Part shown: positions 1 to 35,942 of the stretch, one piece after another
Numbering within the stretch: position 1 is the first letter of the stretch
Layout of the letters: each line of letters opens with the position of its first letter
Assembly: GCA_902625365.1 (NCBI GenBank)
Contig: CACOAX010000008.1
Span: 1 to 35,942, forward strand
Direction: 5' to 3'
Length of the DNA: 35,942 bases
Source of the DNA: an uncultured Alphaproteobacteria bacterium
Lineage (GTDB): Bacteria > Pseudomonadota > Alphaproteobacteria > HIMB59 > GCA-002718135
Position numbers and translations under genes: made by a program
Notes under the pieces: model-generated
What the model was told of the DNA's origin: nothing
Database searches by the model: none
The model's input: only the letters and a program-made list of their open reading frames with translations

Positions 1-619
1 AAAACGAAATAAAAATATTTGGGATATATTTTTAGATGATAACACTATACTTAAATCTAAAATTCTTATTAATGCTGCTGGACCTTGGATAAATGAAGTT
101 TTAAATAATGTTATTAAATTGAATTCAAATAAATCAATTCGACTTGTAAAAGGTAGTCATATAATAACTAAAAGTCTTTATAGTCAGAAAAAGGCTTTCA
201 CTTTACAAAATGAAGATAACAGAATAATTTTTGTAATACCGTATAAAGATGAATATTCACTTATTGGCACTACTGAAAAAGAAGTTTTTTCACCAGAAAA
301 TCCTAAAATTGATGAAAGTGAAATTGATTATTTATTAAACTCAGTAAATAAATATTTTGTTAAACAAATATCAAGAGATGATGTCGTAAGTTCTTATTCT
401 GGAATTAGACCACTTATTGAAGATTTTAAAGAAGCTTCAAAAGTTACTAGAGACTATATATTTGATTTAAATGAGGATGGTTCGCAAGCACCTTTACTAA
501 GCATTTATGGGGGAAAATTAACAACATATAGGAAATTAGCTGAAAATGTTCTTTTAACTCTTAACAATCATATTCCCATAAATAAGAAAAATTCTTGGAC
601 TGCTGAACAAAAACTATAA
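1..619 (+). CDS. glpD: Glycerol-3-phosphate dehydrogenase (GlpD-like), 5'-truncated by the window and lacking the usual C-terminal domain
   Basis: This would oxidise sn-glycerol 3-phosphate to dihydroxyacetone phosphate with FAD at the inner membrane. The reading frame is open from base 2, well before the first possible start (TTG at 119), so the gene begins outside the window. Family motifs visible: INAAGPWINEVL near the left edge, RLVKGSHII, SYSGIRPL and GGKLTTYRKLAENVL, all in the order found in GlpD. The frame ends right after WTAEQ, where GlpD proteins normally continue with an LPGG-type linker and a helical C-terminal domain of roughly 100-130 residues. None of that domain is visible downstream in any frame. 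It is either a short natural variant or a gene that lost its 3' end. Family identity is solid; whether it is functional is not. Confidence 0.8.
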   Translation, partial: KRNKNIWDIFLDDNTILKSKILINAAGPWINEVLNNVIKLNSNKSIRLVKGSHIITKSLYSQKKAFTLQNEDNRIIFVIPYKDEYSLIGTTEKEVFSPENPKIDESEIDYLLNSVNKYFVKQISRDDVVSSYSGIRPLIEDFKEASKVTRDYIFDLNEDGSQAPLLSIYGGKLTTYRKLAENVLLTLNNHIPINKKNSWTAEQKL

Positions 620-654
620 TTGGTATCCCTCTTAAATAACCTTTCATATTTGGT

Positions 655-717
655 GGGCAGAAAAGTTTTATAAGAGGAATACTTCTTATAGGAGGAAATA
701 ATATGAACCCTCTGCCC
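655..717 (+). other. Structured intergenic element downstream of glpD (nested inverted repeats)
   Basis: GGGCAGA (655-661) can pair with TCTGCCC (711-717). Inside it TATAAGA (669-675) pairs with TCTTATA (684-690). An alternative pairing AGAGG (673-677) with CCTCT (709-713) would exclude the inner stem. The downstream arm is followed by TTTATAATAAT. It could be a glpD transcript end, a small RNA or a regulatory leader. I match it to no named RNA family. Confidence 0.35.
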
Positions 718-735
718 TTTATAATAATAGTTTAA
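703..735 (+). CDS. Possible 10-codon ORF with an exact Shine-Dalgarno
   Basis: AGGAGG (690-695) stands 7 bases before ATG, and the ORF encodes MNPLPFIIIV then TAA. It lies inside the nested inverted repeat described at 655-717, so its codons form part of the outer stem. The SD is far better than that of most genes in the window. With so few codons it could be a leader peptide, a remnant of a lost gene, or chance. Confidence 0.22.
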   Translation: MNPLPFIIIV

Positions 736-774
736 AATCATAATATTTATTGAAAATTTTTAAAAAAGGGATGT

Positions 775-798
775 ATTGCCCCTTATATTAGGGGCAAT
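775..798. terminator. Hairpin between convergent glpD and aglK
   Basis: ATTGCCCCT (775-783), a six-base loop, then AGGGGCAAT (790-798): a perfect 9-bp stem placed 17 bases beyond the aglK stop. On the minus strand a run of six Ts follows after a short CATCCC spacer. It most likely ends the agl transcript and may also act on transcripts coming from glpD. Confidence 0.65.
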
Positions 799-814
799 AA
801 TGAATACGATTCTA

Positions 815-1894
815 TTATTTAAATGCTTGCCCTGAACTATCAAATAATTGACATCTTCCAGCAGGGAAGCCAACTTTTACAGTATCACCAACTTTAATTT
901 CTGAATGTCCTTCAGTTTCAGCAACTAATGGTTCTCCATCTTTTTCAAGGTATAGGTAAGTAACGTCACCAAGTTTTTCTACAACGAATACTTTACTTTC
1001 CCAAGATCCATCCGCATCACCATTTACTACTAAGTGTTCAGGTCTAATTCCTAAAGTTACTGAATCACCCTCTGAGGAGGATGCTGACATTTTAGAGACT
1101 GATATTTTTGACATTCCCATAATATCAACTTCTGTTGCATTAGAACTTTTGCTTAATATCTTACTTGAAATAAAGTTCATTTTTGGTGATCCAATAAATC
1201 CACCTACGAACATATTATTTGGTCTATCATAAAGTTCTAACGGGGATCCTTTTTGTGAAACGATACCTGTATCAAGTACAACAATATCATCAGCTAGGGT
1301 CATAGCTTCTGTCTGATCGTGTGTAACATAGATCATTGTTGCTTCTAGTTCATTATGAAGTTTTGCTAATTCAACTCTCATTTGAACTCTTAATGCAGCA
1401 TCAAGGTTTGAAAGTGGTTCATCAAATAAGAAAACTTTTGGCTTTCTAGTAATTGCTCTTCCAATAGCGACACGCTGCCTTTGACCACCTGAAAGTTGTT
1501 TTGGCTTTCTTTGAAGATAATCTTCTATTTGAAGAATTCTTGCTGCTTCATTAACTCTTTCATTAATTTCATCTTTTGATCTTTTTTCTAATTTCAAACC
1601 AAAAGCCATATTATCAAATACAGTCATGTGAGGGTATAATGCATACGATTGAAACACCATTGCAATATTTCTTTGCTTTGGTGGTAAATCATTTACTACT
1701 TGGCCATCAATTGAAATTGTACCTGAGTTTATGTCTTCCAGTCCCGCTATCATTCTTAACATAGTTGATTTACCACAACCACTTGGACCAACTAGAACTG
1801 TGAATGATTGACTTTTTATATCAAGAGAAACATCTTTAATTACATGGACGTCTCCAAAATATTTATTAACAGTATTTATATTTATATCTGCCAC
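815..1894 (-). CDS. aglK: ABC transporter ATPase of the UgpC/MalK/AglK type
   Basis: The cytoplasmic ATPase that powers sugar import through the AglF/AglG permeases encoded just upstream. From the chosen start it has 359 residues: Walker A GPSGCGKST (about 36-44), signature LSGGQRQRVAIGRA (from about 134), Walker B VFLFDEPLSNLDA (about 154-166), switch His in YVTHDQ (about 192), then a C-terminal TOBE/MalK regulatory region. I choose GTG at 1894 because AAGGAGGA precedes it by 5 bases. The ATG at 1945 has no SD and would add 17 residues (MYDDVF...) before the family's usual beginning. It follows aglG after 103 bases and a weak hairpin. In Sinorhizobium aglA sits between aglG and aglK, and no such gene is present here. 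Confidence 0.9.
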   Translation of the reverse strand: MADININTVNKYFGDVHVIKDVSLDIKSQSFTVLVGPSGCGKSTMLRMIAGLEDINSGTISIDGQVVNDLPPKQRNIAMVFQSYALYPHMTVFDNMAFGLKLEKRSKDEINERVNEAARILQIEDYLQRKPKQLSGGQRQRVAIGRAITRKPKVFLFDEPLSNLDAALRVQMRVELAKLHNELEATMIYVTHDQTEAMTLADDIVVLDTGIVSQKGSPLELYDRPNNMFVGGFIGSPKMNFISSKILSKSSNATEVDIMGMSKISVSKMSASSSEGDSVTLGIRPEHLVVNGDADGSWESKVFVVEKLGDVTYLYLEKDGEPLVAETEGHSEIKVGDTVKVGFPAGRCQLFDSSGQAFK

Positions 1895-1974
1895 TTCATC
1901 CTCCTTTGAGCGATCTTTCAAGTGTATGAATACATCATCATACAAATATATTTATATTTAAAGGTATATTTATT

Positions 1975-1998
1975 GAAAAATCAATACTTTTTAGTATT
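1975..1998 (-). terminator. Weak hairpin and T-run after aglG
   Basis: On the minus strand AATACT-AAAA-AGTATT overlaps the aglG stop codon and is followed by GATTTTTC. The stem is only 6 bp and AT-rich, so it may slow polymerase or protect a 3' end rather than fully stop transcription before aglK. Confidence 0.35.
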
Positions 1999-3137
1999 TA
2001 CCCTTTCACTGATCCAGCTACTAAACCTCGTATAAAATATCTCTGTAAGGCAAAAAAGATAAATAAAGGTACAGTCATTGATACAAAAGCACCAGTAGTT
2101 AAAATTTCCCAATTTTCACCTCTAGATCCAAGTAATTCTTTTAATTTTGCGGTTAATATTATTTCACTTGGAACCTGGTCTAAAAATACTAAACCCACTA
2201 AAAGATCATTCCAACACCATAAAAATTGTAAAATAAATATTGAAGCAAAAGCTGGTATTGAAAGAGGAATAATTATGCGTAAAAAAATATCATAATGAGA
2301 AGCACCATCAACTTTAGCAGCCTCCATCATTTCATTAGGTAAGCTTTTTAAAAAATTTCTTAATAGAAAAGTAGTTGAGGCTAATCCAAAACCAGTATGT
2401 GCCATCCAAACACCGGGATAGGACTTAGCTGCTACTCCAAATAATGCCCCAAAATCATTATAGATTGTTAGTATTGGTATTAGAGACATTTGAAGAGGAA
2501 CAACAAGAGACGCAATTATTATTGCTAATAAAGTATCTCTTCCATAAAATTTCATCCAAGTTAAGGAATATGCAAAGAAAGAGCATATTATTAAAGGAAT
2601 TAGTGTTGAAGGTAATGCTACGGCCATTGTATTAACAAAAGCTCTTCCAATTCCTTCTTTGAATAACACTTCTCTGTAATTTTCAAAAGTAAAAGCAGGA
2701 GGGCTTAATGATGTAGTAAATAATCTCTTACCTTTTTTCTTTTTAAATTCTGTTCTTGATCTCCATTCATAATTTCCATCTTCATCAAGAAGCACTTCAC
2801 TTTCATCTTTAAAAATTGCGATATCACCAATATTAAATTCATTAATTTTCTTTGAAGTAATTCCAAAACTTTCTATTTTTTTTCCTGAATTATCTTCAAA
2901 TAACTTTCCTTTAATTTTGAAATAACCATCTTCTTCAATTTGGCTTTCCATTCCTGACATTCTATAAATTTCATTTACTTCTGTAGTAGTTAAGGATGTC
3001 CACCATCCACTTATAGCTAATAAATCTTTATCTCTTAAAGAGCTAATAAACAGACCAAATGTAGGAATAATCCATATAATAACAAAGAAGAGGAGTAATA
3101 GTTGAGATAATAAAGATGATATTGAAAATTTCTTCAT
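1998..3137 (-). CDS. aglG: Alpha-glucoside-type ABC transporter permease AglG
   Basis: Inner-membrane permease (379 aa) of the MalG/AglG family, pairing with AglF. A first membrane segment (about 10-32) is followed by a hydrophilic insert of about 100 residues (about 35-150), expected on the periplasmic side and containing GWWTSL and YEWRSRTEF. The MetI-like core of about six membrane segments comes next. The ATPase-docking EAA loop is visible as EAAKVDGASHYDIFLRIIIP. The large insert and total length match AglG better than other MalG homologues. Its ATG overlaps the aglF stop by one base (TAATG), which implies translational coupling. Confidence 0.87.
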   Translation of the reverse strand: MKKFSISSLLSQLLLLFFVIIWIIPTFGLFISSLRDKDLLAISGWWTSLTTTEVNEIYRMSGMESQIEEDGYFKIKGKLFEDNSGKKIESFGITSKKINEFNIGDIAIFKDESEVLLDEDGNYEWRSRTEFKKKKGKRLFTTSLSPPAFTFENYREVLFKEGIGRAFVNTMAVALPSTLIPLIICSFFAYSLTWMKFYGRDTLLAIIIASLVVPLQMSLIPILTIYNDFGALFGVAAKSYPGVWMAHTGFGLASTTFLLRNFLKSLPNEMMEAAKVDGASHYDIFLRIIIPLSIPAFASIFILQFLWCWNDLLVGLVFLDQVPSEIILTAKLKELLGSRGENWEILTTGAFVSMTVPLFIFFALQRYFIRGLVAGSVKG

Positions 3138-4120
3138 TATATTTTTTGTTCCTGTCTATGTTTGTATAAATTCCATGCTAAGATTGGTATGACACCAATC
3201 ATAATAACAATTGCTAAAACACTTCCTCTTCCCGAGTCACCACCACCTCTAAACATCCAGTCGTACATTAAGTTCGCTAAGACTCCGGTTTGCCATTCAC
3301 CATTAGTCATAGCAAAAATAATATCAAATATTCTTAAAACAATTATTGTAATTAAGGTCCAAATCACAAGTATCGTTTGTTCTAAATAAGGAATTATAAT
3401 TGAAAAAAATATTTTTAACTCACTAGCTCCATCAATTCTTGCTGCTTCAAGCATTTCCTTAGGTATGCTTCTTAATGCAGCACTAAAAATAACTAAAGCT
3501 AATCCAGTTTGTATCCAAATCATAATAGCCATCAAAAAGAAATTGTTCCACATAGGTATTGTTAACCATGCTTGTGGCTCGTAACCAAGAGAAACAATTA
3601 TTGCATTAAGTAGTCCAATTTGTGTATTCTCAGGTCCTCTATATTCATAAATAAATTTCCAAATTACACCAGCTCCTACAAATGATATTGCCATAGGCAT
3701 AAATATTATAGATTTAGCAATTGAACCCCACCAAATTCTATCAGCTAAGTTTGCAATGACTAATCCAAAAAAAGTACTTAATGTTGGAACAACAAGTAAC
3801 CATACTAAGTTATTTAATATACTTCTTCTAAATTCAGGGTCATTAACTGCCCATTTGTAATTGTATAGTCCAACAAATTCTCTTCCAAATTTATCATAAA
3901 AGCTAAGTCTAATAGTTTCAAAAACTGGATATAAAATAAAAATAAATAAAACAATAAATGCGGGTGTTATAAAAACTATGACTCTTATAGAATTTTCAAA
4001 ATTATATCTTTTCAGGGTTTTATGGCCATAAATATCTAAAATATAATTTGAGATATGAAAGTAGGCTATAAAAAATAATATTCCTAAAAAAACAATAAAT
4101 ACTAAATTCAGGATGGTCAT
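3137..4120 (-). CDS. aglF: Alpha-glucoside-type ABC transporter permease AglF
   Basis: Inner-membrane permease (327 aa) of the MalF/AglF family, partner of AglG. The N-terminal hydrophobic segment (about 4-24) is followed by a second at about 47-68 and then the MetI-like core. The EAA loop reads EAARIDGASELKIFFSIIIP. It has no large MalF-type periplasmic domain, as is usual for AglF-like short forms. It begins just past the hairpin that follows aglE, with no obvious SD, and ends in a one-base overlap with aglG. The transported sugar is inferred only from similarity to the aglEFG set. Confidence 0.87.
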   Translation of the reverse strand: MTILNLVFIVFLGILFFIAYFHISNYILDIYGHKTLKRYNFENSIRVIVFITPAFIVLFIFILYPVFETIRLSFYDKFGREFVGLYNYKWAVNDPEFRRSILNNLVWLLVVPTLSTFFGLVIANLADRIWWGSIAKSIIFMPMAISFVGAGVIWKFIYEYRGPENTQIGLLNAIIVSLGYEPQAWLTIPMWNNFFLMAIMIWIQTGLALVIFSAALRSIPKEMLEAARIDGASELKIFFSIIIPYLEQTILVIWTLITIIVLRIFDIIFAMTNGEWQTGVLANLMYDWMFRGGGDSGRGSVLAIVIMIGVIPILAWNLYKHRQEQKI

Positions 4121-4136
4121 TAGTGATTAAATATAT

Positions 4137-4174
4137 AAAAAAAACAGGCGAACAAGTTAATTGTTCGCCTGTTT
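4137..4174 (-). terminator. Strong hairpin with T-run between aglE and aglF
   Basis: AAACAGGCGAACAA (4142-4155) and TTGTTCGCCTGTTT (4161-4174) form a perfect 14-bp stem with a 5-base loop. On the minus strand it is followed by a run of eight Ts, three of which also close the stem. It sits 12 bases past the aglE stop and upstream of aglF. The probable role is partial termination and/or mRNA 3'-end protection, giving more binding protein than permease. Confidence 0.8.
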
Positions 4175-4186
4175 ATAATTGAAAAG

Positions 4187-5491
4187 TTACTTAATTGCGT
4201 CCCAACTATCTTGGATCGCGTCTGCTACATCTTGGGCAGATTTTCCATTAGTATAGTCAACCATACCAGTCCAGAAAGTTCCAGCACCAATAGCACCAGG
4301 CATTAAGTCTGACGCATCAAATCTAAACGTTGTTGCGCCTGTTAAAATTTCACCTAGTTTTCTAAAAGTTTCACTAGCATATTTACTTCCATCAACACCT
4401 TTGTGAGGTGTTAGGAAACCACCTTTAGCCATCCAATATTCATGAGCTTCAGGATGCATTAAGAATTTAATGAACTCTATTGTCGCCTGGTTATCATTAG
4501 TAGCAGCTACTAATGTACCAGCTCCAAGTACAGGAGTTCCTAAATCTTTAGTTGCATATGCAGGGAAATAAAAGAAATCATAATCTACACCAGCTTCTAC
4601 ACCTTCAGGGAAAAATGCAGGAATAAAGCTAGCTTGTCTGTGCATCATACATTCTGCAGGTGAAGTGAAAAGTCCATTTGGAGCATCTCTAAAATCAGTA
4701 GTTGCTACTGCTTTCGATCCACCATTAACAAACTTGTCATTTAGCGCAAAAGTTCCAAAGAAATTCATTGCTTCAATAACTCTTGGGTCATTAAAAGGCA
4801 TTTCATTGGATACCCACATATCATAAACATCAGGTGTATGTGTTCTAAGCATGATATCTTCCATCCAGTCAGTTGCAGGCCAACCAGTTGCTGCACCTGA
4901 ACCTAAACCAATACACCATGGAGTATTTCCATCTGATGCCATTTGTCTTGTAAGTGCAATTAGTTCTTCCATAGTTCCAGGAACTTCGTAACCATTATCT
5001 TCAAAGTTATCTGGTGAATACCAAACCAAACTTTTTACGTTTGTTCTAAAGAAAATTGCATTAAACTGATCATTACCGTTTTCATCAGCATAAGTTGAAA
5101 GATCAACCCATGATTGTCCAGCAGCATAGTTATCTAAAACCATTTGCTTAATATCATCTCCAAGAGGAACTAATCCTCCCATAGCTGCTGCGTTTGCAGC
5201 AAGACCAGGTTGTGGAAATACAACTAGATCAGCAGCACTTCCAGCTTTTAGATCGATCATAACTTGTTGTTCAAAACTATCTGAACCACCATACTCAAAA
5301 GTTGCTCCTGTAGCTTTCTCGAATATAGCACCAACTTCTCTCATTGTTTCTTGTTCTGGTGATAACCAAGGACCAAACATAACTACTTTTTGTCCAGTTA
5401 AATCTGGACCAGAATATTTGTGACCTCCAGCATAAGCTGTGAAACTTAGAAATAATGAGGAGAGTATAATTAGTAAATTTTTAATTTTCAT
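4187..5491 (-). CDS. aglE: Alpha-glucoside-type ABC transporter substrate-binding protein AglE
   Basis: Periplasmic family-1 sugar-binding protein (434 aa). A signal peptide is clear: MKIKNLLIILSSL followed by a hydrophobic core, with likely cleavage after AYA near residue 21. Recognisable AglE stretches are GQKVVMFGPWLSPEQETMREV and DLVVFPQPGLAANAAAMGGL. ATG at 5491 is supported by GGAGG five bases upstream. It is first in the operon, so it is closest to the LacI operator and promoter. The ligand is probably an alpha-glucoside (sucrose, maltose or trehalose in rhizobial homologues), but it cannot be read from the sequence. Confidence 0.9.
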   Translation of the reverse strand: MKIKNLLIILSSLFLSFTAYAGGHKYSGPDLTGQKVVMFGPWLSPEQETMREVGAIFEKATGATFEYGGSDSFEQQVMIDLKAGSAADLVVFPQPGLAANAAAMGGLVPLGDDIKQMVLDNYAAGQSWVDLSTYADENGNDQFNAIFFRTNVKSLVWYSPDNFEDNGYEVPGTMEELIALTRQMASDGNTPWCIGLGSGAATGWPATDWMEDIMLRTHTPDVYDMWVSNEMPFNDPRVIEAMNFFGTFALNDKFVNGGSKAVATTDFRDAPNGLFTSPAECMMHRQASFIPAFFPEGVEAGVDYDFFYFPAYATKDLGTPVLGAGTLVAATNDNQATIEFIKFLMHPEAHEYWMAKGGFLTPHKGVDGSKYASETFRKLGEILTGATTFRFDASDLMPGAIGAGTFWTGMVDYTNGKSAQDVADAIQDSWDAIK

Positions 5492-5515
5492 AATTCCTCC
5501 GTAAATAATAATTAA

Positions 5516-5543
5516 TAATTATCCAAAACGTTTTGGTTGTCAA
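5516..5543 (-). promoter_or_regulatory. Probable sigma70-type promoter for aglE
   Basis: On the minus strand a perfect TTGACA (5538-5543) is followed after 16 bases by TAATTA (5516-5521), about 25 bases before aglE's start. The operator palindrome fills the spacer. The -10 is the weaker element. Confidence 0.55.
5523..5536. promoter_or_regulatory. LacI-family operator, perfect palindrome
   Basis: CCAAAACGTTTTGG is a perfect 14-bp palindrome with the central CG typical of LacI/GalR operators. It lies between the -35 and -10 of the presumed aglE promoter and 36 bases before the divergent regulator's start. The neighbouring LacI-type protein is its natural ligand, giving sugar-relieved repression of agl and probably autoregulation. 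Confidence 0.75.
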
Positions 5544-5572
5544 TTTATATTATCTGGTTTATGGAAAAAAAC

Positions 5573-6586
5573 ATGAATATTAAAGAATTGGCAAAAAAGC
5601 TTAATCTATCAATAACGACAGTTTCAAGGGGTTTAGCTAACTATTCAGATGTTAGTGAAAAAACAAAGATAAGAATTAAGAAATTTGCTGAAAAATATAA
5701 TTACAATCCTAATCCTTATGCTGCAAATTTGGCATCACGAAGCTCCAAGAATCTTGGCTTCATTCTGCCATTATATGGGTTAAATTCATCTCCTCTAAAT
5801 CAAATTTCATTTATTCAATTTTTATCAGGAATGTATTCTAATCTTTCAAAAAATAATATTCAGCTGACAATGCTCATGGCAAGAAGTCAAAATGAAGAAA
5901 AATCTTTATATGAAAAACTTATTGTAGAACAAAAGGTAAGGAATATCATTATTAATAATTTAAGAATTAATGATAGCAGAATACCACTTTTAAAAAAAAA
6001 TAAAGTTAATTTTGTAGCTTGGGGAAGAACACAAAATTTAAAAAATTATTCATGGGTAGATTTGGATAATCATAAAAGTATGCAAATTATTTTTGATCAC
6101 TTAATAAAAAAAAATCATGAAAAAATTGCATTTATAAATATTAATAAAAAATTTAATTTTGCTTATCAAAGAATGAAAACTTATTTAAGTGAAATAAAAA
6201 AATATAAAATTAATTTTGATAAAAACCTATACACTGAAATACCCAAAAATGATTCATTGTTAAGTGAGGAAGTTACAAGAAAATTGTTAAAAAATAAAAA
6301 AGTTACTGCTATTATATGTTGTACTGAATATATTGCAGCAGGTGCAATACGTGCGTGTAATGAACTAAAAATAAAAATTGGTCATGACATTTCTCTTATT
6401 ACGTATGATAGTTTAATAGTAAGTAATTTAATTACGCCAAAAATAACTTCAATTTCTCATCCTACAGAGGATTTAGGTTACAATGCAGTAAAGTTATTAA
6501 TGAGTAAGAATGGTAATGATTCTAAAAATAATTTTTATATGGCTAAGCCTACGATTATTGATAGAGGCTCAGTAAAAAAATTGTAA
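5573..6586 (+). CDS. LacI-family transcriptional regulator of the agl operon
   Basis: DNA-binding repressor with an N-terminal LacI helix-turn-helix (MNIKELAKKLNLSITTVSRGL, residues 1-21), a hinge region (NPNPYAANLAS) and a C-terminal periplasmic-binding-protein-like effector domain. It is 338 aa from the chosen start, a normal length. I start at the ATG at 5573 because residues 1-5 then match the usual beginning of LacI proteins. ATG at 5561 would add four residues and is possible. The TTG at 5537 abuts the operator and is unlikely. It diverges from aglE, corresponding in position to aglR of rhizobia. Its effector is presumably the sugar carried by AglEFGK. Confidence 0.85.
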   Translation: MNIKELAKKLNLSITTVSRGLANYSDVSEKTKIRIKKFAEKYNYNPNPYAANLASRSSKNLGFILPLYGLNSSPLNQISFIQFLSGMYSNLSKNNIQLTMLMARSQNEEKSLYEKLIVEQKVRNIIINNLRINDSRIPLLKKNKVNFVAWGRTQNLKNYSWVDLDNHKSMQIIFDHLIKKNHEKIAFININKKFNFAYQRMKTYLSEIKKYKINFDKNLYTEIPKNDSLLSEEVTRKLLKNKKVTAIICCTEYIAAGAIRACNELKIKIGHDISLITYDSLIVSNLITPKITSISHPTEDLGYNAVKLLMSKNGNDSKNNFYMAKPTIIDRGSVKKL

Positions 6587-6598
6587 CTATACTTATTA

Positions 6599-7594
6599 TT
6601 AGGAAGCAACTTCTTTTTGAATAAAATAACTATTATCTTTATGCTGTTTTATTATTGCTGGAATTATCTCCTTATAGGCATCATACAAACTAGAATTAGC
6701 TTTTGGTAATTGATCTTTAATTAAATTACTCAACTTGGGTAAGTTGTATGATGGTACGGAAGGAAACATATGATGCTCTACATGATATTCCATGTGCCAA
6801 TATAAAAAACTAAATATTGGATTAAAACGTACAGATCTAGTTGTGAACCTATGATCTTTTATATCTTCTGGTAGCCCTATGTGTTGGGTCATATTAAATA
6901 TGTTAACAATGTTACCCCAGTATCTAGGAAAAAATATTAATAATGCAGGCAGAGGGTTCATTAAATAAAATGATAGAGCAAAAGAAAGGATCCATAAAGA
7001 AACATGTATTCTTGAAATAAGACGACATTTCCAAATCTCATCTTGAGGAATACATTCCTTCATAACAGGTGTTGTCATTCCTAACGCATGCTTTATTGTT
7101 TCAAATTTAAAGGAGTCCTTGAACTTAATAAGTTCATAAAACGGAGCAAAACTAAATAGGAAACTTTTTAGACTTGGATATTGATGGAACAATGCTGCTT
7201 CAAAATCATGGGGGTCAGCAACAGAAGAAGTATTGCTATGGTGTCTAAAATGACTCCAAGTCCATCTAGTTGGTTCAAAGTCAGTCATAAAAGAACCAAT
7301 TTGATAAAAAAATTCATTTAAAAATTTTGATTTGAATGCAGTTCTATGTCCGCACTCATGCCAAATTGGGTTACTTGAATAGAAAAGAACACCGTAAAGC
7401 CATAACCACAAAACTGTCCACCATGTTCCCCAGGTAGCTACGGACATATATCCAAAAATAAATAAAAGAATAAAATATATAGTTACATGCTGTAATCCTT
7501 TTAGATCACTTTTTTTTGATAACTCTTTAAGATCTTTTTTACTTATTTCGGCTCTAAACCATTTGTCATCAACATTATCTAATTTTTCTGACAT
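6599..7594 (-). CDS. Membrane fatty-acid-desaturase-family protein (di-iron), paralogue 1
   Basis: Integral membrane protein (331 aa) with the three histidine boxes of the desaturase/hydroxylase superfamily: HECGH (79-83), HFRHH (115-119) and HVEHH (271-275). A further conserved TQHIGL lies near 236-241. Hydrophobic segments lie at about 35-75 and 195-225. These boxes bind a di-iron centre that activates O2. The substrate could be an acyl chain or another membrane-accessible molecule. It is last in the eight-gene unit, 61 bases after the Gfo/Idh gene, and tail-to-tail with the lacI gene (12 bases apart). It closely resembles the protein at 13815-14828, including the WFRAEISKKDLKELSKKSD N-terminus. 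Family is certain, reaction unknown. Confidence 0.85.
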   Translation of the reverse strand: MSEKLDNVDDKWFRAEISKKDLKELSKKSDLKGLQHVTIYFILLFIFGYMSVATWGTWWTVLWLWLYGVLFYSSNPIWHECGHRTAFKSKFLNEFFYQIGSFMTDFEPTRWTWSHFRHHSNTSSVADPHDFEAALFHQYPSLKSFLFSFAPFYELIKFKDSFKFETIKHALGMTTPVMKECIPQDEIWKCRLISRIHVSLWILSFALSFYLMNPLPALLIFFPRYWGNIVNIFNMTQHIGLPEDIKDHRFTTRSVRFNPIFSFLYWHMEYHVEHHMFPSVPSYNLPKLSNLIKDQLPKANSSLYDAYKEIIPAIIKQHKDNSYFIQKEVAS

Positions 7595-7655
7595 AAGACT
7601 TCCATTATAAAACTATTATGAGATTTTAAAGACAAATATTAACTATTTTGTCTCA

Positions 7656-8711
7656 CTAAACTTCAACCCATCTTCCAATTTTATTACTTTCTATACATTT
7701 ATCAATTATATTTTGAATTTTTGCACCTTGATAAAAATCGGGCTGCATATTCAAGTTTGTTTTTATTGACTCTATAAAGTTTTGATAATTACTTGGAGTT
7801 TTTGGACATTCAATTGTATCCCAAGCCATTATATTGATATTTTCGTCAACACAAATATGCAATGTAGACCACTTAGTCCTTTCCTCATCTAGTTCAACTT
7901 TTAAAGCACCTTTTGTACAAAATACTTCTAGAATTAGTGAGTTTGCATGTCCAGTTGCACATCTTGTATTAGTTATTGTTCCGATAGCTCCATTTTCAAA
8001 TCTAACTAATGAATTGAAACCATCATTAGCATCTAAAGTATATTCTTTAATTTTATTTCCTTTATCGAAGTAAGTTTTTAAATCAGTACATATCTCTTTT
8101 ATGTCACCTACAGCATTAACAGCAAAATCAAAAATATGAACACCTGTATCTCCTAAAGCACCGTTACTTCCATGTTTCGTTGATAGTCTCCACAACCATT
8201 TGTCTTCTTCTCTCCAATCACCCCATTTATTACTTGTAAGCCAAGACTGATAATAACAAGCACTAACATGTCTAGGATTTCCTATTTCTCCAGATTTTAA
8301 TATTTCAACCAATCTTTGATACGCACTTGATTCTCTATAAGTAAAATTGACCATATTAATTTTTTTAGATTGAACTGCCGCATTTACCATATCTTTTGCA
8401 TCACTATAATTTTCAGCAAGTGGTTTTTCACAAAAAACATTATAACCACTTTTTAAAATTTGCAGTGTAGTCTCTTTATGAAACTTATCAGGCGTTGTGT
8501 TGCTAATACCATCAAAAGTTTTTTCTTTTTCAAGCATTTCTTCTAAACTCAAATAACCTCTGATATCTGAATCTTTGTTATTTGATAAAAATATTTCTAA
8601 ATTTTTTTGATTTGTATCACAAACAGCTTCGACATTGACATTTGGCATATTGTTAAATTCATCAAGATGCCTTGAAGAGATATTTCCTGTTCCAACAATG
8701 CCAATTTTCAT
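7656..8711 (-). CDS. Gfo/Idh/MocA-family oxidoreductase, ThuB-like
   Basis: NAD(P)-dependent sugar or polyol dehydrogenase (351 aa). The N-terminal Rossmann motif is GTGNIS (7-12), the family motif CEKPLAE has the catalytic Lys at 96, and the active-site region GALGDTGVHIFDF carries Asp188 and His192. The C-terminal half is the family's beta-sheet domain. ATG at 8711 begins one base after the ThuA stop, so the two are translated together. The ThuA plus Gfo/Idh pairing recalls thuA-thuB of Sinorhizobium trehalose catabolism, where sugars are oxidised to 3-keto forms. By analogy this enzyme may make a keto-sugar, but the substrate here is unknown. Confidence 0.87.
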   Translation of the reverse strand: MKIGIVGTGNISSRHLDEFNNMPNVNVEAVCDTNQKNLEIFLSNNKDSDIRGYLSLEEMLEKEKTFDGISNTTPDKFHKETTLQILKSGYNVFCEKPLAENYSDAKDMVNAAVQSKKINMVNFTYRESSAYQRLVEILKSGEIGNPRHVSACYYQSWLTSNKWGDWREEDKWLWRLSTKHGSNGALGDTGVHIFDFAVNAVGDIKEICTDLKTYFDKGNKIKEYTLDANDGFNSLVRFENGAIGTITNTRCATGHANSLILEVFCTKGALKVELDEERTKWSTLHICVDENINIMAWDTIECPKTPSNYQNFIESIKTNLNMQPDFYQGAKIQNIIDKCIESNKIGRWVEV

Positions 8712-8712
8712 T

Positions 8713-9495
8713 TTATTTTTCTTCTGTTGGATGTCCTACACTAAAACCTTTCTTACTAATCTTTTCAATAGGTTTTGGTCTATTACTTTTGGGAGTAGGA
8801 AAATGTATATCTTCCCACAAAACTTTATTTGTCTGTTTTACAAAATGTATTGCATTTTTAATTACAATTTGCACATTAATATTATGATAAGTTGGATATG
8901 CTTCATGACCTGGTCGAAAATAAAATATTTGACCATTTCCTCTTCTATATAATAATCCTGATCTAAAAGTTTCTCCTCCTTCAAACCAACTAGTAAAAAG
9001 TGTTTCATCTGGAGATGGAACCTGAAAAGGCTCACCATACATTTCTTCCATTTCTAGTTCAAAATGTGGCTCTAAACCCTCACAGATAGGATGACCAGGA
9101 TTGCATACCCATAATCTTTCTTTTTCACCATATTCTCTCCAGGTTAAATTACAATTAGTGCCCATTAATCTTTTAAATATCTTAGAATGATGTCCGGAAT
9201 GTAATGTTATTAAGCCCATTCCTTCAAGAACTCGTCGTTGTACTAAATCAACTGTCTTATCTAATACTTCTTCATGTGCTTTATGACCCCACCAAATAAG
9301 AACATCACAATTTTTTAATAATTCCTCACTTAACCCATTTTGATCTTCTTTGAGCGTAGCAGTTTTAATTTTTAAACTATTATCAGTTGATAAAAAATCT
9401 TTTATGCAGCCATGAATACCTTTGGGATAAATTTTTTTAACTTCTTCATTTTCTACTTCATGAATATTTTCATTCCAAATTATAATATTAGTCAT
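8713..9495 (-). CDS. thuA: ThuA-like (trehalose utilisation) domain protein
   Basis: A 260-aa protein with the ThuA fold, related to class-I glutamine amidotransferases. Recognisable stretches are CDVLIWWGHKAHEEV, GLITLHSGHHSKIFKRLMG, VCNPGHPICEG and RRGNGQIFYFRPGHEAYPTY near the C-terminus. No signal peptide, so cytoplasmic. ThuA proteins accompany Gfo/Idh oxidoreductases in sugar-catabolic operons and are thought to act on keto-sugar or glycoside intermediates. It lies 6 bases after the permease and 1 base before the oxidoreductase. The symbol reflects family, not proven trehalose use. Confidence 0.82.
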   Translation of the reverse strand: MTNIIIWNENIHEVENEEVKKIYPKGIHGCIKDFLSTDNSLKIKTATLKEDQNGLSEELLKNCDVLIWWGHKAHEEVLDKTVDLVQRRVLEGMGLITLHSGHHSKIFKRLMGTNCNLTWREYGEKERLWVCNPGHPICEGLEPHFELEMEEMYGEPFQVPSPDETLFTSWFEGGETFRSGLLYRRGNGQIFYFRPGHEAYPTYHNINVQIVIKNAIHFVKQTNKVLWEDIHFPTPKSNRPKPIEKISKKGFSVGHPTEEK

Positions 9496-9501
9496 CTACT
9501 A

Positions 9502-10476
9502 CTATCTAACTCTTTCTCCGTGCAACCGATGTCCTAGTAATGCTAGTAATATGATTAATCCGTTAAAGAATTGTCTCCACTCACCACTCCAGCCAATGGC
9601 AATAATTCCTATTTCCATATAGGCAATTATACCAACGCCAAATACTGCTCCAATAATAGTTCCTAACCCTCCCCAGTAAGGAGTGCCGCCAACAAAAACA
9701 GCTGCTAGAGCAAGTAATAAATAACCAAATCCTTGAGTAGGGAAAAATGTATAAGTAATCATTGTTGTAAAAATTCCACCAATAGCAGAGCCAATACCTA
9801 CAAACATGAATGCTTTAATCTTAACGGCATTTACATTAATACCCATCTGTTCTGCGCTAACAGAATTATCTCCTACATGCTGAATATGAATACCAAAAAC
9901 ATGTTTGTTAAAAAAATAATAGCAAAAAATTACAAATATTGCTGCCCAAAAAATTTGCATTGGGAAGCCATAAAAATTTCCAACTAAAAGAGGGTAGATC
10001 CAGTGGCTCTCTACTTCCATAATTGTAATTGATCTGCTGTTAGATAATAAGAGAATTACACCTCTTAGTAAAAATAATACTCCAAGAGACGCAACAAGAG
10101 AGGAAAGTCTAAATACAACAATTAATGTTCCAACGAGAGCACCTATAGCTGCTCCAGTAAAAATACCAAGAACTAAACAAATAGCTGGATCAACTCCATT
10201 TTTAACAAGTAAAGCAAATACGTAAGCTGCTACAGCGTAAGTAGAGGCAAAAGAAAGATCTATTTCACCAGATGCAACTAGAAAAACTAATGGTATAGTT
10301 AAAAATATCAAAGTTGGCATCATTACAAATACTGATTGATGAAGGTTAGGTCTTATCCAAGCTTCTGGTGCACCTACTAAAAAAATTACCATTAAAAGTA
10401 CAAAGTATCCAATGCTTCCTAAAGCTCTTCCATTTCTGTGAAAGTAATTACTTAAATATGAATTATTATTGCTCAT
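9502..10476 (-). CDS. Ribose/fructose-type ABC transporter permease (RbsC/FrcC family)
   Basis: Polytopic inner-membrane permease (324 aa) of the BPD_transp_2 family with 8-10 hydrophobic segments. Typical stretches are LVFLVASGEIDLSFAS (the family's GGIDLS-like segment), GQ-less LVGTLIVVFRLSSLVASLG, and AAVFVGGTPYWGGLGTIIGAVFG. ATG at 10476 overlaps the ATPase stop by one base (TAATG), with GGAG a few bases upstream inside the ATPase gene. It forms one importer with the neighbouring binding protein and ATPase. In the first motif E replaces the more usual G before IDLS. Confidence 0.88.
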   Translation of the reverse strand: MSNNNSYLSNYFHRNGRALGSIGYFVLLMVIFLVGAPEAWIRPNLHQSVFVMMPTLIFLTIPLVFLVASGEIDLSFASTYAVAAYVFALLVKNGVDPAICLVLGIFTGAAIGALVGTLIVVFRLSSLVASLGVLFLLRGVILLLSNSRSITIMEVESHWIYPLLVGNFYGFPMQIFWAAIFVIFCYYFFNKHVFGIHIQHVGDNSVSAEQMGINVNAVKIKAFMFVGIGSAIGGIFTTMITYTFFPTQGFGYLLLALAAVFVGGTPYWGGLGTIIGAVFGVGIIAYMEIGIIAIGWSGEWRQFFNGLIILLALLGHRLHGERVR

Positions 10477-11222
10477 TAGTGTGCTCCTATAGTATCTCTC
10501 ATTATTTTCATGAGTTCTTCTGGAGTAGATATGTCATTCTTATTGAGTTGATGAACGACTTCTCCTCTATCTAAAATTACAAATCTATCTGATATGTCGT
10601 ATACATGATAAATATTATGACCAATAAATAGAACAGATCTATTTGATTTTTTTACATTTAAGACAAAATCAAAAACTTTCTGTGTTTCATTAAGAGATAA
10701 ATTATTTGTTGGCTCGTCAAGAACAATTAATTCTGCTTTATTATAAATTGCTCTTGCAATTGCTACGCCTTGTCTTTCACCTCCGGATAAATTTCCAACT
10801 GGAGATTCAGCATTTATTAATTTTGATGTAAAACCTATTTCTCTTATTAATCTATTTGCTTCAAAAATTTGTTCTTTTTCTTTTATAAAACCAAATGGAT
10901 ACCGAAGTTCCTTACCCATAAAAATATTTTTAACTATTGATTGTTGTGGAGTTAAAGCTCTATCTTGAAAAACAGTTTCTATACCAGACTCTCTAGCTTT
11001 GAGTGCATTCCAAGCGTTTACTTTTTTTCCTCTTATAAGTATATCACCTTCGTCAGGACTATAAACGCCTACTAGTGTTTTAATTAATGTTGATTTACCT
11101 GCCCCATTATCACCAATTAAACCTACAACTTCACCCCTGGTTACTTTTAATGATGCTTTGTTTAGAGCAGTAATACCGCCAAATCTTTTTGTAACATTAT
11201 CTAATTCAATGATATTTTCCAT
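10476..11222 (-). CDS. Sugar ABC transporter ATPase, single-domain (FrcA type)
   Basis: Cytoplasmic ATPase (248 aa): Walker A GDNGAGKST (37-45), signature LSGGERQGVAIARA (145-158), Walker B ELIVLDEPTNNLS (Asp169, Glu170) and switch His202 in FIGHN. RbsA/XylG ATPases of this transporter class are usually about 500 aa with two nucleotide-binding domains. This one has a single domain, like FrcA, so it must work as a homodimer. It starts 47 bases after the binding-protein gene, just beyond a hairpin. Confidence 0.88.
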   Translation of the reverse strand: MENIIELDNVTKRFGGITALNKASLKVTRGEVVGLIGDNGAGKSTLIKTLVGVYSPDEGDILIRGKKVNAWNALKARESGIETVFQDRALTPQQSIVKNIFMGKELRYPFGFIKEKEQIFEANRLIREIGFTSKLINAESPVGNLSGGERQGVAIARAIYNKAELIVLDEPTNNLSLNETQKVFDFVLNVKKSNRSVLFIGHNIYHVYDISDRFVILDRGEVVHQLNKNDISTPEELMKIMRDTIGAH

Positions 11223-11233
11223 AAATTTTGAAA

Positions 11234-11259
11234 TGCTAACCCATTAAAATGGGTTAGCA
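11234..11259 (-). terminator. Hairpin between the binding-protein and ATPase genes
   Basis: TGCTAACCCAT (11234-11244) and ATGGGTTAGCA (11249-11259) form a perfect 11-bp stem with a 4-base loop, 10 bases past the binding-protein stop. There is no long T-run after it on the minus strand, so it is more likely an mRNA 3'-end stabiliser or partial attenuator than a full terminator. Confidence 0.6.
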
Positions 11260-11269
11260 ATATATTTAC

Positions 11270-12265
11270 CTATCTTAAGCCTGCATCAGCAAGAGCTTTA
11301 ACAGCTTGATAGTTATTTGTATCAACAAATCCTGCACCAGTATCTTGGTTTATTGCACCAGTACCAAGTACAGCTGTTTGACAAAGTGATAACACTGGAA
11401 GATACCCTTGAAGGAAAGGTTGTTGATCAGATGTTAGATGAACATATCCTTTTTCAAATGCCGACATAATTTGTGGGCTAGTATCAAATCCAATTTGAAG
11501 TAACTCATTTGGTCCATAACCAGCAGCTTTGGCAATACCTTCTGCAACATTCATTACATCACTTCCAGAGTGAACAATTACTTTTGTTTCAGGATTTGCA
11601 TTTAACGCTGCTGAGAAAACTGGGATAGTCATATTCGGATCTGAAGCATAAGCTGGTTGTCCATCGAGAACAGTAACTGTCATTCCGTGTTCTTCAAATA
11701 TGATTCTTGCACCATCTTCTCTCTGTGCTCTAGCGTAATCTCCAATAGGAACCATTACTATAGCGTGATCTCCAGCTTTGAAACCAAATTGCCTAATTGC
11801 TTCTCTTGCAAGAGCTTTACCTTGAGTTGCTAAATTTGCTCCTACGTATCCGCCACCAAATTTTGCTCTTACACCTGATGGATCAACATTTTGATATGTC
11901 ATTAGAATACCTTTTTCAGCAGCTTGTTTTGCTAAAGGCATTAGAGCTTCATCTCCCGGATGCCCCATCATTGCAATAGCATCTACTCCAAGTCCAACTG
12001 ATTCTCTAAGTTGACGGACCATTTTTTCAAAATCCCATTCTGAGTAAATAATTTCAGCATCTGCTCCTGTATCTCTTATTGCATTCATTGCTCCTGCTGC
12101 AACTATTCCAGCAAAGCCACCAGCTTCAGGACCGCCAGCATAGAAATGCATTTTTACGTCTGAGCACCATTTATCACCAAGATCTTGTCCAGTTGGAGCA
12201 GCATATGCATGCATAGAAACTGGAAGAAGAAAAATTGTGATTAAAAATAATTTTATAATTTTCAT
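11270..12265 (-). CDS. Sugar ABC transporter substrate-binding protein (Peripla_BP_4 family)
   Basis: Periplasmic binding protein (331 aa from the chosen start) of the ribose/galactose type. The signal peptide is MKIIKLFLITIFLLPVSMHAYA, with cleavage near residue 22. The mature protein begins APTGQDLGDKWC and shows GVDAIAMMGHPGDEAL and VHSGSDVMNVAEGIAKA, typical of this fold. I prefer the ATG at 12265 because GGGAGG stands just upstream of it. That SD lies within the first codons of the alternative ATG at 12277. It is encoded between the aldehyde dehydrogenase and the ATPase. The ligand is unknown; a pentose, hexose or cyclitol would be usual. Confidence 0.88.
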   Translation of the reverse strand: MKIIKLFLITIFLLPVSMHAYAAPTGQDLGDKWCSDVKMHFYAGGPEAGGFAGIVAAGAMNAIRDTGADAEIIYSEWDFEKMVRQLRESVGLGVDAIAMMGHPGDEALMPLAKQAAEKGILMTYQNVDPSGVRAKFGGGYVGANLATQGKALAREAIRQFGFKAGDHAIVMVPIGDYARAQREDGARIIFEEHGMTVTVLDGQPAYASDPNMTIPVFSAALNANPETKVIVHSGSDVMNVAEGIAKAAGYGPNELLQIGFDTSPQIMSAFEKGYVHLTSDQQPFLQGYLPVLSLCQTAVLGTGAINQDTGAGFVDTNNYQAVKALADAGLR

Positions 12266-12291
12266 AATTCCTCCCATGAATTAATTTAAAT

Positions 12292-12334
12292 ATTATAATA
12301 ATGTTGTTAAACTAAAAATAACTGTGAATGTCAA
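12292..12334 (-). promoter_or_regulatory. Possible internal promoter before the binding-protein gene
   Basis: On the minus strand a perfect TTGACA (12329-12334) directly follows the aldehyde dehydrogenase stop. TTTAAC lies 17 bases on, and a perfect TATAAT (12292-12297) lies further down. No single pair has both ideal boxes at ideal spacing, so this is suggestive only. It would allow the importer genes to be expressed above the upstream genes. Confidence 0.35.
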
Positions 12335-13771
12335 CTAGTACAATCTTTTACTTATTCTTTTAGTTTGTCCGTGACTGTATATACCATCAACACCACCGTC
12401 TCTCCCATAACCTGATCTTTTATATCCACCACCTGGAAGATTGGTACCATCTACAAACCAATCATTTTGCCAAATTATTCCTGCCTGTATCCTATCTGCT
12501 GTCCATTTTGCTTTTTGATCATCAGCAGTAAACACTCCAGAAGCTAATCCATATTTTGTTGAATTTGCAATATTTATAGCTTCTTCTTCATCTTCAAAAT
12601 CAAAAATAGATGTAACTGGACCAAATATTTCCTCCTGAGCAATTGTTGCTTCAACTTTAACATTATCAAAAATTGTTGGTTGATAAAAATTACCATCATC
12701 TCTATCAGCTTTATCTCCACCTAATGTTAGGGTGGCACCAGATTGTATTCCTGATTTTACATAATTCGAAACTCTTTGCATTTGATCAGTTGAAATAAGA
12801 GGTGTTACTTGTGTGCCATCTTCGTTTCCAGCACCAACTTTTAATTTTTGAGTTTTAGCTACAAGTTTTGTCATATATTCATCTTTTATTTTAGGATGAA
12901 CAATTACCCTCGACATTGCCACACATATTTGTCCTGCATTAGGTTTAAAAATTCCTTTAACAGTACTATCAACAGCTTTATCAATATCTGCGTCAGGATA
13001 AATAATAGCTGCAGACTTTCCGCCTAATTCAAAATGCGTAGGTATAATTCTATCAGCTGTTTCTTTTAAAATTTCTGATGCAACTTCTGGAGATCCAGTG
13101 AAAACGATATAGTCACAACCTGAATGTTGAACTAGCTTTCTTCCAGTGGTTTCACCATAACCATGAATAATATTAATAATTCCTTTAGGGACACCAACCT
13201 CTTGAAATATTTGACCATAAAAATTTGAAGAAATAGGACATAACTCAGGGGGTTTAATTACAATAGTATTGCCAACAATCCAGTTTTGCGCAACCATTCC
13301 AGAAAACAAAGAAACAGGATAATTCCATGGAACAATTTGTAGTGCTACCCCAAAAGGTTCTAAGACAACATAATTTAAAGTATCATTTCCTGAAGGGATT
13401 AATTTATTTTCTATTTTATCTGTTAGTCCGGCATAGAAGTCAAATGTATCTGCTGCACCTTTAAATTCATCTACACATTGTTTGATTGTTTTACCATTTT
13501 CTTGACTTAAAAGTTTACCACCTTCATCTTTACGTTCCCTTAATTTTTGAGCAATTGCTCTCATCATATTTGATTTATCTTTTGCATCCATATCTAATAA
13601 TATTCTTTTATCGAATGCTCTTTTGGCTGCTTTAAAAGCTAAATCTATTTCTTCATCTAGAGCTTCATCAATATTTCCTACAATTTTTTGATTTGCTGGA
13701 TTTAAAACAGGAATATTCCTATTTGATATTGAATCAATAAATTTACCATCAATAAAATTTCTTAACTCCAT
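12335..13771 (-). CDS. NAD(P)-dependent aldehyde dehydrogenase
   Basis: Cytoplasmic ALDH-superfamily enzyme (478 aa, normal length) oxidising an aldehyde to a carboxylate. Catalytic residues are all visible: Asn150 in VPWNYP, Glu248 in HFELGGKSAA, and the nucleophile Cys283 in NAGQICVAMSR, with the cofactor-binding FTGSPEV segment near 224-230. The family includes betaine-aldehyde, lactaldehyde, glycolaldehyde and aldose-type dehydrogenases, and I cannot choose among them. It lies second in the unit, 43 bases after the first desaturase gene and 57 before the binding protein. That suggests it oxidises an aldehyde made from the imported compound or from a desaturase/hydroxylase product. Confidence 0.85.
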   Translation of the reverse strand: MELRNFIDGKFIDSISNRNIPVLNPANQKIVGNIDEALDEEIDLAFKAAKRAFDKRILLDMDAKDKSNMMRAIAQKLRERKDEGGKLLSQENGKTIKQCVDEFKGAADTFDFYAGLTDKIENKLIPSGNDTLNYVVLEPFGVALQIVPWNYPVSLFSGMVAQNWIVGNTIVIKPPELCPISSNFYGQIFQEVGVPKGIINIIHGYGETTGRKLVQHSGCDYIVFTGSPEVASEILKETADRIIPTHFELGGKSAAIIYPDADIDKAVDSTVKGIFKPNAGQICVAMSRVIVHPKIKDEYMTKLVAKTQKLKVGAGNEDGTQVTPLISTDQMQRVSNYVKSGIQSGATLTLGGDKADRDDGNFYQPTIFDNVKVEATIAQEEIFGPVTSIFDFEDEEEAINIANSTKYGLASGVFTADDQKAKWTADRIQAGIIWQNDWFVDGTNLPGGGYKRSGYGRDGGVDGIYSHGQTKRISKRLY

Positions 13772-13814
13772 ATATTATCAATAAAACTAAAGTTCAGGAA
13801 GTGTCAAGTATAGT

Positions 13815-14828
13815 TTAATTATTTGGAACTTGTACAGGTATATAATAATCTGGGTTTTTTGTTTTTTTAATAACAGCTGGGATTATATCTTTATATGCAG
13901 AGTATAAAGTTTGTGGTTCAGGTAACTGATCTTTTATTGCTTCATATAATTTAGGAAGATTGTAAGAAGGTACCATTGGAAACATATGATGTTCGATATG
14001 ATATTCCATTTTCCAATAAATAAAACTAAAAATAGGATTTAGCCTAACAGACCTAGTAGATAGTCGATGATCCTTTACATTTTCTTGAAGACCCATGTGT
14101 TGAGTCATACCCCATATTCCATTAAAAGAAGCAAAAAACTTTGGTACTAAAAATAAGAGGATTGGAAGTAATGATGCAAAGTAAATTGAAGAAGCAATTA
14201 TTGAAATCCAAAGAAAAACAAAAAGTCTTGAGCTATTAATACAATCTTTAATTTTATCATCTGGAATACAATCATTCATTACGTCTGTTTTAATACCTAT
14301 GGCGTGTTTTATGATTTCGACATAAAGTGACTTGTGTAAAGTTAAAAAACCGATGCCAGGAATAAAATTCAAAACAAAACTTAGAAATGTATGTTTTGCA
14401 AAAATACTTCCATCGACCTCATAATCATGAGGATCTACAGAAGCTGTATAACTGTGGTGAAGTGAGTGACTCCATTTCCACCTAACAGGTTCGAAGTTAT
14501 TCATAAAGCTAGCAATATTATAAAAGAAATTATTTAGTTTTCTTGTTTTAAATGCAGTCCCGTGACCACACTCATGCCAAATAGCATCTGCTCCTCCCCA
14601 CATCATACAATAAGCTAGGTAAACAGGAAGAAACCAAATTGTTTGCCATGAATATAGAGACAATAAACCTAAAACAGTTAATGATAATGAAAAAATGATT
14701 ATGTGTTTCCAACCTTCGTAGTCTGATCTTTTCGATAGATTTTTAAGTGTTTTTCTATCTATATTGGCTCTAAACCATTGATCTGAAATGTTATTAATTC
14801 CTGTTTGAATTTTTTTGGTTTCCGACAT
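13815..14828 (-). CDS. Membrane fatty-acid-desaturase-family protein (di-iron), paralogue 2
   Basis: Integral membrane protein (337 aa) with histidine boxes HECGH (85-89), HSLHH (121-125) and HIEHH (277-281), plus TQHMGL near 242-247. Hydrophobic stretches are at about 42-80 and 202-232. It opens the minus-strand unit and is a full-length paralogue of the protein at 6599-7594. They share the N-terminal WFRANIDRKTLKNLSKRSD block, a DPHD motif shortly after box 2, VKDHRLSTRSVRLNPIFSF and the region around box 3. All iron ligands are intact in both, so both should be active. The electron donor (ferredoxin, rubredoxin or cytochrome) is not encoded nearby. Confidence 0.85.
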   Translation of the reverse strand: MSETKKIQTGINNISDQWFRANIDRKTLKNLSKRSDYEGWKHIIIFSLSLTVLGLLSLYSWQTIWFLPVYLAYCMMWGGADAIWHECGHGTAFKTRKLNNFFYNIASFMNNFEPVRWKWSHSLHHSYTASVDPHDYEVDGSIFAKHTFLSFVLNFIPGIGFLTLHKSLYVEIIKHAIGIKTDVMNDCIPDDKIKDCINSSRLFVFLWISIIASSIYFASLLPILLFLVPKFFASFNGIWGMTQHMGLQENVKDHRLSTRSVRLNPIFSFIYWKMEYHIEHHMFPMVPSYNLPKLYEAIKDQLPEPQTLYSAYKDIIPAVIKKTKNPDYYIPVQVPNN

Positions 14829-14865
14829 AATTTTAATATAAATAATAAAAATTTAAGATTTTTCC

Positions 14866-14895
14866 AGTATAAATCTAGTATTTATTTTATAACAA
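14866..14895 (-). promoter_or_regulatory. Possible promoter of the eight-gene unit
   Basis: On the minus strand TTGTTA (14890-14895) and TATACT (14866-14871) are 18 bases apart, about 37 bases before the first desaturase gene. The region is AT-rich, so chance matches are easy. No copy of the agl operator palindrome is seen here. Confidence 0.3.
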
Positions 14896-14948
14896 ATGCA
14901 AAATATTTAGGTTATTGAGACAATAGTTTTAATAAATTCTATAGAATT

Positions 14949-16244
14949 ATGAATCTTACAATAGTTGGAACAGGTTATGTCGGGCTGGTTACAGGAGCAT
15001 GCTTTGCTGAATTTGGATATTCTGTAACTTGTATAGACAAAAATTATAAACGCCTTGAAATGCTTAAATCAGGGAAATGTCCATTTTTTGAACCAGGTAT
15101 GGATGAACTCCTAGATAAGCACATAAACAAGACAAAATTAATATCTTTTGCATCAACAATAAAAAATAATTTGGAGAATACAGACATAATTTTTATTACT
15201 GTGGGAACTCCAACAAGAAGATTTGAGGATGAGGCTGATTTAAGCTTTGTCTGGCAAGTTGCTGAAGAAATTGCTGAAAATATTAATAAATATTGTTTAG
15301 TTGTTACTAAGTCTACTGTTCCAGTTGGAACTACAAGGGAAGTAAAAAACATTATTTCAAATAGAATTGATCAAAAGCTTTTTGATGTTGTATCCAACCC
15401 AGAATTTCTTCGAGAAGGATCTGCTATAAATGATTTTATAAGACCAGATAGAGTAGTTATAGGAACAGAAAATAAAAAATCTGAAAATATTATGAAGGAA
15501 CTTTATAGACCTTTATTTCTTAAAGAAACTCCTATTGTGACTACATCCATTGAGACTTCAGAGATAATTAAATATGCATCTAATAGTTTTCTAGCAACTA
15601 AAATAGCTTTTATTAATGAGATTGCAGATTTATGTGAAGTTGTTGGAGCTGATGTTCAGCAAGTTGCGTATGGAATGGGTATAGATAAAAGAATTGGATC
15701 TAAATTTTTGAATGCTGGACCTGGATTTGGTGGTTCATGTTTTCCAAAGGATGTTAAGGCATTTGCTTCAACTGCTAAAAAGAAAAATATTGATTTATCT
15801 ATTATTAATGCGGTTAATAAATCTAACCAAAATCGTATATTAAAAATTTTAAACAAAATAATTTCAAATATTGAAAAAAAATCTAGTATTTGTTTTCTTG
15901 GTTTAAGCTTTAAGCCTAATACTGATGATGTCAGAGATTCTACTTCCATGAAAATTGCATCTAAGCTATTTGAAAAAGGATATAAAATTCAATGCTATGA
16001 TCCTGAAGCAATGAATAATGCCAAAAAAATAAATACTAATCTTATTTTTTTCAATTCTGCTTATGAAGCTTGTGAAGGAGCATCGGCAATTATTATTGGA
16101 ACAGAATGGAATGAATTTAGAGCATTAAATTTCAATAAAATATCAAAAATTTTAAAAGAAAAAATAATTTTTGATCTAAGAAACATTTATGTTCCAGAAG
16201 ATTTAAAAGAGCTTGGATTTAAATACTATGGAACTGGAAAATAA
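14949..16244 (+). CDS. ugd: UDP-glucose 6-dehydrogenase
   Basis: Converts UDP-glucose to UDP-glucuronate with two NAD+ in the cytoplasm, supplying polysaccharide or glycolipid synthesis. 431 aa, normal length. The N-terminal Rossmann motif is VGTGYVGLVTG (6-16), the substrate region FVSNPEFLREGSAI-like stretch is VVSNPEFLREGSAI (147-160), and the catalytic Cys264 sits in GPGFGGSCFPKD. The C-terminal UDP-binding domain has LGLSFKPNTDDVRDS. It diverges from the desaturase unit and overlaps the next gene by 17 bases, forming a two-gene sugar-nucleotide operon. Confidence 0.93.
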   Translation: MNLTIVGTGYVGLVTGACFAEFGYSVTCIDKNYKRLEMLKSGKCPFFEPGMDELLDKHINKTKLISFASTIKNNLENTDIIFITVGTPTRRFEDEADLSFVWQVAEEIAENINKYCLVVTKSTVPVGTTREVKNIISNRIDQKLFDVVSNPEFLREGSAINDFIRPDRVVIGTENKKSENIMKELYRPLFLKETPIVTTSIETSEIIKYASNSFLATKIAFINEIADLCEVVGADVQQVAYGMGIDKRIGSKFLNAGPGFGGSCFPKDVKAFASTAKKKNIDLSIINAVNKSNQNRILKILNKIISNIEKKSSICFLGLSFKPNTDDVRDSTSMKIASKLFEKGYKIQCYDPEAMNNAKKINTNLIFFNSAYEACEGASAIIIGTEWNEFRALNFNKISKILKEKIIFDLRNIYVPEDLKELGFKYYGTGK

Positions 16245-17634
16245 ATTGAAAATTGATAATTTTGATAAAGAGGTTCTAAGAGAATATGACATTAGAGGAG
16301 TAGTTGGAGATAATATTAATCAAAATACGGCATATACAATTGGAAGAACATTTGCCTACACGGTGATTAATCGATTAAAATCTAACATAATTGCTACAGG
16401 TTATGATGGAAGATTAACTTCACCAGATTTACATAAAGCACTATGTGAAGGTTTAAAAGATTCAGGTGCTAAAGTAATTAATATTGGTATGGGGCCTACG
16501 CCAATGACTTACTTTGCTCATTACCATCTCAATGCAGATGCAGCTATAATGGTAACAGGCTCACATAATCCCTCAGAATATAATGGCTTTAAAATGGTTT
16601 TAAACAAGCATTCTTTTTATGCCGAAGACATTCAAAGCCTTCAGAAATTAATTGATCAAAATGATTTTAAATTAATCGAAGGTGAAATTATTAATGAAGA
16701 TATTAAAATTGAATATACAAAAAGATTATTACAAAATATTAATCTCAATAAAAAAATAAAGATTGCCTGGGATATTGGTAATGGTGCGATGGGAGCTGTC
16801 ATTAAGGAAGTTACAAATAATTTAAATAATTCTGAAAACATATTAATTAATGAAGAAGTTGATGGAAATTTTCCTAATCATCATCCAGATCCAACTGTTC
16901 CAAAAAATATGGAACAATTAATAAAGTCAGTCAAAGATAACAATTGTGACATAGGTCTAGCTTTTGATGGAGATGGAGATCGTTTGGGTGTTGTAGACAA
17001 CTTAGGGAATTTAGTTTGGGCAGATCAATACATGTTATTATTATGCACAGAAATTGCTAACTTATACGATAACCCAAAAATAATCATGGATGTTAAATGT
17101 AGTAAAGTTTTTTTTGATGAAGCAAAAAAACTTAATTGTGATCCTATTATGTCTAAAACTGGGCACTCTCCAATAAAAGAAAAAATGAAAGAATTAAAAT
17201 CGCCTTTATCAGGAGAAATGAGTGGTCATGTGTGTTATGCAGATGATTTTTATGGTTATGATGATGCAATGTACGTAGCCTTACGTTTATTGCGAATATT
17301 ATGTAATCAAGAAAAATCCTTGAATGAGTTAATTAATATATATCCAAAAACTTATTCAACTCCTGAAACAAGGTTTGATGTAGATGAAACAAAAAAATTT
17401 TTAATTATTGAAGAAATAAAAGAAAGAATAAAAAATACAGAAGGTAAATTAATAGATATTGACGGTATAAGAGTTGAAAATGATAATGGATGGTTTCTAA
17501 TTAGAGCTAGTAATACCCAAAACCAACTAACTTGTAGAGCAGAGTCTACTTCTCAAGAAGGCCTTAAGTCTTTAATAGCAATTATCGAAAATCAATTATC
17601 TTTAAGCAGTGTAAATTATAAGTTTACAGTCTAA
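16228..17634 (+). CDS. Phosphomannomutase/phosphoglucomutase
   Basis: Interconverts hexose 6- and 1-phosphates, providing mannose-1-P or glucose-1-P for sugar nucleotides. 468 aa from the chosen start. Motifs: YDIRGVVGDN at the N-terminus, the phosphoserine loop TGSHNPSEYNG (Ser at about 112), the metal loop AFDGDGDRLG (about 245-254), the sugar-binding GEMSGH, and the phosphate-binding RASNTQNQLTCRAES. I choose ATG at 16228 inside the ugd 3' end. TTG at 16213 or 16246 are alternatives, and none has a strong SD. Together with ugd it could feed UDP-glucose/UDP-glucuronate synthesis. It is of the AlgC/ManB group; sugar preference is not readable. Confidence 0.9.
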   Translation: MELENKLKIDNFDKEVLREYDIRGVVGDNINQNTAYTIGRTFAYTVINRLKSNIIATGYDGRLTSPDLHKALCEGLKDSGAKVINIGMGPTPMTYFAHYHLNADAAIMVTGSHNPSEYNGFKMVLNKHSFYAEDIQSLQKLIDQNDFKLIEGEIINEDIKIEYTKRLLQNINLNKKIKIAWDIGNGAMGAVIKEVTNNLNNSENILINEEVDGNFPNHHPDPTVPKNMEQLIKSVKDNNCDIGLAFDGDGDRLGVVDNLGNLVWADQYMLLLCTEIANLYDNPKIIMDVKCSKVFFDEAKKLNCDPIMSKTGHSPIKEKMKELKSPLSGEMSGHVCYADDFYGYDDAMYVALRLLRILCNQEKSLNELINIYPKTYSTPETRFDVDETKKFLIIEEIKERIKNTEGKLIDIDGIRVENDNGWFLIRASNTQNQLTCRAESTSQEGLKSLIAIIENQLSLSSVNYKFTV

Positions 17635-18736
17635 CAAAACAATCGCGATTATATTTTTTCAGTCTTTTACAGGCTATATACGCCTCTTTTTTAGAAAAAT
17701 TTTCAAATCTAGATTCATAAAGTTGTTTACCACTCACTTTTATCAGCACAACATTTGAAATTTTATCTTTAGTAGAAACTGGATATTTACTTTTAATTAA
17801 TTTGATTTGTTTTTCTGCATTATTTCTATACTTAAATGTTCCAACAACAATGGAATAAGCATTTTTTTTCTTTTCAATTTTTTGGTTTGGAGTCTCATCT
17901 TTTTTAACTATTTTTTTATTACTACTTTTTGTCTTAATTTTTAATTCAGCAAATTCTTTATCCATTATTATTTTTAAAGATTTGTTTCGTTGGCTTCCTG
18001 TATCACCTCCAAAAATTATTCCTATTAACCTTTTATCATCTCTAACAGCTGAAAAAGCTAACTGAAAACCAGATGCTTTGATATATCCTGTTTTAATTCC
18101 ATCAGCACCATCGTAGTTTAACATTAATTTATTATGTGTTTTGTACGTCTTTCCTTTATAAGTAAATTTTGTTTTACTAAACAATTTATACTCTTCTGGA
18201 AAATTTGAAATTAGTGCATGTGAAAGTTTTGCTATATCTCTTGCAGTAGTTAATTGCGCTCTATTAGGAAGACCTGACGCATTTTTAAATGTTGTATTAT
18301 TCATGCCTAAATTTTTTGCATAGATTGTCATAAGTTTAGCGAACTCTTTTTCACTGCCCGATATATTTTCAGAAACTACAGTTGCTACATCATTTGCTGA
18401 TTTAATTATAAGCGCATTAATTGCATCTATAACTTTTATATTTGATCCTGGTTCTAAATAAAGTTTGCTAGGTGATCTAGAAGCAGCAATATTTGATACG
18501 CTTAATTGACTATCATAACTAAGTTCTCCTTTTTTGATATAATCAAACACTATGTAGAGAGTCATTATTTTTGTTAAGGATGCTGGATAATTCCTTGTAT
18601 CTGCGTTAACTTCGAACAATACTTCTTCTGTGTCAAAATCAATAACGATTGCTGCTTTTTTAGCAAAAAGATTTGATGAAAAACCTAATATTAAAAAGCT
18701 ATTTAAAATTATGATTAATAATAAATTTTTTTTCAT
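17624..18736 (-). CDS. D-alanyl-D-alanine carboxypeptidase with C-terminal SPOR domain
   Basis: Periplasmic penicillin-binding protein of the S11 family that trims the terminal D-Ala of peptidoglycan stem peptides. 370 aa. The signal peptide is hydrophobic residues 4-24, with cleavage near the NLFA/KKA junction. Catalytic motifs: SLTK (Ser53, Lys56), SAN (113-115) and KTG (215-217). After a Lys-rich linker (about 265-290) a SPOR-like domain (about 292-370, beginning AYSIVVGTFKYRNNAEKQI) would bind denuded glycan, perhaps at the septum. This fusion is common in alphaproteobacteria. It ends tail-to-tail with the mutase gene with 11 bases shared. Confidence 0.9.
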   Translation of the reverse strand: MKKNLLLIIILNSFLILGFSSNLFAKKAAIVIDFDTEEVLFEVNADTRNYPASLTKIMTLYIVFDYIKKGELSYDSQLSVSNIAASRSPSKLYLEPGSNIKVIDAINALIIKSANDVATVVSENISGSEKEFAKLMTIYAKNLGMNNTTFKNASGLPNRAQLTTARDIAKLSHALISNFPEEYKLFSKTKFTYKGKTYKTHNKLMLNYDGADGIKTGYIKASGFQLAFSAVRDDKRLIGIIFGGDTGSQRNKSLKIIMDKEFAELKIKTKSSNKKIVKKDETPNQKIEKKKNAYSIVVGTFKYRNNAEKQIKLIKSKYPVSTKDKISNVVLIKVSGKQLYESRFENFSKKEAYIACKRLKKYNRDCFVRL

Positions 18737-18819
18737 TTTTTCTTGATTAACATAAGATTTTCGATGCTTTCAAACAGAAAAATACTTTAAAATATTTTAA
18801 AACATATTATTTAAGAAAT

Positions 18820-19155
18820 ATGGCAAATGAAGATCAAAATAATAACAATAATAAGGACGATTTTCAAAGAGGCCTTTTATTAGATACAAAGCCTAAGACA
18901 AAAAAACCATCCATGTATAATGTTCTACTTTTAAACGATGACTATACTCCTATGGAGTTTGTTGTTATGGTATTAGAAAAAATATTTAATAAAAAACAAG
19001 AGGAGGCTACACAAATCATGCTACATGTTCACAAAAATGGTATTGGTGTTTGTGGAACATTTACTTATGAAGTGGCTGAGTCTAAATGTAAATCAGTAAT
19101 GGATATGGCAAAAAAGAATGAACATCCCTTACAATGTACAATGGAAAAAAGTTAA
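18820..19155 (+). CDS. clpS: ATP-dependent Clp protease adaptor ClpS
   Basis: Small adaptor (111 aa) that delivers N-degron substrates to ClpA. An unstructured Asn-rich start ([15 protein letters not shown]) precedes the conserved core: [24 protein letters not shown] and the helix [19 protein letters not shown], with the substrate-binding LNDDYTPM pocket intact. Its TAA overlaps the clpA ATG by one base, so the adaptor and its ATPase are translationally coupled. Confidence 0.95.
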
Positions 19156-21428
19156 TGTTGTCACAAAATTTAGAAAAAACATTGAGAGAAGCATATCAAT
19201 TAGCGACTAACTATAAGCATGAGTATGTAACTCTAGAGCATCTTTTATATTCTCTTTTGGAAGATCAAGATGCTATTAGTGTACTTAAAGCGTGTGCTGT
19301 TGATATTTCAAATTTAAAAGAAAGTGTTGAGAAATTTATTATTAATGATTTAGAAAATCTTAAAGAGAACTTTACTGGAGAGCCAAAATTAACAAATGGA
19401 TTTCAAAGAGTTTTACAAAGAGCTGCAATTCACGTGCAATCCAGTGGAAGGGAGAGTGTTACAGGAGCTAACATGATTGTAGCTTTATTTTCTGAGAAAG
19501 AAAGTCATGCAGTATATTTTCTTCATCAACAAAATATGAGCAGATTAGATGCCGTTCAATATATTTCACATGGTATTTCTAAAAGTAATGAAAGTTTTGA
19601 AAATGAAGAATTTGTAGATAGTCAAACAAATGATAATAATGCACAACAAAAACCGAAAAGTGCTTTAGGTCAGTTTTGTATTAACTTAAATGAAAAATCA
19701 AAAGATGGTAAAATTGATAAGCTAATCGGAAGAAGCAAAGAACTAGATAGAACAATTCAAATCTTATGCAGAAGACAAAAAAATAATCCTTTATTTGTAG
19801 GGGACCCTGGTGTTGGGAAAACAGCAATTGCTGAAGGATTGGCAAAAAGAATTACAGAAAAAAAAGTACCTAAAATTATGGAGGACGCAATTATATATTC
19901 ACTGGATATGGGCGCTCTACTTGCAGGTACAAGATACAGAGGTGATTTTGAAGAGAGATTGAAAGCAGTACTTAAAGAGTTACAAAAAAAAGATAAAGCT
20001 GTTTTATTTATAGATGAAATCCATACCGTTATTGGTGCAGGAGCTACCAGTGGAGGATCAATGGATGCCAGTAACTTATTAAAACCTTCTCTAGGCAATG
20101 GTACTCTTAAATGCATTGGGTCAACTACTTATAAGGAGTTTAAAAACTATTTTGAAAAAGATAGAGCTTTGGTCAGAAGATTCCAAAAAATTGATGTTAA
20201 AGAACCATCAAAAGATGAGACAATCAAAATTCTTGAAGGTTTAAAAACTTACTACGAGGAACATCATAATATTAAATATTCACCTGAAGCAATTATTAGC
20301 GCTGTTGAATTATCAAATAAATATATAGGTGATAGGAAGCTTCCTGATAAAGCTATTGATGTAATTGATGAAGCAGGTGCATCACAATATTTATTGCCCG
20401 AAGAGAAAAGAAAGAAAATTATTCTATCAAAAGACATAGAAGCAGTTGTTGCCTTAATGGCAAGAATTCCAACAAAATCTGTAAATCAAAGTGATAAGAA
20501 TAGTCTAAAAAATCTAGAAAGAGATTTGAAAAATTTCGTCTTTGGTCAAGATAAAGCTATAGAGGAGCTTTCATCTTCCATAAAGTTAGCAAGAGCAGGG
20601 CTTAGAGAAGATGGTAAACCAATAGGCTCTTATTTATTTTCCGGACCTACTGGAGTTGGAAAGACTGAGGTAGCTAAACAATTAAGTAATACACTTGGTA
20701 TTAAACTTCTTAGATTTGATATGTCAGAATATATGGAGCGTCATACCGTGAGCAGATTGATCGGCGCTCCTCCAGGCTATGTTGGTTTTGATCAAGGGGG
20801 ATTATTAACAGATGGCGTAGATCAAAATCCTCATTGTGTACTTCTTTTAGATGAAATTGAAAAAGCTCACTTTGATTTATTCAATATACTTCTTCAAGTA
20901 ATGGATTATGGAAAATTGACTGATCACAATGGCAAGACTATAGATTTTAGAAATGTTATATTAATCATGACAACTAATGCTGGTGCAATTGATGTATCTA
21001 AAAACAAAATAGGATTTAATGCAAAAAGATCTAATGATGATAGTAGTGATGCAATTAATAGAATCTTTTCACCCGAATTTAGAAATCGAATTGATTCAAT
21101 AATTCATTTTAATCATTTATCTAAAAATATAGTACTTTCTATCGTAGATAAGTTCATCATAGAAATTGAGGCTCAACTTGAAGACAAAGGTGTTTCATTA
21201 TCAATTAATAAGGAAGCAAAAGAATTATTAGCTGAAGAAGGTTATGATGAGGTTTATGGTGCAAGAGAATTGGGAAGAGTAATACAAGAAAAAGTTAAAA
21301 AACCTATGGCTGAAGAACTAATTTTTGGAAAATTATCTAAGGGTGGTCACGTAGAAATAACATGCAAGGATAAAAAAATTAGTTTTGAATTTTCAAATAA
21401 GCAAGAAGTTAAAAAAGAACTTGCTTAA
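19155..21428 (+). CDS. clpA: ATP-dependent Clp protease ATP-binding subunit ClpA
   Basis: AAA+ unfoldase (757 aa from the chosen start) that feeds proteins to ClpP. An N-terminal Clp_N repeat domain (about 1-145) is followed by AAA module 1 (Walker A GDPGVGKT at about 216-223, Walker B VLFIDEIHT) and AAA module 2 (Walker A GPTGVGKT at about 497-504, Walker B LLLDEIEKAH). The ClpP-docking tripeptide IGF appears in KNKIGFNA. The C-terminal D2-small domain has YGARELGRVIQ. There is no ClpB-type middle coiled coil. ATG at 19155 overlaps the clpS stop; an upstream in-frame ATG at 19134 lies inside clpS and is not preferred. ClpP is not in the window. Confidence 0.95.
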   Translation: MLSQNLEKTLREAYQLATNYKHEYVTLEHLLYSLLEDQDAISVLKACAVDISNLKESVEKFIINDLENLKENFTGEPKLTNGFQRVLQRAAIHVQSSGRESVTGANMIVALFSEKESHAVYFLHQQNMSRLDAVQYISHGISKSNESFENEEFVDSQTNDNNAQQKPKSALGQFCINLNEKSKDGKIDKLIGRSKELDRTIQILCRRQKNNPLFVGDPGVGKTAIAEGLAKRITEKKVPKIMEDAIIYSLDMGALLAGTRYRGDFEERLKAVLKELQKKDKAVLFIDEIHTVIGAGATSGGSMDASNLLKPSLGNGTLKCIGSTTYKEFKNYFEKDRALVRRFQKIDVKEPSKDETIKILEGLKTYYEEHHNIKYSPEAIISAVELSNKYIGDRKLPDKAIDVIDEAGASQYLLPEEKRKKIILSKDIEAVVALMARIPTKSVNQSDKNSLKNLERDLKNFVFGQDKAIEELSSSIKLARAGLREDGKPIGSYLFSGPTGVGKTEVAKQLSNTLGIKLLRFDMSEYMERHTVSRLIGAPPGYVGFDQGGLLTDGVDQNPHCVLLLDEIEKAHFDLFNILLQVMDYGKLTDHNGKTIDFRNVILIMTTNAGAIDVSKNKIGFNAKRSNDDSSDAINRIFSPEFRNRIDSIIHFNHLSKNIVLSIVDKFIIEIEAQLEDKGVSLSINKEAKELLAEEGYDEVYGARELGRVIQEKVKKPMAEELIFGKLSKGGHVEITCKDKKISFEFSNKQEVKKELA

Positions 21429-22558
21429 TTTTTAAAAGGGAGAAAATCATCTAATCTTTCTTTCTGACTATCAATTAACTGACTTTCATTATCAAGAAAA
21501 TTTTGAATTGCCTTGCTGAATTCTTGATCTTTAATCCAATGCGCACTCCATGTTTTAGTAGGAACATATCCTCTCTGTAACTTATGTTCACCTTGAGCAC
21601 CAGCCTCAACTATTTTAATGTTATTTCTAATGGCATATTCTATTGCTTGATAGTAACAGAGCTCAAAATGTAAAAAGGGAATTTCGTATTTTGACCCCCA
21701 TAAACGACCATATAAATGAGTTTTACTTATAAAATTAATTGCAGAGGCAACCATTTTATTTTCTTGGAAAGCCATTATAAGTAAAATATTATTTTTGAAA
21801 TTATATAATATTTCAAAGAAAAATTCTTTAGTTAAATATGTAGATCCCCATTTTCTTCCAGTAGTATCTAAGTAACAATCGTAAAAAAAACTTATATGCT
21901 CTTCTTTAATATCATCTCCATTAAGTAATTTTACTTGTAAATTATTTTTTTCAATACATTGTCTTTCCCGTTTAATTATTTTTCTTTTTCTAGAAGATAA
22001 GTCATTTAAAAAATCATCAAATTTATTATATTCATTATTATGCCAATGAAACTGTATCCCTGATCTAATCATTATATTCTCAACATCATTCCAATTAGAG
22101 ACATCATTTACAAAATTAAAATGCAGGGAAGAAACATTTATTTTTTTAGCTTCTTCTATAATGTTCTTAATTACTTGAGCTTGTTTTTTCTTTTTATTTT
22201 TGATTGACTTGTTTAAAACAATTCTATCACCAGTAACTGGTGTAAACGGTATTGCGGATTGAAGTTTTGGGTAATAATTTATTCCATATCGATGATAAGC
22301 ATCAGCCCAAGAATGATCAAAGATATATTCTCCAAACGAATGGTTCTTTATGTAAAGAGGGCATAATGAGATAATTTTATCATTTTCTTTTTCTATATAA
22401 TGATATGGTTGCCAACCTGTTTTAGTATTTGCACTTTTACTTTCTTCTAATGCGTGAAGAAATTCATATTGCAAGAATGGATGATCATTTCCAACACATT
22501 CATTCCAATCTGATATTTTAATATCATTAAGCGAAGAGCAAAAAAAATATTTACTCAT
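21425..22558 (-). CDS. COG3146 (FemAB/GNAT-like) acyltransferase-family protein
   Basis: A 377-aa protein of the COG3146/PF04339 group (peptidogalycan biosynthesis-type, GNAT-fold). Recognisable stretches: WNECVGNDHPFLQYEFLHALEES at the N-terminus, GEYIFDHSWADAYHRYG, PFTPVTGDR, FHWHN, GRKWGSTYLTKEFF and AQGEHKLQRGYVPTKTWSAHW near the C-terminus. The family's substrate has not been established as far as I know. It ends 4 bases inside the clpA 3' end, tail-to-tail, and is 10 bases after the RidA gene, likely co-transcribed with it. Confidence 0.82.
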   Translation of the reverse strand: MSKYFFCSSLNDIKISDWNECVGNDHPFLQYEFLHALEESKSANTKTGWQPYHYIEKENDKIISLCPLYIKNHSFGEYIFDHSWADAYHRYGINYYPKLQSAIPFTPVTGDRIVLNKSIKNKKKKQAQVIKNIIEEAKKINVSSLHFNFVNDVSNWNDVENIMIRSGIQFHWHNNEYNKFDDFLNDLSSRKRKIIKRERQCIEKNNLQVKLLNGDDIKEEHISFFYDCYLDTTGRKWGSTYLTKEFFFEILYNFKNNILLIMAFQENKMVASAINFISKTHLYGRLWGSKYEIPFLHFELCYYQAIEYAIRNNIKIVEAGAQGEHKLQRGYVPTKTWSAHWIKDQEFSKAIQNFLDNESQLIDSQKERLDDFLPFKN

Positions 22559-22568
22559 ATTAAGTTTA

Positions 22569-23033
22569 TTATTTGATTTTAATGATGGCGTCTATTTCAA
22601 CAGAAATATTTAGAGGAAGTGCGTTTGAACCAACTGCGAATCTTGAGTGTCTTCCTTTGTCACCAAAAATATTGACTAATAAATCTGATGCTCCATTTAT
22701 GATCTTTGGTTGATTGGTAAAATTATCATTGCAATTTACAAAACCTCCAAGTTTTAAAAAAGTATCTAGTCTGTCCCAATCACCATCTATCGATGTTTTA
22801 AGAGCTGCAATAATATTAATGCAACAAGTTTCAGCAGCTTTTATTCCGTCCTCTTCAGAAATATTTACACCAACTTTTCCACTATAAAGAATTTTACCAT
22901 CAATTACGGGTCCTTGACCAGATACATAAACAGTATTATCTGCAACCTTAAAGGGTACGTAATTTGCAAGTGGAGTTGGCATATCTGGAATTTTTAGATC
23001 TAATTTCTTGATATTTTCTTCAAAGATGTGCAT
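22569..23033 (-). CDS. RidA/YjgF/UK114-family protein
   Basis: A RidA-superfamily protein (154 aa from the chosen start). RidA members hydrolyse reactive enamines/imines formed by PLP enzymes. The core has YVPFKVADNTVYVSGQGP and VGVNISEEDGIKAAETCCINIIAAL, ending with FAVGSNALPLNISVEIDAIIKI. It lacks the usual Arg of canonical RidA at the RxxxxxxLP segment: the stretch reads RFAVGSNALPLN, with Arg further upstream. It therefore belongs to the longer ~150-aa YjgF subgroup. ATG at 23033 is chosen; further upstream codons would run into the divergent cyclophilin's 5' region. Confidence 0.82.
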   Translation of the reverse strand: MHIFEENIKKLDLKIPDMPTPLANYVPFKVADNTVYVSGQGPVIDGKILYSGKVGVNISEEDGIKAAETCCINIIAALKTSIDGDWDRLDTFLKLGGFVNCNDNFTNQPKIINGASDLLVNIFGDKGRHSRFAVGSNALPLNISVEIDAIIKIK

Positions 23034-23077
23034 TACATATATATAAAACAATTTGGGTGAAGGTAAAGAAAACAAAT

Positions 23078-23644
23078 ATGAATAAACTTAAAAAACTATT
23101 TATTTTCATCTTCATATTCTCAATATTCTTACAAGGGGAGATTTCAATGGCTGATGAAAAGAAAGATACTATTCATATGACACTTAAAGATGGTGTTGTT
23201 GTAATAGAGACAAAACCAAACGTAGCACCAAAACATGTAAAACAAATCAAACAACTTATTGAAGAAGGACAATATGATGGAGTTGTTTTTCATAGAGTTA
23301 TAGATGGCTTTATGGCTCAAACTGGTGATGTAGAATTTGGAAATTCAAGTAATGATAATTTTAACTTATCAAGAGCAGGCACAGGTGGATCAAAACTTCC
23401 AGATATTGAGGCAGAATTTTCTTCTGAGAATCATGGAAGAGGGGCAGTATCAATGGCAAGAGCTCAAAATCCAAACAGCGCCAATAGTCAATTTTTTATT
23501 TGTTTTAATGATTGCTCTTTTTTAGATGGTCAATATACCGTTTGGGCTCAAGTTACTGAAGGTATGGAATACGTTGATAATATCACAAGAGGTGAACCAC
23601 CTGCTGATCCAGATAAAATAATTAAAATGGAGATTGTAAAATAA
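23078..23644 (+). CDS. Cyclophilin-type peptidyl-prolyl cis-trans isomerase
   Basis: Catalyses cis-trans isomerisation of prolyl bonds. 188 aa from ATG at 23078. Conserved cyclophilin stretches: HVKQIKQLIEEGQYDGVVFHRVIDGFMAQTGD (active-site Arg in FHRVI), GRGAVSMARAQNPNSANSQFFI and DGQYTVWAQV. Residues 1-25 form a plausible signal peptide (KKLFIFIFIFSIFLQ), implying a periplasmic enzyme. A second in-frame ATG at 23147, preceded by GGGGAG, would give a 165-aa cytoplasmic form starting MADEKKDT. The dipeptidase gene follows after 4 bases. Confidence 0.9.
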   Translation: MNKLKKLFIFIFIFSIFLQGEISMADEKKDTIHMTLKDGVVVIETKPNVAPKHVKQIKQLIEEGQYDGVVFHRVIDGFMAQTGDVEFGNSSNDNFNLSRAGTGGSKLPDIEAEFSSENHGRGAVSMARAQNPNSANSQFFICFNDCSFLDGQYTVWAQVTEGMEYVDNITRGEPPADPDKIIKMEIVK

Positions 23645-23648
23645 TTAG

Positions 23649-24731
23649 ATGTTTGTTGCTGACTTGCATAATGATCTTGTGCAAAGAGTTATTGAAGGTG
23701 AAGATGTTACAAAGCTTACATCGCATGGGCATACGGACATACCAAGGTTACTAAAATCTGAAATTGATTTAGAGATTCTAATAATTTGGGTCTCTAGCAA
23801 TGCTAAAGAACCAAATTTTTTTAAGAGAGCTGATAAAATGTATGATGAGATTGAAAGAATTTCATCACATGAAGAAATTATCATCCCCAAAAAAATCTCA
23901 GACATTAATGAAGGAATAGATAAAAATAAAACAATGCTTCCAATTTCAATGGAAGGGGGAGAGGGCTTAGAAAATAATATCAATAATTTATATCATTTTA
24001 TTGAAAGAGGGCTTTTCTATTTTGGCCCAACTTGGAATCATTCTTTGGATTGGGTTTCATCAAATTATGATGAGAAATACAATTTGTCTAAACTTAAAAG
24101 CCATGGCTTAAATGAATTTGGGAAAGAGGTTATTTACATTTGCCAAGATAATAATGTGTTAATCGATGTTTCTCACATTGGAGAGAAAAGTTTTTGGGAC
24201 ATTGCATCAATAAGTACCAAACCTTTTATTGCCTCACATTCTAGCGTGTATAATTTGTGTCCACATTTTCGTAATTTAAAAGATGATCAAATTGAAGCTA
24301 TCAAAAAATCAAAAGGATTAATTGGTTTAAATCCATATCCTTTTTTTATTGATAAATTTTTTAAAGAAAGAGAATCAAAAGAAAGGAATAAATATCTTGA
24401 TGAATTAAATTCTATTGAAAGAAAATATTCCAATAAAACCTCTCAATGGATAGCAAAACAACATTTTCTTCAAAAAAAATTAGCAGAAATATGCCCAAGT
24501 ATAGAAGTATTTGTTGATCATATTGAATATGTAATTAATCAAATAGGAATTGATTATGTAGGTATAGGCAGTGACTACGATGGACTTGATTGTTTGCCCC
24601 ATTCATGGAATGATTGTTTAGATCATATGATAATTCAAGAGTCTTTAGAAAAAAGAGGTTATAAATATTTAGAAATTGAAAAAATTATGGGAAAAAATAT
24701 TTTAAGAGTTTTAGAAGAAATCTACAATTAA
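23649..24731 (+). CDS. Membrane dipeptidase (peptidase family M19)
   Basis: Zinc-dependent dipeptidase of the renal-dipeptidase family (360 aa). Metal ligands are visible: HND near the N-terminus (His7, Asp9), the bridging Glu102 in SMEGGEG, His in LIDVSHIGE and His in FIASHSSVYNLCPHFRNL. The second-shell GIGSDYDGLD follows near residue 305. No signal peptide, so cytoplasmic. Homologues hydrolyse dipeptides, D-amino acid-containing dipeptides or related amides. It begins 4 bases after the cyclophilin gene and overlaps the 3' end of the convergent lysE-type gene by 21 bases. Confidence 0.88.
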   Translation: MFVADLHNDLVQRVIEGEDVTKLTSHGHTDIPRLLKSEIDLEILIIWVSSNAKEPNFFKRADKMYDEIERISSHEEIIIPKKISDINEGIDKNKTMLPISMEGGEGLENNINNLYHFIERGLFYFGPTWNHSLDWVSSNYDEKYNLSKLKSHGLNEFGKEVIYICQDNNVLIDVSHIGEKSFWDIASISTKPFIASHSSVYNLCPHFRNLKDDQIEAIKKSKGLIGLNPYPFFIDKFFKERESKERNKYLDELNSIERKYSNKTSQWIAKQHFLQKKLAEICPSIEVFVDHIEYVINQIGIDYVGIGSDYDGLDCLPHSWNDCLDHMIIQESLEKRGYKYLEIEKIMGKNILRVLEEIYN

Positions 24732-25319
24732 CAAAATACCAATTAAAACTAAAATAAATCCTGATATTTTTTGTATTATACCCTGCCTTTTTTGGAAAAA
24801 ATCATTCATTCCATAACTTGTCACAACAAGAGAAACAATAATGTACCAAATACCATCAATAACGGAAGCTGTTACAACAAGAATTGAATGAGAATAAAAG
24901 GAGGCATCAATTTTTACAAATTGAGAAAAGACAGCTGAAAACCATATAAGAATTTTGGGATTAAAAATTGCTATCAAAAATCCTTGTAGGAAAGAATTAA
25001 TACTTTTTTGTTCCTTAATTTTATCTATTTCCTCATTTTTTTTTAATATAAATTGAAAACCTAAATATAATAAAAAAAGAATTCCAATTATTTGAATTAA
25101 TTGAAATAATAATTCGTTTGCTGTTAAAATTATTGATAATCCAGTAACTGCAAAAATTGCATACACACCCATTCCTAATCCATGACCAACAGCAGTCATG
25201 AAACCAGCAAATCGATTAATTGTAATACTATTTCTAATAATTAACGCTAAACTTGGACCTGGTGACATTGCTCCTGCAACACAGACAGTAGCAAACTGAA
25301 GCCAAAATATAAAAGTCAC
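24711..25319 (-). CDS. LysE/RhtB-family amino-acid exporter
   Basis: Inner-membrane efflux protein (202 aa) with five or six hydrophobic segments. The family signature is visible near the N-terminus: ATVCVAGAMSPGPSLALIIRNSI, followed by GFMTAVGHGLGMGVYAIFAVTGL. FNPKILIWFSAVFSQF in the middle is also typical. The start is GTG, directly abutting the pdxJ stop (TAA-GTG), so it should depend on pdxJ translation. The substrate cannot be assigned; homologues export Lys, Thr, homoserine or other amino acids. Confidence 0.87.
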   Translation of the reverse strand: MTFIFWLQFATVCVAGAMSPGPSLALIIRNSITINRFAGFMTAVGHGLGMGVYAIFAVTGLSIILTANELLFQLIQIIGILFLLYLGFQFILKKNEEIDKIKEQKSINSFLQGFLIAIFNPKILIWFSAVFSQFVKIDASFYSHSILVVTASVIDGIWYIIVSLVVTSYGMNDFFQKRQGIIQKISGFILVLIGILLIVDFF

Positions 25320-26054
25320 TTATTTATTTGTTAGGGTTAAATATTTTTTGATGGTTTCTTGTAAGCCAAATTCAAAAGTATCACAGATGAGAGCATGACC
25401 AATAGATACCTCTTTAACATTATTTATTTTATCTAAAAAAAACTTTAAATTTTCTAAATTTAAATCATGACCAGCATTTAATTCAATTTTTGGAAACTCT
25501 TTTTTTAGATAGTTTGTTACATCTATATAATCTTTAATTGCTTTTTCCTTATTTTCATTAAAGGTATGAGCATAATCAAAAGTATAAAGTTCTACTCTAT
25601 CAGTCTTTATTACTTCTAAATTTTCCAGTGTATTTATAGATGGGTTAATAAATATTGAAACTCGAATATTATTTCTCTTAAATTCACTAACTATATTTGT
25701 TAATAAATTTTTGTTAGTTTCACAGTCCCAACCAAAAGAAGAGGTAAGAGCACCAGGTGGATCTGGCACTAAAGTTACTTGATCTGGTTTAACTTCAATT
25801 ACTTTTTTGACAAAAAAATCTGATGGATATCCTTCTATATTGAATTCTTTATTTTCAAATTTTGACAACAGACTTTTTAATGGATCTAGATCAGAAAATT
25901 TAGCGTGTCTTTCATCAGGACGAGGATGTACAGTAATTCCATCTGCTCCGTAGTTTAAGCATTTCTTACTAATATCAATCAAGTTTGGTAAATTAGCACC
26001 TCTAGCATTTCTTACTAAAGCAAACTTATTTACATTAACACTTAAGGCTGTCAT
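25320..26054 (-). CDS. pdxJ: Pyridoxine 5'-phosphate synthase (PdxJ), divergent subtype
   Basis: Condenses 3-amino-2-oxopropyl phosphate with 1-deoxy-D-xylulose 5-phosphate to pyridoxine 5'-phosphate, the last ring-forming step of DXP-dependent vitamin B6 synthesis. 244 aa. Core motifs: LSVNVNKFALVRNARG, GADGITVHPRPDERHAKFSDL, FNIEGYPS, VTLVPDPPGALTSSFGWD. The classical enterobacterial form has NIDHxATLRNARG and LNLEMA; here the DH of the first motif is NK and NLEMA is NIEGY, as I recall in Bacteroidota PdxJ. It is 9 bases after the glutathione transferase gene and abuts lysE, making a three-gene operon. Confidence 0.87.
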   Translation of the reverse strand: MTALSVNVNKFALVRNARGANLPNLIDISKKCLNYGADGITVHPRPDERHAKFSDLDPLKSLLSKFENKEFNIEGYPSDFFVKKVIEVKPDQVTLVPDPPGALTSSFGWDCETNKNLLTNIVSEFKRNNIRVSIFINPSINTLENLEVIKTDRVELYTFDYAHTFNENKEKAIKDYIDVTNYLKKEFPKIELNAGHDLNLENLKFFLDKINNVKEVSIGHALICDTFEFGLQETIKKYLTLTNK

Positions 26055-26063
26055 ATTGAATTA

Positions 26064-26720
26064 TTATATAACTTTTCCATATGTTTTTATCATCCATTCA
26101 TGCACTTTTGGATGATTATATATTTCTTCTCTTAATTTTTTTAACCTTTCGTATGGTTCTAGTATATCAGTTGGCACTCCATCTAAAAGTCCAGAAGTGA
26201 GCCAACCAAGTAGTCTCCAAATTGCCAAATCAGCAATAGAAATTTTTTTACCAACAAAAAAATGTGACTCATTATTTTTCTCAAGTAAGTTTTCAAGAAA
26301 TGCAAACCATTTTGGTAGATGTTTTGTTGCTAATATTTTTCTCGCTAATTCTAATCGATCCTTTTCTTTATCTCTGCCAGATAGAGTTACAAGGTAGTTC
26401 ATATCTTGAGCTGCATCAATAATCTGATCAATTTTAGCTGCTTCAAGATTATTATTTTTTGGATATAAGTCTGTTAACTTTCCACAAAATCTTGCAATTG
26501 CACCTGTTTGAGCAATTATTTCCCCATCAACATCTAATACTGGCAATTGTTTAAAAGGAGCTATTTGATTATTAGGTAATAATCCTGTTGCTTTTAAGTT
26601 ATCTATTTCTTTTCCATCTATTCTATAATCTTTAAAAGGAATATCTCCTATAAATAGAGCTAATCTTGTTACTTCTGCTCTCCAGAAAGGTATTTTAAAA
26701 TAGTATAATGTAATTTCCAT
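26064..26720 (-). CDS. Glutathione S-transferase-family protein
   Basis: A soluble GST-like protein (218 aa). The thioredoxin-like N-terminal domain is about 1-80: LYYFKIPFWRAEVTRLAL, then the cis-Pro glutathione-site motif QLPVLDVDGEIIAQTGAIARF. The helical C-terminal domain (about 90-218) includes FFVGKKISIADLAIW. The shape resembles the sigma/alpha-like GSTs with Tyr near residue 6. The substrate is unknown. It heads a minus-strand group with pdxJ and the LysE-type gene and diverges from the next gene by only 35 bases. Confidence 0.85.
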   Translation of the reverse strand: MEITLYYFKIPFWRAEVTRLALFIGDIPFKDYRIDGKEIDNLKATGLLPNNQIAPFKQLPVLDVDGEIIAQTGAIARFCGKLTDLYPKNNNLEAAKIDQIIDAAQDMNYLVTLSGRDKEKDRLELARKILATKHLPKWFAFLENLLEKNNESHFFVGKKISIADLAIWRLLGWLTSGLLDGVPTDILEPYERLKKLREEIYNHPKVHEWMIKTYGKVI

Positions 26721-26755
26721 ATTGCTTATTTATTTTTTTTACATGATACACAGAT

Positions 26756-27157
26756 ATGTTCAAAAAAAATATAAATAAATTGATTATAATAATTAATATT
26801 ATTTTCTTCTCTTATTATTCTACTCAACTACTAATATTTACGGATGAATTTACTTTAAATAATTTAGGCTTCTTTAACCATGCAGTTGCAGGATTATCTG
26901 AAATAATTGGTATAATATTTTTATCTTTTGTAGTAGCTCTTATAACGATTATTTTTAGAGGAATTGATAAACAGGCCCCCTTTATTTATTGTATTTTTAT
27001 ACTTCAATTTTTAGTATCTGTTAATTTCTGGAGGTATGTATTTACAAATAGCCCAGGAGAAACAAACTTGTATATTATTACTATTAATGCATTTATTTTT
27101 ACATTTGTTACAGCTTTAAATTTATTATTTATAATTAGAAATTATAATAATATTTAA
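26756..27157 (+). CDS. Small hypothetical membrane protein
   Basis: I do not recognise this 133-aa protein. It has four hydrophobic stretches, at about 8-28, 45-66, 75-95 and 104-126, separated by short loops (FTDEFTLNNLGFFNHAV, FRGIDKQAP, RYVFTNSPGETN). This predicts a four-helix inner-membrane protein with no soluble domain. It has no Cys/His cluster or obvious catalytic residue. It lies 42 bases before the beta-lactamase-fold gene on the same strand, so co-transcription is likely. The amino-acid composition looks like a real membrane protein and no longer overlapping frame competes. Confidence 0.65.
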   Translation: MFKKNINKLIIIINIIFFSYYSTQLLIFTDEFTLNNLGFFNHAVAGLSEIIGIIFLSFVVALITIIFRGIDKQAPFIYCIFILQFLVSVNFWRYVFTNSPGETNLYIITINAFIFTFVTALNLLFIIRNYNNI

Positions 27158-27199
27158 TATTATTATATTATTAAAATAATTACTTATATAAAGTTTTTT

Positions 27200-28363
27200 A
27201 TGAATATCAAAATACTTAGCGCGAATATTAAAAATATTTTTGATAAAAACAATGTTCCATCCTTATCTGTTATAATTACTAATAAGGATAAAAATATATT
27301 TGAACAATACCATGGTTACAATCATTTAGAAAAAAAAATTCCTTTTGATGAAAATTCAATTGTAAGAATTGCATCTATGACTAAACCAATTACATCTTTG
27401 TGTATTTTTCAATTAATAGAAAAAAACTTAATTAGTTTAGAAACTAAACTTGAAGACATTGATAAACGTTTTTCAAAAATAAAAATTGTTCAATTAGTAG
27501 ATAATAATATTAAGTTTAAAAAAGCTAATAATAAAATAAAAATTAAACATTTATTAAATCATACTTCAGGATATGGTTACCAATTTCTTAATCCAGAAAT
27601 TAAATATTTAGTCGACCAAAAATTATTACAAGATATACAAGACGATGGACAAGATTTTCTTGATGCTCCAATTTTATTTGAACCTGGAACTAAATGGAAT
27701 TATGGCATAAGTACTGATTTACTTGGCTACATAATTGAAAAATTAACAAATAAAAAATTAAATGATTACATGAAAGAAAATTTATTTGACAAACTTGATA
27801 TGCATAACACTACTTTTAAATTGAATGAAAACAATTTTAAAAATCTAGCTTATATCTATAACTATATTGACAATGGACTAATGATTAATAAAGATATTGC
27901 TAAATATCAGGATGATAGAGTAAGTAGATCTTTTGACTCAGGTGGAGGAGGATTAGTTTCAACAACTCAAGATTATGCAAAATTTATGCGTTTATTCCTA
28001 AATAATAACAATCTTATCATTTCTCAAAAATCAATAAATTTAATGAAAACTAATCAAATAGGTAAACTTGAAGTTGAATCTATCTCATCTGTTGATCATG
28101 GGTTAGCAGCATCATTAGATTATGATGATAGTGTTGAAAAAAAATTTGGATATGGTTTTATGATAAATAATAATAATACTCTTCAAGGCAGACCAAAAGG
28201 CAGTATTTCATGGTCAGGCATCTTTAATAGTTTTTTTTGGATAGATTTTAAACATAACATAGGGTGTGCAATATTTATGCAAATGTTACCATATTTAAAT
28301 GAAATATCTTTAAAGACATATTATGAAATAGAAACATGTATTTATAAAAATATAAATAAATAA
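27200..28363 (+). CDS. Beta-lactamase-fold serine hydrolase (class C / EstB-like)
   Basis: Serine hydrolase of the beta-lactamase/transpeptidase-like family (387 aa). The nucleophile motif SMTK is at 59-62, the catalytic Tyr168 is in WNYGISTDLLGYIIEKL, and HLLNHTSGYGYQF follows the family pattern. A third-motif candidate lies in the C-terminal stretch SISWSGIFNSFFWID. There is no signal peptide, which favours a cytoplasmic esterase or peptidase rather than an antibiotic-resistance enzyme. It ends 4 bases before the convergent DUF4174 gene. Substrate unknown. Confidence 0.85.
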   Translation: MNIKILSANIKNIFDKNNVPSLSVIITNKDKNIFEQYHGYNHLEKKIPFDENSIVRIASMTKPITSLCIFQLIEKNLISLETKLEDIDKRFSKIKIVQLVDNNIKFKKANNKIKIKHLLNHTSGYGYQFLNPEIKYLVDQKLLQDIQDDGQDFLDAPILFEPGTKWNYGISTDLLGYIIEKLTNKKLNDYMKENLFDKLDMHNTTFKLNENNFKNLAYIYNYIDNGLMINKDIAKYQDDRVSRSFDSGGGGLVSTTQDYAKFMRLFLNNNNLIISQKSINLMKTNQIGKLEVESISSVDHGLAASLDYDDSVEKKFGYGFMINNNNTLQGRPKGSISWSGIFNSFFWIDFKHNIGCAIFMQMLPYLNEISLKTYYEIETCIYKNINK

Positions 28364-28367
28364 TAAT

Positions 28368-28754
28368 TTAGCATTTATCTTTAATCATCTCTTCTTTTCG
28401 CATAGGCATAGAATCAATTATATAAAATAATCTTAAAAAAATTTTGTCATCTTTGCTATAATCTTTAATTAATCCATCATAACCAATTAACCATATTCCA
28501 AAATTTTTATTTACAAAACTTGGTATTTTAAAAATATCATTTCTAAAATTTTCAAAGAAAATAAATTCTAAATTTCTATCTTTTATTGAACATTTATTGT
28601 CAGCAATGAATTTTTTTGATGATAGATAAATATTGTCCTCTTTAATTTTGAAAGAAATAATAACTAATCTCTTTTCCCATTTTAACTCAGATATTTGTTT
28701 CGCCATAATTTCTAAATTTACAAAAAAAACTAAGATTACAATAATATATTTCAT
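28368..28754 (-). CDS. DUF4174-family secreted or membrane-anchored protein
   Basis: A 128-aa protein with an N-terminal hydrophobic segment (3-18), likely a signal peptide ending near IMAKQ. The rest fits DUF4174: LKWEKRLVIISF near the start, IWLIGYDGLIKDYSK in the middle and the diagnostic IDSMPMRKEEM at the C-terminus. The family has a thioredoxin-like pattern but unknown function. ATG at 28754 lies only 5 bases beyond the CCA end of the tRNA-Thr, with no SD, so this gene is probably read from a tRNA-processed, nearly leaderless transcript. Confidence 0.7.
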   Translation of the reverse strand: MKYIIVILVFFVNLEIMAKQISELKWEKRLVIISFKIKEDNIYLSSKKFIADNKCSIKDRNLEFIFFENFRNDIFKIPSFVNKNFGIWLIGYDGLIKDYSKDDKIFLRLFYIIDSMPMRKEEMIKDKC

Positions 28755-28759
28755 TTTAA

Positions 28760-28834
28760 TGGTGCTGATACCGAGAATCGAACTTGGATCTGACCGTTAC
28801 CAACGGCCTGTAATAACCATTATACTATATCAGC
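28760..28834 (-). tRNA. tRNA-Thr (anticodon GGU), CCA encoded
   Basis: Read on the minus strand the 75-base gene has a perfect 7-bp acceptor stem (GCTGATA/TATCAGC), D-arm GTAT...TTAC, anticodon arm GGCCG-TTGGTAA-CGGTC with GGT at 34-36, variable loop AGAT, T-loop TTCGATT, then ACCA. The start GCTGATA resembles bacterial Thr tRNAs. There is an A.C mismatch in the middle of the T-stem (CCAAG/CTCGG). Its first five bases overlap the end of the MFS gene at 28830, whose TGA stop is contained in the acceptor stem. Confidence 0.93.
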
Positions 28835-29984
28835 TTTTATTATCTTTGTTCATTAAGTATAATAATAATAAACCATTGATTGCCCATATTACAGAAAGAA
28901 CATACATATTAAAGGTTAAGCCATAATATTCTGCCATGTATCCAACTATAACTGGCCCAAAAATAAAACCTGCAAATCCTAGCGTTGCCAAGTTAGATAC
29001 AGTTAAGTTTATAGGTTCATTAGAACTCTTTATTGCTTGCCGATAAACTATAGCAACAAAATTTGCAGTACCAAATCCAAATAATATCATTCCTGGAATT
29101 ATAAAATGAAGATTCATAGTAACAACCGATAATCCTAATATTATACAAGAAAATAAACTAAAGTATCCACCAACTATTTGTTCATTTAAAAAAATAATTA
29201 ATTTACTTGCAAGTACTCTTGCAAATATTTCACCTAGATTAAAAAATAATATAATAATTCCACCTAAATATAATGGAGCTTTCAGATCTTTTGTTAACCA
29301 AACGGGAGACCAATCAATAATTATACCTAAGGTTGCAAAATTCATCATCAATAAAAAACCATAAATAAAAACATTTCCTGAAGGTAATTTAAACTTTAAA
29401 ATTTTTTGAATAGGTTCAATTTGTTTTTTCATCCCAAATGTTAAGATAATTAAAATATAAATAAAGAAAACTGTACCTATTAAAACAAAAGTAATTCTCG
29501 GATCTGAAATATTTTGAATAAAAAAAGCTGCGCATAATGCTCCAAAAAGTGATCCTGCACTGAAACAAGCTTGAAATAAAGGCGTAACTATTTTTGATGT
29601 TTTTTCTTCAATAATAGAGATTTGTGTTTGCATGGTAGGAAATAAAAGACCTATGGAAATTCCAAAAGGTATCCATGAAATTAAGAATGTTTTATAATTG
29701 GGTACACTTATTAATAAAAGGGGGCAAAAAGAAAAGATAAGTATACCTATAACTATAGTTTTTGTTGTTCCTATTTTAGGAACTATTACTCTTCCTGATA
29801 TTTGATTAGAAAAGAAATTGAAAATTCCAAATATAAAAATACCAAATCCAAGCTGAGATTCAGTAATATTAAGTCTATCTATATTCCAAGGAATATGAAC
29901 AAAATATACTCCTATTATAAACATTAATAAAAAAGCTACACCAAAGCATGCATTTCTCTGTTTTTTAAAACTATTTTCGCTCAT
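28830..29984 (-). CDS. MFS transporter, paralogue 1
   Basis: Major facilitator superfamily protein (384 aa) with about 12 hydrophobic segments. The inter-helix signature between segments 2 and 3 appears as FSNQISGRVIVPKIGTTKTIV. The C-terminal part has YRQAIKSSNEPINLTVSNLATLGF. It is a clear paralogue of the MFS protein at 34714-35859: both share IPWN/TPWN near the start, SNQI(S/A)GR(V/I)(L)VPK and the RQA(I/V)K(S/Q)SNE segment. The substrate is unknown. Its stop codon lies in the tRNA-Thr, so the two must be transcribed together. Confidence 0.85.
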   Translation of the reverse strand: MSENSFKKQRNACFGVAFLLMFIIGVYFVHIPWNIDRLNITESQLGFGIFIFGIFNFFSNQISGRVIVPKIGTTKTIVIGILIFSFCPLLLISVPNYKTFLISWIPFGISIGLLFPTMQTQISIIEEKTSKIVTPLFQACFSAGSLFGALCAAFFIQNISDPRITFVLIGTVFFIYILIILTFGMKKQIEPIQKILKFKLPSGNVFIYGFLLMMNFATLGIIIDWSPVWLTKDLKAPLYLGGIIILFFNLGEIFARVLASKLIIFLNEQIVGGYFSLFSCIILGLSVVTMNLHFIIPGMILFGFGTANFVAIVYRQAIKSSNEPINLTVSNLATLGFAGFIFGPVIVGYMAEYYGLTFNMYVLSVIWAINGLLLLYLMNKDNKS

Positions 29985-30047
29985 TTAAATAAATTTATAA
30001 AAATTATTTTAATAAAATAATAGAAAATAAATAAAATCTTTTTCGAC

Positions 30048-30078
30048 AATATTAGCAGGATGAATTCCTACTAATATT
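30048..30078. repeat. Imperfect 31-bp palindrome upstream of the MFS gene
   Basis: AATATTAG (30048-30055) and CTAATATT (30071-30078) pair perfectly. After one C/A mismatch AGGA (30057-30060) pairs with TCCT (30066-30069) around a 5-base loop. It lies 63 bases from the MFS start in the 201-base gap between MFS and the divergent isomerase gene. It could be an operator or an RNA hairpin in the MFS leader. Confidence 0.5.
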
Positions 30079-30117
30079 TTATTCCCAAGTTGTTTCTAAT
30101 ACTCTCATTAATGACAT
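30079..30117 (-). CDS. Possible 12-codon leader ORF upstream of the MFS gene
   Basis: ATG at 30117 encodes MSLMRVLETTWE then TAA, ending right at the palindrome. AGAGGT abuts the first ATG and lies 9 bases before the second in-frame ATG (30108, MRVLETTWE), which is the more plausible start. It could be a leader peptide regulating the MFS gene, or the tail of a deleted gene. Very short, so weak evidence. Confidence 0.2.
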   Translation of the reverse strand: MSLMRVLETTWE

Positions 30118-30185
30118 ACCTCTATAAATTAATATTCATTTATTATATTTATTGAATAATTGAAAATATTTTATATTATATTTTA

Positions 30186-30785
30186 ATGAAACATATAGAT
30201 TTTTGGTTTTCAATTGGAAGTACTTATACATATCTTTCAGTAAGTAGAATTGCTGAAGTGGCAAAGAAAGAGAGTCTATCAATAAATTGGAAACCATTTA
30301 GTGTTAGAAAAATTATGATGGATATGGATAATATACCTTTCACACCTCCATCTAAAAAAGTTAAGTCTGATTACATGTGGAGAGATATAGAAAGAAGAGC
30401 AAAATTTTATGGTTTTGATGCTAAAGTTCCAGCACCTTATCCATTATCACAATTTGATTTAGCCAACCAAATAGCAATACTTGGTATGTCAGAGGGTTGG
30501 GGAGTTGATTATGTTTATAAAACATATCAAAGATGGTTCCAGCAGGGAAAAGAACCAGCAACAGAACCTAATTTAACAGAAATTTTTAATGAACTAGATC
30601 TTGATCATGATGAAATCATTAAAAAAGCTAATGAAGATAAGATAAAAAATCAATATCTACAAAATACTGAGACTGCATACAAAAAAGGCGTTTTTGGAAG
30701 TCCTTCTTTTATTTATGAAGGAGAAGTATTTTGGGGTGACGACAGGCTTGAAGATTGCATTAAATGGATTAACTTAAATAAATGA
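30186..30785 (+). CDS. 2-hydroxychromene-2-carboxylate isomerase / DsbA-family protein
   Basis: Thioredoxin-fold protein (199 aa) of the HCCA-isomerase (kappa-GST/NahD) family. The N-terminus IDFWFSIGSTYTYLSVSRI carries the family's FDF-SPYSYL-type active-site segment with Ser instead of the CXXC of true DsbA. WKPFSVRKIMMD follows, and GVFGSPSFIYEGEVFWGDDRLE is near the C-terminus. Family enzymes use glutathione in aromatic degradation, but many members have unknown substrates. It diverges from the MFS gene and its TGA overlaps the start of a small membrane ORF (TGATG). Confidence 0.85.
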   Translation: MKHIDFWFSIGSTYTYLSVSRIAEVAKKESLSINWKPFSVRKIMMDMDNIPFTPPSKKVKSDYMWRDIERRAKFYGFDAKVPAPYPLSQFDLANQIAILGMSEGWGVDYVYKTYQRWFQQGKEPATEPNLTEIFNELDLDHDEIIKKANEDKIKNQYLQNTETAYKKGVFGSPSFIYEGEVFWGDDRLEDCIKWINLNK

Positions 30786-30901
30786 TGAAATTTTTTAATT
30801 ATATTTTTCCTAAAGGACAGTGGTCAATAACAAGAGTTATTATTTTATTTTTAATTTTTATGATACTTGACTTTATAGTTGTATTTTACAAAATTATATA
30901 A
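30785..30901 (+). CDS. Small single-pass membrane protein, 38 aa
   Basis: ATG at 30785 overlaps the preceding stop (TGATG) and the frame runs 38 codons to TAA at 30899-30901, ten bases before the uup-type gene. A short amphipathic start (MKFFNYIFPKGQWSITR, net positive) precedes one strong hydrophobic helix (about 18-36). Its position between two co-directional genes with a coupled start makes it look real, though I recognise no family. Confidence 0.5.
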   Translation: MKFFNYIFPKGQWSITRVIILFLIFMILDFIVVFYKII

Positions 30902-30911
30902 AACTTAGAAA

Positions 30912-32726
30912 GTGGTAAGCGATTTAATTTTTTCTTTAAGAGATGTAGAAATTAAGTTTGGGAAAAAAATAATTTTCCAAGATTTTAATCTCAATTTACA
31001 TAAGGGAGATATGATCGCTCTTGTAGGAAAAAATGGTGTTGGCAAAACAACATTAATGAGAACAATTAATGGTGATCAAGATTTAGATGCAGGAGAAATT
31101 TGGAATTATCCAAATCTAAAAATAGGATATTTCAATCAAAAATTTGAAACTTTAAAAAGTTCAAGTATTGAGGAAAATTTATCAGATATTGTAAATGAAA
31201 AAAATAGACATTTTGTTGATATATTTTGTGATAAATTAAACTTAAATAAAAATGCAAATATAAAAGAACTCTCCGGTGGTCAGATTAGAAAGGTTTATTT
31301 GATCAGATCTTTATTAATTGATTCAGACGTTCTTTTATTAGATGAACCAACAAATCATTTAGATCTTCAATGTATTGAGTGGTTAGAAAATTTCTTACGT
31401 AATTTAAATAAAACAATTATTTGTGTTAGTCATGATAGAACATTTTTAAGTAACTTTACAAATAAGGTATTTTGGATTGATCGTGGAAAATTACGCGTCA
31501 GTCCTAGAGGTTTTAGAGATTTTGATAAATGGTCTGAAGAATTATTAAATCAAGAGTACAGAGAGCTAAGGAATAGAAAGCAATTTGTTAATATTGAACT
31601 TGAGTGGGCCAATAAAGGAGTTAAAGCTAGAGTTAAAAGGAATGAAAAAAGACTTAAAAGAGCAAAAGAATTAAAATTAAAACTAGAGCAAGATGAAGCA
31701 TCATACAGGAGTGCAATAAAATCTTTAAGACCCCAAGTATCTAAAAAAGCAACTGATCAATCTAAGTTTATTGCTGAGCTACAAGAAGTTTTTGTAAGAT
31801 ATCCAAATCAAAGTGAATTTGTTTTTAAAAATTTATCAATAAAAATTTCGAAAAATGATCGTATCGGTCTGTTAGGTAATAATGGAAGCGGTAAATCAAC
31901 TTTTTTGAGAACATTATTAAATGAAATTAAAATATCAAAAGGAAAAATTAAACTAAAGAAAAATCTAGAATTTTCTTATTTTGATCAAATGCGAAATGAT
32001 CTAAATGGAAGAAAATCTGTTAAAGATATTTTAGTTCCATCAGGAGGAGATTATCTAAAAGTTCAAGGAAAAGATAGACATGTTTGTAGTTATGTTAAAG
32101 ATTTCCAATTTGATCCTAAAAATGTCAACCATACTATACAAACATTATCAGGAGGTGAGCAAAACAGATTACTTTTGGCAAAAGTATTAGCTAATCCAAA
32201 AACTGGACTTATATTAGATGAGCCAACAAATGATCTTGATTTAGAAACTCTTGATTTGTTGACTGAAATGCTATCTAATTACAATGGAACATTATTAATA
32301 GTATCACATGATCGAGATTTCTTAGATCAAACCGTAAATAAAATTTTACATTTTAAAGCGGATGGAAATGTATCACTATTTTTTGGTGGATACAGTGATT
32401 TTTTAAAATCTGAAAATCAAAAAGTTACTGAATATAAAGAAACTAAAAAATCACATTCAGAAAGTAATAAAGTAAAGAATTCACGACCTAGATTATCATA
32501 TAAGTTTCAATATGAAATAGAACAACTGCCAAACCAAATAAAAAATATTCAACAAGAATTAGAAGATATAAAAAATGAATTGAAGGATACAAACTTATAT
32601 TTAGAAAATTTTGAACGCTATCAAGAAATAACTTTAAAAATGGAAGCTCTTAACAGTGATCTCAACATAAAAGAAAATCGATGGTATGAATTAATTAAAA
32701 TGGAAGAGGATTTAGTGAGTAATTGA
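30912..32726 (+). CDS. uup: ABC-F family ATPase, Uup type
   Basis: Soluble ABC-F protein (604 aa) without membrane domains; relatives act on ribosomes or on DNA/translation stress. Domain 1: Walker A GKNGVGKTT (39-47), LSGGQIRKVYLIRSL (120-134), LLLDEPTNHLD (about 141-151). A charged linker with KRNEKRLKRAKELK follows. Domain 2: Walker A GNNGSGKST, LSGGEQNRLLLAKVL, LILDEPTNDLD. The C-terminal region (about 535-604, YKFQYEIEQLPNQIKNIQQELE...) is a coiled coil, which distinguishes Uup from EttA. The start is GTG at 30912 with only a weak SD. Confidence 0.88.
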   Translation: MVSDLIFSLRDVEIKFGKKIIFQDFNLNLHKGDMIALVGKNGVGKTTLMRTINGDQDLDAGEIWNYPNLKIGYFNQKFETLKSSSIEENLSDIVNEKNRHFVDIFCDKLNLNKNANIKELSGGQIRKVYLIRSLLIDSDVLLLDEPTNHLDLQCIEWLENFLRNLNKTIICVSHDRTFLSNFTNKVFWIDRGKLRVSPRGFRDFDKWSEELLNQEYRELRNRKQFVNIELEWANKGVKARVKRNEKRLKRAKELKLKLEQDEASYRSAIKSLRPQVSKKATDQSKFIAELQEVFVRYPNQSEFVFKNLSIKISKNDRIGLLGNNGSGKSTFLRTLLNEIKISKGKIKLKKNLEFSYFDQMRNDLNGRKSVKDILVPSGGDYLKVQGKDRHVCSYVKDFQFDPKNVNHTIQTLSGGEQNRLLLAKVLANPKTGLILDEPTNDLDLETLDLLTEMLSNYNGTLLIVSHDRDFLDQTVNKILHFKADGNVSLFFGGYSDFLKSENQKVTEYKETKKSHSESNKVKNSRPRLSYKFQYEIEQLPNQIKNIQQELEDIKNELKDTNLYLENFERYQEITLKMEALNSDLNIKENRWYELIKMEEDLVSN

Positions 32727-32733
32727 GTTGCAA

Positions 32734-33522
32734 TTAATATGTGCTAGTATTATCAGATTTATTATCAACATTTTTTATTTCTTTTAACAAGCTTTCTGCA
32801 TGAGATGACATAATTCTGAAATCTGATAATAAACTAGTAAATTGAAATCCAATTTCAATCATTTCTTTCAAATATTGAACCGAGCCATTATGAATACCTG
32901 CTACCTTACCACTATCTCTAGCTTTTTTTACAATCATTTTTATATTTGAAAAAACTGGATCCTCTTTAACATCAAACTTAGGTGGTAAACCATAAGAAGA
33001 ACTCATATCTGCAGGTCCAATATAAATACCAGTTAAGTTTGGAACTGAAAGAATAGAATCTAAATTTTCTACAGCTTCCTTTGTTTCAATCATTGCCAAA
33101 CTTATTATATTTTTATTAGCGTGCTGATAGTAATCGGATCCATAAGCAACCTGTGCTCTCATTGGGCCAAAACTTCTTTGACCAATAGGAGGATAATAAC
33201 AATAAGATACAAATTTTTCACAATCCTCTTTGGTATTTATCATTGGGGCAATTATTCCTAATACTCCGAGGTCTAACATTTTCATTATTATGCCAGGTTC
33301 GCTCCATGGAACTCTTGTAAGAGGAACTGCCGTACCATTTGCCAATGCTTGTATCATTGAGACAGAGGTTGAGTAGTCATTTTGACCATGTTGTAAATCT
33401 ATTGTTACTGAGTCCCAACCCATTTTTCCAAATGCCTCTGCTGTAAAAGAATTAGGTATGGATAGCCAACCGTTGATTGCAGCTTCACCTTTATTCCATA
33501 TATTAAATAATTTATTTTCCAT
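32734..33522 (-). CDS. HpcH/HpaI-family aldolase/citrate lyase-like enzyme
   Basis: Class-II, metal-dependent aldolase (262 aa) of the HpcH/HpaI family that cleaves or forms 2-oxo-4-hydroxy acids to give pyruvate plus an aldehyde. Visible: GWLSIPNSFTAEAFGKMGWDSVTIDLQHG, TRVPWSEPGIIMKMLDLGVLGIIAPM, the Glu in MIETKEAVEN and the metal/pyruvate-site GPADMSSSYG. ATG at 33522 is preferred over TTG at 33534. It ends 7 bases from the convergent uup-type gene and diverges from the aldo/keto reductase, with which it may form a small catabolic set. Confidence 0.88.
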   Translation of the reverse strand: MENKLFNIWNKGEAAINGWLSIPNSFTAEAFGKMGWDSVTIDLQHGQNDYSTSVSMIQALANGTAVPLTRVPWSEPGIIMKMLDLGVLGIIAPMINTKEDCEKFVSYCYYPPIGQRSFGPMRAQVAYGSDYYQHANKNIISLAMIETKEAVENLDSILSVPNLTGIYIGPADMSSSYGLPPKFDVKEDPVFSNIKMIVKKARDSGKVAGIHNGSVQYLKEMIEIGFQFTSLLSDFRIMSSHAESLLKEIKNVDNKSDNTSTY

Positions 33523-33721
33523 TAAATTATACAATAATATTTTTTTTATAAAAATACTATTAAAAATAAATTTGAATATTTAGTAAGTTACTCATTTAAG
33601 GATATTAATTGACACATTTGTAATATCAGCTTGCAGTGATAATAATTTTTGTTAAAGTCTAATAGGTTTAGCTGTCGGTAATGGCACTTTAGTAATTGAA
33701 CAGATAATCTTAAATTAAAAT

Positions 33722-34705
33722 ATGAAATATAGAAAATTTGGCTCTCTTGATTGGAATGTATCTGAAATAGGTTTAGGTTGTTGGCAGATCGGTGCTGATT
33801 GGGGCAATGTAAGTGACGAGAAGGCGAATGAAGTATTGCAATCATCATTTGAAAATGGGGTAAATTTTTTTGATACAGCTGATGTTTATGGTGATGGAAG
33901 AAGTGAAAAATTTGTTGGAAAATTTATAAATTCTATTTCTGATAGAATCTATGTAGCAACAAAGGCTGGTAGACGTATTAATCCTCACGTTGCAAATGGA
34001 TATTATGATAAAAATTTAATGGAGTCTTTTGTAGATCGATCCTTATTAAATCTAAATACAGAAACAATTGACCTATTACAGATGCACTGTCCACCAACAG
34101 AAGTTTATTCATCAGATAATACATTTGAAATGTTAGATAATTTAGTAGTTAAAGGAAAAATACAAAATTATGGGTTTAGTGTTGAAACAGTTGATCAAGC
34201 TTTAGAATGTATAAAAAAACCTAACACAAAATCAATTCAAGTTATCTTTAATATTTTTAGACAAAAACCTGCAGAAGAATTATTTAAAGTTGCAAAAGAA
34301 AAAAAAGTAGCAATAATAGTTAGAGTTCCCCTCGCTAGTGGATTGTTGTCAGGAAAATTTAAACATGATTCCTCTTTTGCTACTGATGATCATCGAAATT
34401 ACAATATTAATGGTGATGCTTTTGATATTGGTGAAACATTCTCCGGAGTCAATTATTTTAAAGCTTTAGAGGCTGTAGAAGAACTAAAGAATATAATGCC
34501 ATCTGGTATAACTATGTCTCAACTATCTCTTAAATGGATTTTAATGCATGATGCTGTGAGTGTTGTAATTCCAGGTGCGAAAAATAAAGATCATGTAAAT
34601 CTTAATACTGCCTCTAGTGAAGTTAACAAAATTACTTCTTTAATGAATGAGATAAATGATATCTATACAAAATATTTCTATGATGATGTTCATCATCGTT
34701 GGTAA
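33722..34705 (+). CDS. Aldo/keto reductase
   Basis: NAD(P)H-dependent oxidoreductase (327 aa) of the AKR superfamily (TIM barrel). Catalytic tetrad candidates are visible: Asp and Tyr in FFDTADVYGDGRSE, Lys in VATKAGR and His in LLQMHCPP. The cofactor-binding C-terminus includes VVIPGAKNKDHVNLN. N-terminal MKYRKFGSLDWNVSEIGLGCWQIG is typical. It likely reduces or oxidises a sugar- or aldehyde-type molecule. It is followed after 8 bases (or overlapped) by an MFS gene, and is divergent from the HpcH/HpaI aldolase. Confidence 0.88.
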   Translation: MKYRKFGSLDWNVSEIGLGCWQIGADWGNVSDEKANEVLQSSFENGVNFFDTADVYGDGRSEKFVGKFINSISDRIYVATKAGRRINPHVANGYYDKNLMESFVDRSLLNLNTETIDLLQMHCPPTEVYSSDNTFEMLDNLVVKGKIQNYGFSVETVDQALECIKKPNTKSIQVIFNIFRQKPAEELFKVAKEKKVAIIVRVPLASGLLSGKFKHDSSFATDDHRNYNINGDAFDIGETFSGVNYFKALEAVEELKNIMPSGITMSQLSLKWILMHDAVSVVIPGAKNKDHVNLNTASSEVNKITSLMNEINDIYTKYFYDDVHHRW

Positions 34706-34713
34706 TAAATTTT

Positions 34714-35859
34714 GTGTTAGAAGAAACTAAGATATTTAGAAAAGCAACAATTGCTTCAATAATAACATCAGCTTATCCTATGATTGTTGTTGGGTGTTAC
34801 TTTGGGATAACACCATGGAATATGAAAAGGTTATCAATTGATGAAACTGATTTAAGTTTTTCAATATTAATTTTTGGATTGTTTTTTGTCATATCAAATC
34901 AAATTGCTGGAAGAATTTTGGTACCAAAATATGGAACAAAACTAGTAATGTCTCTTGCTTTTCCACTTATTACTTTTTCTACTTTACTAGCAATCATATC
35001 TTCATCATATTTTTATTTTTTATTAACATTCATCTCAGCTGGAATTGGATGGGGGGGCTCCGGACCAATTGGCGGAATACATTGTCAGTTAATTGAAAAA
35101 CATTTTAAAAAAATTATTACTCCTTATTATGCGATGGGTTTCAACATTGGCATCCTTGTGGGTGGTGGGTTAGCTGGTGTAATTATGAGATATAACTTTG
35201 AACCTTATATTTTTTTTATTGTTTTATCTTTCTCTTCTATTTTAGTTGCATTTTTAGTTTTTTATTTGGGTTTACCTAATGATTTAGATTTTAAAGGTGA
35301 GGGTGAAATATTTAAAATCCCAGAGTCGAATGTTATTTTATTTGGGTTCTTGTTATTTTTTGTTTTTGGTTCTGGTGGTATAATTATGGATTGGTCAACA
35401 TTATGGTTATCAAAGGATTTGAAAACCCCTCTTTATTTAGCAAGCATGGGATTAATTTTTTTTAGTATTGGAGGTATTTTGGCTAATTTATTTTCCAATA
35501 CCTTAATTGATTTATTTACTGAAAAAGTTGTAGGTTGCCATTTTGTTATGATTGGTGCATCAATAATGTTTTTATCTTTATTAACAAATAATTTCTATAT
35601 TATACTTGTAGTCTTATGTATTTATGGATTTGCTATAGCAAACTTAGTTCCCATAGTTATTCGACAAGCTGTAAAGCAATCTAATGAAAGCATTCCTATG
35701 ACTGTTACCAATCTTATAACTATTGGATTATCTTCAACAATGATTATGCCAGCAGCAATTGGTTTTTTAGCAGAAACATTTTCTCTTACTTTAAATATGT
35801 ATTTATTATCAATTATAGTATTTACTTGTGGAGTTATTTTTTTACTAAAATTTAAATAA
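34714..35859 (+). CDS. MFS transporter, paralogue 2
   Basis: Major facilitator protein (381 aa from GTG at 34714) with about 12 hydrophobic segments. ISNQIAGRILVPKYGTKL is the segment 2-3 signature and IRQAVKQSNESIPMTVTNL lies near the C-terminus. It is paralogous to the MFS protein at 28830-29984. A TTG at 34699 would overlap the aldo/keto reductase stop and add five residues; neither start has an SD. Its place after the reductase suggests it moves that enzyme's substrate or product. Confidence 0.82.
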   Translation: MLEETKIFRKATIASIITSAYPMIVVGCYFGITPWNMKRLSIDETDLSFSILIFGLFFVISNQIAGRILVPKYGTKLVMSLAFPLITFSTLLAIISSSYFYFLLTFISAGIGWGGSGPIGGIHCQLIEKHFKKIITPYYAMGFNIGILVGGGLAGVIMRYNFEPYIFFIVLSFSSILVAFLVFYLGLPNDLDFKGEGEIFKIPESNVILFGFLLFFVFGSGGIIMDWSTLWLSKDLKTPLYLASMGLIFFSIGGILANLFSNTLIDLFTEKVVGCHFVMIGASIMFLSLLTNNFYIILVVLCIYGFAIANLVPIVIRQAVKQSNESIPMTVTNLITIGLSSTMIMPAAIGFLAETFSLTLNMYLLSIIVFTCGVIFLLKFK

Positions 35860-35864
35860 AAATA

Positions 35865-35942
35865 ATGAATAAATTAAAAATTTCCCAGATCCAATTTATT
35901 GCAAGCCATATTCCAGATTTAAATTCAAAAATTCTTGAGAAA
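35865..35942 (+). CDS. Start of a gene cut by the window edge
   Basis: ATG at 35865, 5 bases after the MFS stop, opens 26 codons (MNKLKISQIQFIASHIPD...) without a stop to the window end. The KISQIQF start resembles the first strand of nitrilase-family (carbon-nitrogen hydrolase) proteins, but too little is visible to assign it. The close spacing makes it part of the reductase/MFS operon. Confidence 0.5.
   Translation, partial: MNKLKISQIQFIASHIPDLNSKILEK

Follow-up and report, generated by a model that had tools for sequence, protein, structure and literature searches.

The window, a stretch of 35,942 nucleotides, carries at positions 6599-14828 an eight-gene unit that is best explained as a cross between two known systems, by which an O-methyl glycoside would be imported, oxidatively O-demethylated and cleaved by way of a 3-keto form. 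Judging from sequence comparisons, we favor on balance the view that these genes form an operon for breaking down an O-methylated sugar glycoside or a methylated cyclitol glycoside. The combination of moc and thu modules is apparently new, and both of its halves are already known.

Gene content of the unit and its neighborhood

Open reading frame coordinates bear out the layout proposed in an earlier sequence-only reading, namely eight minus-strand genes spaced between -1 and 61 bases apart (61, 1, 6, -1, 47, 57 and 43 bases in ascending coordinates). In the same order, their products match the Pfam families FA_desaturase, GFO_IDH_MocA, ThuA, BPD_transp_2, ABC_tran, Peripla_BP_4, Aldedh and FA_desaturase, each above the curated cut-off. 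From the first gene of the unit to the last, the features are:

13815-14828, minus strand: desat1, MocD-branch membrane di-iron oxygenase, first in the unit (PF00487, 123 bits)
12335-13771, minus strand: aldh, aldehyde dehydrogenase (PF00171, 494 bits)
11270-12277, minus strand: CUT2-type periplasmic sugar-binding protein, MocB-like (PF13407)
11234-11259, no strand: inverted repeat of 11 pairs immediately following the binding-protein gene, which may form a stem-loop
10476-11222, minus strand: single-domain importer ATPase (PF00005)
9502-10476, minus strand: RbsC-type permease (PF02653)
8713-9495, minus strand: ThuA homologue (PF06283)
7656-8711, minus strand: gfo, ThuB-like Gfo/Idh/MocA dehydrogenase (GFO_IDH_MocA)
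6599-7594, minus strand: desat2, second MocD-branch membrane oxygenase (PF00487, 114 bits)

Inverted repeats of this type are not above chance in the region (6 found, 5.7 expected). The CUT2 binding protein matches PDB entry 4ru1 (E 1.8e-10).

A lacI gene and an importer of the ThuEFGK class directly adjoin the unit (815-6586), outside the span covered by the sequence-only reading:

5537-6586, plus strand: regulator of the LacI family, which may act on the unit, the adjoining importer or both
4187-5491, minus strand: CUT1 (SBP_bac_1) binding protein, ThuE class
3137-4120 and 1998-3137, minus strand: CUT1 permeases, ThuF/ThuG class (25-29% identical to ThuF/ThuG)
815-1945, minus strand: MalK/ThuK-type ATPase (53% identical to ThuK)

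The sequence-only reading had set ThuEFGK apart as a different importer class. This stands for the unit's own importer, which is of the CUT2 type, but an importer of the ThuEFGK class lies 1.1 kb downstream. The lacI gene separates this CUT1 importer from the unit in the window, whereas importer and unit adjoin on the same strand in four related loci (L042, L043, L044, L046). Homologues of lacI are 97% identical in L036 and L103 and 50-65% identical in seven other loci; none was found in the remaining fetched loci.

The membrane oxygenases group with MocD

The view of desat1 and desat2 as paralogues with intact histidine boxes holds: they are 51% identical and share the boxes, whose histidines are invariant in 11 homologues. 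Desat1 is 39% identical to the annotated MocD of R. etli and 38% identical to MocD of L197, a rhizopine-type locus whose MocR scores 739 against a curated rhizopine cut-off of 650; desat2 is 35-36% identical to rhizobial MocD. In print, MocD is termed a rhizopine oxygenase, converting 3-O-methyl-scyllo-inosamine (3-O-MSI) to scyllo-inosamine (SI) (PMC2593844). In a tree that included no proven lipid desaturase as a control, desat1 and its orthologues form a clade of 25 rows and desat2 and its orthologues a clade of 17 rows; both are placed with the R. etli and L197 MocD proteins relative to more distant PF00487 rows, with the joining fork open. At E 1e-20, MocD of L197 had no hit among the NCBIfam models, thus there is no curated MocD test. 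A profile of 11 MocD rows searched against solved chains gave alkane monooxygenase as its best match (E 0.044). A MocD fold model (mean pLDDT 71.6) had no PDB match at E 0.001 and was dropped as too weak to serve as evidence.

The sequence-only reading had left room for action of the two enzymes on lipids, and this option is now weakened. The Pfam name FA_desaturase would suit acyl-lipid desaturases placed in the operon for regulation only, yet such a role is very improbable: DesA and DesB models give 25-44 bits where 500 are required, both proteins group with MocD in the control-free tree, and a CUT2 importer, MocE and a PanB paralogue (PanBL, see below) are recurrent neighbors in relatives.

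Relationship to known systems

The unit shares with the rhizopine moc genes of Rhizobium and Sinorhizobium a MocB-like CUT2 binding protein, a Gfo/Idh/MocA dehydrogenase and a MocD-branch oxygenase, as well as MocE and MocF, which in the genome of the window lie on another contig. It differs in having neither MocR, whose place is taken by a LacI-family protein, nor a MocC-like protein, nor adjacent MocE and MocF, and in having two MocD paralogues, ThuA, an aldehyde dehydrogenase and a Gfo protein that is ThuB-like. Its binding protein scores 68 bits with the rhizopine binding-protein model NF052284 (cut-off 420). A rhizopine pathway in the window was set aside, since the binding protein falls short of the MocB cut-off and the regulator is not a MocR.

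The second parent is the thuEFGKAB system of rhizobia and Agrobacterium, which serves trehalose, maltitol and sucrose isomers via 3-keto derivatives (Ampomah 2013; PMC6683767); beyond this, the literature search gave no usable paper on the ThuA mechanism. The ThuA homologue of the unit is 56% identical to ThuA of S. meliloti pSymB and 61% identical to that of R. johnstonii, and it matches PDB entry 1t0b (E 1e-92). The gfo product is 40-43% identical to rhizobial ThuB over nearly its full length; its best NCBIfam model is levoglucosan dehydrogenase (136 of the 650 bits required) and its nearest solved structure the scyllo-inositol/L-glucose dehydrogenase 5ya8. Common to both systems are adjoining genes for ThuA and a ThuB-like dehydrogenase, with a CUT1 importer including a ThuK-like ATPase alongside. 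In contrast to thuEFGKAB, the CUT1 permeases of the window are at most 29% identical to their counterparts, BLAST of its CUT1 binding protein (4187-5491) against S. meliloti ThuE gave no hit at E 1e-3, lacI intervenes, and MocD enzymes, an aldehyde dehydrogenase and a CUT2 importer are added.

A further parallel is the oxidative demethylation of 6-O-methyl-D-galactose by a cytochrome P450 in marine Flavobacteriia that use porphyran, an algal polysaccharide with a methylated sugar (PMC10033563). There too an O2-dependent removal of a sugar O-methyl group in marine bacteria yields sugar and formaldehyde; the enzyme is a P450, whereas a membrane di-iron enzyme of the MocD type would act in the unit.

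Conservation and exchange within the genus

Orthologues of desat1 and/or desat2 (E < 1e-160) are present in 26 of 37 genomes of the genus and in none of the 24 genomes of the sister family. We fetched 26 orthologous loci, from 25 genomes of the genus other than that of the window and from G220. Both desaturases, thuA and gfo occur together in 15 of the 26, several others being cut by contig ends. Elsewhere in the genus, too, the desaturases do accompany the sugar genes, and the separation that the sequence-only reading had named as evidence against itself was not seen. Counting insertions, desat1 lies next to aldh in all 24 fetched loci that have desat1; the insertions are a beta-lactamase-family gene (L039, L098, L100) and a 146-codon open reading frame on the opposite strand (L044). 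The thuA and gfo genes adjoin in each of the 22 loci that hold both, window included, and in the same 22 they change type jointly; the importer does not change type with them. In a single locus, L042, thuA and gfo are replaced by a GH4 gene, and desat2 is missing from L042 and L046.

Values of dN/dS for the eight genes, compared with L090 and L093, are 0.03-0.14, except that the ATPase compared with L090 gives zero. When the window is set against G005, dS is 0.09-0.16 for the central genes, from the binding protein to gfo, as against 1.01 for desat1 and 0.72 for desat2, which indicates that the center recombines on its own. This pattern, together with the lack of thuA from all 80 rhizobial-type MocD loci, would be expected if two or three independent cassettes shared an exchange site and the oxygenases had no functional link to ThuA and ThuB. 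We regard such an assembly as quite improbable, since the window and 15 of the fetched loci agree in gene order and in the bracketing by the desaturases, and dS of desat1 is near or above 1 in all five comparisons made.

MocD loci elsewhere and the choice of substrate

MocE, MocF and PanBL are not encoded in the unit of the window. The same genome has three further MocD paralogues at two other loci, each with a CUT2 importer of its own; on contig C4, MocD paralogues are accompanied by genes for MocE-like and MocF-like proteins, a gluconolactonase and an IlvD/EDD dehydratase. Among 80 named MocD loci, BLAST labels (some at 24-30% identity) assign MocE to 79, MocF to 65, a CUT2-like ATPase to 44 and two Gfo types to 25 and 12.

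A strict tie of MocD to sugars was rejected. Homologues in L053, L066 and L070 lie beside non-sugar genes, for a peptide-type importer (SBP_bac_5/oligo_HPY), M20 peptidases and metalloenzyme-superfamily or iron-alcohol-dehydrogenase proteins, so MocD is not always found with sugar genes. In the sister family, MocD and PanBL adjoin a glutamine-synthetase-like gene and a Rieske ring hydroxylase, and no importer was recognized among the labeled genes of that locus, whose open reading frames were scanned in part. The latter arrangement is consistent with a betaine-type pathway, in which the substrate would be an N-methyl compound or its glycoside and Aldh a betaine-aldehyde-type enzyme. The top NCBIfam model for Aldh is indeed betaine-aldehyde dehydrogenase, at 437 bits, below the cut-off of 668.6; however, several other aldehyde dehydrogenase models give about 340-387 bits, and ThuA/ThuB and both importers are of carbohydrate types. 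N-demethylation therefore seems improbable to us.

A PanB paralogue travels with MocD

PanBL, a paralogue of ketopantoate hydroxymethyltransferase (PanB), is present in 50 of the 80 named MocD loci; its presence at every such locus was rejected, since 30 lack it in the stretch covered. It is annotated in three of seven plasmid regions (L048, L196 and L197, as against L195, L198, L199 and L200) and stands in front of purU in the locus whose MocR exceeds the curated rhizopine cut-off. In the genus, PanBL lies in or beside 9 of the 26 sister copies of the unit (17 lack it in the stretch covered): it adjoins aldh in L042, L043, L044 and L102; L038, L039, L040, L096 and L098 have it together with PhyH, on the other strand.

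The predicted fold of a rhizobial PanBL is that of PanB (Foldseek E 5.9e-19 to 3vav). With five canonical PanB proteins of the same order as reference, H132 is kept in all 100 PanBL rows and E177 in 99, whereas D40 is kept in 4, D79 in 2, K108 in 1 and E110 in 1. The last four, which we take to be residues of the PanB metal/2-oxoacid site, are gone in at least 96 of the 100 rows. Both PanBL proteins that were scanned fall below the curated PanB cut-offs.

Ten genomes of a class-wide sample have PanBL without MocD at E 1e-40, and PanBL regions were fetched from eight of them (L056-L063; not G250 and G371). The neighbors are a Rieske ring hydroxylase in L062, a PhyH dioxygenase in L061, and a MocE-like ferredoxin with purU in L058; no demethylase-type or purU neighbor appeared among the genes scanned or labeled in L056, L057, L059, L060 and L063. 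Given these five loci, we do not hold that PanBL is a partner of demethylases only. Likewise, a purU exit in the clade of the window is unsupported: none of 61 relatives passes the PurU cut-off, and the weaker matches in 58 of them are probably PurN or Fmt.

The recurrence of PanBL and PurU, both one-carbon families, with MocD in relatives bears on whether a methyl group is removed at all. The MocD-type pair might instead insert a hydroxyl group at a C-H bond, the substrate being a sugar, a deoxysugar or a small solute, with Aldh oxidizing the product. The Pfam family to which the pair belongs does include hydroxylases of other small molecules: the model for GntB, the guanitoxin L-arginine hydroxylase, is the best NCBIfam match of desat1 (52 bits) and the second of desat2 (30.5 bits), both below the cut-off of 380, and one MocD locus (L035) contains an L-rhamnose mutarotase-like gene. 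Nevertheless, if no one-carbon unit were released, PanBL and PurU would be without a clear role, and we consider hydroxylation without demethylation rather unlikely.

Under O-demethylation, PanBL is a candidate for the enzyme that joins formaldehyde to tetrahydrofolate. It may be a PanB that lost the 2-oxoacid site and evolved to trap formaldehyde from MocD-type demethylases, and it may also serve some Rieske- and PhyH-type demethylases. He et al. 2020 (PMC7073904) describe the spontaneous reaction of formaldehyde with tetrahydrofolate as too slow for an effective route, and list two E. coli enzymes, PanB among them, as possible promiscuous catalysts of it; deletion of both made no change, so that the answer does not lie in ordinary PanB. 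A PanB paralogue without its own substrate site that travels with demethylases offers a concrete, testable candidate. The joint proposal, that PanBL is a dedicated formaldehyde:tetrahydrofolate condensing enzyme and that the unit is one member of a wide family of MocD/PanBL demethylation systems, is put forward tentatively, as a possibility somewhat short of even. If true, this family feeds methyl groups of sugars into one-carbon metabolism in streamlined ocean bacteria and soil rhizobia alike.

Proposed pathway

In the proposed pathway, the unit would be transcribed as an operon, and uptake of the compound and/or its monosaccharide part would fall to the adjacent CUT1 importer and the unit's own CUT2 importer. 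Desat1 and desat2 would hydroxylate O-methyl groups, releasing formaldehyde, while the MocE-like Rieske ferredoxin and the MocF-like reductase of contig C4 would supply the electrons in trans. The ThuB-like dehydrogenase would then form a 3-keto glycoside, the opening of which ThuA would complete, and the aldehyde dehydrogenase would oxidize an aldehyde product. Finally, PanBL, which some sister species encode within the unit and the genome of the window encodes at another place, would pass formaldehyde to tetrahydrofolate.

The earlier suggestion that a sugar-like compound is imported and oxidized, with an O2-dependent step on the compound itself, fits the genes carried by relatives. Its companion claim, that no described pathway has this combination, survives in part: the halves have precedents in moc and thuEFGKAB, but the hybrid itself was not found in a literature search conducted mostly outside subscription journals. 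We know of no described system for sugar demethylation in free-living plankton, and the search returned none. The 37 genomes of the genus, most of them incomplete and about 0.9-1.6 Mb in size, contain 127 MocD-model matches (some of these weak or partial, with E reaching 0.001), which would make this a prominent trait of an abundant group of ocean bacteria. Low GC and the clade description in PMC10308909 suggest that this group is AEGEAN-169/HIMB59.

Binding proteins beside MocD

Rhizobium pisi L106 was rejected as a rhizopine anchor because it has no binding protein above the cut-off. NF052284 is the best NCBIfam model for CUT2 binding proteins beside MocD, always at less than 420 bits: besides the window, L032 scores 83, L033 101, L082 76 and the rhizobial loci L195 and L197 124 and 138, respectively. 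L196 gave no match, and the best model for a second binding protein of L197 is MglB.

Organisation and conservation of the unit

The eight genes at 6599-14828 were confirmed, by ORF and Pfam analysis, as the sequence-only reading gave them. They are transcribed in the order desat1, aldh, binding protein, ATPase, permease, thuA, gfo, desat2. Past desat2 lies a LacI gene on the opposite strand, and beyond it a complete CUT1 (ThuEFGK-class) importer.

815-5491, minus strand (that of the unit): complete CUT1 importer, beyond the LacI gene
6599-7594, minus strand: desat2, PF00487 membrane di-iron oxygenase
13815-14828, minus strand: desat1, PF00487 paralogue of desat2

The window is an entire contig (C8) of a genome of 1.03 Mb that is 55% complete, and its GC content is 25-34% in 2-kb steps. 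A 14-pair hairpin followed by a T-run (4142-4174), directly 3' of the CUT1 binding-protein gene, is a possible terminator or stability element, and an 11-pair hairpin (11234-11259) lies directly 3' of the CUT2 binding-protein gene; the count of hairpin sites in the region shows no excess over chance.

Orthologues of desat1 and/or desat2 were listed in 26 of 37 genomes of the genus and in none of 24 genomes of the sister family. Among the 26 fetched orthologous loci, where gene absences are often caused by contig ends, desat1 is present in 24, desat2 in 17 and thuA + gfo in 21. The association of both oxygenases with the sugar genes is borne out by 15 of these 26 loci, which have all four genes. 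In L042 and L046 malK comes next after GH4 or gfo, so desat2 is absent there. desat1 adjoins aldh in all 24 loci, with a small opposite ORF intervening in one and a beta-lactamase-family gene on the opposite strand in three (L039 16044-17219, L098 6620-7795, L100 10093-11283; PF00144 in L039, the other two copies at 97-99%).

Relationship of the oxygenases to MocD

Lipid desaturase models score only 25-44 bits on desat1 and desat2, against a cut-off of 500. In a 101-row tree the genus paralogues form several clades, with desat1 and desat2 each in one supported clade. These are placed next to the clade that contains both the MocD of L197, a Rhizobium indicum locus, and the protein annotated as MocD in R. 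etli, in a tree that is without a proven lipid desaturase and whose fork joining the genus and MocD clades, along with two long-branched rows, is unsupported. The box histidines do not vary in 11 rows. The primary paper on MocD is reportedly Bahar 1998. Other papers describe MocD as an oxygenase converting 3-O-methyl-scyllo-inosamine to scyllo-inosamine (PMC2593844) and report that rhizopine induces the mocB and mocD promoters (PMC10107442).

The window's genome has five MocD homologues. Two are on contig C4 with a CUT2 importer, a MocF-like reductase, a MocE-like Rieske ferredoxin, two PF02548 genes, a PF04116 membrane protein, a gluconolactonase and an IlvD/EDD dehydratase, and one is on contig C23 with CUT2, Gfo and PhyH genes. 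Seven MocD-model matches each occur in G018 (1.3 Mb) and G022 (1.5 Mb), both incomplete genomes. At L065 (7909-11739), from a genome of another family, two MocD homologues are adjacent, and a MocE-like ferredoxin and two genes labelled as CUT1-type permeases accompany them. The rhizopine binding-protein model was the best NCBIfam model for six of eight CUT2 binding proteins scanned from MocD loci, all at 68-138 bits and below the cut-off of 420.

Scanning 84,980 genomes gave at least 80 MocD loci, a set biased towards relatives of the first row; the 80 listed are all, by title, Rhizobiales/Hyphomicrobiales or Rhodobacterales. By BLAST labels, the weaker of which are without Pfam confirmation, they contain MocE (79), MocF (65), PanBL (50), CUT2-like ATPase (44), permease (43), TIM barrel (43) and Gfo labels (25 and 12); thuA was found within 9 kb in none of them. 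MocD is tied more loosely to sugar genes in other alphaproteobacteria (L053, L066, L070).

A PanB paralogue often found with MocD

To judge by sequence, the PF02548 neighbours of MocD are not ordinary PanB (ketopantoate hydroxymethyltransferase). We delimited this paralogue, PanBL, by a gap in alignment-model scores (PanBL at least 217 bits, next group at most 158). Among 100 mutually non-independent PanBL rows, the canonical residues D40, D79, K108 and E110 occur in 4, 2, 1 and 1, while H132 is kept in 100 and E177 in 99. In E. coli PanB the four former residues (D45, D84, K112, E114) form the metal/2-oxoacid site. A rhizobial PanBL (L126) was modelled with a mean pLDDT of 80.6; the model adopts the PanB fold and matches 3vav best (E 5.9e-19).

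A class sample of 385 genomes contained 21 with PanBL, 49 with MocD (E 1e-40) and 11 with both, against 2.7 expected (Fisher p 6e-6); without the window's order, both occurred in 6 against 1.9 expected (p 0.006). The two genes are close on one contig in 8 of the 11 genomes, and outside the order in three of six (G088, G281, G347), the other three having them on separate contigs. In the 50 PanBL-bearing loci among the 80 listed, PanBL starts at most 1.72 kb from the end of MocD. Within the sister family, 22 of 24 genomes have MocD, directly adjoined by a divergent PF02548 gene in 21; the two genomes without MocD have no such gene. The two ORFs share 8 bases in L047. Some divergent PF02548 genes of the genus lie away from MocD (e.g. 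G000:C20).

PurU and the possible fate of a C1 unit

The L197 locus (Rhizobium indicum pPR13E04) has the order MocR, MocD, MocE, MocF, PanBL, PurU, with MocR, MocE and PurU above curated cut-offs; neither of its two binding proteins reaches the rhizopine binding-protein cut-off. Among the 80 listed loci purU occurs in 14, all with PanBL, and in none of the 30 without PanBL (Fisher p 0.0006, from related and hence non-independent genomes). It is next after PanBL in 12 of the 14, with a four-base overlap in L176 and L180, and lies more than 8 kb away in L150 and L151. Since PurU converts 10-formyl-tetrahydrofolate (10-formyl-THF) to formate and THF, PanBL plausibly puts a C1 unit on THF. None of 61 genomes of the window's order passes the PurU cut-off.

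Exchange of the sugar module

The thuA and gfo genes fall into two types, which agree in 22 of 22 loci. Type A, in eight loci and the window, has 81-97% (thuA) and 80-98% (gfo) identity to the window, and type B, in 13 loci, 65-67% and 49-52%. The CUT2 importer is independent of this type: in L041, L094 and L095 a 96-100% identical importer accompanies type B. L091 and L095 have different CUT1 permeases beside MalK whose identity rounds to 100%. Compared with G005, the window has dS values of 0.09-0.16 for the genes from gfo through the binding protein, 0.22 for aldh, 1.01 for desat1 and 0.72 for desat2; this low middle and high flanks indicate that the middle of the unit was recently exchanged. 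For the unit's genes dN/dS is 0.03-0.14 against L090 and L093 (one value zero), and up to 0.38, for gfo, against the type-B locus L099.

The place that thuA + gfo occupy in L046, between permease and malK, is taken in L042 by a GH4 gene; its best model, alpha-galactosidase, gives 291 bits, below the cut-off of 486. Because GH4 enzymes act via a 3-keto intermediate, this one case fits ThuB and ThuA together doing a job equivalent to that of GH4.

Proposed pathway and its precedents

Import of the substrate would come first. The MocD enzymes would perform O-demethylation, the ThuB-like enzyme C3 oxidation, ThuA the opening step after it, and ALDH aldehyde oxidation. Having two MocD enzymes may allow the unit to act on two methyl positions or on two related substrates. 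The electron carriers for both are predicted to come from a common supply on C4; the available half of the genome has two Rieske matches, one of them MocE-like.

The suggestion that no described pathway has this combination may hold for the hybrid, which was not found in the literature searched, but each half has a known parent. No publication there mentions both mocD and purU. Two papers name both ketopantoate hydroxymethyltransferase and demethylation without linking them: one gives P. putida J5 panB a part in nicotine catabolism, and the other has a PanB study among its references. The proposal for PanBL addresses a gap stated in PMC7073904, in which deleting panB and ltaE from E. coli had no effect.

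PanBL in other gene contexts

After MocDEF-PanBL in R. etli (L048 12483-16961) come the gene of an NrtR/AraR-like regulator and nadABC. The neighbours of MocD-PanBL in L034 (7215-12027), a sister-family locus, include a glutamine-synthetase-like gene and one for a Rieske ring hydroxylase, a hint that the substrate there may be an N-methyl compound. L058 (994-13184) contains PanBL and PurU together with CUT2 importer genes, a MocE-like ferredoxin, two TIM barrels and three genes labelled Gfo, with no oxygenase recognised in this stretch. Two adjacent PanBL genes lie with PhyH-like genes and a BNR-repeat protein in L068 (8152-13481; two PhyH-like genes) and L086 (6714-11938; three); no MocD is labelled at either pair, and an aminotransferase IV gene was identified in L068 only. 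These two loci possibly represent another oxygenase/PanBL pathway.
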